From positions 8,063,157 through 8,127,156 of the forward strand of contig JAINUG010000014.1 in NCBI GenBank assembly GCA_029706075.1: a stretch of 64,000 nt of DNA, written 5' to 3'. The notes below the pieces were generated by a model, which searched no databases, had not been told where the DNA came from, and saw nothing but the letters and a program-made list of their open reading frames with translations. The position numbers were made by a program, and so were the translations under genes. The DNA comes from Aldrovandia affinis (taxonomy: Eukaryota > Chordata > Actinopteri > Notacanthiformes > Halosauridae). Within the stretch, counting starts at the first letter, position 1, and the number at the start of each line of letters is the position of its first letter. This document shows positions 1-64,000 of this stretch, piece by piece.

Positions 1-3000
1 GCACCGAGTCTACCAGTGTCTGGAATTCTGCAGGAATTCTCTTGGAATATGACACCGCTCTTCCACGAGAAAGTCAATAATCTCACACTCAGCTGATAAA
101 AGTGGAAAGCGCGGTCTCGGGCGTCGTTCGAGAACATCCCATAAAATGCATAATTACATTAAAGAGAAGTGCTCGAAGGGGTTTGTAAATTCCAATTCTG
201 TTTCATTCACTACACCACATGTTTCATTCAGTTTGTAACACGTCTTGTTACAAACCTTTTAAAATGTTTACAAGCCTGCTTTTTCTTTTTTTTTTTTTGC
301 AATTCAGTAAAATAATTCTTGTTGGCGACTGCACACTAAGTAAGAGCAGCCAGGGGGCGTTGATGTCTCAGGCCCCATTGTGCTAGATAAGCCCCATGAA
401 ATTAGACTAATTTTCAATAGGACGTCCTGTCACTCCTAACAGAGACAAGAGCAGCACAGAGTATTTACAGAACACGACAACTTATCAACTTATTTTGGTA
501 CAATGCCTAAATAACACCTTTATATAGTCTATAAACTTTGATCAAGGCTCTGCAAAGTCATTAGTCCATAAGCCATGTACGAATAGTCCCTCTGTGGGGC
601 ACTCAAACAGTTGCCCAGATGTTAAGAATGAATGGAATAAAATTGTTATTGTTACATAAGTATTCGATCTCTTGCTGTCCTCCAGGGATGAGAGATCCCT
701 TGATGTAATGCAGTAACGCCACCAAAACTTCAAACTGGAATGATGCCACGTGAGGCGTGGATGAAAGGAACGCAGACGAGGGTGGCATGGAGCTGTGCAA
801 GGTGACGAGCGAGAGAAGATAAGAGAGAGAGAGGGAGCGAGAGAGAGAAAGCAAGGGAGAGAGAGAAATGAGCGGGAGAAAGGAAGAGACGCAGCTCTGC
901 TTCTGGGGTTCTGAAAGGGTTGTGGTTACCACGGTACTCTAATTTGACTCAATCTATCGGTCTGTTAAATTTAACCGGTGCACCCTTCGCCATTACTTTT
1001 GAGATATAATGATCTTACTCTGTATTCATCAGGAATCTGTGCTCTTTCATGAATCCTGTACAGTGCTTTCTGCCATTTCCATTGCAAGGAGGGGCTAGAG
1101 CTGGCTTTAAAGTGTAAAATATGACATAAAACCACACTAGACTGCGCCTCCCAGGACCACCTCTTAAGTGCACAAATCGAACGTTGGTAAGAAAAAGCAT
1201 GAAATGGCCCTCTCCAAAGCCTGGGTGAAGAGACACACACTGCTCACCCTTGGCTGGCAGGTCCCCTCCTCCTCCTCCTCCTCGCTTCACCATGTCCTTC
1301 ATCTCTGTGGGTCAGCTGCTTCGTTGTAGTCTCTCCCCTTTTCGCTCCGTCGCTGTGTGCACACCTGTGGTTAGCGTGTGAAATGGCTGGCTTGCTCGCT
1401 CGCTCGCCCTCCTGGTCTTGCTCTCCAATCCGTAAGCCCCTAATCTCTCCCACAATCTAGCCCTGTTTTCCTTTTGCACCTCCACCACACCCTCTTCTTG
1501 CTCAACCCGTCCTCTCTCTCTCTATCTCTCTCTCTCTTTCTGCTTGGCTCCTTTACATAGCAGCTTGCCTTGGCCACACCTGGGTCGAGGACTGGGTGTG
1601 GCTGCGTCAGCCTGTTCCTGCACTCTCCCCTCATACCATAGAGTCTGTTTACTACCCTCCCCCTCCCCCCTCTCTCTCTCTCTCTCCTTCTCCCTCCCTC
1701 TCTTTCAGCTCCGAGCAGGCAGGGTGTGACTCAACACACACTGTTTCACTTTCTCTACTCACAGTTTAATATGAACTCCGGTGTTGAAATAATGTAAGAT
1801 AAACATTGGTCCACTCTACTGAGGTGAAATGGGCCATTGAACAGTGCAAAGAAACTACGTACAACTGCTATAACTTGACTCATGTGCAGGAAAATAGCCA
1901 TAATTTATGTCCAACAAGGGGGGGGGGGGGTTCAGTGAACTGGAGCAGGAATGCTTGTTATTTCTCTTCGTAATCCCACAGACACCAAACCAGTTTAGAT
2001 AGAATCGGTTAGACTGGTGTTTTCATTATAATGTTAAATGAGCAGAGCAAACATTTTTAACCAAACCAAATTTTTAAAGAGATCAGCAAACAAGCCAGGG
2101 TTATGGATCTGAGCTCTTTAGAAAAACATACATTTGACTTTAATGTTTGAACTTGTCTTTGTTTGACTTGCTCCCTGGGAAGAATGATATGTAAGAAATT
2201 GTAAAAATAAAAAATAAAAAATAGATCATACAAGAAGCACAATGTAATTTTTCCCCTGAGGTTCAGTATGTTAGTGAAATCTCATACCATAAACCAGTTA
2301 TTTTTCTCTAGGCGACAGTTTTGACAGTTTTACACACACTAAAGATTGGCTCCACCTTTAACACTATGACACTGTAGATTGTAAATATAGTATTCTACAG
2401 TGCAAGCAATCCTGAAGCATGTAGTCTACAGCAGTGACCTGCAGTCACCTGGCCCTATGAACACATTTAACAGTGAACAGCAGAGAGGGACCCCAAGTGT
2501 TTCAGCCGGTTGTTGGTGCCGATTGGCTGTGCACAACCCACAGGTTTGTGGGGTGCAGGCGGGAGTGTGCATCGGAGTTACAATCGACAGCTTGGTGAGA
2601 TCCATCTCAGCGGTGGCAGCTCGGGGCGGGGGGTAGGGGGGTAGTTTAACTGTAAAGGGACTGCATTTTATTTATTTATTTATTTACTTATTTGTAAGGG
2701 ACAAGCACAGAGAACATTGACAGCTGCAGAAGCAGTGCCCGATGCACCATACATGTGTATATAGCCAAAGCTATTTTCCGACACAAGTCCCTTGATGGGC
2801 ATTGATAGTTCAATCAATCAATAAAATTACATTGTTACAGTTTAAAATCAGTGCATACAATGACTGAAAACTATTTATACAGATGTATACAGCACCTTTC
2901 ATGCTCTCAACGTGCTTTTACAATGAAGGGGGAAAACTCCACCTCAACCACCACCGGTGTGTACCATCTGGGTGATGCATGGTCGCCGTTTTGCATCAGA

Positions 3001-3243
3001 ACATGGTACATCGGCTAAAGTGGGCCCCCGTTCACCTTCAGGTGCTCCTGCAAACACACCTGTCACAACGGTTGCTGCGCGACAGGATTGAGTTTTTTGG
3101 GAATCCAGACAAACACTTCAAAAAATGTTTACCCAAGGGTGGTGAGCAAAACCACTTGAATGAGGCAGCTGTGTAAGGCTTCTCGTAGAGATGTGAGCGG
3201 AGCGTGCATGCTCCTCAACACATTCATATTTCACCTCCTATAA
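1..3243. other. Intergenic stretch, no confident gene
   Basis: It holds GA- and CT-rich simple repeats (about 820-880, 1505-1540, 1665-1705), a G run near 1918-1931, a TTTA run near 2668-2692, and the weak exon candidate at 1248-1302. The first 180 bases look like part of a dispersed element, but I cannot assign it. Open frames here are short and overlapping and show no recognisable domain. Confidence 0.6.
1248..1302 (-). CDS. Candidate first coding exon of an unidentified minus-strand gene
   Basis: On the minus strand an in-frame TGA is followed four codons later by ATG at 1302 with purine at -3. It reads MKDMVKRGGGGGGDLPAK and ends at a good donor AAGG|GTGAGC. The Gly run is a (GGA)n repeat. 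Any later exon would lie below 1248 or outside the window. No later exon could be recognised, so this remains a weak call. Confidence 0.22.
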
Positions 3244-3317
3244 CTCGTGGCAACTTTGTGGCAACTTTGTGGCAACTTTGTGGCAACTTTGTGGCAACTT
3301 TGTGGCAACTTTGTGGC
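3244..3317 (+). repeat. 11-bp minisatellite
   Basis: Six to seven perfect tandem copies of GTGGCAACTTT. It is flanked by unique sequence and overlaps no gene. Confidence 0.95.
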
Positions 3318-3403
3318 TAATGGGATTCTTTCCAAACTTGTCACAACTGGGATATTTTGCTCACAAACTAAACTAATCATATTTTTGGGGAATAATTGAT
3401 TAG

Positions 3404-3710
3404 TAAAACCGCCTGTACCAGACCAGCCCTGGTGGGGAGCCCCGATTGGGGGTGGTGTTTGGCTGTCTGCCCCGGGGGGAGGGGGGAAGGAGAGCTGGCA
3501 TGAACTCGCCGAGGAGTGGTAGGGTGACCTCGTAAACAGGGTTGGGCGTGTTCCAGCTCGGAGGAGGCGAACATTGCCTCAAGGTAATAGCTTGTCCTGC
3601 GGAGGAGGCAAGCGAGTTTGTGGGGGAGGGTAAAATTGAAAAGAAATAGAAGGTATAATTGGTTACCAAATTGGGAGGGAAAACAGGGGTAAAAATTTGA
3701 AACAAAAAAT
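3404..3710 (+). repeat. SINE type C (truncated head)
   Basis: Contains the type C body seen repeatedly in this window: GACCAGCCCTGGTGGGGAGC, GTTTGGCTGTCTGCCCC, and the tail AGGTATAATTGGTTACCAAA ending in an A-rich stretch. The tRNA-like head is mostly missing. Confidence 0.75.
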
Positions 3711-4173
3711 TAAAATAAAAGATTTCCCATGCAAGTACTAACCAAGCCTACAACTGCTTCAGCCATTCTGGAGTAGGGTTCATGGTGGAATGGCTGCCAT
3801 CAAACGTAGGACATTTGTCTCAGTAACACTGGCATTTTGACGTCATATTAACGTTTAACCTAAAAGTACAGATCTAACTGAAATACAAGGCTACTGCACT
3901 CATGGTGTAGTTTTCAAAACAAAATTTTGGACCATAGGTGCAACTGTAGAAGCACACATCAAATATAAACACGTTACCCAAGCTAGAATGTATAAAATGC
4001 TGGTCTTAGTCATTGCCTAGAATACAAATTACAAATATAATTTGGTCAAAGATCGGTATGAGAATGACATTTTGGGGGTCTGTGTACTACATGGTTGTGT
4101 GAATTGTATTAAAGTTATTTGTTTTTGTCTGTTTGAAGACGACCTATTTTTCTGTTGCAAAATATTATCCCAC

Positions 4174-4245
4174 TGGAGATGCCGGGGATTGAACCCGGGG
4201 CCTCATACATGCAAAGCATGCGCTCTACCACTGAGCTACATCCCC
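4174..4245 (-). tRNA. tRNA-Ala (anticodon TGC)
   Basis: The 72-nt sequence on the minus strand starts GGGGATGTAGCTCAGTGGTA and ends GGCATCTCCA, with an acceptor stem pairing GGGGATG with CATCTCC (one G:T), A box TAGCTCAGTGG, B box GGTTCAATCCC and anticodon loop CTTTGCA. It has no encoded CCA, as usual. A TTTT run lies about a dozen bases past its end. Confidence 0.93.
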
Positions 4246-5539
4246 TTCCGGTTACTGAAGCCATGATATTCGTATTCAATGCTTATTTCTAAAGAACTTC
4301 TTTTCTGTATCAATGTATCAACAAAAACATTGTGTCCAGCCAGCACGCTTGCATTGCAGTCTGCATGTAACTACATTTTAGTGAAGAGACGACACGGTTA
4401 ACTGAATGTAGCTTGTTCTCTAACTTCTAAAGAAGTGTTTTGAAAGACTTCACTTAAAGTTTTTCTATGCGGGCCACGGTTGCTATTATTCATTATACGT
4501 TATCATAATGAATATAATTGATATCTAGACACTAACATTTACTGAAGCGAAAAAAAATAAGGTACACAGGTTTTTTGTGCTTCTTTTCACAGATAGGTTA
4601 AGTTGGTTTTGTACTCGATATTAGGTTTTCGGACGTCAATACCACTTAAAAGAGAAGTAGGCATACTTTGATCTAAAGTGTTAGTTTAACGTCTAGAGGA
4701 GCTAGGGCAGAGAATAATACTACAGCCGATGTTTTAATCAAATAACCTCGTCTTTTTGCGTTGTGGCCGCTGGCCTGAAGTCAGTTTAGTTTTTTTATTA
4801 CCTAACGATTAAGGTTAGGGTTTGGGTAGCGTTATCTGGTCCTCTGCCAATGCAGAAAGTCCACCGTGGGGAGAAAACATTGTTGGAATATCTTAATTAA
4901 CCTTCCTTAAAACTAGTAGTTATCCAACTGGCAATTAAAAAAAGTTGCATTGTGGTCCTGTGTATTAAGAACAAAAAGAAAAACACCAAAAAATAACTTT
5001 TATGTTTTGCAGAATTGTGCCAGCTTACCGCAGCGAATGACACGGTGGTTGCAGAGCAATTTGCTGGGAGAAGGATGCTTATGTGCAGCCGACATTTTAG
5101 TCACAGGTAACGTTATTGCACAAACACAGGTGTATTACTATTGACAAGTGCTTGTCAGTAAAGGCCTCTACATGCTTCTGCGTAACTTGTGCCAAGGCTC
5201 TCCGCAAAGGCTATGTGCAGCCAGATGCAACATGGTGTCCTTACACTTCTGTACACTAGTAGACATAGTAGGCGTCAATGTATTGAACAAGGTCGGTCAA
5301 GTTTTCATGAAAGCAGGGAAACTCCTGAACAAATGATGCTAGCTATCTATATCGTTAGCTACTGTTAGTGAGCTTTTGTTGGCCGTGATACCAGGTTGCT
5401 AGCTAGCTAGCTAGATAGATATCGATAGTTTTGCTTAGCTATCGTTAACATAGATATATACAGGCATGGTATGCAGCTGCCAACAACGATGTCTATTGCT
5501 GTATTACTGCACTGATCTCTTGCACGAACTATGATTGTG
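4246..5539. other. Intergenic stretch, no confident gene
   Basis: AT-rich single-copy-looking DNA. An AGCT tetranucleotide run lies near 5398-5414. A possible orphan exon with AG/GT borders (5012-5105) encodes, in one frame, MCSRHFSH near its end. That recalls the CSRHF of THAP domains but is too short to call. Confidence 0.5.
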
Positions 5540-5550
5540 CTTACCATGTA

Positions 5551-6187
5551 TTAATGCACATCTGGTAAATCGCTCTGTAATGTAAATGATGCACTTAGTA
5601 CGTTCAAGGCATTCAGTACCAGAGGCAGCGAAGCAGCCCCACCATATTTGACAGTAGGTAGGGTGTTCTTTTCGTTAAAAGCTTCATTCGTAGTCTGTAA
5701 ACAAAGCGCTGATCTGCATTGCCAAAGAGCACTAATTTGGTTTCGTCGGTCCACAGAACATTTTCCCAGAGGGATTTAGGCTTGCTTAGGTGGGTTTTGG
5801 CAAAGATTAATCGGGCCTTGCTCTTTCAGCAATGGGGTCTTCTTTGGCCACCGACCGTGAAGCCCTTTTTGGTCAGTGTCCGGTGTATGGTACCGGCTGA
5901 ACCCCCCTGGCTGATTACCCCAGACCCCTCCAGGTCAGCCTTGAGATCTTTGGATGTCATACAAGGTGTTTTTTCAATGGCTCGTACCAACCTTTGACGA
6001 CATCTGAGATCAATTTTCCTCTTACCACCACGTCCAGGGAGATTATTAACAATTCAGAATATTGCAAACTGTGGAAACAGGAAGGGATGGCCTTATAGCC
6101 TTGTGAATGCTTATGTTTTGTCATAATAGTTATTCTGACATCCTCAGACAGCTCTTTTCTCTTCACCATTGTCACAGAGGTAGCAGA
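5551..6187 (-). pseudogene. Tc1/mariner-like transposase relic
   Basis: On the minus strand the segment opens MTMVKRKELSEDVRITIM, a typical Tc1-transposase start. Further on, in shifting frames, it reads GSAGTIHRTL, ENVLWTDETKL, and a degraded C-terminal part. Frameshifts and stops break it throughout. A terminal motif (GGGTGCC..CAATAATT) near 6297-6310 and again near 7025-7040 suggests this element originally spanned both sides of the insertion at 6350. Confidence 0.75.
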
Positions 6188-6349
6188 ACAGACAGTTTTT
6201 TCACTTTAAAATGGATAATTGATTATTTATAGCAGGTGGGCACCTGCAACCTGTCACAGGTAAGTTGAATTACACAAACAAGAATCATTTCTAAAGGGTG
6301 CCAATAATTGTGTCATGGCCACTTTTCAATTTTGAAGCCATAAAATATA

Positions 6350-6891
6350 CAGTACCAGTCAAAAGTTTGAGTACACCTGCTGGAAACTAGGTTTATCTCA
6401 TAATTGACAATGTTTTACACCATATAAGTTTCTTGAAATACTTGAAAATGACAAAAAACACATGTAATGATAAACAAAAGGAACATCAAAGCAACATTCA
6501 AGAAAATTTAATTGAAAATTGAATCTTGGATTCATCAAAATAGCCACCCTTTGCTGTGATAACGGCCTCACAAACACGGTTTCCTCGGTTAGCAGGAAAT
6601 CACCCGATATGTCTTCCCAGCTCTCCTGCAGCAATTCCCAGAGGCACTTGTTGGTTGCTTTGCTTTGACTGTTCTGTCCAGTTCATCCCATACAAGTTCT
6701 ATGGGATTGAAGTCTGGACACTGGGCAGGCCAGGTCCTTAGGTTGAGTTGTCCTTCACGTTCCCCCTTCACCAGATAGTTCTTGCACAACTTCAAGGTGT
6801 GTTTCGGGTTGCTATCTTGCTCAAGAATGAAGGAGTGCCCGCTTAGCCGTAGTCCAGATGGAAGGTGTACTCAAACTTTTGACTGGTACTA
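6350..6891 (-). mobile_element. Non-autonomous Tc1-like element nested in the Tc1 relic
   Basis: Inverted ends CAGTACCAGTCAAAAGTTTG and its complement ending GACTGGTACT, each next to TA, define a ~540-bp element. It keeps a minus-strand fragment of transposase (WPAQCPDFNPIELVWDELDR) with the catalytic-domain signature PDFNPIE, but lacks the rest. It interrupts another Tc1-like relic. Confidence 0.85.
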
Positions 6892-7049
6892 TATATTTTT
6901 ATTTTTATTATTGATTGATCGTGTGTGGTTGTAAATCAAACAGATCAACGTGTGAAGACCGAAAGTTGTTTCAATTTCCAATTATTTCAGAAGATATTGA
7001 ACATCATCTACATGAAATGCAAGGGTGCCTCAATAATTTTGGCCACGAC

Positions 7050-9570
7050 GGTGTTTTTTGGTGATTTCCTATGAAAAAGTATTCATGATAAATGTTTTCT
7101 AATGCATGTTTTCCTATTTATTTCTTCCTATTATCTAACTATAGATGATTCTTCATCTATCTGAACTGGAAAATGCAAAATGTAAAACTCATGATTTTTC
7201 ACTTTGGCGGTAAGGCACTTGCTGCTCTGCCAGTAGGCGTGACCGCTAATCGCCCCGATTCTACTGCCGAGACTGACGCCTTGGCTTCCTAGATTAGATT
7301 AGATTAGATTAGATATCTTTATTATCTGTTTTCACAGAAATGTACTTTGCATACAAAAGTGCTCCGTGCTAACAAAAAAGGAGGCATACACATTAAACAC
7401 TATACAAGGTGCATTCCCACACAGTATACAAAATACGTCCACATATAATTTCCATGATAAATATTTTCAAATGTATTTTTTGTATTATTTGTATTATTGT
7501 TTGGGCATGTAGCAGTGTTTCCCTGTTAAAATAAAACTTTAAATCAATCAATCCATTTTGATTGGGAAATAAGAAACAGCATATAAACACTGCTAAAAGA
7601 GGCAAATACATCTGTCTCCAATGAAAGGCAAAATACTTCTCATCTCCCTGACCCTGGATCAGTTTTTCAGCCGATGCATATATGTAACAAATATATCAGT
7701 GTGTGTGTGTGCGTGTGTGCATGCGTGCAGTTTTCGAATATAATACTGTGGTTTCTTTTCCTCTGTGTGATGCTCAAAAATCAAGAATATTTTGTGTGAT
7801 GTTACTAAAATCAAACTGTAGTTCAGTAGTTGTACTATATGTCTCATTTATAAAATATATGCAGTGTAACAAAATGATACAGAACATGAAAACAGAAGGA
7901 AGTTTTTAAACCCCAAATTCAGGGGGTTTATGTATCAAGCAGTCAGAGTAGGACTGCTGATCTATAATCTTATCATTACTTTAAATGAAAGGTAAAACAG
8001 GTCCCAGGTTCTTTCTCAAAGAAACCACTGATCTAATGTGACTGAATTGGTCTAAACAACTGAACACTGACTGACTTGCATTACTACATCAAATCTGTGG
8101 TTTCTTCATGAAATAATACATTCAGTAGAATTTAAACAGTCCCATGTTATGAACATAGTGTGTGATTATGGATGGCGGCGGTGTGGCAACATCGGGGTGG
8201 GAATAATGCGTGTCGGTGGGGTGAGTGCCCTTTTTTTTTTTTGCTTGAGCCCCTGCCCCCCAAAATGTCTGTGCACGGCCCTGCTATAGATGATTCTTCA
8301 TCTATCTGAGCTGGAAAATGCAAAATGTAAAATCCATGATTTTTCATTTTTCTGAGGTAAGGCTACCTTTTAAAAAAATATATATTTTTAACCTGTACAC
8401 GTTTTTTTGTGGTGGTAAATGTCTTCAAATGCATTTTCCATCTGAGCTGGCAAATGAGAAATGTAAAACTCATGACTGTAAGGCTATGCACTTGTTTTTT
8501 GTTGATTTTCTATGAAGTAGACTGCCACAAGCAATATGACACACCCCAGAGGAGAACAAAGCAGCAGGACACAGGAAATGGAGTTAATGGTCCTGAAATG
8601 GTCCCAGACACAGGGGAAGAGGAAGAGGAAGAGAGAGAGAGAGAATAAAACGAGTAAAAATCTTCAGCCATCATGGGTTCGGGTCACAAAACAATAAATG
8701 AAAACAACAAACCAAATCAAACACAGCCTTTCCAGCATCAGTGTTCTTGCTCTCGCCAGCCTTCTCCTGTGTTCCAGACACCTACTAAAAGAGCAGAGCA
8801 GTTCTGTGCACACAGGTACGGTTAGACAATGCAAGACAGGTGTGTGCGCTGGCTGCTCTGCCAGTAGGCGTGGCCACAAATACTCCCGATTCCGCTGTCA
8901 GGACCAACGTCTTCCTCATATACTTTTCAATATTTTCTAATGTATTTCTTCATATTTATTTCTTCATATGAGCTAATTGAACACGATTCTTCATCTATCT
9001 GAGCAAGAAAATAAGAAATATAAAATTCTAGATTTCTCAATTTTTGGAGGCAAGGCCTGGGGTTACGCCAGAGATTTTGGGCCCCATGAAAACTTATGAT
9101 GCTGGGCCCCCCTCAGGTTGCGTGCCAATTATTATTATTTTTTCCATGTAAAATGTCATTTCATGAGTACAATTATGAGATTTCAGCTCCAACCCCACAC
9201 ATAACCATTGCTGCAGTTATCTGCTGTATCAACAAATCATCAAATCAAATCTATTAATGATGATATAATGTCAACTGATCAAATCTTGTATTAATGCACA
9301 TCTTGAGTCGCTCTGGATAAAGTGTTGCTAAATGCTTTAAATGTAAATGTTAAATGTTCTAATAATATTAGAACTTTTAGACTGAGAGGGGGCCCCCCCT
9401 CTGGGTAAGCATTACCCCACTGGGTAAGGCTATACACATTTTTTTGTGATTTCCCATGAAATATACTTTTCATGGTAAATGTCTTCAAATGCATTTTTTC
9501 CAACGTATTCCTTAATATGAGGTAATTGTAGATATTTCATCTTCTCTCCGAGCTAGGAAATGAATGCTAA
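7050..9570 (+). repeat. Degenerate satellite-like cluster
   Basis: Motifs recur in the same order in several diverged copies. GATTCTTCATCTATCTGA with GGAAAATGCAAAATGTAAAA appears near 7147, 8290 and 8990, with weaker copies at 8437 and 9534. CATGGTAAATGTCTTCAAATG-type segments appear near 7080, 7452, 8410 and 9473. CTGCTCTGCCAGTAGGCGTG appears near 7222 and 8853. The unit seems to be roughly 150-170 bp, old and broken by insertions. An ATTAG pentamer run lies at 7292-7312 and a GT run near 7700-7720. Confidence 0.6.
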
Positions 9571-9949
9571 ATGCCAAAAGTAAATGGAGAGCAGGTAGTA
9601 GTTACTTTGGACTGAGCATCTCACCCCTGCTTCCAAAACAAAGAAGTCAAATATATATTTTTAAAAAAAAATCTGTACGCACATCAGAACAGCCTGTTTA
9701 TTTTAGCCTTATTTTGTTGAACATTATGCTTAAAAAAGCGTGGTTGTTGGCCATATTGGGTGTGGCCGTAGGCTTCCAAAACGCTCTGTGTGTGGGTTCA
9801 GAACAAGCCTGACAAGTTTGTTCTAATCGAGAGTGTAGACGTAGAAATCTCTGCCAGAAAATTGTATGACGAAAGAAAATACTGGCAAGAACAATAATCA
9901 AGATTTTTTGAAAATGCAAACATCAGTATAGCCTACTTATTTTTAACTG

Positions 9950-10275
9950 AATCACTGGCCATTTTCCACAAGAGACTAAAAACCCACCTCTTTAGGCTCC
10001 ACTACCACTGACTATATTAGTTTACATTTTACATTTTACATTTTAAGCATTTAGCAGATGCTCTTATCCAGAGCGACTTACAAGATGTGCATTAATACAT
10101 GGTAGGAACAATCATAGTTAGCTAACTGCCATCACCACTGTCTACATGTTTTAATAAAATAAAAAAATAACTTTTCTTTCCCTGTGTTACAGGTACAGTG
10201 TGCAGCTGCCAACAATTATGTCTATTACAGTGTTACTACACTGATCTCATGCAGTAACCATGATTAATATTACCA
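9950..10275 (+). repeat. LINE 3' fragment with tail shared by SINEs
   Basis: Begins with the end of a LINE reverse-transcriptase frame ([15 protein letters not shown] in the best frame). The tail GCATTTAGCAGATGCTCTTA, CCAGAGCGACTTACAAGATG follows, and then CAGCTGCCAACAATTATGTC. The same tail recurs at 59.7 and 61.9 kb. Confidence 0.7.
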
Positions 10276-10445
10276 GAACTCGCCCATCTACTGTCTAGGG
10301 ACGCCCTTCCGCTCCTCGGTGAGCTTGTGCTAGCTCACTCTCTCCCCTCCCCCTGGGGCAGACAGCCAAATGCCGCCTTGATCATGGCTCTCAGCCAGGG
10401 CCAGACTGGCAGTCAGGTTTCGAACCACGGCTGTGATAGGCAGCT
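10258..10445 (-). repeat. SINE type C fragment
   Basis: Minus-strand copy with the characteristic GCTGCCTATCACAGCCG..GTGGTTCGAAACCTGACTG head and GGCATTTGGCTGTCTGCCCC body. Confidence 0.7.
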
Positions 10446-10737
10446 TGGCACTCACTTCGCATGAAAGAATGGAATACAAAATCCAATTAAATGTGACATT
10501 CAGTCAGTATAATTATCTTGTTGGGGTTGAAAGAAATTCCATGCTTGCTGGTGGTTTTGGATGTGTCTCCTCTGGTATGAATGGATGTGCATTTGCATTC
10601 ACACCCTTGAATTTAAGTGTTGTTCCCAAGAGTTATTACAGGGTTCATTGCAAAAACAAATCCACAGAACCAAACAGAAGAAAAGGCTTAAGCACTGCTT
10701 CAGTGTACACACTATTCCTACTACAGAAATGAGGGAA

Positions 10738-10809
10738 GGGGATGTAGCTCAGTGGTAGAGCGCATGCTTTGCATGTAGGAGGCCCTGGGTTCAATCCCCA
10801 GCATCTCCA
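10738..10809 (+). tRNA. tRNA-Ala (anticodon TGC), second copy
   Basis: A 72-nt copy on the opposite strand from the one at 4174. It keeps the same anticodon loop (CTTTGCA), A box and B box, with a few changes in the variable/T-arm region (GTAGGAGGCCCTGGG). Its 3' flank, GTGGGATAATATTTTGCAAC, matches the first copy, so the two are duplicates that include flanking DNA. The TTTT in that flank can end Pol III transcription. Confidence 0.9.
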
Positions 10810-10854
10810 GTGGGATAATATTTTGCAACAGAAAAGACAGCCCAGCACTGACCG

Positions 10855-11195
10855 CACAACAGGGGTTAGGATTTGAATCCAGACTCTGTGGCGCATAAGT
10901 GCTTTAGCTATGTGCCACTCAAGAGCCGGGAGTGCCACTAGGTGGTGGAAATTGGCTGTCCACCCCAAGGAGGGGGGAGGAAAGCCGACATGAGTTTGCT
11001 GCGTATAGGAGTGGCTCTGGAGTACCGGAGTTACAGTTGGCGGCTTGGTGAGTGGCGGCTCGAAGGGGGTGGTACATCGCCTTTGTCACTGCCGGTTTCA
11101 GCTACGGCAGCAAACTCACAATACGACTGGGGGATTGACATGAAAAGAGAGGGTGTAATTGGCTACTAAATTGGGGAAAAAAACTTAACTGAAAA
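10855..11195 (+). repeat. SINE type D
   Basis: Shows the type D body GGGAGTGCCACTAGGTGGTG, GGCTGTCCACCCCAAGGAGG, CCGACATGAG, CCGGAGTTACAGTTGGCGGC and the tail TAATTGGCTACTAAATTGGG. It directly follows the tRNA-Ala copy. Confidence 0.75.
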
Positions 11196-12950
11196 CAAAA
11201 TCTTAATAAAAAAATAAAAAAAAGCATCCTAACATCTCCTGTGCCGTCAGTGGCCAGGACCTCCCCTTGGGCTACATAGCTGTCCACGGAGGGTCTCACA
11301 AGTGTGTGCCAGTCTATCCTCACACATTTATGGAGGATGTTGCCATGTTGGGACTTGTTGCCGTCTTTCCATTAAAAATTACTTCCAACTTGAGCGGAGT
11401 GGGAATGATGACTGTGGTGTAAAACCAGGTTAATCCTTTAGTGTCAAGGCCTAAAAGTGTCTGTATTTTTACATTACATTACATGGCTATTTCCGACCAG
11501 TTTTTCACTTCTACTACACCCAAGCCTCCCAAAGACACATTTTTGTGTTCCAAAACCACAAACATGGTTGAGGGCATGATGTGAAGTAGATAGTTGTAAC
11601 ATCTGGAATCAAGTGTCAGCACAGCGCCAAGGCAACAGTGTAGTGTAATGGTTAGGGAACTGGACTAGTAACTCAGAGGTTGCTGGTTCAATTCCCAGGT
11701 GGAGCACTGCCGTTGTACCCTTGAGCAAGGTACTTAACCTGAATTGCTTCAGTAAAATATCCAGCTGTATAAATGGATTGTATGTAAAGAAATGTAAACT
11801 GTGTAAGTCGCTCTGGATAGGCCTAAAATGTAATGTAAATGTAGCACCTACAAATGTGTCACGTATGACTCATGGAGCCAGTCACATGCCATACTGTACG
11901 CCTTCTTTTTTTACTATAAAATGACCTCTTGTACAGATTAATTCTTTAGATGATTACATTTTTTGTGGGTCCTGCATCAGATAATTGTGTGTCAGATAAT
12001 TTTGTATAGGTATTCAAATCCAGAAACCAAAACGGACTATAAGTCAGTTCTGTTGTACAAATCTATTCAACCAGAGCCGTTAGCCAGAATACTTTCCAGG
12101 TGGATCCAAACAGATTGTCATGGTATCCACATGGGTAGCGCTGTCATACGCGTCATCCGGGTTGACACTCAAGGAGATACGAAACGCCCTCCGAGAACGT
12201 GAAAATATCCGGCGAGAAGCCAGTGAGAGCTCGTTTTGAAAGCTTAGAAACATGGCTTACACGTACAGCCAACACCAGTAGCTATTCAGATGATAAACCC
12301 CAGAGCCTATGTTCGATGGCTGGATAACAGGCACGTGGTTGGTGCTTCAGTGCGTCAGTCGAAGTCTTGTAAAATACACAGCCTATGGGGAAGACACTAC
12401 TTGTCTAAGAGCAAAACAAGCTTGGCTCTCATTCGCGAAGACAAAGACGTTTATACACGTCTCTGCCCTGAGGAGACTGCCTCAAACCCACAGCAAGGAA
12501 GTGGGTTTAAACGTATGACAAAAACAAAACACAGTGAGAAGGTATGACAAAAACAAAACTATAAATGATTGTAGGCATCCCTGAGGCATTTGTATCCAAA
12601 TTTCTTTAAACTGAAATAGAACGTGATTTTTGGAACAAGTTGTAAAAACCTAAGATTTACAACTTCAAGTGACAGGAGAGTTTATACGAGAGTAAAGTTT
12701 AGCATGTGCATTTGGGTATGAGGAGGGAAGGGGGTTAATGATCCTAATAATTTTCCAACGACTTTCCCAGACTCATTGAACACCTCTTAAGGCAGTGACA
12801 TTGAGGAAAAAATGTAAACAACAATTACAGTGAATAATATATTTGAATTGTGAATTATGCTAATTAATTATCCAATCATGGCGTCAGCATCATGGAGAGC
12901 TGGAGGTGAATTCCCTGAGGATTCCCTCACCACTGACTGGAAAGTTTAAT
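11196..12950. other. Intergenic stretch with one SINE, no confident gene
   Basis: Apart from the type B SINE at 11633-11843, I see no recognisable coding region. An 85-codon open frame at 12290-12547 on the plus strand has no domain I know and no splice context. Confidence 0.55.
11633..11843 (+). repeat. SINE type B
   Basis: tRNA-like head GTGTAGTGTAATGGTTAGGG with B-box-like GGTTCAATTCCCAGG, body GAGCAAGGTACTTAACCTGA, and tail GTAAGTCGCTCTGGATAGGC ending in AATGTAATG repeats. Confidence 0.85.
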
Positions 12951-12954
12951 TTGG

Positions 12955-13375
12955 AATGACCTTCCTGTTGGGAGTCAGAACAGCTGAGACCCTGGCCACC
13001 TTCAAGCGACGACTGAAGACTCACCTCTTCAGGGTGCACCTCTCCCTGTAGTCCGGTTTTGTAAACTTAGGGATGTAGCTGTTTAGTATTGCACTCTTGT
13101 CTACTTGTTTATGTATTGTATTAGGTTTAGGCATTATTTCGCAGATATTTTCCGCTCTGTTTGTTTTAGTGCTGCCTTTGAATTGTGGCTACAGATTTAC
13201 CTACAGGGTCCTAGCTTAACTATGTGGTTTCTCCTAGCACCTGGAACTGTACTTCCCGCTAGGGTGGCTTTCAGCTAAACTGTTCTTGACTACGGTTAAC
13301 ACTTTGTTGTACGTCGCACTGGATAAGAGCGTCTGCCAAATGCCTGTAATGTAATGTAATAATGTAATATAATGT
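12955..13375 (+). repeat. LINE 3' end (reverse-transcriptase C-terminus and tail)
   Basis: Encodes the LINE ORF2 C-terminal signature WNDLPVG and, one frameshift later, [20 protein letters not shown]. About 240 bp of 3' UTR follow, ending GTCGCACTGGATAAGAGCGT, CTGCCAAATG and repeats of TAATG. This tail is nearly the same as the 3' ends of SINE types A and B in the window. Confidence 0.8.
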
Positions 13376-13740
13376 AACAATATCAAGCTGGAATATGCCG
13401 GCAAGCCGGCCAGCATACTATTTGCCTGAAATAAATGAATTTCAGGACAATGAAACGCTGTGTTTATAAAAATTTTTAATGAATAAATGTACAGGTTATT
13501 AATAATAGTCTTACAAAGACCAGACGTACAAGGACTGATTGCCATTAAGGCAACAAGAGTCCTGGCTTGACCGTTGTAATATTCAAATTGTTAAATATGT
13601 AATTGACAAAAAAAACCCACAAACCATTAGGGCAACAAATGAAAGAACTCAAAGGACACAGTGTCCCCACACACAGCTAAAAGCAGGGCTGAACTGGAAA
13701 GGCTCCGGGATCCTTGGATGATTAGGATGCATTGCACAGA

Positions 13741-13828
13741 CAGGGCCCTCTGATGGGACAGGGTCCGTGGGTCACCTGGTCAAACAGGGCCCCCTGATTG
13801 GACAGAGTCCGTGGGTCACCTGGTCAGA
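13741..13828 (+). repeat. 44-bp tandem duplication over the dhx37 stop codon
   Basis: Two near-perfect 44-bp copies sharing CAGGGCCC.CTGAT and GTCCGTGGGTCACCTGGTCA. The second copy contains the dhx37 stop codon (TGA on the minus strand at 13826-13824). Confidence 0.9.
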
Positions 13829-13900
13829 CAGGTGGCCAGTTCTCAGCCACTTCCTGGTGTTTGGCTTCAGGAAGCCACTGGCAGTACGCCGACAGCAAGT
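13824..13900 (-). CDS. dhx37: dhx37 exon 26 (terminal, stop codon)
   Basis: Reads [18 protein letters not shown] and AENWPPV, then TGA at 13826-13824. It matches the end of DHX37 orthologues (CEWLPQAM...WPP). The acceptor is TTTGCAG. The preceding intron is 2.2 kb and holds a Tc1-like element. The stop codon lies inside a 44-bp tandem duplication (13741-13828). An ATTAAA on the minus strand near 13475-13480 could be the poly(A) signal, but this is weak. Confidence 0.93.
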
Positions 13901-16900
13901 CTGCAAATGCAAACACAGACGGGAGAGCAAGGCTTTAGGGCTTATCAAGCATACAAACATGACAAAAACTAGACAAAGCTTTTCTTTCAAACTAAACATC
14001 TGTTGGCGTGCGACACAACAGAACAATGACATTGAGCCACAAAGAGCCTGGAGGTCAACTGAGGTCATTAGCATATTATAGCTGCCCATTATAGTCAGCT
14101 ACAACATCCAGTAGTTATTACGGTGGTGATGGCAGTGTAGTGTAGTGGTTAGGGAACTGGGCTTGTAACACCAAGGTTGCAGGTTGAATTCCCAGGTGGG
14201 GGCACTGACCGTTGTAGCCTTGAGCAAGGTACTTAACCTGAATTGCTTCAGTACAATAACCAACTTATGTGGTTCTGTGTGGCTCAGTAGGTAGAGCATG
14301 GCTTAGGTTGTGTGGGTTCAATTGCCATTGGGACCACATATTCTGAAAAATATATGCATACACTACTGTAAATCGCTTTGGATAAAAGTGTCTGCTAAAT
14401 GGCATATACAGGTGCATCTGAATAAATTAGAATATCGTGGAAAAGTTAATTTATTTCAGTAATTCAATTCAAAAAGTTGAAACTCATATTATATAGATTA
14501 ATTACACACACAGTGAAATATTTAAAGCCTTTATTTGTTTTAATTTTGATGATTATGGCTTACAGTTAATAAAAACCCAAAATTCTGTATCTCAGAAAAT
14601 TTGAATATTGTGAAAAAGTTCAATATTGTAAACTCACGGTGTCACACTCTAATCAGCTAATTAACTCAAAACACCTGCAAAGGTTTCCTGAGCCTTTAAA
14701 TGGTCTCTCAGTCTGGTTCAGTAGGCTACACAACCATGGGGAAGGCTGCTGAAGACAGTTGTCCAGAAGGTCATTACCCTCCACAAGGAGGGTAAGGGTC
14801 ATAAGCTGGCTGTTCAGAGTGCTGTATCCAAGCATATTCATAGAAAGTTGAGTGGAAGGAAAAATTGTCACAGGGAAGCCTTGAGAGGATTGTCAAGCAA
14901 AGCCCATTCAAGAATTTAGGGAGCTTCACAAGGGGTGGACTGAGGCTGGAGTCAGTGCATCAAGACGTATCCAGGACATGGGCTACAACTGTCGCATTCC
15001 TCGTGTCAAGCCACTCCTGAACCAGACACAACGTCAGAAGGGTCTTACCTGGGCTAAGGAGAAAAATAACTGGACTGTTGCTCAGTGGTCCAAAGTCCTC
15101 TTTTCAGATGAAAGTAAATTTTGTATTTCATTTGGAAATCAAGGTCCCAGAGTCTGGACGAAGAGTGGACAGGCACAGAATCCAAGTTGCTTGAAGTCCA
15201 GTGTGAAGTTTCCACAGTCAGTGATGATTTGGGGTGCCATATCATCTGCTGGTGTTGGTCCACTGTGTTTTCTCAAGTCCAAAGTGAACGCAGCCGTCTA
15301 CCAGGAAATTTTAGAGCACTTCATGCTTCCTTCTGCTGACAAGCTTTATGGAGATGCTGATTTCATTTTCCAGCAGGACTTGGCACCTGCCCACACTGCC
15401 AAAAGTACCAATACCTGGTTTAATGACCATGGTATTACTGTGCTTGATTAGCCAGCAAACTCACCTGACCTGTATTTGTATTCGCCTGGCATTGTCTCAC
15501 CTGGTATTGTCAAGAGGAAGATGAGACACCAGACCCAACAATGCAGACGAGCTGAAGGCTGCTATCAAAGCAACCTGGGCTTCCATAACACCTCAGCAGT
15601 GCCACAGGCTGATCGCCTCCATGCCACGCTGCATTGATGCAGTAATTCATGCAAAAGGAGCCCCGACCAAGTATTGAGTGCATATACATGAACATACCTT
15701 TCAGAAGGCCCACATTTCTGTATTAAAAATCCTTTTTTTTTATTGGTCTTATGTAATATTCAAATTTTCTGAGATACAGAATTTTGGGTTTTCATTAGCT
15801 CTAAGCCATAATCATCAAAATTAAAAGAAATAAAGGCTTGAAATATTTCACTCTGTGTGTAATGAATCTATATAATATATGAGTTTCACTTTTTGAATTG
15901 AATTACTGAAATAAATTAACTTTTCCACCATATTCTAATTTATTGAGATGCACCTGTATATACTATGCAAGTCCCTCTGTGTAAGTCTGCTAAATGCATG
16001 TAATGTAATGCCTGTAATGTTATGTAAGGTGTAATGGGGGCCTCTGCTCAGATGTTTGAGCTTTCAGGCCGTCTCATTATCAGAGGTGCAGAGACACAAA
16101 GGCGGCAGACGGCGGATGTCACTCACACTTGTCGTCGTTCTTCCACGCGGACAGCAGAGTCGCTCGGCAGTCTGCGCTCTCGCGCACCAGCGCCCCCAGC
16201 AGAGCCTCGGTGCGGGGCTGCAGCCTGAAACACAGGAAGAGCCACAGTGGTCAGACAAGGCCTGGCCGGCCCTCTGAGGGCCACCAGATTACATTACAGG
16301 CATTTAGCAGATGCTCAGCGACTTACATTTCTTTACATCCATTTATACAGCTGGTGTTTCTGTACCTTGCTCAAGGGTAGAACGGCAGTGCCCCCACCTG
16401 GGGTCATTTGAGCCCAGCTCCCTAACCATTATTAAAGTAAATGCATGTATTCTAAGCAGACAAACACTGATGAGCTCACACACGCCGATGGAGCCGAAAT
16501 GTCTGTGTGTTGTCATCACTGCTGATCAGAACACCCCAATTTGATAGTGAAATACAAAAAATACTCAATTATACAAGCACAACTGGTTCTTCCTAGCTAA
16601 GAAATTAATGTATTTAAACAGTATATATTTTTAATCGTTGAAATCAAGTACTGAAATAGAAGCCTGGGGATCACCCAACCCAAAAAATAAGACGGCAAGT
16701 TGGACGGAAAAAATAAATAAATATATAAATTGATCAGCTGGGTTGAGGGGAGCGCCAGCACTGTGCTACATAGTGGAGACGCTACAGCAATGTTTCCTAC
16801 AAATTATTTGTTCCACAGCTAGCTAGCTAGCTACGTTATTTAGAAAAAACTAAAGGGCCACGGACAACATTATTACCTATTCTCCGCGCACAGAATTTAT

Positions 16901-19900
16901 CGTTAATACTCGGGCTGTGTTCCAGCTCGTCGTTATCTATAAATTGTTGGTGGATGCCGACGGACGAAACGGTAGGAGCTCGCCCGTGCTTGACGGGCTG
17001 GCTTGTATTTCTAGAATAATTAATTCCAGAAAAAAGTCAGAAATGCCAACCTAGGGGGGCCCCCGATTGCATAGCGGTCTAACACACCTGTATTGGCTGG
17101 TGTTTTACGAGTGTGAGCTGCCTATCACAATTGCGGTTTGAAACCTGACTGTGCCAGACCGGCCCTGCTGGGGAGCCCCGATCAGGGGCGGCGTTTGGCT
17201 GTCTGCCCCAGGGGGAGGGTGAGCTGGCATGAACTCTCTGAGAAGCGCGTAAGGGTTGGGTGGGCAAATTCCGTCGCGAAGGAAGCGGAGTTCGCTGCCC
17301 TCTGAGAATTAGCTTGCCTTGTAGAAACGAGCGGCAGACTCATGTGGGGAGGGCAAATTGAAATAAATAGAGGGTATAATTGGCCACTAAATTGGGAGGA
17401 AAAACTGGAACAAATTTGAAACTTTTATTTTTATTTTAACATGAAAAAAAAAAAAACACCACCCTTACTTTGCCCAGGTCTTCAGCATGGTGGAGGGGCT
17501 GGAGAGCAGACAGGTGGCGTGAGCCTTAAGCTTCGGACACACCTGAAACGAACACATTATGGCTTGGTAAAATAATATATAGCAGACGCTTTTATCCAAA
17601 AAGACTTACAGTAGTGAACGCATACATTTTTCAGTATATGTGGTCCCAATGGTAATAGAACCCACAACCTAAGCATTGCCAGCACCATTGTGTCACTACT
17701 GAGTCACACAGAACCAAATACTTGATGCGTAATAGATTTAATTCATTCTGAACCCACAATCCCGCCATTTCCCAACACGGCCGAGTACCCGGTTTGAGGG
17801 ATTAATATCCATTTTCATTTCAGTCGTATAATTCACTACCACTTCAGAGCCAGGCGGCAGGTGACCCTAAATCACTTTGCTCCACCCTTCCTGTTTGGTA
17901 CCTGTCCCTCCAGCAGGAACTTGGCGAACAGCTTGTAGCGCTCCAGGCCTTCTGGGTAATCCATGTCCACAGCNNNNNNNNNNNNNNNNNNNNNNNNNNN
18001 NNNNNNNNNNNNNNNNNNNNNNNNNNNNNNNNNNNNNNNNNNNNNNNNNNNNNNNNNNNNNNNNNNNNNNNNNCACACCTAAAGAAAACAATACATTTTT
18101 ATCCAGGGCTTGCTTTAAAGGATTCACACACAACTTATGCCACCAATTCAAGTCTTTTCAAGGTGCGATTCCACCCAAGGACCCATACTGTACAGTGGGC
18201 TAGTTAGTTGATTCGTTTTATTTGACAATTTTAAAAGATATACACAATGCGAACACACATACCCTTGATACATGACATCACATTAATGCACACTGTAAAT
18301 TGCTGAGGATAACACGAAAAAGTTGGCAAAAAGCCAACTTATTTCCATTGTGATCCTCTACATTATGAGCATTGCAGATCATCAATAAAGCAATACAAAA
18401 CTGGCCTCCATATCCCTGAAAATAAATGCTGTACCAGGGTCAGCTCTTTCAACCCCAGCTGAACCCCAACCAGGGGTTGAGTTGAATGTGTACTCGGATC
18501 CAGACTTCAAAGGGGCATAATCTATGGTACACGTGGACATTTTCAAGACAATCATCTAAAATTTAAATCCAAGCACTTGAAAAGGTACCCCAAGAACTTT
18601 CAGGTCCTTGACCTTTTAAATTTATTTTTATTTTGGGGACTTTCAAGGGTTTGGAGGAGGGAATGGGGGTAACTCTGGCTTTGGATTTGTATTTCTTCTT
18701 CTACTGGTTAAAATGAAGGCAGCTGAGCATCTCTAGGTAAACTCAAGGTCAGAAGCAGATACCTCTCATGTACATCTTGGAGGTCTCCATCACTTCCTGG
18801 TACACCACAAACTCCGGCAGGGTCTTGAACAAGGCCGAGGAAGGGTGAATGAACACGGGCTCGTCCAGCAGCGGAGTCTGCAGAGAGAGAGAGAGAGAGG
18901 CGTTCCAGAGAGACAGGCAGAAAGGTCAGGTTAGGTCAACTTTATTATCCCACAAGGGAAATTCATTTCGCAGAGCTTCAGAGGTACATAAAACACATAG
19001 GGTAAAAACAGTAAAACACTAAAAACAGGGCCCACGACATACAGTACATGGTATACACGGCTCAACGGGGAAAAGTGCAAAGAAAGCAGCAGGTTAAAAA
19101 AGAATATATACAATTATAAAATTAGTATATTACATTTCCTCGATTTCTCTTTGACGCAATAACAGAAAGTACAGTTGAGTAGAGGCACACACACAGTGAA
19201 CACAATCTGTATCTCTTCACACTCTTCAAAAAGGCAGAAGTCCAGGGCCTCCTGGGTGGCGTAACAGTAAAGGCATCTGCCCGGGATACATGTTGAAACA
19301 GGCCAGCAGTGGGCTTGTGGGGGGGATAATTGGAATAATAGAGGATATAATTGGCCACCAAATTGGGAGGAAAAAAAAACTGAAAGAAATATAAATCTAA
19401 AAAGGCGAAAGTCCGAGAAACAAAAGATTTTGTGTGGCAGGTTGGAGTGAACAGCCTCCGAACAGAAGGAAATTAAAACCTCTTCTTGCTAAAGAAAAAG
19501 CACCGTCCAGCCGAGGTGATGTCTTAACTTCAGAATGCTGACAGAGGCAGAAAACCTCGCTTCCCTTCGATGGCAAAATTGCATTTGCACCAGGAACACA
19601 CCCCAATCACATGTGTAATGCATGACAGTGCATGTTTGGACACTTACAATCGAACATTAAGCCAGAGAAACGGGACATGCAGGTGCTTCTTTCAAAAACT
19701 TCCAGCTGAATTTAGAGGCAAACGGGTGAACAACGCATTCAACATGAATTGACAGCTCAATGTGTGATTGTGCCATCTAATGTTAATACTGGTTTCCGAA
19801 TCTTTAAAATGATGATGTTGATTTTGACTGATGTTTACCGATTTTGAACCAATGCTGAATTGATCATGGTTTAATTATTTAAAGCAGCAAATGAAGCTGA

Positions 19901-22900
19901 AAATGTGATGGTCACCAAAACGACCAAAAAGCAAAAAAACTTCCTTAAAACAAAGCTTGCGAGATTCCATGCTGGAGTTAAATCTATAATCCAAGAATCA
20001 AAACAAATCTACTGGGTTCAATACCCGTCTTAACTTAGCTGAACATCATGGCCGCCACTCTGCAGTGTGCAAATCCACCCACCATTTCAATCATTCTGCG
20101 CTTCACACATGATTTCCAATGACGACCAGACGACCAATAGAAAGGGCATGATTTTGACCACTCCCTGTGACATCACAAAGGCGCCCTTGGCCCTCACCTT
20201 GTACCCGTTCCTCCATTTGGGGTCCAGCAGCTCTTCGGCCTGCACCCGTCGGGCCAGGTGATCGCCGAGCCCGGCTAGCACAATCTGTCGCAGGTAGCGC
20301 ACCTGACTGACTGTAGGGGGCGCCATCCTGGCATCCAAGAACAACCCTGCCTCAGGGCACACAGCATTCACTGTAACGTAAGGGGGGAGGGGCAATCTCG
20401 TCATAGCGGGAAAGACTACTCGGAAAAATAAAATCAGAAACGGACTCAAGATGGACTAAAATAGTAAATGAAGTGCACTTGAAAATGAGTCTAAAAACTG
20501 GATCGAGGATAGAGGTCGTTGAAAGTCGTGTCCTTGAAAGTGACACCAAAATACACCCAGGTAAGGCATAGTTGCGAACGCCACATTCGGTTGACCGGTC
20601 AGACTGAACTCTGTGGATCTAACATATAAGGTAATTGTAAAAAATCTTTAATCTTTAAAAATTATCTTTAATACCTGTGTGTGTTTTTCAATTCCTGTTT
20701 GTCCATTTTAATATGTTTTTGCTATGTTTGGTCGTTATTGTAAATAAGAATTTGTTCTCAGTGAACTTTCCTGGTTAAAGATTGGTTAAATAAATACAAA
20801 TAAACTGCTTTTAAGAATTCAAATCGCAAGTTGCAGGAATGCAACTTTTTTTTTTTCTCTCTAAAGGGACTGCACCAAAACACTATTTCACAAAACATAT
20901 TTTTCAGCACAATTTATGTGTGTAGATATTGTGCCCGTGAGCCCTAACACAGCGCTTGCTTGCGTACCTGCGGTGGTGAGCTGGCCCCTCAGTCGGCGGA
21001 TCTCCAGCATGGCTTTGTATCGCAGCCCGTTGTCCTCGCTGAACTTCGGTGTGCAGCCAGCGAACTCGCACGCCCCCACTGCCCCTGTGCACAGGCGAGG
21101 CCCGGGGAGTCCTGGATCAGTCAGGTGCTAGGCACCGAGCAGCACGGGCCAGCCCGTGCATGCGCTCACAACACACGGGGAGCTTTATCATTAACTCCAT
21201 AATTGGGAAGCGGTTAATCTTTTTGGGTGTAGCACGTATTGTTATCATGTTCAAAAGGGGGAAAACGCTGCATTGATAATGCCGTTATGACAAGCGTGAC
21301 TGCGCAGAGTGTGATATTAATTTCTCTGTGGATCTCACGGATGATGGAGAACATTCTGTTTTTTTTGGCTCGGGTGTCTTACCCAGCATGACCATGAGGT
21401 CGCCCAGCTGCAGCGATGCTCCCTGCCCCGCCCACAGCCTCCTCATCTGGGCCAGACGCGCCCTCTTCTGAGCCAGCTTGGAGTTCTCTTCCTCGCTGCC
21501 TGCAGGCCTGGGGGGAGAGAACATATAACATGATACATATAACACACGCCATGGCTAGATATCATCACGAGAGCTATTGATCAGTAAGTTAACATAACAC
21601 ATATAACATATGCCATTTAGCAGAAGCATTTATCCAAAGCGACTTACAGTTGTGAATGCATACATTTTTCAGTATATGCGGTTCCAATGGGAATCAAACC
21701 CACAACCTAAGCATTGTCAGCACCATGCTCTACCTACTGAGCCACACAGAACCACGCTCTACCTACTGAGCCACACAGAACCACGCTCTACCTACTGAGC
21801 CACACAGAACCACGCTCTACCTACTGAGCCACACAGAACCACGCTCTACCTACTGAGCCACACAGAACCACCAGACGGGGAGAGGCACAGACCAGCGTGG
21901 AGCGTGAGATCAGATCTGCTCTATAGCCTGAGCGGCACCCACCTGTCCAGCTCCTCAAAGATCTCCCGCACCGTCATGGCCGCCACCAAGGTGATGACGT
22001 AGGGCAGGCAGTCCTGCTGCTTCCCCAGCGCCAGCATCTTAGCGTAGCGCGGAGCCACAGGGAACGAGGCCATCGCCCTGCCCAAGGGGGTTATGGGAGA
22101 ACTGAGCCGGGCTCGCTCCAACTGCTTCAGCCTGAGAGAGAGCGAGGGAGAGAGAGGGAGAGAGAGAGAGAGAAAGATGGAGACAGCGAATGAGAGGGAG
22201 AGATCATTTAATTTTAACCCGCTTTTATTGATATGATTGCACAATCAACCACACCTCAATACATGATTACATCTGGAAGTACACAGAATATAAACCACAC
22301 CATCAAGTTCTACATGACCTTCCCTAAAAACATCAATATGGTCGATTAAAATAGGGAACATATGGAAGCACTGCACCAAACAGCCCAAAAGTTAATTTGT
22401 GTGGGAACTGGCCCAAAACATCTCCCTCGCCCCACTTGATGGTGAAGTCAGCCAGGCTGAGAGTAAGCTGATAACAGGCGACCGTCTCTACACGCTCACA
22501 GAAAGGACACTCCCTCCCCACTGTTGGATCCAGGTGAGCCACGTGCCTGTTTGTAGCTCTGGCCCCACGAATAACCCCTCCAGTGCAGATCAGCCGTACG
22601 CTTTTCCACAGGAGGTTTATACAGGGACCTCCAGGGTCCTGGCCCCAAAAACTGAGCCCACGCAGACGCTCTGAGCCCCGCTGGTGAAGCCAGGTGTGTA
22701 ACCTCCACACACGCTCCGTACAGAGCCTGCCTCGTGGCCAGGACGGACAGACAGACAGACGGAGGGTTTCCGGCCCACACTCACCGTCCGGTGCGCGGCG
22801 GCTCCTCCAGCGCTCCCAGAGACACCAGCAGCTGCTCTGCGGATACCAGGGCCTCCCCCGGGGGTGGCGTCGGGAAAGGAAAGTTCACCACCTGACCAGA

Positions 22901-25900
22901 GGGGGAGCCAGAGCTTAGGCCTGGTGTGCGGAAGGGTTTCCATCCCATAGTTCAGAGTAGCATAAAAGACACGAGCCAGGTAATAGCACAACCAGCACTC
23001 TCTCTCACCTTCTCAATGTTGAGATCTTTCATCTGCAGGACCAGGTCGTCCACGGGCCGTCGTGTAATCTCTGCCTCAGAAAACTCACTGAAATCCCCAA
23101 ACACTGCAGAGGAATAGAGCCTGAGACACACACACACACGCACACATAAACACACGCGCGCACACAATGAGGAAATCCTTATTTGTAATACCAAGGCCTA
23201 CTTTTTTGGGCCACACCGAAAAGCAGGCGCCCTTGAGACCCCTCACCTGTAGCAGTGGCCCGGCTCTGTGCGGCCTGCTCGCCCTGCTCTCTGATTGGCA
23301 GAGGCCTGGGAAGTCCAGGTGACTTTAAAGGAGGAGACTCCTGTGACGCGGTCGTAGAAGCGCTTCTTGATGCGTCCGCAGTCCACCACGTACTTCACGC
23401 CCGGGATGGTCAGCGACGTTTCCGCCACATTGGTGGCCACCACACACAGTCGGGTGCCGGTAGGGGGAGGATGGAACACCTGCGCACACAGTCTCCATCA
23501 CTAGGGCCTTCATTCCACTTCTGCCCCATCTAATCATCACCAGATTACACTGCGTGCATTCTTTCTTAGAGCAAACAGCTTTCTGAACTGGAGAATCACA
23601 GAAGTCAAGGATGGAATGAGCAAAGCCACACTTACCTTGGCCTGCTGCTCCGGAGCCAGGAGAGAGTAGAGAGGAAGGACGTAGAGGGGAAGTGAAGGAT
23701 CGGTCTTCTCTTCTGAGCACGCGGCAGCAGACACACGAGGGAAAGGACAAACAACGGTCACTGGGTTCAAACTGAGGCTCTGGTACCTAACATAGTAATC
23801 AAACCAATTAATCAACAAGTGCTTTCATTAGAGGATGTCTTCCCCAAATAAACAGGGCTTCATAAATAACGCTCCTTAAAAGGCCTTCGACAGTTTGCAT
23901 GTCTGTGCCTCCTGCATGACACCTGGAAGGGGGCTGGGGGATGTTCACGTGAGCTTAAAGATATTCAACAGAGCTGTACAAATCTTTCGTTTGCATGACC
24001 TAACTTTGATTGGCTCAGGTCCAAACACAACAAGTTATATTATAGTGGTTCTCTGTGGCTCAGTTGGTAGAGCACAGTGTTGGCAACGCTTAGGTTGTGG
24101 GTTAAATCCCCACTGGGGCCACATATACTGAAAATGTATACATTCACTACTGTAAGTCCCTTTGGATAAAAGCGTCTGCTAAATGGCGTATATATATATA
24201 TATATATATAGTATTCATAACTATGTTTTAACTGAAGCCTCGCATTTGCGCAAATTGAAAGTGATACCCGTGTGCTTCGACTTCATGCCTGGTACGCAAA
24301 CTGTGCACACGTTGGCAGGTCTGGGCTCGTAACACAAAGGTAGCATGCTGGACCCCCAGGAGGGGGCACTGTCGTTGTGCCCCTGAGTAAGGTAATTAAC
24401 CTGAGTTGCTGCAGTAAAATATCCAGATGTATGAATTAATTGCATGTAAAGAAATGGAAAACTGTGTAAAAAAGATAAGAGCGTCTGCAAAATGGCTGTA
24501 AATGCCAAAAAAAAGAAAGAAAAAAAAAGAATTAACGAATGAACGAACAAACTAATAATCAGGTGATTTGAGTTACTTCCTCAGGACGATGCTATAGAAC
24601 ACCCCTGGCAAACAAAAAGATCTACAAGGGATCTTTTGTTCCTAGTGCAATTAACTTTATTAACAAGCTGCACTAATCTTCTGCTGCTCTGTGATTGGTG
24701 ACTGATGTATGCTGTATACTGCTGTATTGATAGTTGCACATTGATGTGATGTTGTGTTTATTGATGTGACGTGATGTGATCTGTTTTACTGATGGGATGT
24801 ACATTGATGTGATGTGAGACCAAATATTATTTGGAAAATAAAGTTGTAATTAAATTGAATTGATTGAGGTTGGATTTCAGCGTTTCAGCTCCTGCTTAAA
24901 CTGTAACGGCAGTATTTCACCTGTAAAGGTGTCTCACCTGAGTCCCCCGGGTCGTCTCCGAACTCCAGGTCCAGGTCCGAGCCTTCCTCCTCTTCATCGT
25001 CAATCCCGGCCAGGCGATCCTCATCACCCTCGTCCACGGGCAGCGCAGAGTAGTTGTCCAGGTCGATGCGGGGCAAGGACTGGGGCAGACAAAGTAGAGG
25101 GGTCCATTCAACAACCATTGTGTATTTTATTTTTTATTTTTTAATACCTGTTTTTATTTCTATACTTTCTACATTTAATTCCCAATTTCAGTTTAATTCC
25201 AGTTAGGTTTTAGGCCTCATTCATTTCTATCTCAGTTTTTTTTGCAGGATATTTTACTGAAGCAGTTCAGGTTAAGTACCTTGCCCAAGGGTACAACGGC
25301 AGTGCTCCATCTGGGAATCAAACCTGCAATATTTATGTTACAAGCCCAGTTCCCCTAAACGTTATACTACACTGCCACCCATGCTGGCTAGCTAACTTAG
25401 CAATACGCTAAAGGGCTGACACTGAGACAGCCATCCAGGCCAGCAGTTTAAAACACATCCAGCAAGGGGGTCTTGGGTGGCATAACGGTCAAAGCATTCG
25501 CTCCCGAATGCAAGTTGCCCACTGCAGCAGCGGTTGGAAATCCGGCTGCGCCAGCCTGGTTCTGGCCGAGAGCCCTGTCGTGGGGCCGGTGATTGGCAGA
25601 CCGCCCCAGAGGGAGGGGGAAGGGTGAGCCGGCACGGACGCGAAAGGCATCCCTGTACAGGAAAAACAGGCTTGACTCTGAGGACGAGGGGGAGGATCGT
25701 GGGGGAGGGTAAAATAAAGGGTGTAATTGGCTACCAAAATTGGGAGAAAAATGGGGGAAAAAATCTGAAACAACTTTTAATAAAAGACATCCAGTCAATG
25801 AGCACACACCACGGTCTTCTTCTGCTTGGCCTTCTTGAACTGCCGCGTCTTCTCCGATGTGTCCGGCTCCTCTTCCTCCTCTGAAGAGAAAATGCAACAC

Positions 25901-28900
25901 AAGGTGTCTGAGAAAGAATTTCACATTCTCGTGCAAAAAAGGCAGACTAAGTGGGGCCATCATTGGCGGGTTTACTGCTCTGTGAGTGAAGCCAGGGCAC
26001 TTGGGGTATGTAGCTGTGGTGAGCCGGTGCCACACCCCACAACTTCAGGGGTCTACCTATGAGCTGGAAATTATGGATCATGGAGAAAATAATTATGGCC
26101 CGCCAGATTAAAGTGGGGTCAACCACGCCCACTTGGAAGATCTGGTTCCAGCTCATACCTCGGCTGCGTGTATCATTTGCATATTTGGAGAGAGACTAGC
26201 TTAGTTTGGTATCATTTTCTAACATTTCATTTCTTTGTTCTCTTTGATTGTTACATGTCAATTTTATGTCTAGGATTTTGTATTTGTTAAAGTAGCTGAA
26301 ACTACGTCTGTAGATTGGACTGAATGTTGAATATTTTGTCGAACTGTTGTAACTGAATAAACCAGCTGTTCATTTTAATTGCTATCAATTAATTTGTTAT
26401 TTAATTGATAATTAGTATCCTGTGTAGTAATGACTATATTAAATCAAATATTTATTTATTTATTTATCAATTTTTCAGATTTTACCCCGTTTTTCTCCCA
26501 AATTGGTAGCCAATTACTCCCGCTGTGCTTAATTCAATCTCCTCCCTCGTAGTTCGCTACCGTAGCCCTGTGACCGGCAGTGACAAGTGCCCCCTCCGAG
26601 ACAGCACTTTCTTACTTACTGTCGACTGTAATTCCGGCACCCCAGAACCACTCCTGTGTGCAACGAACTGTGTTGGCCTCCCTTCCCCCTCCCTGGGGCG
26701 GACAGCCAATTGCCGCCCCGGGGGCACTCCCGGCCAGAGCCGCCTCTAGCGCGACGGGGAATCGAACCCCGGTCGCCGTGGCCAGCATCAGACGTTGAAA
26801 CCACTAGACCATGCGGGAGGCATCTAAATCAAATATATTTTACATGTCGGATAAGTGAGGGGTTTTAACACGTAATACCACTTGTGTTCAGTATTCAGAG
26901 TGCTGAACTTTAAACAAGGGCATTTGACTGTTAAGGCTACTGGATTCAGGGAATAGACCATTTTTATTCTAACTTCACTGTTCCGACAATATTTAACAAC
27001 TAATTTAACACAAATGTTCACAAAACATTTTAAAAGAGTTGTGATGCTTGAAAACAAGGAGGTTCAGACGCCCTCAGATCCACCCCATTCATTTAGTATC
27101 ACTCACATTTACAACAGTACATTAAATTACGCATGAATGCTGCCCATTGTGACCAGGGTTCGATTCCACCGGTTGCGCCGGCTCAGCTCTGGCCGGGAGT
27201 GCCACTAGGGGGTGGCAATTGGTTGTCCGCCCCAGGGAGGGGGAGGGAAGCCGATATGAGCTCGCTGCATACAAGAGTGGCACTGTGTACCGGAGTTACA
27301 TTACATTACAGGCATTTGGCAGACGCTCTTATCCAGAGCGAAGTACAACAAAGTGTTACAGTTGACGGCTTGGTGAGTTCCTGCTCGGAGGAGGTGGTAC
27401 ATCGCCTTTGTCACTGCTGGTCTCAGGACTACGCCAGCGAGCTCTCAATACAAGGGCGATAGTTCACATGAAAAGAGGATATAACTGGCTACAAAAATGA
27501 AGGGAAATCTAAAACGAAAACTTAAAAAACAAAAACAATAATAAACTAAGAGAGGTCACTGAAATCATGGAAATTCTAAACCCAAGCATAAAAATGGGGA
27601 AAAGCAGACTTGTGTCCACTGCAGGTCCACACAGCAGGGGCCAAGCTCACCTGTCACTGCACGGCGGGGGCGGAAGGGGAAGGCCTTTCTCAGCCTCCTG
27701 CACACAGAATGCACCTCCGCTTGACCTGTGAGGAAAACTAAAATACCGCCTAAAAGACAGACAAACACAAACGCTCATTCAACAGGAAGAAAGGAAACAA
27801 TAAAAATACAGGGCATAATACAAATGAGATTACATGCAAATGAATACATTATCTTACATTACAGCAGACACCTTTATCTAGAGTGACTTACAGTTTATAT
27901 TCTTTTACATACAATCCATTTATATAGCTGGATATTTTACTGAAGCAGTTCAGGTTGAGCACCTTTGCTCAAGGGTACAACGGCAGTGCCCCACCTGGGA
28001 ATCGAACCTGCAACCTTTAGCATTACAAGTCCAGCTCCCTAACCATTGTACTACACTGCCGAATCTTCTGCACAGAATGGATATGCAGAGTTATGGAAGT
28101 GTGTGCTGTGTAGCAGCCTACCCACCAGGGGGCAGCATGCGGTGGATCTTGCAGATCTTGTGGAAGGCCTCCCCAGTGTAGTCCTCCATGGGGGTGCGCT
28201 TGTTAAAGTGGACGGTGACAGGGAACTGCCGGGCTTCAACCTGCAGGATGGTACACACGAACACTATCAGCAATGGCTTCCCAGAACACAACATATAACA
28301 TAATGTGCATTTAGCAGACGCTTTTATTCAAAGCGACTTACAATAATGAATGCATGTTTCAGTATACGTGGTCCCAATGAGAATCGAACCCACAACTTAA
28401 GAACTGACAGCACCGTGCTCTACCTACTGAGCCACACAGAACCACGCTCTACCTACTTAGCCACACAGAACCATGCTCTACCTACTGAGCCACACAGAAC
28501 CATGCTCTACCTACTGAGCCACACAGAACCATGCTCTACCTACTGAGCCACACAGAACCATGCAGAACCACTGCAAAAGAGAGATCAGCCAGATGACCTG
28601 GGAATGAACCCTGGTCCCCGCTGGAGGGGGGGGGAGGGGTGCCTTTATATCCGTCCCCTAGCAAGAGCCTGTTCCTGCCTGCACATGCTGGGTGTTGTCT
28701 TAACCCTTTCAGGAGCGGGTCTCATGAGAGATCTACAGTTCTCTGAGGATGCCATTGGCTGCCCTTCATCAATTAAAATCAACTAGAATGTTGTAACATG
28801 TTCGAGAACACACATCACACTGTGACACTAGGCACACAGACAGTCCTTCCCAGCTGGGGTCATAAAGTCACAGTGGTTTACATAGTGACCCGATCCCCCT

Positions 28901-31900
28901 TTGTGCTATAATCCTCGACACACAGAACCTGATTGAACCTGCCATCTACCCACCTGGAAGCGCCACCCCACCCCACTGCTTCCAGCAGCCTTGAAATTAA
29001 TCCAGCTCCTAATTGTTTTCTATATATGGACTCATTGACCGCTGTTTTCTATATATGGACTCATCAGACCCTGGGTTCGGCCAGAGGAGGATGGACTCTC
29101 CCTCTTGAGTCTGAGGGTTCTTCCTATGTGTTCCACTTGGGGAGTTTTTGCTTGCCACTGTTGCCTTAAGGGCTTGCCTTTGTGCAGGTTCAGGCTGGGG
29201 TCTGCTGTAAAGCGTATTGTGATTTATTATTTTTTTTTGTAAAATGCGCTGTCCAAATAAATTTAGATTGAGTGACACAGCAGGGAGCGGCTGGAGAAGA
29301 ATGAAAGAGTTGGAGCGGGCGGAGAAGGAGACCTTGATCACTGGTGGGGAACAGGGAACAGCTTGCGGTTTTCTGTGAAGTCCTCGATACGCAGCGTGGC
29401 AGACATCACCAGCAGCTTCATGGGGCGGCCTTTCTGCAGAGAGGAATCCATGGACATGCGGTCAGAGCAGTCGCTCAACTCCAGACACACGTCAGAAACT
29501 GAAACGGTAGGCCTCCCGGGTGGTCTAGCGGTTACAACATTCGACACTGGCCACTGCAACCAGGGTTCGATTCCACCGGCCGCGCCAGAGTCAGCTCTGG
29601 TCAGGAGTGCCACTAGGGGGCGGCAATTGGCTGTCCGCCCCAGGGAGGGGGGGAGGGAAGCCGACATGAGATCGCTGCATATAGGAGCGGTCCTGTGTAC
29701 CGGAGTTACAGTTGACGGCTTGGCGAGTTACTTGGCTACTAAATTGGGGGAAAATGGGATAAAATCAGAAACAAAAAAATCTAGAAATGGAAAGGGTGAA
29801 ATGCGTGAAATGCGTGCTCTCGTGGGACCTGTGTTCTTCGTGCCATTATGGCGACCGTCCTCACCTTTTTGCGGAGCGGTGCGATTCGGGACAGGAGGCC
29901 GATCAGAATGTCTGTGTACACGCTACGCTCATGGGCCTCGTCGATGATGATGGCACTGTACTTCTGCAGAAGAAAGTCCTGAGAGGGGCAGACAATGGAC
30001 AGGCGAAATCAGGCACAGCCAGGAATCCGCAACTCCACAATTTACAATTTTACAGTTTAGTTATTTGGGAGATACTGTTATCCAAAGAAACTTACAATAG
30101 TGCATTAATATGGCTAGAGTTCATGGCTAGAGCTATCAAACAGTAAGTTACAGTCTAATCATTGACATTGCCAACGTTCATGATGCAAAACCCGTCATAC
30201 AAAGGGAAGAGAAAGGTTTACAATGACAGCCCCACCGAACCATGGTGATATCCCACCAAACCATGGTGATAATCCAAGTGAAACATGGTGATAATCCCAG
30301 TGAAACATGGTGATAATCCCAGTGAAACATGGTGATAATCCCAGTGAAACATGGTGATAATCCCAGGAAAAGCACGGCAGGAGTTACCTTTTGAACCTCC
30401 TTCAGCAGCACGCCGTCCGTCATGAACTTGATCTTGGTGTCACTCGTGACGTTCCCCTCGTATCTGATTTGGTAGGACACCACCCTGGGAGACGGAGGAG
30501 AACAGAGTTTAATCCACTGTCCTAACTCTTTTGCATTGGATGGAAATGTATAAACAATACAGGTATGCACACACAACCGCTTTCGCTTCTCGGCGAGGTT
30601 GTGCCTGCTCTCCCTCCCCCCCCCTCCCCTAGGGGGACAGCCAATTGCCACCCCCGAACAGGGCTCCTGGCCAGAGCCGGGCTAGCGGGTTCACACCCCG
30701 GCTGCAGTGGGCAACCTATACTTCCCACCAGGGCCGGTACAGCTGGGTTTCGAATCGTGACTGTGATAGGCAGCTCACAGTCGTAAAGGACCAGCAAATA
30801 CGGGTGCATTAGACCGTTACGCTATCAGAGGCCCCCATTTATAATATTCTAATATGCGTGTGGCATGGTTCCTTATTTCCATGTCTTCAGGGAGGTAAAC
30901 TTGTTGTAAGGGGATAATTAATACCAGGCTGGGTTCAGAGCTTATAAAGTTACACCCTAAATTTGACCCGACCCCCCCCCATTTGCAGGCCTACCGTGTG
31001 GACAGGTTCATCTCCTTGGCCACCCTGTGGGACATGCTGACGGCAGCCACTCTCCTTGGCTCAGTGATGCCAATGATCCCGTTTCCACTGAACAGACCCA
31101 GTGCCACGGACAGGACCGGACGGAGAAGCACAAACAATACAGAGCGTCTCTTCAGAGAGAGTCTGACACATTCAGGCTAAACGCAGCAATATTCAGCTGT
31201 ACCAACTGATTGTAAACTGTCGCTCCGGATGATTTGCGTTTCTGTTAAATGCATAAAATGTAAATGAAATGAAATTGACTTTCTTCAGTAAATATGCAGC
31301 TGTATAAATGGATTGTTTGTAAAGAAATGTAAATGTAGTGCTCTCAGATGTCACAGCCAGATGTGATACTGAGGTTCTGCAACCCACCAGTGTGATGGAC
31401 TGGTACTCCATAATGGCCGTGATGGCTCGTACCGTGAGCCAGCATGGGTTACCTGGCATAGCCGGCCTCGTAGAGGAACTGTGGGACCTGCGTGGTCTTG
31501 CCGCTGCCCGTTTCCCCGCACAGCACGATGCAGGTGTTCTCTCTCACCGCCTCCATGATCACCTGCTCTTCCGCCAGCACCGGCAGCTTCAGCCGAGCTT
31601 CCTGGAATGCACACGGACAGCGTCACGCGCTCATGCCCCCACTCCCGACTCTGTCATTGGTGCACACACCCTGGGCCCCAAAGGCTTAGAGGTCACGTCG
31701 AGAAGCGTCATGGCCGGACGCAGCCGTTATGGGAGTCGGTCAATTAGCTAAAATCATCCGACTCATTCGACTCATGGGCAATCAATCGGCGCATCCCGAC
31801 CCCGCCAAGCCGAGTCCTCGGTGAAGAGGGAAACAAATATTTTCTTTTCTTTTTTAAAATTAAAATCAGTGATCAGTATCGGCCATAAAAATCCAGGTCA

Positions 31901-34900
31901 GTGTACCCTAGGCAGTCAACACTGGAGGAAAGGGCAACTCCCAACGGGGAGGAAGATTCTGACGAGCATTCTAGGACAGGCAGACATTTCAGAAAGGACA
32001 TCCTTATTTGAGTAAATAAATAACTGCAAAAAAAGAAACAAAGACCATGACTACACTGTGAACAACACCTCTGGTCCGGTCACAATTCTCCTCTTGTAAC
32101 GTTGCACAAAGCAACAAACCCATTTGGGTGATTCTCTTCAGTAATGACTGACTAATTGACAGTGCTGAAATGAGCTGAAAGGGTTTAATGGCATGTTTAG
32201 CAACTCCCCTGAGCCAGACCGCACACGATGGGGTAGGCCAGAGTTGCTCAAATCACAGTCCTCGTGGGCTGAGTACTGCTGTTTTTCCACACTCCCTTTA
32301 CCTGGGAGTCAGGTGTGAAGACACCCTGGCCAATCTGTTGCATTAAATTGTTCAATTACCTCTCTGAGAGAAAAGAAAACCAGAACTTAAGCTTGATTCG
32401 TGGGCCAGATTTGAGTAACCCTGGGGTATTCTCAAGACCAGGGCGATTCAGTTCCAGGCCTCGAGGGCCACAGTGTATTTGCTCCAACCACGCACAACAC
32501 CACTTGATTTAATTAATGAGCTCACCTCCTGGACCAAGAAGGTAAACTAGTAAGTGAAATCAGGTGGTGTTGTGTGTGGTTGGAGCAATTACCTGCAGAC
32601 ACTGCGGCCCTCGAGGTCTGGAACTGAATCGCCCTGGTCTTGAGAATACCACTGGGTGACAATTCCGGCACTCACCTGGCTCTGGGGCACTCACCTGGAT
32701 CTCAGGCCGCCTCCCCACAGGTATGAAGATTGCAGGCTCTGATGGCTCCTTTTTCAAGGCCTGAGGTGGAGAGGCCTTCTTTGTGGTCGCCTGCTCCTTG
32801 ATTGGCACAGCCACATTCTCCACGGAGGGTCCAGCCGGCTCCTCTGGCGGAGGGGCTTCCGTGCCTTCCATCTCTCCGCCCTCCTGTTCCTCTTCATCCG
32901 AGGAGGAATCGAGGACGTCGCTCTCCTCGGGGGCCTTCTCCTCCTCCTCTTCCTCCTCTTTCCACCTCTTCCTCTTGCGGTTGGCCCCGCTCAGACTGCT
33001 GATCTTCCCAGGGCCGGACGCCCCTTCCTCCATCTCATCCAAGTTCCTAAAGACAAAGAGAGCCGTGTTTGACACAACTGAACTCTTAATACTGTATCAC
33101 TTTTTATCTTTTTTTTTCTGGTCATGCTTTTATTCCCAATTTTCTCCATATTTTTAGTTGCCAATTATACCCATGCTCGTATGAGAGGTCGCTGCTGTAG
33201 TCCTGAGAATGGTAGTGAGTGCTGCACCGCCTCCTCTGAGCCCGCACCAGCCACGGTCACCGTAACACACAGGACCACTCATATACGCAGCTAGCTCATA
33301 TCGGCTTCCCTCCCCCCTCCCTGGGGTGGACAGCCAATGTCTGCCCCCTAGTGGAACTTCTGACCAGAGCCAAACTGGTGCGACCCTGGTACATCACTTT
33401 TGACAAATGGCAGATACGTGCAATGGCAGTGCTGTTTGTTTCTGAGTTACTTTCCATCACAAATAGAAACATCTGCTCTCCTGATTTTGTTTGTCCATTT
33501 TAGCTATTATGGATACTCCCCTTCTTGACAGAAGGCCAAGCTCTAAAGAGATCAACAAAACAAAACCGGCCCTCAGAAGCAAAGATTAAGGGCCACTGCC
33601 ACACTGTGTAATGTTCAAATTGGAAGTTCTTAGTGTGCATTACTAAAGATGCAGGTGTCACTGAAGATAACCATGGCCAATGCATTAACAGGGATTTGTT
33701 GAGCAGATGGTATTGTTTTTTTAAATGCATTAGATTTTTTCCAATTTTTCTCACAATTTAGTGCCCATTATACCCTCTATTTATTTCGATTTACCCTGCC
33801 CACACAAGTTCGCCGCTTCTCTCCACGAGGCAAGCTAATTCTCTGAGGGCAGTGAATTCCGCTTCCATCGAGACGGAATTCACCCACCCACTCTCTGGAG
33901 CCACCCTTACGTGGTTCTCAACAAGTTCATCCCAGCTCACCCTCCACCTGGGGCGGACAGCCAAACACTACGGCTGGTCTGGTACAGTCAGGTTTCGAAC
34001 CACGACCGTGATAGGCAGCTCACACTCTTAAAGGACCAGCCAATCCGGTGTGCGTTAGACCGCTACGCTATCGGAGGCCCCCTGAGCAGATGGTATTTGA
34101 GAGCTTTAGGGAAGAAGCCATACTTTTTGCTCTGGTAGAGTTTGTCCCCGGTGCCCAGTTTAGAGGTGGTGTAGAGCAACTTCATCTCAGAGTCGGGCAG
34201 CTGCACCTCTGCCAGCCTGCTCAGAATGTCTGCTCGCTACGGAGACAAGAGGACAGAGACGGTGACCAGGCATGCTCGAAATTCAACAGTAAGACAAGCA
34301 GAGGCATTTCAGAAAAGGAGTCAGAACACATTGCCAGTGTACAAACATTCTGCCCAAATAAACAAAAAATTCTGTAAAACAACCAATTCAAACAAGGAAA
34401 ACGTACAATCTAAGACCTCTGGATGTGTCCGTGAGCTCGTCCATATGATTGGTGGACAGTTTGGGTGTGATGAAGTGTGTTTTTACCTGGGCTTTCTTCT
34501 CCTTCTGCTCCAGAACGTTCTGTAGGTGCTTCTTCTGTTTCTTGGTCAGGGGCGGCTTCTTTGGCACACGTTTCTCGATGCCTTTCTTCTTCTTTGTTTT
34601 CGTGGCTGGGAGCACCAGCGCGTTGCTCTCATCCACCCCCTTCAAAGTGTCGCCATCTAAGTGTCAAAGTGAAAGGGGAAAAAATATATATAATGTATGC
34701 CATTTAGCAGATGCTTTTATCCAAAGCAACTTACGGTAGTGAATGCATACATTTTTCAGTATATATGTGGTCCCAATGGGAATTGAACCCACAACCTAAG
34801 TGTTATTAACGCCATGCTCTACCTACTGAGCCACACAGAACCACAAAAAAACTATGCTGACTGCACTCTTATATCCCACTATTAACTGGAATGTACAAGA

Positions 34901-35363
34901 CTTTCAAATATAGGCTATTTATATATGCTCCGGAACAGCACGTCCAGATACACCTTCTTTGTGCAGCAATGTGTCATACAACTTCTACTGAATCCAGACT
35001 GTTCCAGAGCCTACAGCGACCAATAGGCCTACAATGTGTTCCGTAATTGGCCACATCATTAAGAAGAAAGAGGCTTTGATTAGTTTTCGTAAGTTATAAA
35101 TGGAACCTTTTTACATTTCTGCCGTGCTCAAAGTCTTCTGATCTGGCAATTCCCATCATGCATTTCATGAACATCTCATAGACGTTACAGGCATTGACTT
35201 AGCAATGGACTATGGGAGCATGTAGCAATGGATCGCCAGCGCAAACAGACTCACCTCTGAGCTCCACCACCACCGGCGCCTCACTCTTCCCTTCCTCCGG
35301 TGGGGGCTGGCCGTCTTCCTGCTGTCTTCCCCTCCAGTTGTGCTTCTTCCTCAGTCTGCCCAT
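13824..35363 (-). CDS. dhx37: DEAH-box RNA helicase DHX37, whole coding span (26 exons)
   Basis: Orthologue of human DHX37 and yeast Dhr1, a nucleolar ATP-dependent helicase. In yeast it works with Utp14 to release U3 snoRNA from pre-ribosomes during 18S rRNA maturation. The encoded motifs, in order, are a basic N-terminus ([15 protein letters not shown]), an acidic Glu-rich stretch, motif I (GETGSGKTT), Ia (TEPRRVAAV), II (DEAH), III (MSATL), V ([13 protein letters not shown]), VI (QRAGRAGR), the helicase-associated region, the OB-fold region, and a C-terminus ending WPPV. Exon phases are consistent from start to stop apart from a one-base deficit in exon 9. Most of exon 23 is hidden by an N gap. 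The visible coding sequence is about 3295 nt. With the expected missing part this gives roughly 1150 residues, close to the human protein. The gene is divergent from sapcd2, 4.3 kb away. Human DHX37 variants cause 46,XY gonadal dysgenesis and a neurodevelopmental disorder; a zebrafish mutant is known for a glycine-receptor defect. Confidence 0.97.
14128..14268 (+). repeat. SINE type B (3' truncated)
   Basis: Head GTGTAGTGTAGTGGTTAGGG and body GAGCAAGGTACTTAACCTGA are intact. The copy stops near CAGTACAATAACC and is joined to a type A SINE. It lies in dhx37 intron 25. Confidence 0.8.
14271..14408 (+). repeat. SINE type A
   Basis: tRNA-like head GGTTCTGTGTGGCTCAGTAG, internal CATTGGGACCACATATTCTG, and tail GTAAATCGCTTTGGATAAAA with GTGTCTGCTAAATGGCATA. 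The Tc1-like element at 14409 is inserted at the TA of its tail. Confidence 0.85.
14409..15956 (+). mobile_element. Tc1/mariner-like transposon, decayed, in dhx37 intron 25
   Basis: Long inverted ends start CAGGTGCATCTGAATAAATT and close with the complement ...GAGATGCACCTG, each next to TA target bases. The ends pair over at least 80 bp. A plus-strand transposase relic lies inside. The element is on the strand opposite to dhx37. Confidence 0.93.
14735..15676 (+). pseudogene. Tc1-like transposase, inactive
   Basis: The longest open part (14978-15451) shows [20 protein letters not shown] with the first catalytic Asp and [18 protein letters not shown] with the second. A stop at 15449-15451 replaces a conserved Trp just before PANSPDL, and the third acidic residue of the DDE triad is not preserved in the altered sequence after it. 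The N-terminal DNA-binding part carries deletions and frameshifts. The copy cannot encode active transposase. Confidence 0.88.
16127..16224 (-). CDS. dhx37: dhx37 exon 25
   Basis: Reads [20 protein letters not shown] and [12 protein letters not shown]. The acceptor is TTTCAG and the donor AAGT|GTGAGT, ending in phase 1. If the donor is not used the frame stops two codons later (TGT GAG TGA), so intron retention would give a protein shortened by about 25 residues. Confidence 0.94.
16288..16432 (-). repeat. SINE type B fragment
   Basis: Minus-strand copy with GCATTTAGCAGATGCTCAGC (tail), TGCTCAAGGGTAGAACGGCA and CAGCTCCCTAACCATT (head). It lies in dhx37 intron 24, 60 bp from exon 25. Confidence 0.8.
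17060..17430 (+). repeat. SINE type C, near full length
   Basis: Head ATAGCGGTCTAACACACCTG, then GCTGCCTATCACAATTGCGG, GTTTGGCTGTCTGCCCCAGG, AGGGTATAATTGGCCACTAA and an A-rich end. In dhx37 intron 24, close to exon 24. Confidence 0.85.
17469..17542 (-). CDS. dhx37: dhx37 exon 24
   Basis: Reads [20 protein letters not shown] then KTWA. The acceptor is TTTCAG and the donor CAAA|GTAAGG. Length 74 nt, ends in phase 2. Confidence 0.94.
17579..17716 (-). repeat. SINE type A
   Basis: Minus-strand copy: tail AGCAGACGCTTTTATCCAAA, then TCAGTATATGTGGTCCCAAT, and head GAGTCACACAGAACCA. In dhx37 intron 23. Confidence 0.85.
17902..17973 (-). CDS. dhx37: dhx37 exon 23, 3' part only (rest in assembly gap)
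   Basis: The visible 72 nt encode [19 protein letters not shown] and LLEGQ, matching the DHX37 C-terminal region. They end at donor ACAG|GTACCA in phase 0. The 5' side runs straight into the N gap, so the acceptor and roughly 165 nt of coding sequence (by comparison with the human protein) are missing. Confidence 0.92.
17974..18073. other. Assembly gap of 100 N inside dhx37 exon 23
   Basis: Exactly 100 N, the usual placeholder for a gap of unknown size. Coding sequence abuts it at 17973 and intron-like sequence at 18074. It removes the 5' part of dhx37 exon 23, so translations that read through it are artefacts. Confidence 0.99.
18763..18877 (-). CDS. dhx37: dhx37 exon 22
   Basis: Reads [20 protein letters not shown] and [18 protein letters not shown], the OB-fold core typical of DEAH helicases (FIHPSS). 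The acceptor is CTGCAG and the donor AGAG|GTATCT. Length 115 nt, ends in phase 1. Confidence 0.95.
18927..19140 (-). repeat. Dispersed repeat, LINE-like 3' region
   Basis: Contains CAACTTTATTATCCCACAAG, GGAAATTCATTTCGCAGAGC, a sequence type found at many teleost LINE or retroposon ends. In dhx37 intron 21. Confidence 0.5.
19243..19375 (+). repeat. SINE type D, internally deleted
   Basis: Head GGCCTCCTGGGTGGCGTAAC joins directly to the tail GAGGATATAATTGGCCACCA and an A run. Most of the body is missing. Confidence 0.65.
20198..20370 (-). CDS. dhx37: dhx37 exon 21
   Basis: Reads [20 protein letters not shown], then [18 protein letters not shown] and KWRNGYK, leading into the OB-fold. The acceptor is GTTACAG and the donor CAAG|GTGAGG. 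Length 173 nt, ends in phase 0. Confidence 0.96.
20640..20805 (+). repeat. Dispersed repeat 3' end
   Basis: The phrase AATAAGAATTTGTTCTCAGT, followed by CCTGGTTAAAGATTGGTTAA and an AAATAAATA tail, is a common 3' end of teleost retroelements. In dhx37 intron 20. Confidence 0.55.
20968..21084 (-). CDS. dhx37: dhx37 exon 20
   Basis: Reads [20 protein letters not shown] and [18 protein letters not shown], nearly the same as other vertebrate DHX37 proteins. The acceptor is TGCACAG and the donor GCAG|GTACGC. Length 117 nt, phase 1 at both ends. Confidence 0.96.
21383..21507 (-). CDS. dhx37: dhx37 exon 19
   Basis: Reads [20 protein letters not shown] then [17 protein letters not shown]. The acceptor is CCCCAG and the donor CTGG|GTAAGA. 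Length 125 nt, ends in phase 1. Confidence 0.95.
21609..21870 (-). repeat. SINE type A with multiplied A-box region
   Basis: Tail TGCCATTTAGCAGAAGCATT, body GTATATGCGGTTCCAATGGG, then five tandem copies of a 29-bp unit (CACGCTCTACCTACTGAGCC plus ACACAGAAC) that carries the Pol III A box. In dhx37 intron 18, about 70 bp from exon 18. Confidence 0.92.
21943..22131 (-). CDS. dhx37: dhx37 exon 18
   Basis: Reads [20 protein letters not shown] and then [18 protein letters not shown] and [10 protein letters not shown], helicase-associated domain. The acceptor is CTCTCAG and the donor ACAG|GTGGGT. Length 189 nt, ends in phase 2. Confidence 0.96.
22137..22176 (+). repeat. GA-rich microsatellite
   Basis: Imperfect GAGA repeat just upstream of dhx37 exon 18. 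On the transcribed strand it is the polypyrimidine tract of that acceptor. Confidence 0.85.
22320..22770 (-). pseudogene. LINE ORF2 C-terminal relic (L1/Tx1-like)
   Basis: A 125-codon minus-strand frame reads [20 protein letters not shown], then [20 protein letters not shown] and ERVETVA, resembling the C-terminal zinc-knuckle region of L1-type LINE ORF2 proteins. A frameshift separates it from its 5' continuation. It fills dhx37 intron 17 in the gene's own orientation. Confidence 0.6.
22785..22891 (-). CDS. dhx37: dhx37 exon 17
   Basis: Reads [20 protein letters not shown] and [10 protein letters not shown], the start of the helicase-associated (ratchet) domain. The acceptor is GGTCAG and the donor GACG|GTGAGT. 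Length 107 nt, ends in phase 2. Confidence 0.95.
23009..23120 (-). CDS. dhx37: dhx37 exon 16
   Basis: Reads [20 protein letters not shown] and [17 protein letters not shown], the winged-helix region after motif VI. The acceptor is TCTCAG and the donor GAAG|GTGAGA. Length 112 nt, ends in phase 0. Confidence 0.95.
23247..23479 (-). CDS. dhx37: dhx37 exon 15 (motifs V and VI)
   Basis: Begins [20 protein letters not shown], continues [15 protein letters not shown], and ends with [16 protein letters not shown]. These are motifs V and VI, which contact RNA and the ATP gamma-phosphate. The acceptor is GCGCAG and the donor ACAG|GTGAGG. Length 233 nt, ends in phase 2. Confidence 0.97.
23636..23712 (-). 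CDS. dhx37: dhx37 exon 14
   Basis: Reads [20 protein letters not shown] and [15 protein letters not shown] is a strongly conserved DEAH-helicase block. The acceptor is GCTCAG and the donor CAAG|GTAAGT. Length 77 nt, ends in phase 0. Confidence 0.95.
24047..24190 (+). repeat. SINE type A
   Basis: Head GGTTCTCTGTGGCTCAGTTG, B box GGTTAAATCC, GGGGCCACATATACTGAAAA, and tail TAAAAGCGTCTGCTAAATGG, followed by a (TA) run to 24211. In dhx37 intron 13. Confidence 0.88.
24326..24520 (+). repeat. SINE type B
   Basis: CTGGGCTCGTAACACAAAGG, GGGGGCACTGTCGTTGTGCC, GGTAATTAACCTGAGTTGCT, and tail TAAGAGCGTCTGCAAAATGG with an A/AAAG-rich end. Confidence 0.82.
24938..25079 (-). CDS. dhx37: dhx37 exon 13
   Basis: Reads [20 protein letters not shown] and then an acidic tail ([17 protein letters not shown]), matching the acidic insert of DHX37 orthologues. 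The acceptor is CCCCAG and the donor TCAG|GTGAGA. Length 142 nt, ends in phase 1. Confidence 0.95.
25243..25380 (-). repeat. SINE type B
   Basis: Minus-strand copy: GTTAAGTACCTTGCCCAAGG, GTACAACGGCAGTGCTCCAT, and head ending ATACTACACTGCCACC. In dhx37 intron 12. Confidence 0.82.
25464..25790 (+). repeat. SINE type D
   Basis: GGGGTCTTGGGTGGCATAAC, GGTGATTGGCAGACCGCCCC, and tail GTGTAATTGGCTACCAAAAT with an A-rich end. It finishes about 20 bp from the donor of dhx37 exon 12. Confidence 0.78.
25810..25880 (-). CDS. dhx37: dhx37 exon 12
   Basis: A short charged exon reading [20 protein letters not shown] followed by KKTV, part of the DHX37-specific insert between motifs IV and V. The acceptor is CTTCAG. 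Two in-frame donors 3 bp apart are possible (end at 25810 or 25813). Confidence 0.85.
26480..26822 (-). repeat. SINE type D, with clear tRNA-like head
   Basis: On the minus strand it starts GCCTCCCGCATGGTCTAGTG, carries GGGGTTCGATTCCCCGTCGC, and ends CCAATTTGGGAGAAAAACGG. The A and B boxes resemble tRNA-Glu, so this copy best shows the origin of the family. In dhx37 intron 11. Confidence 0.82.
27136..27520 (+). repeat. SINE type D containing a fragment of the shared LINE/SINE tail
   Basis: The type D head and body (GGGTTCGATTCCACCGGTTG, GGGAGTGCCACTAGGGGGTG) are interrupted at 27297-27357 by TTACATTACAGGCATTTGGC, AGACGCTCTTATCCAGAGCG, and the type D sequence then resumes with GTTGACGGCTTGGTGAG. 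Confidence 0.8.
27651..27749 (-). CDS. dhx37: dhx37 exon 11
   Basis: Reads [20 protein letters not shown] and [19 protein letters not shown] is the conserved helicase motif IV region. The acceptor is TTTTAG and the donor ACAG|GTGAGC. Length 99 nt, phase 1 at both ends. Confidence 0.95.
27860..28063 (-). repeat. SINE type B
   Basis: Tail CAGACACCTTTATCTAGAGT, then ACATACAATCCATTTATATA, GGTACAACGGCAGTGCCCCA, and head CATTGTACTACACTGCC. In dhx37 intron 10. Confidence 0.85.
28126..28240 (-). CDS. dhx37: dhx37 exon 10
   Basis: Reads [20 protein letters not shown] and then [11 protein letters not shown], the start of RecA-like domain 2. The acceptor is CTGCAG and the donor CCTG|GTGGGT. Length 115 nt, ends in phase 1. 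Confidence 0.96.
28304..28562 (-). repeat. SINE type A with multiplied A-box region
   Basis: As at 21609: the tail and body are single, but the A-box segment (CATGCTCTACCTACTGAGCC plus ACACAGAAC) is present about five times in tandem. In dhx37 intron 9. Confidence 0.92.
28960..29275 (+). repeat. LINE 3' UTR-like dispersed repeat
   Basis: CTGAGGGTTCTTCCTATGTG, TTGGGGAGTTTTTGCTTGCC, and the end GCGCTGTCCAAATAAATTTA form a typical teleost LINE 3' end. A 32-bp local duplication around TTTTCTATATATGGACTCAT lies at about 29015-29065. In dhx37 intron 9. Confidence 0.65.
29333..29433 (-). CDS. dhx37: dhx37 exon 9 (motif III), with a one-base frameshift
   Basis: Reads [20 protein letters not shown] then [14 protein letters not shown] is motif III. 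The exon starts after a CTCTGCAG acceptor. Near its end the frame runs into a TGA because a C run holds four bases where the conserved PPPVIK reading needs five. The 101-nt exon would be 102 nt in frame, and every later exon phase agrees only with 102. The donor is AAG|GTCTCC, a weak match to consensus. A sequencing or assembly homopolymer error is the likeliest cause. A true loss-of-function allele or pseudogene is less likely, given the intact remaining exons. Confidence 0.9.
29510..29785 (+). repeat. SINE type D
   Basis: GCCTCCCGGGTGGTCTAGCG, GGGTTCGATTCCACCGGCCG, GGCAATTGGCTGTCCGCCCC, and tail GGCTACTAAATTGGGGGAAA. In dhx37 intron 8, next to exon 8. Confidence 0.85.
29865..29978 (-). CDS. 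dhx37: dhx37 exon 8 (DEAH box)
   Basis: Reads [19 protein letters not shown] and [16 protein letters not shown] is motif II (Walker B), which coordinates magnesium and hydrolyses ATP. The acceptor is CTCAG and the donor AAAG|GTGAGG. Length 114 nt, phase 0. Confidence 0.97.
30231..30366 (+). repeat. 22-bp minisatellite in dhx37 intron 7
   Basis: Five to six copies of GTGAAACATGGTGATAATCC plus CA, the first ones diverged. It ends about 20 bp from the dhx37 exon 7 donor. Confidence 0.92.
30388..30484 (-). CDS. dhx37: dhx37 exon 7 (motif Ib region)
   Basis: Reads [18 protein letters not shown] and [13 protein letters not shown], the conserved region between motifs Ia and II. The acceptor is CCCAG and the donor AAAG|GTAACT. 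Length 97 nt, ends in phase 0. A 22-bp minisatellite starts within 30 bp of the donor. Confidence 0.96.
30580..30836 (-). repeat. SINE type C
   Basis: Minus-strand copy ending with the head GTTACGCTATCAGAGGCCCC and containing GATAGGCAGCTCACAGTCGT and GACAGCCAATTGCCACCCCC. In dhx37 intron 6. Confidence 0.8.
30995..31087 (-). CDS. dhx37: dhx37 exon 6 (motif Ia)
   Basis: Reads [19 protein letters not shown] and then [19 protein letters not shown] is motif Ia, an RNA contact. The acceptor is TTCAG and the donor CACG|GTAGGC. Length 93 nt, ends in phase 2. Confidence 0.96.
31213..31345 (+). repeat. SINE type B fragments, rearranged
   Basis: GTCGCTCCGGATGATTTGCG with GTTAAATGCATAAAATG (tail) precedes AGTAAATATGCAGCTGTATA and AATGGATTGTTTGTAAAGAA (body), so the order is altered. 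In dhx37 intron 5. Confidence 0.55.
31453..31601 (-). CDS. dhx37: dhx37 exon 5 (Walker A, motif I)
   Basis: Reads [19 protein letters not shown] and then [29 protein letters not shown] is the P-loop that binds ATP. The acceptor is TTCCAG and the donor CCAG|GTAACC. Length 149 nt, ends in phase 2. Confidence 0.97.
32425..32650. repeat. Hairpin (fold-back) repeat beside dhx37 exon 4 donor
   Basis: Left arm GGTATTCTCAAGACCAGGGC... and right arm ...GCCCTGGTCTTGAGAATACC are inverted copies about 88 bp long, around a ~50-bp centre. Inner arm segments (CCACGCACAACACCACTTGA and its partner) also pair. It resembles small fold-back DNA elements of fish genomes and ends 45 bp from the exon 4 donor. Confidence 0.88.
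32695..33046 (-). CDS. dhx37: dhx37 exon 4 (acidic region)
   Basis: Encodes [15 protein letters not shown], then a Glu-rich low-complexity stretch and [15 protein letters not shown], which leads into the helicase core. The donor is CAG|GTGAGT. A second copy of the same donor motif lies 20 bp further along the minus strand. Length 352 nt, ends in phase 0. The acidic run will be length-variable between species. Confidence 0.95.
33125..33390 (-). repeat. SINE type D
   Basis: Minus-strand copy with TATTTTTAGTTGCCAATTAT, CATATCGGCTTCCCTCCCCC, GGTGGACAGCCAATGTCTGC and CTAGTGGAACTTCTGACCAG. In dhx37 intron 3. Confidence 0.72.
33735..34082 (-). repeat. SINE type C, near full length
   Basis: Minus-strand copy from the tail TTTTTCTCACAATTTAGTGC to the head GACCGCTACGCTATCGGAGG. 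It stops about 40 bp from dhx37 exon 3. Confidence 0.87.
34124..34236 (-). CDS. dhx37: dhx37 exon 3
   Basis: Encodes [19 protein letters not shown] followed by [16 protein letters not shown], a signature of DHX37 orthologues. The acceptor is CCGTAG and the donor AAAAA|GTATGG. Length 113 nt, ends in phase 2. Confidence 0.94.
34487..34656 (-). CDS. dhx37: dhx37 exon 2
   Basis: Encodes the conserved [12 protein letters not shown] block followed by Lys-rich tracts ([23 protein letters not shown]) that look like nuclear/nucleolar localisation sequence. The acceptor is ACTTAG and the donor CAG|GTAAAA. Length 170 nt, ends in phase 0. Confidence 0.95.
34698..34843 (-). repeat. SINE type A
   Basis: Tail TGCCATTTAGCAGATGCTTT, body GTCCCAATGGGAATTGAACC, and a single-copy head CTACCTACTGAGCCACACAG. 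In dhx37 intron 1. Confidence 0.9.
35255..35363 (-). CDS. dhx37: dhx37 exon 1 (start codon)
   Basis: The start ATG is at 35363-35361 and opens [15 protein letters not shown], the conserved DHX37 N-terminus. The open frame continues further upstream, but this Met matches the family start. The donor reads AGAG|GTGAGT. The exon is 109 nt and ends in phase 1, completing the Asp codon at the start of exon 2. Confidence 0.93.
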
Positions 35364-36620
35364 CTCCGCTGCACACTGCCACACAAAGACAGGTTGAGCA
35401 CATTTCAGATTACTACACCAAACGTTATGGCGCTTTTGTTGATACATTACAGATGCTATAATCTAAAACGGCAACAGGTCAGGTCTAATTTTATTTTATT
35501 TCTCCTTTACGTGAGTCCCATTGAGATGTCTATCTCCTTTACAAGGGAGCGCTGGTCAAAAAGAGCAACAAGCAGAGCATGTTGCCACATAAAAATACAA
35601 TACCAAAACCACAACACAGCAAGTATATTTAACATTAATATTTATGTTCGCTCCAGTTTAAATGCTTTGTCGTATTCATTTCGTCTATTTAGATAATTAT
35701 CTGAATGAATGTACACCTATGCTTTTTCTCAAAACGTCATGCGCAGCTGTATACATCTTATTGAATCCCTTGAATCCCTCCTTCCCCGGGCAAGGCTACC
35801 CGCAAATTATGCGTGGCCGTGCGGGACGGCTGGCACTGTCTGGATTCGTCGCAAATTGAACATAATCGATCAAAATCATCTAACGTTAGGTTGGAACAGA
35901 AATTAAAGTTAAACGTGTCCCTCCATTAACTGCGTTCCACACCCCGGGAAAAGCAAAGCAAGTGGCATGCAATGCAGGTTCTACAGCATTGGACTGGAGC
36001 AGCTTCTACAGCATACATACGGTTACCGTGTGTGCTCTGGGTACTCCATGGTTTAGCTAGCAAGCTATCGGTGAGACTGTGAAACCAGGTTGCCTACACA
36101 CAGAACCGAGTTGGCTAGCTAGGTAATACACATTACACATGCATAATCTTCTGGTTGCGATTTTTCACTATACGTTTTGAAAGTAACGTTACTCAACTAT
36201 AGCGAGATAAAACGAACAATTGTAGTCTCGATCCCTTTAAAGATCCAGCGACTACTTAACTCGCTAGCTAGCTACCAAACCAAATTCGATTTCCACCAAT
36301 CATCTGGAAAAGAAGATAGAATAGATATCTGCCGTTAAATAACGTTACATTTGTGAAACGCATTTAGAACAAACCTCGATTTTAAAATAGCAGTATGAGG
36401 AAGTAGTCCAAACCTCACGTTGCCTACTAACCTAAATCGCGACTTGTACTCCGAAGCTGAAAAACTCACGTGTGTTGTCACAGAAAAGGGCAACATGCGC
36501 TGGTGCAACGGAGTAATGGTTCCGTGGCTGCACCTGTATTCCCAAACAACGTTCCAGCAGAAAACTAGCACGTTGATGACAAAGTTTGGTTGCCAAGCAT
36601 TGTAGTAGCTGTAGTAATAA
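35364..36620. other. Upstream region of dhx37
   Basis: Presumed 5' UTR and promoter zone of dhx37 (minus strand). I see no clear TATA box or other diagnostic element and no other gene. CCCGGG- and GCGTGG-type GC patches near 35785-35825 could be part of a promoter. Confidence 0.4.
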
Positions 36621-36962
36621 TAGTAGTAGTCGTTTTAGAAGGTATAATAGAATAGTAGTAGTTATAGTTATAATCTTCGTAGTGGCAGCAGTAGCCGTGT
36701 TAGTAGCATTTGTTGTTTTTGTAGTATCAGTGTGGTTTGCTGATGTAGTATTAGATATGCAGACAGACATACCTCATACAGTTTGGGGTGGGAGGGTGCT
36801 AAACCTTGTGCTTTATTCCTGAATGTCATTGTAAAGATATGCTTTTCCTTCTGGTTAAGGATTACCACTACCTGTACACATGTAGGCCTACATGCATACT
36901 CTTTTGTTTATTTATGTAGTTAAATTATTATTTAATTAATTTAATTATTATTATTACTCCTA

Positions 36963-37366
36963 TTTTACCTACACTGCACTGGCTCCCTGTATCTTCTAGA
37001 ATTTATTTTAAAGTCCTTATACTTGTATACAAAGCTTTCAATGGTCTAGCACCCTCTTACATCACAGACTCCCTGTTGTTTTATGTCCCTTCACGAGCCC
37101 TTATGTCCCCTGTAGCAGGTATTTTAAATGATCCAAAGGTCCCCCAAAATAAAATTGGGGAAGCTGCTTTGGTCCACTACGCACCTAAATTGTGGAACTC
37201 CCTACCAAAAAGTATTAGAGAAGTGGCAATATTAGGCTCAGTGGACATTTTTAAACGGCAACTGAAAACATACCCTTTTAATCTATCTTATAATTAGCAA
37301 CACATAAATAAAGTTTATTATTATTATTATTATTATTATTAATAATAATAATAATAATAATAATAA
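36963..37366 (+). pseudogene. LINE (L2-like) ORF2 3' fragment
   Basis: Frame reads LHWLPVSSRIYFKVLILVYK, then APSYITDSLLFYVPSRALMS and VHYAPKLWNSLPKSIREVAI, the C-terminus of an L2/CR1-like reverse transcriptase, followed by FKRQLKTYPF and a short 3' end running into (ATT)n/(AAT)n at 37315-37366. Confidence 0.85.
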
Positions 37367-37565
37367 AGGACCCCGTTAAATAGGTAAGCTTATAAATAAA
37401 AAAGCTTGAAATCTGGGGACTAGTTTAGTACATTTGCATTTATGCATGTAAAATTTTCCTGATGATATTATCAGGTTTACTAGAAAAATCTCAATTATTA
37501 TCTTTGTTATCAAAATTCAAAATGGCAATTTTACAGTTGATAGTAAATTCATATTCAGAATTCTC

Positions 37566-37627
37566 AGAGAAGTATGTATGCATTCATTACTATAAGTCGC
37601 TTTGGATAAAAGCGTCTGCTAAATGCA
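37566..37627 (+). repeat. SINE type A 3' end
   Basis: Only the 3' part, GTATGCATTCATTACTATAA and GTCGCTTTGGATAAAAGCGT with CTGCTAAATG. Confidence 0.75.
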
Positions 37628-37984
37628 GCCTATAGAGGGCGCAAATACACAAAATATAACAAGACACAGAAAGAACAACAATGTGAAAATGGTAAATTCC
37701 ATAATTTGGCCCCTACATACCAGACCATAATTGTATGTGTCATAGGGCAAAATAAATAAATAAAAATGCTAAGACTTAAAATGAACTTATTTCTTGTGAA
37801 TTTGTGAGTGAATGTGACAGGTAGGTATTCCTTTCAGTACCGTGCAGTTATAAGTATAACAATCATCTGAATTTATTTAACATCTGAATATGAAATGCAA
37901 ATTAATTTAGGTTTCCGTGTGCAAGCTTTGCCATCGCCAACATCGAGTTCTTGTGCTCTCAAGGTCTTTGTTTCAGCTAGTCCT

Positions 37985-38069
37985 ACAAACATACAGATTC
38001 AGCCAAGTGGCATACTGAACCTGCTAGATTACATCATCACCAAGGTGAAGAGTGACAGGTATGTATATG
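37985..38069 (+). other. Possible orphan exon, intergenic
   Basis: A TTTGTTTCAG acceptor-like site, an open stretch reading SPTNIQIQPSGILNLLDYII and TKVKSDR, then donor ACAG|GTATGT. The codons look protein-like, but I recognise no family and see no partner exons. It may be the remnant of an element or of a decayed gene. Confidence 0.2.
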
Positions 38070-38304
38070 TGTCAGGGTGTTTCGCCATGCTCACGTGAGT
38101 GCAAATGCTGTACCAATTTTACGCCCTTTTCCCAAGCGTAATGAAGCGATTCATTGTGTTATAAGAGAAAATAAAGAGGCTTTTCCACATACCACCTTCC
38201 AAATGAACCATGAGACCAGCTTTCCGAAGCAAACCAGTGTCTCTACTTTCTACAGATCAAAGATCTTTTAAACTAAAGCCAGGCATGTTGTATTTTTTAT
38301 TTTG

Positions 38305-38510
38305 TTTCAGATTTTTCCCGGTTTTTCTCCCCAATTTGGAAGCCAATTATACACTCTGTCCACAGGAGCGGACAGCCAAATGCCACCCCCGATTGGGGCT
38401 AACAACCAGGGCCTGGCAAAGATGGGTTTCAAACCACATCCCTGATAGGCAGCTCACACTCATACAGGACCAGCCAAATATGGTGTGTTAGACCACTACG
38501 CCATCCGCCA
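38305..38510 (-). repeat. SINE type C, shortened
   Basis: Tail TTTCTCCCCAATTTGGAAGC, body GCGGACAGCCAAATGCCACC, and head GTTAGACCACTACGCCATCC. Confidence 0.78.
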
Positions 38511-38639
38511 TTGATGTGTTACAATCTATTATCACTTTCAGCTGAATTGCTAAAGAATTGGCTCACAAAAGCAAACCTGAAAAAGCTACAGCGCATCACC
38601 TATAGCCTGCAAAATCATTGCCGGAGAGTTTGATGGTAC

Positions 38640-39284
38640 CCTAACATTGTGTAAAAAGTCCATGAGTGTTAAAATGAATATGATGACTGCAGATGAGACT
38701 CATCCTCTACACCATACGACCAGGGTTCCCAATCCTGGACCTGGGGGGCCGCAGGGTGTGCTGCTTTTCACTCAGCACTAAATTGATCAATTACAGTGGT
38801 TGATTACACAGTTAACTCACCTTGCCTGGTTTATTTTGTCTCAATTGTTTGCTGATTTTAAGATGAAACAGAACAAAAACCATGATACCCTCGCATGATG
38901 CATGAAACCATGATGCGCGTAAGACTCGCACTAAACAGTCAAGATTTTCTTTTCTCCCCAGTGCAGTACACCTCTTGAATGAAAAATTCAACAAATTAGG
39001 TTTTTCAGTGAGTTTTTGGGCAGCGGGTTGTGGACCACCATAAGACAATTCTTTCATGTATTTTTAAAGAAAAGGAATTACATTTTTTACATTTTTGTTA
39101 TTGTCTTCTCTGCAATGTACCAAGAAGGCAAATGTAATGTTTTTAACATGACCAATAAACTAATTCCCACTTAAAGTTAGAGATTTTAAATAATGAGATG
39201 TAGACTGTGGTGGGACAGGACTGATTCAATGCGCTGTTCAGTGTGTTCTCGGAACTTAAATTCTGCTATAGCCTAACACGTCTA
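38640..39284. other. Intergenic stretch upstream of sapcd2
   Basis: Includes a diverged dispersed repeat near 38720-38880 (CCAATCCTGGACCTGGGGGG type). No coding region is recognised before the CCAAT/CHR module. Confidence 0.5.
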
Positions 39285-39361
39285 CCAATCAGAGTTTAGC
39301 AGTCGACAACGTAAGCCAATCAATGCGCTGGTCTACAAAACTGCGCAAAATGATGTTTGAA
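39285..39361 (+). promoter_or_regulatory. sapcd2: Candidate sapcd2 promoter module: two CCAAT boxes and a CHR-like TTTGAA
   Basis: CCAAT occurs at 39285-39289 and 39316-39320, 31 bp apart, and TTTGAA at 39356-39361. NF-Y sites about 31-33 bp apart upstream of a CHR element (TTTGAA) are known from promoters of G2/M genes such as cyclin B and CDC25C. The module is 327 nt above the sapcd2 ATG. That it drives sapcd2 in mitotic cells is inference. Confidence 0.5.
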
Positions 39362-39687
39362 GGGCGGTCCTGTTTAAAAAAAAAAGAAAAGGAAAGTGCC
39401 GGCTTGGACACAGGGGGGAGGGCTGAGAAGCTTGTGACCAGTGTTACACAATTTTAGGGGTTAAGAAAGACCAAAGCTGAAGCATATGCACGTTTGGCAT
39501 AATATTTTATTCCAGTTGCAGAAAACAATTCAGACCGCACGGGTCCGTAAAGTGGGCTACCGATACAAATTAAATGCAATGAATTGCTACATGGTTTTAA
39601 TTAATTAAACGGGTCTGCGGATACATGCAACCTGCTTGGCGGTCAGAAGTATCAAAAAACGAATAAACCCGCCGTGGAAATAACAAG

Positions 39688-40414
39688 ATGCAGGCAACTG
39701 AAACGGAGCGTTCCACCGACGGGATACCCAGAACTTTCTTGAATAGCCTGCGGACCCTCTTCGACATTCTGGACGACGGGAAGAAGGGCTATGTGCATAT
39801 TTTGGAAATCGAGAGCCGATGGCGTGGCGCGGACACCCGGGATTTGCCGGGCGGTGTCCTTCAGTGCCTGCGGCGGGTTGCCCCATCTCACGGCCGCCTG
39901 ACCTTCGACCGCTTCGTATCGGGGCTCCGGCACTCAATGCTCAATCCGGATAACGGCCACGTCAATATTCAGTGCGGGTCTCGACGGCAACACAGACTCT
40001 ACCATGCTTCCAGACAGAAGCAGGGTCAGCTGCCGCCACAGAGACCGCACGGTGCAGTCTTTGACTGCGCAGTTTCTTCCCCGGTGGTTGGGAACAAAGT
40101 GCGTCCACTGGCACCCAGTAACGGATCAAACGCGCACCACAACAGGACCCTAGCTACCGGGTATCCCGCTTCCAGAAAACTCAGAGAATCCTCGCCGTTT
40201 AGCATCTCAACCAACGCTGTTGCAGCTTGTCCCTTGCGCTACAATAACGGAGGACGTGAACGGACTGGCCGGAGTTTGGATCGTATTTCCACTGTGCCAG
40301 AAAGCGGTCCACATGGAGCAGATTCGGTTAGAACTGGGAAATGTCGTCAGCAGAGGACCCGGGGCAGATCCGCGGAGTCCCATAGGCGTGTGTCACCACA
40401 GCTCCAAAAAACAA
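39688..40414 (+). CDS. sapcd2: sapcd2 exon 1 (start, SAPC/EF-hand-like domain)
   Basis: The ATG at 39688 is followed by a 242-codon open frame. [20 protein letters not shown] and [20 protein letters not shown] match the SAPCD2 N-terminal domain. The remainder, rich in Arg, Ser and His, is low-conservation linker. The donor is ACAA|GTGAGT, phase 1. A type B SINE begins about 30 bp beyond the donor. Confidence 0.95.
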
Positions 40415-40961
40415 GTGAGTTGTTTTATGTCATCGAGCAGCAGTGTAGTGTAAATGTTAAGGAACTGGGCATCTAACTCAGAGGTTGCAGGTTCAATTCC
40501 CAGGTAGGGTACTGCTGTTGTACCCCTGAGCAAGGTAGGCTACCTTCAGGAAAATATCCAGCTCTTCTAATGGATTGTATTTAAGAAACGTGAACGGTGT
40601 AAATCGCTCTGGATAAGCATAGTCTGCTAAATGCCTAACATGTAGTAACTGGTCGGCCGCCAACAACCTATGGGGAATACATGATTTGAAGTGAGATACT
40701 TGTAGTGACGTCACACACGAGTCCGTTTTATATTATGTAATAATGGGTTGGGTATCCTATATCAGGATACGAATACTTTAGTCGTAATTTAGGGTGTTCA
40801 TATGTGAGCTAACGTTATGGAGCTTGCCTTCTATACTATAGCTGTTATTGTCCTCACTTCCACACAATTATATAAAAATACGGGCGTCCAAAGTGATGCA
40901 CCCGTTAACAATTGAATCTTAGCTGATAGTTGCAGACTATTCCAATGTTTGTTACAGCTGT

Positions 40962-41049
<88 letters not shown>

Positions 41050-44000
41050 CATATGTACGCGTCTATCTAGCTAACCAGATTTATCTTTAACGTGATTATC
41101 CATCACTTCTAAAAGCGGACTGATCGTGTGTATGCAGTGATTGAGTTTTCTCCAAAACGTTGTCACGTTGACAGTTTCTCTCCTAGCGGTCAGGTTAGCG
41201 CCCGACTGTTCAACTGTGCTGGCCGACTCCTCATTGTCACTGTCCGGATGTCGCGATGCGTTTGGCGGACCGTTTTTATGGTGACGGAAATAACAATCCG
41301 TAGTAAGAGGATTGAGTAGGTTATTAATGGAGTCTTCTGATTGACTGTAGTCTGCGGTCAGGTCCTAGCCCGATGACCCTAGGAGACGTCTGTGTCTTCA
41401 GCCCTGCAAACACAGCGCTGCTATTCCCAACTCAGCAGTTCGTAACACCTGAATGCTATTTCTGTGTGTGCCATCTCAGAAATCTCTAGAGATTTTTCTG
41501 GCGTTGTGTTGCTCCACTGCGTTTTCATCCCACCTTGAACTGGTGAATTAACTTTAAGGTTGTTTTTTTGTGGGGTTTTTACATTTTCTGTTATGCAATC
41601 GGCTGATTTTATTATCTAAGTGACTCAATTAAGTTTCTAAATTGTTCGCGTCACCATATCGATTAAGACAGGCTGGCCTTTTAGACATGTTTTTCTGAAC
41701 TGTCTGTCAAAAAATGGGATTTCAATCATGAGAAATCCTGATAAGGTAGAGTATTATAAGTTTCCCTTCATAACGACAAACATAATAACTACAGTCATAA
41801 TAGTATGGTATGGTATTTTGTAACATAATACAAATGTGTAGGTCAAGGTACAGTGTGTCTCAAAAGTAGCCCCGGCAGGCACAAAATGGTGAAAAATACC
41901 GTATTCAACTGAAACGTACTTAGAAGTACGAGATCGTACAGCAAAAGTTCCGTTGACACATGTCAATTTCCTGTGTTGTGAAACGAACATTTGTCAAACT
42001 TGTGCTTTCATTTCTAAACCATGAGAATCCACTAATCCACTAATATTCAAACATCCTGACCAAATTATCTATTCATGAGCAGTTCTGAATAAAGCCGTGT
42101 TTACACTATGAACCAATCCGTTGTGGAATCTACATTTAGGCGAAAGGCACATTCCTGAAAATATTTTTCTGCAGTCTGTAGAAAAACAGCTCTCTCTCAA
42201 ATGCGCATTTGCCTCCAGATTCCCAGGCAGCACTTGGAGGTAGCGCACGAGACGAGAGAGATCAAGTGCTGTTGCAATAAAACATTTATTATGATATTTA
42301 CTTCACAGGTGTGTTTATAACAGTACTTGCAGTGACAACATTCTACATTTTGAAACGAATTTACATTTTGCAGAATTGCTCTCGTGCTTTCTGATGTGGC
42401 TCAGTAAGTAGGTAGAGCATGGCACTGGCAACGCTTAGGTTCTGTGTTCGATTCCCATTGGCACCACATATACTGAAAAATGTATGCATTCATTTCTGTA
42501 AGTTGCTTTGGAGAAAAGTGTCTGCTAAATGGCATATATATATATATGGTCATGCTATAGGGGCTGAAATGACGACAGTATAAATACTGACTTGTTTGGG
42601 GTGGGGGAGCGGGCTATTATAGCGATCAATCCCTTTAAATTCACCACATGGCCTGTTATATATGCAGAAGCATCTGTTCTTGGTGAAATGACATTTTGCA
42701 ATACCTCGGACCACCAACTACATAAGAACAACACATGATTCTTATTTTTTGGGGGGATGAGTTACATTTTGCTGCTTACCAGTCACGCAACTCCAACTCT
42801 TTAGCCCATTGACACCAACATAATTTTGAATGGGAAAATGTATTTGTTTCTGGGAAACATTATAAACATTGTCTTTTCCAGGAGGACCGCAAGTTTTAAA
42901 AGTTGCACACTTTTCTGAGATTTTCATGGATTTGGGAATATGTAATGCACACATCATCCTTGTAAAATCTAGCAAATGTACAAACATTGATTCACCCCTC
43001 TTAAAAAGAAACTCTCTCCCTCTCTCGCTGGTGATTGAGCCATTCCAAGATTTTATCCAGACAGTTGCACAGAATCTCTCTCTAGAAAGTTGCCACTGCC
43101 ATAACTTTCTGTTGATGGGAACAGACTCATCTCCACCACCAGTGAGTGTGTCCCCTCCTCCTGATTTAGGAGTGAGGTCATTCTCACAGATCCAGCCGAG
43201 CGTAACGCAGTATCCCCCAACCACAGTGGTGTACATGATGGATCCACTCTGTGTGTCTGATCACATGGGCAGTGTAAGGCACGGGCGATCAGAGAGGCAG
43301 TGTGGGAGACCGTCTGAGATCAGAGAGACAGTGTGGGAGACCGTCTGAGATCAGAGAGACAGTGTGGGAGACCGTCTGAGATCAGAGAGGCAGTGTGGGA
43401 GACCGATCTGAGATCAGAGAGACAGTGTGGGAGACCGTCTGAGATCAGAGAGAGACAGTGTGGGAGACCGTCTGAGATCAGAGAGACAGTGTGGGAGACT
43501 GCCTGGCCTGAGATCAGAGAGATCAGTGAGACAGTGTGGGAGACCGCCTGAGATCAGAGAGACAGTGTGGGAGACCGTCTGAGATCAGAGAGACAGTGTG
43601 AGAGACCGTCTGAGATCAGAGAGACAGTGTGGGAGACTGCCTGAGATCAGAGAGGCAGTGTGGGAGACCGCCTGAGATCAGAGAGACAGTGTGGGAGACC
43701 GCCTGAGATCAGAGAGACAGTGTGAGAGACTGGAGATCAGAGAGACAGTGTGGGAGACTGCCTGAGATCAGGAGAGACCTGAGTCTGAGATGAGAGATCA
43801 GAGAGACAGTGTGGGAGACCGTCTGAGATCAGAGAGACAGTGTGAGAGAGACCGTCTGAGATCAGAGAGACAGTGAGAGTGAGATCAGAGAGACAGTGTG
43901 GAGACTGCCTGAGATCAGAGAGGCAGTGTGTGGGAGACCGCCTGAGAGTGGGAGACCGCCTGAGATCAGAGAGACAGTGTGAGATCAGAGAGAGTGTGAG

Positions 44001-47000
44001 AGACTGTCTGAGATCTGAGATCAGGCTTTCCAGTGGCTGAAAAAGCACACCATCGCACATATAAGGAATGGCCAATGGCATGCTCTGCTCTGTGTGGTAT
44101 GCTCTTCTGGCCTTCTTTAGTCTCTCTCAAGAATGTCCCATAGCTCCACCCCCCCACAAATGTGTGGCCACACCCTCTTAATCACACCTCTCCTTCTCAC
44201 ATCTCCCTGCTGAGTTCTCTCTCTCCCTCTCTCCCTCAGTCTCCCACATTCTCTCTGGTCCATAACACACATAGTCTCTCCTTTCAGGTGCGTTTTATCT
44301 GTGAGGTAAAACTTTGGCGAGAGTATTGGTAAACTTTGACTTCTCATTGGTATGGTTTTTAATAATCACAGTATTTGGTAGAATTGTAAATATTGGATAT
44401 TTGACATAATAATGCATAATATATAATATACACATTTAACATTCATTTTTATAATGGAACCTTTCTGGCAAAGGCCATTTTAATTTTCCTCCAGCAGATT
44501 GAGATAAAACAGTTTTATTGATTTAAAAAATATATTTCCATTCAACAAACAGAGAAAAGTACACAACGCCTGAAGAAGTGGGAGAGTATATATAAATATA
44601 ATTAAAAACACTAAAAAAATCAAGCTTTTCCAGTATAGTGTTAAATAAGAGTATGTTGACATTTGAGCAGGCCTGGACAAAACTGTTGAATGTTTAGGTA
44701 CTCCCTAAATTTCCAACAGTCAGGAGCATTAACAAGTGACTGCAGTCTTCTCAGTGTCCAATGGGAAAAACTAATACACTCTCTATACACTCTAAATCTA
44801 TAAAACACAATTCCTTACTAAATTATTGATATCAAAATGGTGCTACAACTGAACTTTCACCAATATATTTCACAAAAAACGAATGTCCAATCCTGTATGC
44901 TTTTACTTTTGCTTTGCTGTCTTGTGTTACCTTGGCTGACAACAGATCTTGAAAAACACAATGAAAGAAACACTGGATTTCAGGTGAATATTCTGCTTGA
45001 CTCCCTCATGTGGCCAAAACGGGTAATGCAGGCTTCCCTGCATAGCTTAACCAACAACTTATAGTTAGTGCTGGCTATGAAATACAATATCCAATTGGAA
45101 AGTATAGAGGAGGACAATGATAAATCACTGTAATGACATTCCCAGGCAAAGGGCACATAAGAACATAAGAATACATCGTGTTGAGAACAGGCTGTTCGGC
45201 CAATCTAGGCTTGTCATTTCATAGCCTAGAGAATATCCAGTACTGCGTCAAGCCTGGGCTTGAATAACCCAAGTGTTTCTGCCTGTACTACCCAACCTGG
45301 GAAGCTGTTCCAGGCATTGACAACTCTGTATAAAAAAAATACTTCCTGATACCTTCAAATTTATGACGTCATCAATCAATCAATCCCCCCCAAAAAAGGT
45401 TCATCGGATTAAAAATTGTTTTTATTGAATGAACATTCGTAATTTTCGTCAACATAAGTAGGCCTACATAAACGTAGGCTAATCCAGTAAGGGCTTAAAT
45501 AATCATGCAATTAAAAATCAGGCCCTTAAACTATAGCAAGCAACATTATGCTATGAATATGATAACAATTACATGTACAGTGTTCACTGGTCTCATATCC
45601 ATCGCAATAAAAGCCCATCAGTTATATCCCTTTTCCTTTTTTCAGACAAAGGGGGTTTCACCATCTGATCCAGGCTTCTTTGTCTTTGCGTTGTTGCCGC
45701 CGCCGGTACAGATTGCATGGGATGCATCTAAATGTTCCGTATAGATACACACAAATATTAATCAAGTCAAGTCAAGTAGTTTTATTATCAAATCACAGAT
45801 TAACAGGTATAACGCGGCTATAAGTATTGCACACGCAAAAGTCAATTGTTATGTAGAATATTATATTTCGCTATCATACTACTATTTTCCCCAAAATGTT
45901 GACTTCATGACTTATTTAGGCATAGACCTGTAGGTTATAGCCTATGCAGTACTCATATAGACCTAGCCCTTCTTAATTTAGCTAGATAGCCTACTTATGC
46001 CTATGCTAAGGCCTCAGGCTAATGTTAGACAAGCAGAGAAAATTCGGAGAATTTACACTTTTCAAATGATTTGCCAAATTCGTAGTAGAATGATGGTATG
46101 CAAGTTTAACTTGACATATCTGGCACTGCACTTTTTTAGGACTGTCCTCAGTAATCTTAAAATGTTTCCAAACTGGCGATTTCTTCATGGACATCTTTCT
46201 ATAGTCTTCTGTTGTTGGTGGTCGTGACTCGTGACTGTTGTCATAGGCGCTGAGCGGAGACAACCTCCATCCATCCATCCATTGTCTAAGCCGCTTATTC
46301 CTGGTCAGGGTCGGGGGGGTGCTGGAGCCTATCCCAGCATGCGTTCGGGCGAGAGGCAGGAATACACCCTGGACAGGTCGCCAATCCATCACAGGGCACA
46401 CACACCATTCACTCACACTCATACCTACGGGCAATTTAGACTCTCCAATTAGCCTAACGTGCATGTCTTTGGACTGTGGGAGGAAACCGGAGTACCCGGA
46501 GGAAACCCACGCGGACACGGGAGAACATGCAAACTCCGCACAGAAAGGCCCCGGCCTGGTCCGAACCCGAGACCTTCTTGCTGTGAGGCGACAGTGCTAT
46601 CCACTGCACCACCGTGCCGCCCGGAGACAACCTATATATAATAATTAATTTTGTTCTTTTTTGTAACTGTTTATTAACTACAATAGTAGTATAATACTAT
46701 AATATTAATTAAATAGCCCATTGGTTTAAACCGAATTGCAATGGACATGCAAAAAAACAAAACGCAAAGTAGGCCTAATCGAATGTGAAGAAGCATCGAA
46801 GCTTCGAAGCATTCGGTACAGCCCTACTGATATCAGTGCGGAATTTGCCTTTAACTAATTTCCACCTGTGCCCTCTTGTTCTGCTAACTGAAAAAATCTG
46901 TGGTAGTTCACTTTGTTAATCTCCTTTTATGAATTAAAAAACCTCAATCAAATCCCTGCTTAGTCTCTGTTTGCTGAGCTTAAATAAATAAAGAGTCTTA

Positions 47001-50000
47001 GGTCTTTCCCCGAGATCAGAGAGACAGTGTGGGAGACCGTCTGAGATCAGAGAGACAGTGTGGGAGACCGTCTGAGATCAGAGAGGCAGTGTGGGAGACC
47101 ATCTGAGATCAGAGAGACAGTGTGGGAGACCGTCTGAGATCAGAGAGACAGTGTGGGAGACCGTCTGAGATCAGAGAGGCAGTGTGGGAGACTGCCTGAG
47201 ATCAGAGAGACAGTGTGGGAGACCGTCTGAGATCAGAGAGACAGTGTGAGAGACCGTCTGAGATCAGAGAGACAGTGTGGGAGACCGTCTGAGATCAGAG
47301 AGACAGTGTGGGAGACTGCCTGAGATCAGAGACAGTGTGGGAGACCGTCTGAGATCAGAGAGACAGTGTGAGAGACCGTCTGAGATCAGAGAGACAGTGT
47401 GGGAGACCGTCTGAGATCAGAGAGACAGTGTGGGAGACTGCCTGAGATCAGAGAGACAGTGGGAGACCGTCTGAGATCAGAGAGGCAGTGTGGGAGACCA
47501 TCTGAGATCAGAGAGGCAGTGTGGGAGACCGCCTGAGATCAGAGAGACAGTGTGGGAGACCATCTGAGATCAGAGAGACAGTGTGGGAGAGACCGTCTGA
47601 GATCAGAGAGACAGTGTGGGAGACCATCTGAGATCAGAGAGACAGTGTGGGAGACCGTCTGAGATCAGAGAGACAGTGTGGGAGACTGCCTGAGATCAGA
47701 GAGACAGTGTGGGAGACCGCCTGAGATCAGAGAGGCAGTGTGGGAGACCGTCTGAGATCAGAGAGACAGTGTGGGAGACTGCCTGAGATCAGAGAGACAG
47801 TGTGGGAGACCGCCTGAGATCAGAGAGACAGTGTGGGAGACCGTCTGAGATCAGAGAGACAGTGTGAGAGACCGTCTGAGATCAGAGAGACAGTGTGGGA
47901 GACTGCCTGAGATCAGAGAGGCAGTGTGGGAGACCGCCTGAGATCAGAGAGACAGTGTGGGAGACCGCCTGAGATCAGAGAGACAGTGTGGGAGACCGTC
48001 TGAGATGAGAGAGACAGTGTGGGAGACCGTCTGAGATCAGAGAGACAGTGTGAGAGACCGTCTGAGATCAGAGAGACAGTGTGAGAGACTGTCTGAGATC
48101 AGAGAGACAGTGTGGGAGACCGCCTGAGATCAGGCTTTCCAGTGGCTGAAAAAGCACACCATCGCACATATAAGGAATGGCCAATGGCATGCTCTGCTCT
48201 GTGTGGTATGCTCTTCTGGCCTTCTTTAGTCTCTCTCAAGAATGTCCCATAGCTCCACCCCCCCACAAATGTGTGGCCACACCCTCTTAATCACACCTCT
48301 CCTTCTCACATCTCCCTGCTGAGTTCTCTCTCTCCCTCTCTCCCTCAGTCTCCCACATTCTCTCTGGTCCATAACACACATAGTCTCTCCTTTCAGGTGC
48401 GTTTTATCTGTGAGGTAAAACTTTGGCGAGAGTATTGGTAAACTTTGACTTCTCATTGGTATGGTTTTTAATAATCACAGTATTTGGTAGAATTGTAAAT
48501 ATTGGATATTTGACATAATAATGCATAATATATAATATACACATTTAACATTCATTTTTATAATGGAACCTTTCTGGCAAAGGCCATTTTAATTTTCCTC
48601 CAGCAGATTGAGATAAAACAGTTTTATTGATTTAAAAAATATATTTCCATTCAACAAACAGAGAAAAGTACACAACGCCTGAAGAAGTGGGAGAGTATAT
48701 ATAAATATAATTAAAAACACTAAAAAATCAAGCTTTTTCCAGTATAGTGTTAAATAAGAGTATGTTGACATTTGAGCAGGCCTGGACAAAACTGTTGAAT
48801 GTTTAGGTACTCCCTAAATTTCCAACAGTCAGGAGCATTAACAAGTGACTGCAGTCTTCTCAGTGTCCAATGGGAAAAACTAATACACTCTCTATACACT
48901 CTCTAAATCTATAAAACACAATTCCTTACTAAATTATTGATATCAAAATGGTGCTACAACTGAACTTTCACCAATATATTTCACAAAAAACGAATGTCCA
49001 ATCCTGTATGCTTTTACTTTTGCTTTGCTGTCTTGTGTTACCTTGGCTGACAACAGATCTTGAAAAACACAATGAAAGAAACACTGGATTTCAGGTGAAT
49101 ATTCTGCTTGACTCCCTCATGTGGCCAAAACGGGTAATGCAGGCTTCCCTGCATAGCTTAACCAACAACTTATAGTTAGTGCTGGCTATGAAATACAATA
49201 TCCAATTGGAAAGTATAGAGGAGGACAATGATAAATCACTGTAATGACATTCCCAGGCAAAAGGGCACATAAGAACATAAGAATACATCGTGTTGAGAAC
49301 AGGCTGTTCGGCCAATCTAGGCTTGTCATTTCATAGCCTAGAGAATATCCAGTACTGCGTCAAGCCTGGGCTTGAATAACCCAAGTGTTTCTGCCTGTAC
49401 TACCCAACCTGGGAAGCTGTTCCAGGCATTGACAACTCTGTATAAAAAAAATACTTCCTGATACCTTCAAATTTATGACGTCATCAATCAATCAATCCCC
49501 CCCAAAAAAGGTTCATCGGATTAAAAATTGTTTTTATTGAATGAACATTCGTAATTTTCGTCAACATAAGTAGGCCTACATAAACGTAGGCTAATCCAGT
49601 AAGGGCTTAAATAATCATGCAATTAAAAATCAGGCCCTTAAACTATAGCAAGCAACATTATGCTATGAATATGATAACAATTACATGTACAGTGTTCACT
49701 GGTCTCATATCCATCGCAATAAAAGCCCATCAGTTATATCCCTTTTCCTTTTTTCAGACAAAGGGGGTTTCACCATCTGATCCAGGCTTCTTTGTCTTTG
49801 CGTTGTTGCCGCCGCCGGGTACAGATTGCATGGGATGCATCTAAATGTTCCGTATAGATACACACAAATATTAATCAAGTCAAGTCAAGTAGTTTTATTA
49901 TCAAATCACAGATTAACAGGTATAACGCGGCTATAAGTATTGCACACGCAAAGTCAATTGTTATGTAGAATATTATATTTCGCTATCATACTACTATTTT

Positions 50001-53000
50001 CCCCAAAATGTTGACTTCATGACTTATTTAGGCATAGACCTGTAGGTTATAGCCTATGCAGTACTCATATAGACCTAGCCCTTCTTAATTTAGCTAGATA
50101 GCCTACTTATGCCTATGCTAAGGCCTCAGGCTAATGTTAGACAACAAGCAGAAAATTCGGAGAATTTACACTTTTCAAATGATTTGCCAAATTCGTAGTA
50201 GAATGATGGTATGCAAGTTTAACTTGACATATCTGGCACTGCACTTTTTAGGACTGTCCTCAGTAATCTTAAAATGTTTCCAAACTGGCGATTTCTTCAT
50301 GGACATCTTTCTATAGTCTTCTGTTGTTGGTGGTCGTGACTCGTGACTGTTGTCATAGGCGCTGAGCGGAGACAACCTCCATCCATCCATCCATTGTCTA
50401 AGCCGCTTATTCCTGGTCAGGGTCGCGGGGGTGCTGGAGCCTATCCCAGCATGCGTTCGGGCGAGAGGCAGGAATACACCCTGGACAGGTCGCCAATCCA
50501 TCACAGGGCACACACACCATTCACTCACACACTCATACCTACGGGCAATTTAGACTCTCCAATTAGCCTAACGTGCATGTCTTTGGACTGTGGGAGGAAA
50601 CCGGAGTACCCGGAGAAACCCACGCGGACACGGGGAGAACATGCAAACTCCGCACAGAAAGGCCCCGGCCTGGATTCGAACCGAGACCTTCTTGCTGTGA
50701 GGCGACAGTGCTATCCACTGCACCACCGTGCCGCCCGGAGACAACCTATATATAATAATTAATTTTGTTCTTTTTTGTAACTGTTTATTAACTACAATAG
50801 TAGTATAATACTATAATATTAATTAAATAGCCCATTGGTTTAAACCGAATTGCAATGGACATGCAAAAAAACAAAACGCAAAGTAGGCCTAATCGAATGT
50901 GAAGAAGCATCGAAGCTTCGAAGCATTCGGTACAGCCCTACTGATATCAGTGCGGAATTTGCCTTTAACTAATTTCCACCTGTGCCCTCTTGTTCTGCTA
51001 ACTGAAAAAATCTGTGGTAGTTCACTTTGTTAATCTCCTTTTATGAATTAAAAACCTCAATCAAATCCCTGCTTAGTCTCTGTTTGCTGAGCTTAAATAA
51101 ATAAAGAGTCTTAGGTCTTTCCCCGAGATCAGAGAGACAGTGTGGGAGACCGTCTGAGATCAGAGAGACAGTGTGGGAGACCGTCTGAGATCAGAGAGGC
51201 AGTGTGGGAGACCATCTGAGATCAGAGAGACAGTGTGGGAGACCGTCTGAGATCAGAGAGACAGTGTGGGAGACCGTCTGAGATCAGAGAGGCAGTGTGG
51301 GAGACTGCCTGAGATCAGAGAGACAGTGTGGGAGACCGTCTGAGATCAGAGAGACAGTGTGAGAGACCGTCTGAGATCAGAGAGACAGTGTGGGAGACCG
51401 TCTGAGATCAGAGAGACAGTGTGGGAGACTGCCTGAGATCAGAGAGACAGTGTGGGAGACCGTCTGAGATCAGAGAGACAGTGTGAGAGACCGTCTGAGA
51501 TCAGAGAGACAGTGTGGGAGACCGTCTGAGATCAGAGAGACAGTGTGGGAGACTGCCTGAGATCAGAGAGACAGTGTGGGAGACCGTCTGAGATCAGAGA
51601 GGCAGTGTGGGAGACCATCTGAGATCAGAGAGGCAGTGTGGGAGACCGCCTGAGATCAGAGAGACAGTGTGGGAGACCATCTGAGATCAGAGAGACAGTG
51701 TGGGAGACCGTCTGAGATCAGAGAGACAGTGTGGGAGACCATCTGAGATCAGAGAGACAGTGTGGGAGACCGTCTGAGATCAGAGAGACAGTGTGGGAGA
51801 CTGCCTGAGATCAGAGAGACAGTGTGGGAGACCGCCTGAGATCAGAGAGGCAGTGTGGGAGACCGTCTGAGATCAGAGAGACAGTGTGGGAGACTGCCTG
51901 AGATCAGAGAGACAGTGTGGGAGACCGCCTGAGATCAGAGAGACAGTGTGGGAGACCGTCTGAGATCAGAGAGACAGTGTGAGAGACCGTCTGAGATCAG
52001 AGAGACAGTGTGGGAGACTGCCTGAGATCAGAGAGGCAGTGTGGGAGACCGCCTGAGATCAGAGAGACAGTGTGGGAGACCGCCTGAGATCAGAGAGACA
52101 GTGTGGGAGACCGTCTGAGAGAGAGAGACAGTGTGGGAGACCGTCTGAGATCAGAGAGACAGTGTGGGAGACCGTCTGAGATCAGAGAGACAGTGTGAGA
52201 GACTGTCTGAGATCAGAGAGACAGTGTGGGAGACCGCCTGAGATCAGGCTTTCCAGTGGCTGAAAAAGCACACCATCGCACATATAAGGAATGGCCAATG
52301 GCATGCTCTGCTCTGTGTGGTATGCTCTTCTGGCCTTCTTTAGTCTCTCTCAAGAATGTCCCATAGCTCCACCCCCCCACAAATGTGTGGCCACACCCTC
52401 TTAATCACACCTCTCCTTCTCACATCTCCCTGCTGAGTTCTCTCTCTCCCTCTCTCCCTCAGTCTCCCACATTCTCTCTGGTCCATAACACACATAGTCT
52501 CTCCTTTCAGGTGCGTTTTATCTGTGAGGTAAAACTTTGGCGAGAGTATTGGTAAACTTTGACTTCTCATTGGTATGGTTTTTAATAATCACAGTATTTG
52601 GTAGAATTGTAAATATTGGATATTTGACATAATAATGCATAATATATAATATACACATTTAACATTCATTTTTATAATGGAACCTTTCTGGCAAAGGCCA
52701 TTTTAATTTTCCTCCAGCAGATTGAGATAAAACAGTTTTATTGATTTAAAAAATATATTTCCATTCAACAAACAGAGAAAAGTACACAACGCCTGAAGAA
52801 GTGGGAGAGTATATATAAATATAATTAAAAACACTAAAAAAATCAAGCTTTTCCAGTATAGTGTTAAATAAGAGTATGTTGACATTTGAGCAGGCCTGGA
52901 CAAAACTGTTGAATGTTTAGGTACTCCTAAATTTCCAACAGTCAGGAGCATTAACAAGTGACTGCAGTCTTCTCAGTGTCCAATGGGAAAAACTAATACA

Positions 53001-55957
53001 CTCTCTATACACTCTCTAAATCTATAAAACACAATTCCTTACTAAATTATTGATATCAAAATGGTGCTACAACTGAACTTTCACCAATATATTTCACAAA
53101 AAACGAATGTCCAATCCTGTATGCTTTTACTTTTGCTTTGCTGTCTTGTGTTACCTTGGCTGACAACAGATCTTGAAAAACACAATGAAAGAAACACTGG
53201 ATTTCAGGTGAATATTCTGCTTGACTCCCTCATGTGGCCAAAACGGGTAATGCAGGCTTCCCTGCATAGCTTAACCAACAACTTATAGTTAGTGCTGGCT
53301 ATGAAATACAATATCCAATTGGAAAGTATAGAGGAGGACAATGATAAATCACTGTAATGACATTCCCAGGCAAAAGGGCACATAAGAACATAAGAATACA
53401 TCGTGTTGAGAACAGGCTGTTCGGCCAATCTAGGCTTGTCATTTCATAGCCTAGAGAATATCCAGTACTGCGTCAAGCCTGGGCTTGAATAACCCAAGTG
53501 TTTCTGCCTGTACTACCCAACCTGGGAAGCTGTTCCAGGCATTGACAACTCTGTATAAAAAAAATACTTCCTGATACCTTCAAATTTATGACGTCATCAA
53601 TCAATCAATCCCCCCCAAAAAAGGTTCATCGGATTAAAAATTGTTTTTATTGAATGAACATTCGTAATTTTCGTCAACATAAGTAGGCCTACATAAACGT
53701 AGGCTAATCCAGTAAGGGCTTAAATAATCATGCAATTAAAAATCAGGCCCTTAAACTATAGCAAGCAACATTATGCTATGAATATGATAACAATTACATG
53801 TACAGTGTTCACTGGTCTCATATCCATCGCAATAAAAGCCCATCAGTTATATCCCTTTTCCTTTTTTCAGACAAAGGGGGTTTCAACCATCTGATCCAGG
53901 CTTCTTTGTCTTTGCGTTGTTGCCGCCCGGTACAGATTGCATGGGATGCATCTAAATGTTCCGTATAGATACACACAAATATTAATCAAGTCAAGTCAAG
54001 TAGTTTTATTATCAAATCACAGATTAACAGGTATAACGCGGCTATAAGTATTGCACACGCAAAGTCAATTGTTATGTAGAATATTATATTTCGCTATCAT
54101 ACTACTATTTTCCCCAAAATGTTGACTTCATGACTTATTTAGGCATAGACCTGTAGGTTATAGCCTATGCAGTACTCATATAGACCTAGCCCTTCTTAAT
54201 TTAGCTAGATAGCCTACTTATGCCTATGCTAAGGCCTCAGGCTAATGTTAGACAAGCAGAGAAAATTCGGAGAATTTACACTTTTCAAATGATTTGCCAA
54301 ATTCGTAGTAGAATGATGGTATGCAAGTTTAACTTGACATATCTGGCACTGCACTTTTTTAGGACTGTCCTCAGTAATCTTAAAATGTTTCCAAACTGGC
54401 GATTTCTTCATGGACATCTTTCTATAGTCTTCTGTTGTTGGTGGTCGTGACTCGTGACTGTTGTCATAGAGCGCTGAGCGGAGACAACCTCCATCCATCC
54501 ATCCATTGTCTAAGCCGCTTATTCCTGGTCAGGGTCGCGGGGGGGGTGCTGGAGCCTATCCCAGCATGCGTTCCGGGCGAGAGGCAGGAATACACCCTGG
54601 ACAGGTCGCCAATCCATCACAGGGCACACACACCATTCACTCACACACTCATACCTACGGGCAATTTAGACTCTCCAATTAGCCTAACGTGCATGTCTTT
54701 GGACTGTGGGAGGAAACCGGAGTACCCGGAGGAAACCCACGCGGACACGGGGAGAACATGCAAACTCCGCACAGAAAGGCCCCCGGCCTGGATTCGAACC
54801 CGAGACCTTCTTGCTGTGAGGCGACAGTGCTATCCACTGCACCACCGTGCCGCCCCGGAGACAACCTATATATAATAATTAATTTTGTTCTTTTTTGTAA
54901 CTGTTTATTAACTACAATAGTAGTATAATACTATAATATTAATTAAATAGCCCATTGGTTTAAACCGAATTGCAATGGACATGCAAAAAAACAAAACGCA
55001 AAGTAGGCCTAATCGAATGTGAAGAAGCATCGAAGCTTCGAAGCATTCGGTACAGCCCTACTGATATCAGTGCGGAATTTGCCTTTAACTAATTTCCACC
55101 TGTGCCCTCTTGTTCTGCTAACTGAAAAAATCTGTGGTAGTTCACTTTGTTAATCTCCTTTTATGAATTAAAAAACCTCAATCAAATCCCTGCTTAGTCT
55201 CTGTTTGCTGAGCTTAAATAAATAAAGAGTCTTAGGTCTTTCCCCGTAACCTTTACCTTTTGCACGAGGTAAGCATCATTCAGGGACAACAATTCTCACA
55301 TTCTCAGGTATTTGTTTTCGAGCGTTTTTCTCACACTACGGTGCTAATTAGCTGAAATACTTCAGATATCCTAGTTGAAACCAGTGGCACGGGTCAATGC
55401 ATTAGGAAGAGAATAGGTAAAAGCAAACTAGTCTTGTTAACCGCACGATGGCAGACTCCGGGAGGGGGGTCATGAGGCATTTATCATCCAGTCGTGTCCT
55501 TTGTAGCGGAACAACAAATTGATCTCCCCCACAATGGCTTGCATTACACGCTAAGATCTCAGTCCCCACAACGCGGTTATTCTGCCAAGAGTGCAATGAG
55601 CAAAAACAACACAGTGAGGTAAATGGTGGGGGAGGGAGGGTAGTGGGGGCTTTGTCTCTGTATATTAATCAAATTCAATAAAGAGCTAACTTATTGTGTG
55701 TCTCTCTGTTCATCACTGGTGAGGTTAAAGTTGGCTTGTTATCAATTTTTTTCTGGATCAGGGCACACATGCAACCTAAAGCCTAACCTTTTACCAGGAT
55801 GCAACAGGATCCTGTTAGTTGAACTTGTTCTGTGGCATTCCAGCACTGAATATCTGTCATATTGTAGAGATGTTTGGGACATTGTACAAGACAAACTAAC
55901 ACTCAATTTTTAGCACCATTGTGCGTGCGTGTGTGTGTGTGTGTGTGTGTGTCTGTA

Positions 55958-56008
<51 letters not shown>

Positions 56009-56189
56009 GCGTGTGTCTGTAGGAGGATAGATCATTTGGGATGTAACTGTCAGAGGTTTTATCTGAAATAATCCTGGTCTTGGAAATATAGGCCAGGGCT
56101 GATCTCATTCCATTGGATCTCAGACAGACATTCCACAGAAGACAAACTAAGAGGCTGTGTGTGTGTGTGTATGTGTGAGTGAGTGATTG

Positions 56190-56225
<36 letters not shown>

Positions 56226-57334
56226 TGTTTGTGTTTGTGTGTTTGTGATATAACTGAATTGTGATATGACTGGTGTTTCTCTCTCTCTCTCTTTCTGTGT
56301 CACAGGCAGCGTTGACTACGGATGGTTGCCGAGGTCACAAAGTGAGACAAGCACAGGATTGGCCGGGGTGAGACACCAGGGGCGGGGCCGAGATGAGCGA
56401 AGGCGTAGCACTGTCACCAACGCAGTAGACTACGAGACGGTAAACGTGCCATTCAGTCAAATTCACATCCTTATTACCCCACTGTTCCCAGTGAATAGCT
56501 CACTCTATCTTATTCCCATTCGCAAAGAGAATCTCCCTGAAGCACTTACACACCCTAACATAAAGGACTAGATGCTTTTTGAACAGCTGATATTACTGTG
56601 TTTGGAAAAAAATTAATACATAAAAAAAAAAACTGACCGTGAATGGCAGACATGGATGAAGTAAATGTTAAAAGTGACATATTTAAGGGCATGGGAGATG
56701 TCAGGTGTACTTGGTTTGGAGTGGAGAGCTCTGTGTGTGTAGGGTTGTAATTGGGCCATTTAGTGAGGTGTAACTGCTGTTCTGTGGTGTTCAGACACAC
56801 TGCACACTCATCTCCCTCCCCACCCCTCAACACTGCCCGCCCCGTTACCCTCCCACAACTCTCTCTCTCTCTTCACCCTCCCCCTTTCTCTCTCTGCTCC
56901 ACCCTTTCTCACTCCACTGTCCCTGTGCATGTCCTCTCTCTCTCTCTCTCTCCCTCTGTGTTTCCCCTCTCTCTGTTTCTCAGAGCGGTCCTGCTTTCGT
57001 TCTGTCCGTCTTTATCCTCCCTGCGCTCTCTCTCTCTCTCTCTTCGCCATCTCTAAACCGCCCCCTCCTCCCCTCCCCTGCCTTGGCCACCCGTCCCCAT
57101 GGTAACAGGCCGGGTCGGGCCCAGGGGCCTAGAACCCGGGGACTTGCCGGACCGACCCGGACCGGCCTGGAGAGCGGTGTGGGCTGCCTACACCACCGTC
57201 TTCATCCCACTCAGCAGCAGCCTGCACAGCAGCAAGGCACTACACTTTTTCCTGTGGGTGAGTGAGTGAGAGAGAGAGGGAGAGAGAGATAGGGAGAGAG
57301 ATGAGAGAGAGAGAATGGGATAAGGAGAAAGGGG

Positions 57335-57373
<39 letters not shown>

Positions 57374-58233
57374 GGGAGAGAGAGGGAGAGAACTAGGCAG
57401 GGAGATGTGAAAAAGAGGGTGCGGGTACGAAAATGTGTAGGGGAGCCGAGAGCTATGGGAGCGGCGTGCACTGTCTGTGATTGGTCCCACCTAAGAGGAC
57501 AATTTAGTGAGAATGCATCAGAATAAATTCTGTACTATAATTGTGTGACTGTGTAGCTTTGTTATGGCATGGCGACGATGTTTCTCCTCTGAGTGTACAG
57601 CTGGAGTTGGCTGTGATGCCTGTTTTTTGAGATGCAAGGATTTTCCGTAACGCAAAATTCTAATTTTGAAATGGCTACTTCCTAGTGTTTGGCCGTCAAA
57701 AACCCCATAAACGGGCTATGTAGGGCATGCAGAAATTCTTGGCACCGAGAGAAATGATATTATATTTCACTATTTTGCTATATTTCCCAGTGTTTGTTTT
57801 GCTGAGCTGCTCAGGTGAGCACTAGCTTTTTTGACCCTTTGGGTTGTGGATAGGCAGTTTATTTGTATTGGTTCTGAGTGCCGTTGTAAAGAGGGGTTGA
57901 AAGAGGATGGAAAAGAGGGGGGATAGAGACACAAAGGGGCAGAGAGGTGGAGTGAGGCGGCTGCCTGTGTTTTTGTTCTGTTTTGTATCGTTGCCCTGAT
58001 GTTGACCTCTCCGGTCCCCTGCTTCCTATTGTGTCACAGAGTGGCTCTCAGCAATGCTCACACACAAACACACAGACACACACACAGACACACACACACA
58101 GACACACACACACATACAAAAACACAGAGAGACACACACGCACACACAGAGACACACACACATGCAAACACATACTCACACACACACGCACAAACACGCA
58201 CACACACGCACACAGACACACACATGCATACAC

Positions 58234-58291
<58 letters not shown>

Positions 58292-58949
58292 CACACTCTA
58301 CACTTGATTATTTCCCTCAAATTCAATTTAAAGTAATTATTTAATGGCATGGATCATTTGTGCTCTTGGCCTGGTGGCCAGGAAGGAATATTTTCCCCCA
58401 GTGGGTGGTGTGGACAGGCCTGCTAGCACCGCACTGTCCTGACCAAGTGGGCTGGTAAAAAAATGGACACAATTACATCAATTTCACATTGTCTAACCAT
58501 AATCACTTAGATGAAAACGCATGAGAATGAACTCTCCTATTCTCTGTGATATGAGCAAACCAAATACCTTTTCTATGCAGGCATGTTTTAAAATCAGCAA
58601 GCTTGTAGAGTCCGCCTAAAGAAATGGGGGGAGAGCCTAGCGTTGTTTTCCCCCATAGCTCCTCCAAAATCAAACCGGTTCTTTTACAATCAGCATCTCT
58701 TTTCCTCCGGGACTACTGGAGTCCATGAGAAGCATCCCTTCTCCATGACGATGAGAGCTTTGTGTACGCCAGCTATGCAGCTCCAGCAATACCAGAAAAT
58801 TAAGCCAATTCTTCATGAATGAGCACAATTTAATGTTTTTCAACAGAAAGCAGATTCCTAGGATCGCTGATAGTTAGTGGTCATGGCAGTCAGTCCGGAG
58901 TAGAAGTCTCCCAAACGTTGGTAATCTACATGCTACCCAAATCCCACAG

Positions 58950-58988
<39 letters not shown>

Positions 58989-61900
58989 CTGGGGGGTTCC
59001 TGGAGTAAACCACATATGGGTGCCAGAAAAGGTTTGTGTTTCACCGGCTATGAAAATAATAATCCTCATATGGTTTGGCAGCCACTAATATCTGGATATC
59101 AATGTTGGCCTAAAATATGAATGAAGTAATATGCTGGGAAAACAGAAATATAAGTTATTTCCGAGACATCAGACTTTTTTGTTTGTTTGTTTTTTTCCAG
59201 TTTTTCTCCAAATTTAGTGGCCAATTATATCTTCTATTTATTTCTATATGCCCTTCCCACACAAACTCGCCACCCGTCTCTGAGAGACAAGCTAATTCTC
59301 AGAGGGCAGCGAATTCCGCCTCCTTCGAGATGGAATTTGCCTCGATCGGGGATCCCAACCAGGGGCGGTCTGGTACGGTTGGGTTTCGAAAGACTTATCA
59401 AACTTTGACTTTGATTTACCTGGGATGTGATGTGTTTCTATTTCAGTGGTTATTGGTCCTGGTGGTACAAATGCAATATTTAACTTTAATTGCACTATGA
59501 GCTATGTGTTTAAATGATTGCTGATTACAGCTATACTTTAAATTGGTTTTGAACAATGTATGCAAGATCGCATGGTATGTTTTGAAATTGTTTTACATTT
59601 ATTTATTTTACATTTTACGGTGACATGTGCCCACCCACTCCTGTAAAATGACACGTCCTTCTCTTGCAGCTTAACTCTTGCTTATTGTGTCTTTCTCTTA
59701 CATTTACATTTACATTTTAAGCATTTAGCAGACACTCTTATCCAGAGCGACTTACAAGATGTGCATTTATACATGGTAAGATCAATCATAGTTAGTGCAA
59801 GAAATCAGTGTAGTAACTCTGTAATATATATCATTGTTGGCAGCTGCACACCATACCTGTAACACAGGGAAGGAAAAGTTTGTTGATTTCTTAATTTCTT
59901 TGGGCAGTCTTCAACATAGATACATATTACAAAATGCAGTATTAAACATGCAAGCAGTGGTGATGACAATTAATTAAATGTACAGAATCAGTGGTAGTGG
60001 AGTCTGAAGAGGTGGGTTTTGAGTCTCTTGCGGAAAATGGCCAGTGATTCCGTGGTCCTGACCGAGAGTGCAGTCGTTCCACCACCGAGGGGTCAGGACA
60101 GAGAAGAGGCGAGACCGCGAGGAGCAGCTGCCAGGTGTCCAAAACGACAGGACAGTCAGTTTGCCAGAGGAGGCAGAGTGGAGAGGTCTGGCTGGGGTGT
60201 AGGGTGTGATGAGTGTCTGGAGGTAGGAGGGAGCGCTTCCTCTAGCAGCTTGATAAGCCAGCACCAGTGAACCGTTTGCAGCCGAACTCTTTGCTTAGCG
60301 TGTCCTTCTCTTGCAGCTGAAGCGGATGAAGGAGTTGGAGCAGGAGAAGGACACACTGCTGGCGGGACTGGAAGCAGTGGAGCGGGCCAGGGAGTGGTAC
60401 CAGAACCAGATCCAGTGTGTGACGGAGAGACAGAGGCACGTGGGTCGAAGCAACCACTGTATGGTGAGAGGCCGTAACACCAAGGGCTTGTTTTCACAGA
60501 GCCTTCTTTCACCTCAGGGCCTCCGAATGCTTTAAGGTGAGCGGTCTTCACCTGGGAGACCCACAGCAGTCTACTGGGACTGAAACAGATACTGCAAGTG
60601 TGTGGCAGCACATAAGTAAATTAGAGATGTCAGATTCGCTATCCACCTGGATACGGGTTGGAGGGACATATACCCCATACCTGTACAGCACAGAGAGTTC
60701 TTCTCAGGGTCTCCCACAGAAATAAATATGGCCACAGACTCTCAGTCCTTACAAACATTAACTTCTGTGCCCTCTGACCTCTGACCTCATGTGAATGCAC
60801 AAAATTGATAAATGACACTGGGAGGCTCACAGGGCATGTGCATTTGTCGCTAAAGTGGTCAGTTTCAAAGACGAGCTGGTAACCCTAATCCTTAACCATA
60901 ACCCTAAGTATAAGACAGCTGGAACGAGGGTTGGACTCTTTCCGTCGTCACTTTGGGGACTCAGTCAAACCTTGCGGGAGTTACTATCTAGCCATCACCA
61001 GCTCCCATGGTGCACACAGCTCCCATGGTGCACACAGACTCCCATGGCAGAATTGTTTTTTGCTTAAACAGTATGAAGGTTTACAAACACTCAATCCACG
61101 CACATGTTTGTGCTGTTCGGTATTGGTCTGAAATTTTAGTTGATCTGAACTTTATCAAACTTTATCAAAATGTGTCTCTCAGGATTTTCTCTCACAGCCC
61201 AGCCAGACTCGTCTGAACATCCTGATACCCAAATTAGAAGAGGTCAACCACTGCCTTAGTGACCTCCTGTCCTGCTCCGGCACAGTAAGTGACCTCCTGT
61301 TCTTTAAACAACGAACAGCCTCTTTGCAAAATAAAGCATGCTTGTTTTCTAACTGAAAATGTATTGTCTGGATAGAGATAGGCTTGCAATGTTGTACACA
61401 GAGCTTGTTATATAATATAGAACTACATTCCCATCTCTCATATGATAAACATATTTCTTACAAAATAATATATATATACAGCATATATATGCATTGTATA
61501 GAGTACATATTAACATAGATATGATAACAGTCATCTTCTCGCCGAGCAGCTTAACACAGTCAGTATTGTAATTGGTGTATAGGGCAGTAAAACACAGGTG
61601 TAATGTTTTTTAAAAACATTCTACATTCACCATTGATGAATAGCTCCGTACCCAATGAGAATAGAATGCATGGTTGTGAGCTGGCTAAGCTGTGCACAGT
61701 TTAAGTTGAAGTCTAAGGCCCGAGGGCCTAGGCACTCAACGCAGCTGAAAGTGGATTCAGTTTGTCTGTGATTCCCTCCACTGGCTGAACTGTGTTCTGC
61801 AGCAAAGTTCACTGTGCAGCTCTGTCAAAATGGGATTGATTTCAGTTTGCAGGCACATTTTATGTTCACATTTGAGGCATTTAGCAGGCGCTCTTATCCA

Positions 61901-62118
61901 GAGCTATTATCTTATCCTTATCCTTTTTAACATTTTTAAACATGTAAACAGTGGCAGTAAATTTATGTACAGAATCAGTGGTAGTGGAGTCTGAAGAGGT
62001 GGGTTTTGAGTCTCTTGCGGAAGATGGCCAGTGATTCCGCGATTCTGACCGAGTAAGTAATGAAGATCATTTCACCACCAGGGGGGGCAGGCACGTAATG
62101 GCGTTGTGTTTTCATGCA

Positions 62119-62162
<44 letters not shown>

Positions 62163-63683
62163 CCATAGCCCCTCCTCTCCCCTGGGGGGCCCCCCCTGTC
62201 TGTCCCCCCATATTCCCCGCCCCCTCCTGCAGTGGCTCCCCAGGGGTGTCTGATCCTGAAAGAGCAGAACCGTCTCCTCACACAGGTACCGATCGCTGTC
62301 GGCATCACTACCACTGTCTGGACAATTAAAGCCTCTGGCTTTGACTACAAATACAGAGAAACCGTTAACATTAATTTAGAGGCATGTAGCAGACGCCATT
62401 ACCCAGAGCGACTTACACGGTTAACATTTCTTTACATACAATCCATTTATACAGCTGGATATTTTTATATACTTTTTTCTCAGTTTTTCTCCCAATTTAC
62501 AGCTGGATATTTTTATATCCTTTTTCTCAGTTTTTCCAATTAACTCGCCACCCGCCCCCACAGGATAAGCTAATAACTCGAGGCAATGTTCATCTCCTCT
62601 GAGACGGAACTCGCCAAACCCTGTTTACAAGGTCGTCGTACCGCTCCACGGTATGCTCGTGCCGGCTCTCCCTCCCCACTCCCCCTTGATAAGCAGCTCA
62701 CACTCGTAAAGGACCAGCCAATACAGGTGTGTTAGACCGCTACGCTATCAGAGGCCCCTGAACAGCTGGATATTTTAAAGAAGCAATTCAGGTTAAATAC
62801 ATTGCCATTCAGACTGAACCCAATTTCCTCTTTCACAATTTATGATGAAACCCCAAATACCTGAGAACGACATGGATTTAATAATAATATAATTAAATAA
62901 CAAGTCTCCTGATGTGTACTTACCGGATAGGCATGTGCTGTGGGGTGATGAGTCCTGTCCCGTGTCGTGACCATCCCATCAATCAGCCTGAAACTCTCTC
63001 TGTTCCTTTATTGTTATTTACATTTTTTACTTATTTTATTTATTATCTCTGATATATATTTTAATCTGTGTGGTTCTGTGTGGCTCAGTAGGTAGAGCAT
63101 GGTTCTGTGTGGCTTAGTAAGTAGAGCATGGTGCTGACAATGCTTAGGTTGTGGGTTCGATTCCCATTGGGACCACATATACTGAAAAATGTATGCATTC
63201 ACTACTGTAAGTCGCTTTGGATAAAAGCGTCTGCTAAGTGGCATACATTATTTATCTCTCTTTTTTCTAATTGTGCCTTTTAACCGTGCAGCCTGTACGT
63301 TCTTAGTTTTTTATCTTATTGTTCACCGTTTTTAAAATGTGCTTTGCGCAGCTGCAAGATAAGCGCTGGATAAAACACAGTTATTATTATTATTCATAGT
63401 TTTCATCATTTTTCTTTCATCATCGTCCACTCTACTTCTTGCCGTTTCACCTGATTCCATTGCTTCTTGTTCCTTTTTCTTCCTGCCTTCTGTCCTCTCG
63501 GCTGTCCGCTGCTCTCCATTTCTCTACGTCCCTCTTTACTCTCCACGATTTCTCTCTCTCTCTTTTAAGGAGGTGACGGAAAAGAGTGAGCGGATCACTC
63601 AGCTCCAGCAGGAGAAGTCGGCGTTGATCAAGCAGCTGTTTCAGACACACGCTCACAGCGCTGGGGACTCCACCTTCATCTGA
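39688..63683 (+). CDS. sapcd2: Suppressor APC domain-containing protein 2, whole coding span (6 exons)
   Basis: Orthologue of human SAPCD2 (C9orf140, p42.3), a mitosis-linked cortical protein that affects spindle orientation by competing for the polarity adaptor LGN. The six exons (39688-40414, 56306-56439, 60317-60463, 61183-61284, 62169-62285, 63570-63683) join in consistent phase to 1341 nt, 446 residues; human is 394. Residues about 12-90 form the SAPC domain with an EF-hand-like segment ([15 protein letters not shown]). The middle is Ser/Arg/Pro-rich and poorly conserved. The C-terminal half has two coiled-coil blocks ([35 protein letters not shown]) and ends DSTFI, the same last residues as the human protein. 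Intron 1 is 15.9 kb because of a macrosatellite; intron 2 is 3.9 kb. Divergent from dhx37. Confidence 0.97.
40445..40650 (+). repeat. SINE type B beside sapcd2 exon 1
   Basis: AGTGTAGTGTAAATGTTAAG, GGTTCAATTCCCAGGTAGGG, GAGCAAGGTAGGCTACCTTC, and tail ATCGCTCTGGATAAGCATAG. It begins about 30 bp after the exon 1 donor. The open frame that runs from exon 1 into it is an artefact. Confidence 0.85.
40964..41048 (+). repeat. (CA)n microsatellite
   Basis: About 42 uninterrupted CA dinucleotides in sapcd2 intron 1. Confidence 0.98.
41049..42390. other. sapcd2 intron 1, no gene seen
   Basis: Mixed AT-rich sequence without recognisable element or coding region. Confidence 0.5.
42391..42550 (+). repeat. 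SINE type A
   Basis: Head ATGTGGCTCAGTAAGTAGGT, B box GTTCGATTCCC, GGCACCACATATACTGAAAA, tail GTTGCTTTGGAGAAAAGTGT with CTGCTAAATGGC and a TA run. Confidence 0.85.
42742..43286. other. Unclassified sequence with long overlapping open frames
   Basis: A 164-codon frame on the minus strand (42742-43236) and a 159-codon frame on the plus strand (42869-43348) overlap here, just before the first minisatellite block. Neither has a domain I recognise (minus: [20 protein letters not shown]; plus: [20 protein letters not shown]). It is more likely an unclassified dispersed repeat than a gene. Confidence 0.35.
43287..44023 (+). repeat. 31-bp minisatellite block 1 (degenerate)
   Basis: About 24 copies of a 31-bp unit (GAGATCAGAGAGACAGTGTG then GGAGACCGTCT), with internal deletions and a rearranged stretch near 43760-43800. 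It is shorter and more irregular than the other two blocks. Confidence 0.97.
44837..45064 (+). other. 75-codon open frame in macrosatellite copy 1
   Basis: Reads [20 protein letters not shown], a hydrophobic run [14 protein letters not shown], and then a polar tail. A donor-like CAG|GTGAAT follows the Gln of TGFQ. It looks like a signal-peptide exon, but no partner exon or family is visible. Repeated at 48948-49175 and 53061-53288. Confidence 0.25.
45354..46826 (-). mobile_element. hAT-like element, copy 1, with BED zinc-finger relic
   Basis: Flanked by 8-bp near-identical duplications CTGATACC (45346-45353) and CTGATATC (46827-46834). On the minus strand it starts TAGGGCTGTACCGAATGCTT, close to the hAT terminus CAGGGSTG. 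A frame at 46006-46220 encodes [20 protein letters not shown] and [20 protein letters not shown], a BED zinc finger as in hAT transposases. The catalytic part is missing, so it is non-autonomous. Confidence 0.78.
46267..46621 (+). mobile_element. Retroposon nested in hAT copy 1
   Basis: A widespread teleost repeat (CCATCCATCCATCCATTGTC, GGGTGCTGGAGCCTATCCCA, TGGACTGTGGGAGGAAACCG, CACTGCACCACCGTGCCGCC). It is flanked by a perfect 12-bp duplication CGGAGACAACCT at 46255-46266 and 46622-46633, the mark of LINE-type target-primed insertion. Confidence 0.88.
47012..48133 (+). repeat. 31-bp minisatellite block 2
   Basis: About 36 copies of the 31-bp unit, with variant endings GACCGTCT, GACCATCT, GACTGCCT and GACCGCCT. 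The order of variants is the same as in block 3. Confidence 0.97.
48948..49175 (+). other. 75-codon open frame in macrosatellite copy 2
   Basis: Same predicted 75-residue sequence as at 44837. Identity between copies is expected from recent duplication and is not evidence of selection. Confidence 0.25.
49466..50940 (-). mobile_element. hAT-like element, copy 2
   Basis: Same element within macrosatellite copy 2. The zinc-finger frame is interrupted by a one-base loss in the T run near 50246. Confidence 0.76.
50379..50735 (+). mobile_element. Retroposon nested in hAT copy 2
   Basis: Same insertion as at 46267 with the same CGGAGACAACCT flanks. It was therefore present before the macrosatellite was duplicated. 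Confidence 0.87.
51125..52247 (+). repeat. 31-bp minisatellite block 3
   Basis: About 36 copies, matching block 2 nearly unit for unit. Confidence 0.97.
53061..53288 (+). other. 75-codon open frame in macrosatellite copy 3
   Basis: Third identical copy of the frame at 44837. Confidence 0.25.
53579..55060 (-). mobile_element. hAT-like element, copy 3
   Basis: Same element within macrosatellite copy 3. The zinc-finger frame is open as in copy 1. Confidence 0.76.
54491..54855 (+). mobile_element. Retroposon nested in hAT copy 3
   Basis: Same insertion with the same flanking duplication, third copy. Confidence 0.87.
55246..55923. other. sapcd2 intron 1 downstream of the macrosatellite
   Basis: Single-copy-looking sequence with a G-rich patch near 55625-55655. 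No coding region recognised. Confidence 0.5.
55924..56017 (+). repeat. (GT)n microsatellite
   Basis: Long GT run with a few interruptions (GTCTGTATGTAT). Confidence 0.97.
56155..56247 (+). repeat. (GT)n microsatellite upstream of sapcd2 exon 2
   Basis: Interrupted GT run ending about 60 bp before the exon 2 acceptor, followed by a CT tract that forms the polypyrimidine tract. Confidence 0.96.
56306..56439 (+). CDS. sapcd2: sapcd2 exon 2
   Basis: After acceptor GTCACAG it reads [20 protein letters not shown] and then [16 protein letters not shown], matching the RRRHTI..GVDYG motif region of SAPCD2. The donor is GACG|GTAAAC. Length 134 nt, ends in phase 0. Confidence 0.94.
57099..57257 (+). 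CDS. Candidate alternative first exon in sapcd2 intron 2
   Basis: An in-frame TAA at 57054 is followed by ATG at 57099 (G at +4), then 53 codons ending FFLW and a strong donor GTGG|GTGAGT in phase 0. Phase 0 is exactly what sapcd2 exon 3 accepts. The first half is Pro/Gly/Arg-rich; the second half ([20 protein letters not shown], then [11 protein letters not shown]) is amphipathic to hydrophobic. It sits in a local GC-rich stretch after a CT-rich tract. It could be an alternative start of sapcd2, a first exon of an unknown gene, or chance. I recognise no family. Confidence 0.3.
57262..57376 (+). repeat. (GA)n-rich microsatellite
   Basis: Imperfect GAGA tract immediately after the candidate donor at 57258. 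Confidence 0.93.
58054..58288 (+). repeat. (CA)n compound microsatellite
   Basis: About 235 bp of CA repeat with GA, CG and AA interruptions in sapcd2 intron 2. Open frames through it on both strands are meaningless. Confidence 0.97.
58300..59184. other. sapcd2 intron 2, no gene seen
   Basis: Unremarkable intron sequence apart from a (GT)n run at 58952-58986. Confidence 0.55.
59185..59395 (-). repeat. SINE type C fragment
   Basis: Minus-strand tail and body: TTTTTCTCCAAATTTAGTGG, CAATTATATCTTCTATTTAT, CCTTCCCACACAAACTCGCC and GGGCAGCGAATTCCGCCTCC. Confidence 0.78.
59696..59870 (-). repeat. LINE/SINE shared tail fragment
   Basis: TACATTTTAAGCATTTAGCA, GACACTCTTATCCAGAGCGA, CTTACAAGATGTGCATTTAT and GGCAGCTGCACACCATACCT, the same block as at 10020-10215. 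Confidence 0.75.
59960..60265 (-). pseudogene. LINE ORF2 C-terminal fragment
   Basis: The minus strand encodes [20 protein letters not shown] and [20 protein letters not shown], with an out-of-frame end matching [13 protein letters not shown]. It stops about 50 bp before sapcd2 exon 3. Confidence 0.75.
60317..60463 (+). CDS. sapcd2: sapcd2 exon 3 (coiled coil)
   Basis: Reads [20 protein letters not shown] and [18 protein letters not shown], the most conserved coiled coil of the family. The acceptor is TTGCAG and the donor ATG|GTGAGA. Length 147 nt, phase 0 at both ends. Confidence 0.97.
61183..61284 (+). CDS. sapcd2: sapcd2 exon 4
   Basis: Reads [20 protein letters not shown] and [14 protein letters not shown], matching the LLPKVQEVARCLGELL segment in human. 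The acceptor is CTCTCAG and the donor CACA|GTAAGT. Length 102 nt, phase 0. Confidence 0.95.
61860..62065 (-). repeat. LINE 3' end fragment
   Basis: Tail GAGGCATTTAGCAGGCGCTC, TTATCCAGAGC, joined to a minus-strand frame [20 protein letters not shown]. In sapcd2 intron 4. Confidence 0.75.
62123..62160 (+). repeat. (CT)n microsatellite forming the sapcd2 exon 5 polypyrimidine tract
   Basis: Pure CT run ending about 10 bp before the exon 5 acceptor CCCATAG. Confidence 0.95.
62169..62285 (+). CDS. sapcd2: sapcd2 exon 5
   Basis: A Pro-rich start ([20 protein letters not shown]) is followed by [12 protein letters not shown], the beginning of the last coiled coil. The acceptor CCCATAG comes after a CT microsatellite that serves as the polypyrimidine tract. 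The donor is CACAG|GTACCG. Length 117 nt, phase 0. Confidence 0.95.
62378..62465 (-). repeat. SINE type B 3' part
   Basis: GAGGCATGTAGCAGACGCCA, TTACCCAGAGCGACTTACAC, ACATACAATCCATTTATACA. A further type B piece lies near 62762-62805. Confidence 0.7.
62468..62757 (-). repeat. SINE type C
   Basis: Minus-strand copy from TTTTTCTCCCAATTTACAGC to head GTTAGACCGCTACGCTATCA with GAGGCCCC. The 5' part of the copy is locally duplicated. In sapcd2 intron 5. Confidence 0.78.
63066..63247 (+). repeat. SINE type A with duplicated A-box region
   Basis: The A-box segment (GGTTCTGTGTGGCTCAGTAG plus GTAGAGCAT) is present twice. A B box (GGTTCGATTCCC) and the tail GTCGCTTTGGATAAAAGCGT with CTGCTAAGTGG follow. 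In sapcd2 intron 5. Confidence 0.9.
63570..63683 (+). CDS. sapcd2: sapcd2 exon 6 (terminal, stop codon)
   Basis: Reads [20 protein letters not shown] then [17 protein letters not shown] and TGA at 63681-63683. The [12 protein letters not shown] and DSTFI blocks are almost identical to human SAPCD2. The acceptor is TTTTAAG after a CT tract. Confidence 0.97.
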   Translation, partial: EVTEKSERITQLQQEKSALIKQLFQTHAHSAGDSTFI

Positions 63684-63912
63684 CTCCACCCACGAGGACA
63701 GCATCCTGGACTCCACCTACATCCGACTCCACCCACAGAGGGAATACCCCTAGACTCATTAAAACTCTGTTTTATTAGAAAGGTATTGGTCGTGTATATA
63801 AAACGATAGTTAAAACGACCGAGGATGCATTGTCCATTCTACAATACAAATCGAACTGTTGGAATGAAATGTTTTCATCCGTGTCCGCATGTCTGTCTGT
63901 CACGTGCAGCGT

Positions 63913-63918
63913 AATAAA
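63913..63918 (+). terminator. sapcd2: Poly(A) signal AATAAA of sapcd2
   Basis: A canonical AATAAA 230 nt after the sapcd2 stop codon, with a GT-rich stretch (ATGGTGTCTCG) about 35 nt beyond that could serve as the downstream element. This predicts a short 3' UTR of about 250 nt. Confidence 0.75.
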
Positions 63919-64000
63919 CTTAGTGACCGACTGAAGACACCATCCAAATAGAATGGTGTCTCGTTAGTTTATACCACATCACATTTTAAGCATGAGCCTA

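Follow-up and report, generated by a model that had tools for sequence, protein, structure and literature searches.

A 4.1 kb unit repeated three times in the first intron of Aldrovandia affinis sapcd2, most likely a young tandem triplication of repeat debris

The window analyzed here, a stretch of 64,000 nucleotides from contig JAINUG010000014.1 of assembly GCA_029706075.1 of the deep-sea halosaur Aldrovandia affinis (Notacanthiformes), carries the gene sapcd2 on its plus strand. The exon 1 reading frame (39667-40476) matches the A. affinis protein P0001 at 99% and harbors, according to a Pfam domain search, an SAPC2_N domain (PF25825, E 9.6e-29). When P0001 was aligned to the window with tblastn, all of its residues were covered, in order and on the plus strand, from 39688 to 63680, and no frameshift was seen in the sapcd2 coding exons of the window; a candidate frameshift in exon 1 was dropped because the P0001 frame runs through the exon and matches Albula. 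The intron between exon 1, whose last base is 40414, and exon 2, which starts at 56306, is largely (75%) occupied by an array at 43287-55245, in which a 4.11 kb unit, composed of a 31-bp minisatellite and a 3 kb core, is present in three head-to-tail copies. The gene parts and the array are laid out as follows:

39688..40414, plus strand: coding part of sapcd2 exon 1 (SAPC2_N domain), directly followed by the splice donor GTGAGT
40415..56305, plus strand: sapcd2 intron 1, 15,891 bp, with ends set from P0001 and splice sites
43287..44023, plus strand: minisatellite 1, 737 bp, 24 pieces of the 31-bp unit (81% matches in TRF)
44024..47011, plus strand: core 1, 2988 bp
47012..48132, plus strand: minisatellite 2, 1121 bp, about 36 units, starting at the putatively novel junction of CCCC with GAGATCAG
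48133..51124, plus strand: core 2, 2992 bp
51125..52246, plus strand: minisatellite 3, 1122 bp, about 36 units, starting at a junction identical to that of minisatellite 2
52247..55245, plus strand: core 3, 2999 bp

A preliminary description of this DNA had placed three 4.1 kb copies at these coordinates, inside an intron of nearly 16 kb, and had the array end at 55245 with no minisatellite after the third copy. All of this is borne out, the intron by its measured length and the copies by the self-comparison of the window (a 7.9 kb match at 98%, plus the third copy, far above chance) and by the distances from core start to core start (4109 and 4114 bp). Two UnaL2 LINE 3' elements, on opposite strands, flank the array on either side (42485-42538 and 59715-59767), and a scaffold gap of exactly 100 N is found at 17974-18073 of the window.

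The core can be resolved into parts by comparison with the rest of the assembly (1.22 Gb, 2576 contigs). In core 3, three features were delineated, the left end of the first being transferred from core 1 and accurate within a few bases:

53579..55060, minus strand: hAT-like DNA transposon remnant with a BED zinc finger, with copies elsewhere in the genome
54479..54867, minus strand: SINE-like insert inside the hAT-like remnant, with 12-bp direct repeats CGGAGACAACCT on both sides
55062..55271, plus strand: right part of an outer interspersed repeat, crossing the right border of the array (55245/55246)

The zinc finger was detected, on the minus strand, in the corresponding ORF of copy 1 (zf-BED, PF02892, E 2.9e-11). 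The remnant has kept its right terminal repeat, TAGGGCTGTACC, but has lost the left one and about 180 bp of internal sequence relative to other copies; its flanks, CTGATACC and CTGATATC, are alike at 7 of 8 bases, and at least 22 further places in the genome match it at 82-93% (40 of 5696 candidates scored). The SINE-like insert, which we take to read on the minus strand and to contain a tRNA-like B box, has 15 genome places at 97-99% among the matches listed, over about 1267-1501 of the query. As for the outer interspersed repeat, its left part is present in every core ahead of the hAT-like remnant (in core 1, at about 45155-45353), and its left and right parts sit side by side, uninterrupted, in all seven genome copies that were fetched, which indicates that the hAT-like remnant inserted into this repeat at a later time. 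The left portion of the core is of another kind: its three full-length genome matches all fall inside the array, and within the first 1.1 kb or so of core 3 only about 100 bp (53003-53102; query 744-843) match elsewhere, among 40 of 400 candidates scored in each case. In the genome search for the unit that the preliminary description had suggested, the full unit was found only here among the candidates scored. We had also considered that the unit might be one mobile element, inserted in tandem in a Helitron-like manner; this was rejected, as the core consists of the debris of several repeats, and it is also contradicted by the left 1.1 kb of the core, most of which has no other place among the matches listed.

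The three minisatellites are not equally regular. Between minisatellites 2 and 3, 31 of 36 unit labels are identical and the remaining five differ by 1-2 bp, so that the unit-for-unit match first reported for these two blocks holds and, together with the head-to-tail cores, supports the idea that the entire 4.1 kb was duplicated as a block. The broader statement that the order of minisatellite variants agrees between the copies fails for copy 1: 13 of the 24 pieces of minisatellite 1 are of forms occurring only once (as against four labels in minisatellite 2 and one in minisatellite 3), and the longest run that it has in common with the others comprises five identical labels (A C B E D) preceded by a near-identical one. 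This irregularity may reflect either a decayed or contracted edge of the array or a poor consensus. It stands beside a clean core 1, and if all units are young, it calls for fast mutation or poor consensus, a point that counts against the explanation that we prefer below. A left-flank query carrying 44 minisatellite bases matched with that part only inside the array (15 candidates scored, in a type of search that skips simple repeats), and no further minisatellite of this type was found elsewhere in the 64-kb window.

The right border of the array is informative on the order of events. A genome search with the right part of the outer repeat listed 37 other places (40 of 2889 candidates scored), and each of these 37 runs beyond the position of the border (query end at 195-210, border at 185). 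In copies 1 and 2, the outer repeat stops at that very position, whereas in copy 3 it goes on to about 55271. Both internal junctions read identically, CTTTCCCC being directly followed by GAGATCAG, and one base (G) is common to both sides of this core-to-minisatellite junction. Because the outer repeat continues at the end of copy 3, whereas copies 1 and 2 both lose it from the same base onward, the ancestral right edge appears to be that of copy 3, and the two internal junctions would be a single novel junction that was copied. The array thus combines the same junction at its internal borders with an apparently ancestral outer edge, as a young tandem duplication should; and the earlier view that the third copy, having no minisatellite behind it, fixes one border is upheld for the right-hand border.

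On this basis, we consider it probable that the array arose by a recent tandem triplication of repeat debris within the intron, restricted to this locus, and that it most likely has no function of its own. The simplest account, for the one haplotype at hand, would be a single illegitimate duplication, with homologous unequal exchange as the next step. The ancestral order, as deduced from the junction, would have been left flank, 31-bp minisatellite, core, rest of the interspersed repeat, and right flank. A break or template switch inside the interspersed repeat, between CCCC and GTAAC, may then have been joined to a minisatellite unit through 1 bp of microhomology, thereby doubling minisatellite and core. 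In a second step, the two identical units would have undergone homologous unequal exchange, by which the inner unit was copied and their number brought to three; that both novel junctions are identical, and that minisatellites 2 and 3 are alike while minisatellite 1 deviates, would be explained by this copying of the inner unit. Finally, consensus errors beyond the reach of polishing in the repeat may have left a few small indels, a pattern that is observed and whose cause is presumed.

This last step concerns the differences between the cores, which had previously been taken as small indels that distinguish the copies. When gaps are scored cheaply, core pairs 1-2, 1-3, and 2-3 are separated by 1, 0, and 0 substitutions versus 17, 15, and 18 indels, each 1-3 bases long, over about 2.99 kb. 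The zero counts hinge on this cheap scoring: MAFFT, which prefers mismatches, some of them being shifted gaps, yields 10, 2, and 8 mismatches versus 12, 14, and 14 indels for the same pairs. Half of the pairwise core indels (25 of 50) lie in runs of at least three equal bases, and such runs make up 21% of the core bases. As a control, parts of the core were compared with 19 loci fetched from elsewhere in the genome, which gave 37 matches with 611 mismatches and 118 gap openings in total (leaving out loci L009-L011, of which L010 overlaps L004, and the array's own loci). Under this ratio, the cheap-gap counts have P <= 1e-12 and the MAFFT counts P 4e-5, 7e-10, and 7e-7. Among the control matches, a young one (the SINE-like part of L004, at 96%) shows 6 mismatches and 6 gaps; against a ratio of 1:1, the cheap-gap counts still have P 3e-5 to 7e-5. 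Since near-zero substitutions against 15-18 indels are the opposite of the divergence seen elsewhere in the genome, the indels between copies are, judging from the alignments, most likely residual long-read consensus errors, the true cores being near-identical, and they are better read in this way than as marks that tell the copies apart. That the sapcd2 frames are intact while the array carries indels lends weak support to errors specific to the repeat (P 0.024), weak because selection, too, preserves frames. In bacterial assemblies, short-read polishing leaves mainly homopolymer indels in repeats, according to the part of the source available to us (PMC8812927). With regard to the present assembly, a search of the open literature found neither its sequencing method nor a genome paper of its own. 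We presume that it stems from a teleost phylogeny project based on long reads.

A near-absence of substitutions between units is also what a young tandem duplication should display, and it sets a limit to the age of the array. Zero substitutions in 2985 bases put the 95% upper bound on core divergence at 0.1%; vertebrate mutation rates are near 1e-8 per base per generation, and the array would thus be some tens of thousands of generations old at most, unless its copies were homogenised.

Such similarity, however, may also be turned against the array. Copies separated by practically no substitutions could be a pure product of assembly, with a single unit in nature, but we hold this to be improbable, because a single unit offers no core-to-minisatellite junction, when the same junction is present twice here, and because the window contains no second minisatellite with which an assembler could have closed a false cycle. 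For these reasons, at least a duplication likely exists in the genome, and the number three is that of the assembly. In this respect, a real array whose copy number was assembled too low or too high, its identical 4.1 kb units having been collapsed or unrolled and minisatellite 1 being a poorly resolved edge, deserves serious attention, even if we would not bet on it; it overlaps with the tandem triplication proposed above and differs from it in copy number. Units practically identical over 4 kb are the hardest situation for assembling a copy number, the labels occurring once climb steadily from minisatellite 3 through minisatellite 2 to minisatellite 1, and the sequence, with its 100-base scaffold gap, is not gap-free. 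Against a wrong copy number, the flanks are assembled on both sides, the left and the right one each having one full-length place in the genome, and minisatellites 2 and 3 are clean. The left-flank search revealed no second contig for the locus among the 15 candidates scored.

The term macrosatellite, under which the array was first described, is right insofar as units of more than 1 kb (4109 and 4114 bp apart) follow each other head to tail, and overstated for three copies over 12 kb: macrosatellite arrays usually span hundreds of kilobases, according to the available part of PMC3599962. Like D4Z4 and DXZ4, the array consists of highly similar head-to-tail units above 1 kb, but it has three copies and 12 kb, and neither a promoter nor a CTCF site has been shown in it. 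A parallel may be drawn with the "SRS + unit + SRS" tandem duplications, which were reported, in the portion of PMC8831618 that we could consult, from 39 of 41 fishes examined, with units mostly below 5 kb that are arranged head to tail via short-repeat arrays and expanded by unequal exchange. The present array is similar to these (PMC8831618, same portion) in its units of less than 5 kb joined by short-repeat arrays and in the unequal exchange proposed; unlike them, it has a core rather than a short-repeat array at its right edge, and its junction point lies inside an interspersed repeat. It also resembles intronic minisatellites (VNTRs) by its 31-bp unit and by variant repeats in a fixed order, here in copies 2 and 3, except that the duplicated block extends beyond the minisatellite. 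The literature on the species, on its genome, and on sapcd2 with tandem repeats, including the accessible part of PMC11600626, yielded nothing on this array. Overall, the array is best taken as an ordinary young tandem triplication and not as a macrosatellite. Though of little importance in itself, it clearly illustrates two general points: the order in which a tandem array was built can be read from its internal junctions and from how far an interspersed repeat reaches, and, in a long-read assembly, a count of substitutions against indels can distinguish leftover sequencing errors from true divergence of repeat copies.

That a tandem unit of this size lies in a gene's first intron may nonetheless evoke a functional macrosatellite, for instance a DXZ4-like regulatory array with insulator sites in each unit. 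Given that there are only three copies and that none of the seven CTCF-like matches of the window (with at most one mismatch) falls inside the array, we regard this as the least credible of the readings, and an insulator array was set aside on the same absence of CTCF-like matches. An Rfam search of copy 3, up to E 1, gave no match, a tRNA gene search of the array found none, and the single-strand fold of five minisatellite units was unremarkable (z -0.58), leaving a structure-forming minisatellite unsupported. From these few sequence-based tests, the array gives no sign of any action beyond lengthening intron 1, and it would presumably be spliced out without consequence. It is also very doubtful that the array is actively unstable, with a copy number shifting fast within the species, a hypermutable minisatellite seeding unequal exchange, and an intron 1 length that tunes sapcd2 expression.

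Several other features of the window may be mentioned in their own right. On the minus strand, the reading frames at 32560-34663, which we assume to resemble the first exons of dhx37, had no family match in the Pfam domain search. A Tc1/mariner-like transposase remnant lies at 14885-15451, with DDE_3 and HTH_Tnp_Tc3_2 domains both below the curated cut-off. Tandem repeats of 29 bp that contain a tRNA-like motif (CTACCTACTGAGCCAC or the complementary sequence, in slightly varying forms) are found at 21718-21871, 28407-28563, and 63071-63136, and they are perhaps internally amplified SINE heads. Finally, the exact CTCF-like core CCACYAGGGGG occurs five times, at 27202, 28122, 29610, 33344, and 62075, when 0.08 occurrences are expected from shuffled sequence; as a guess, these five cores are perhaps carried by a SINE family.
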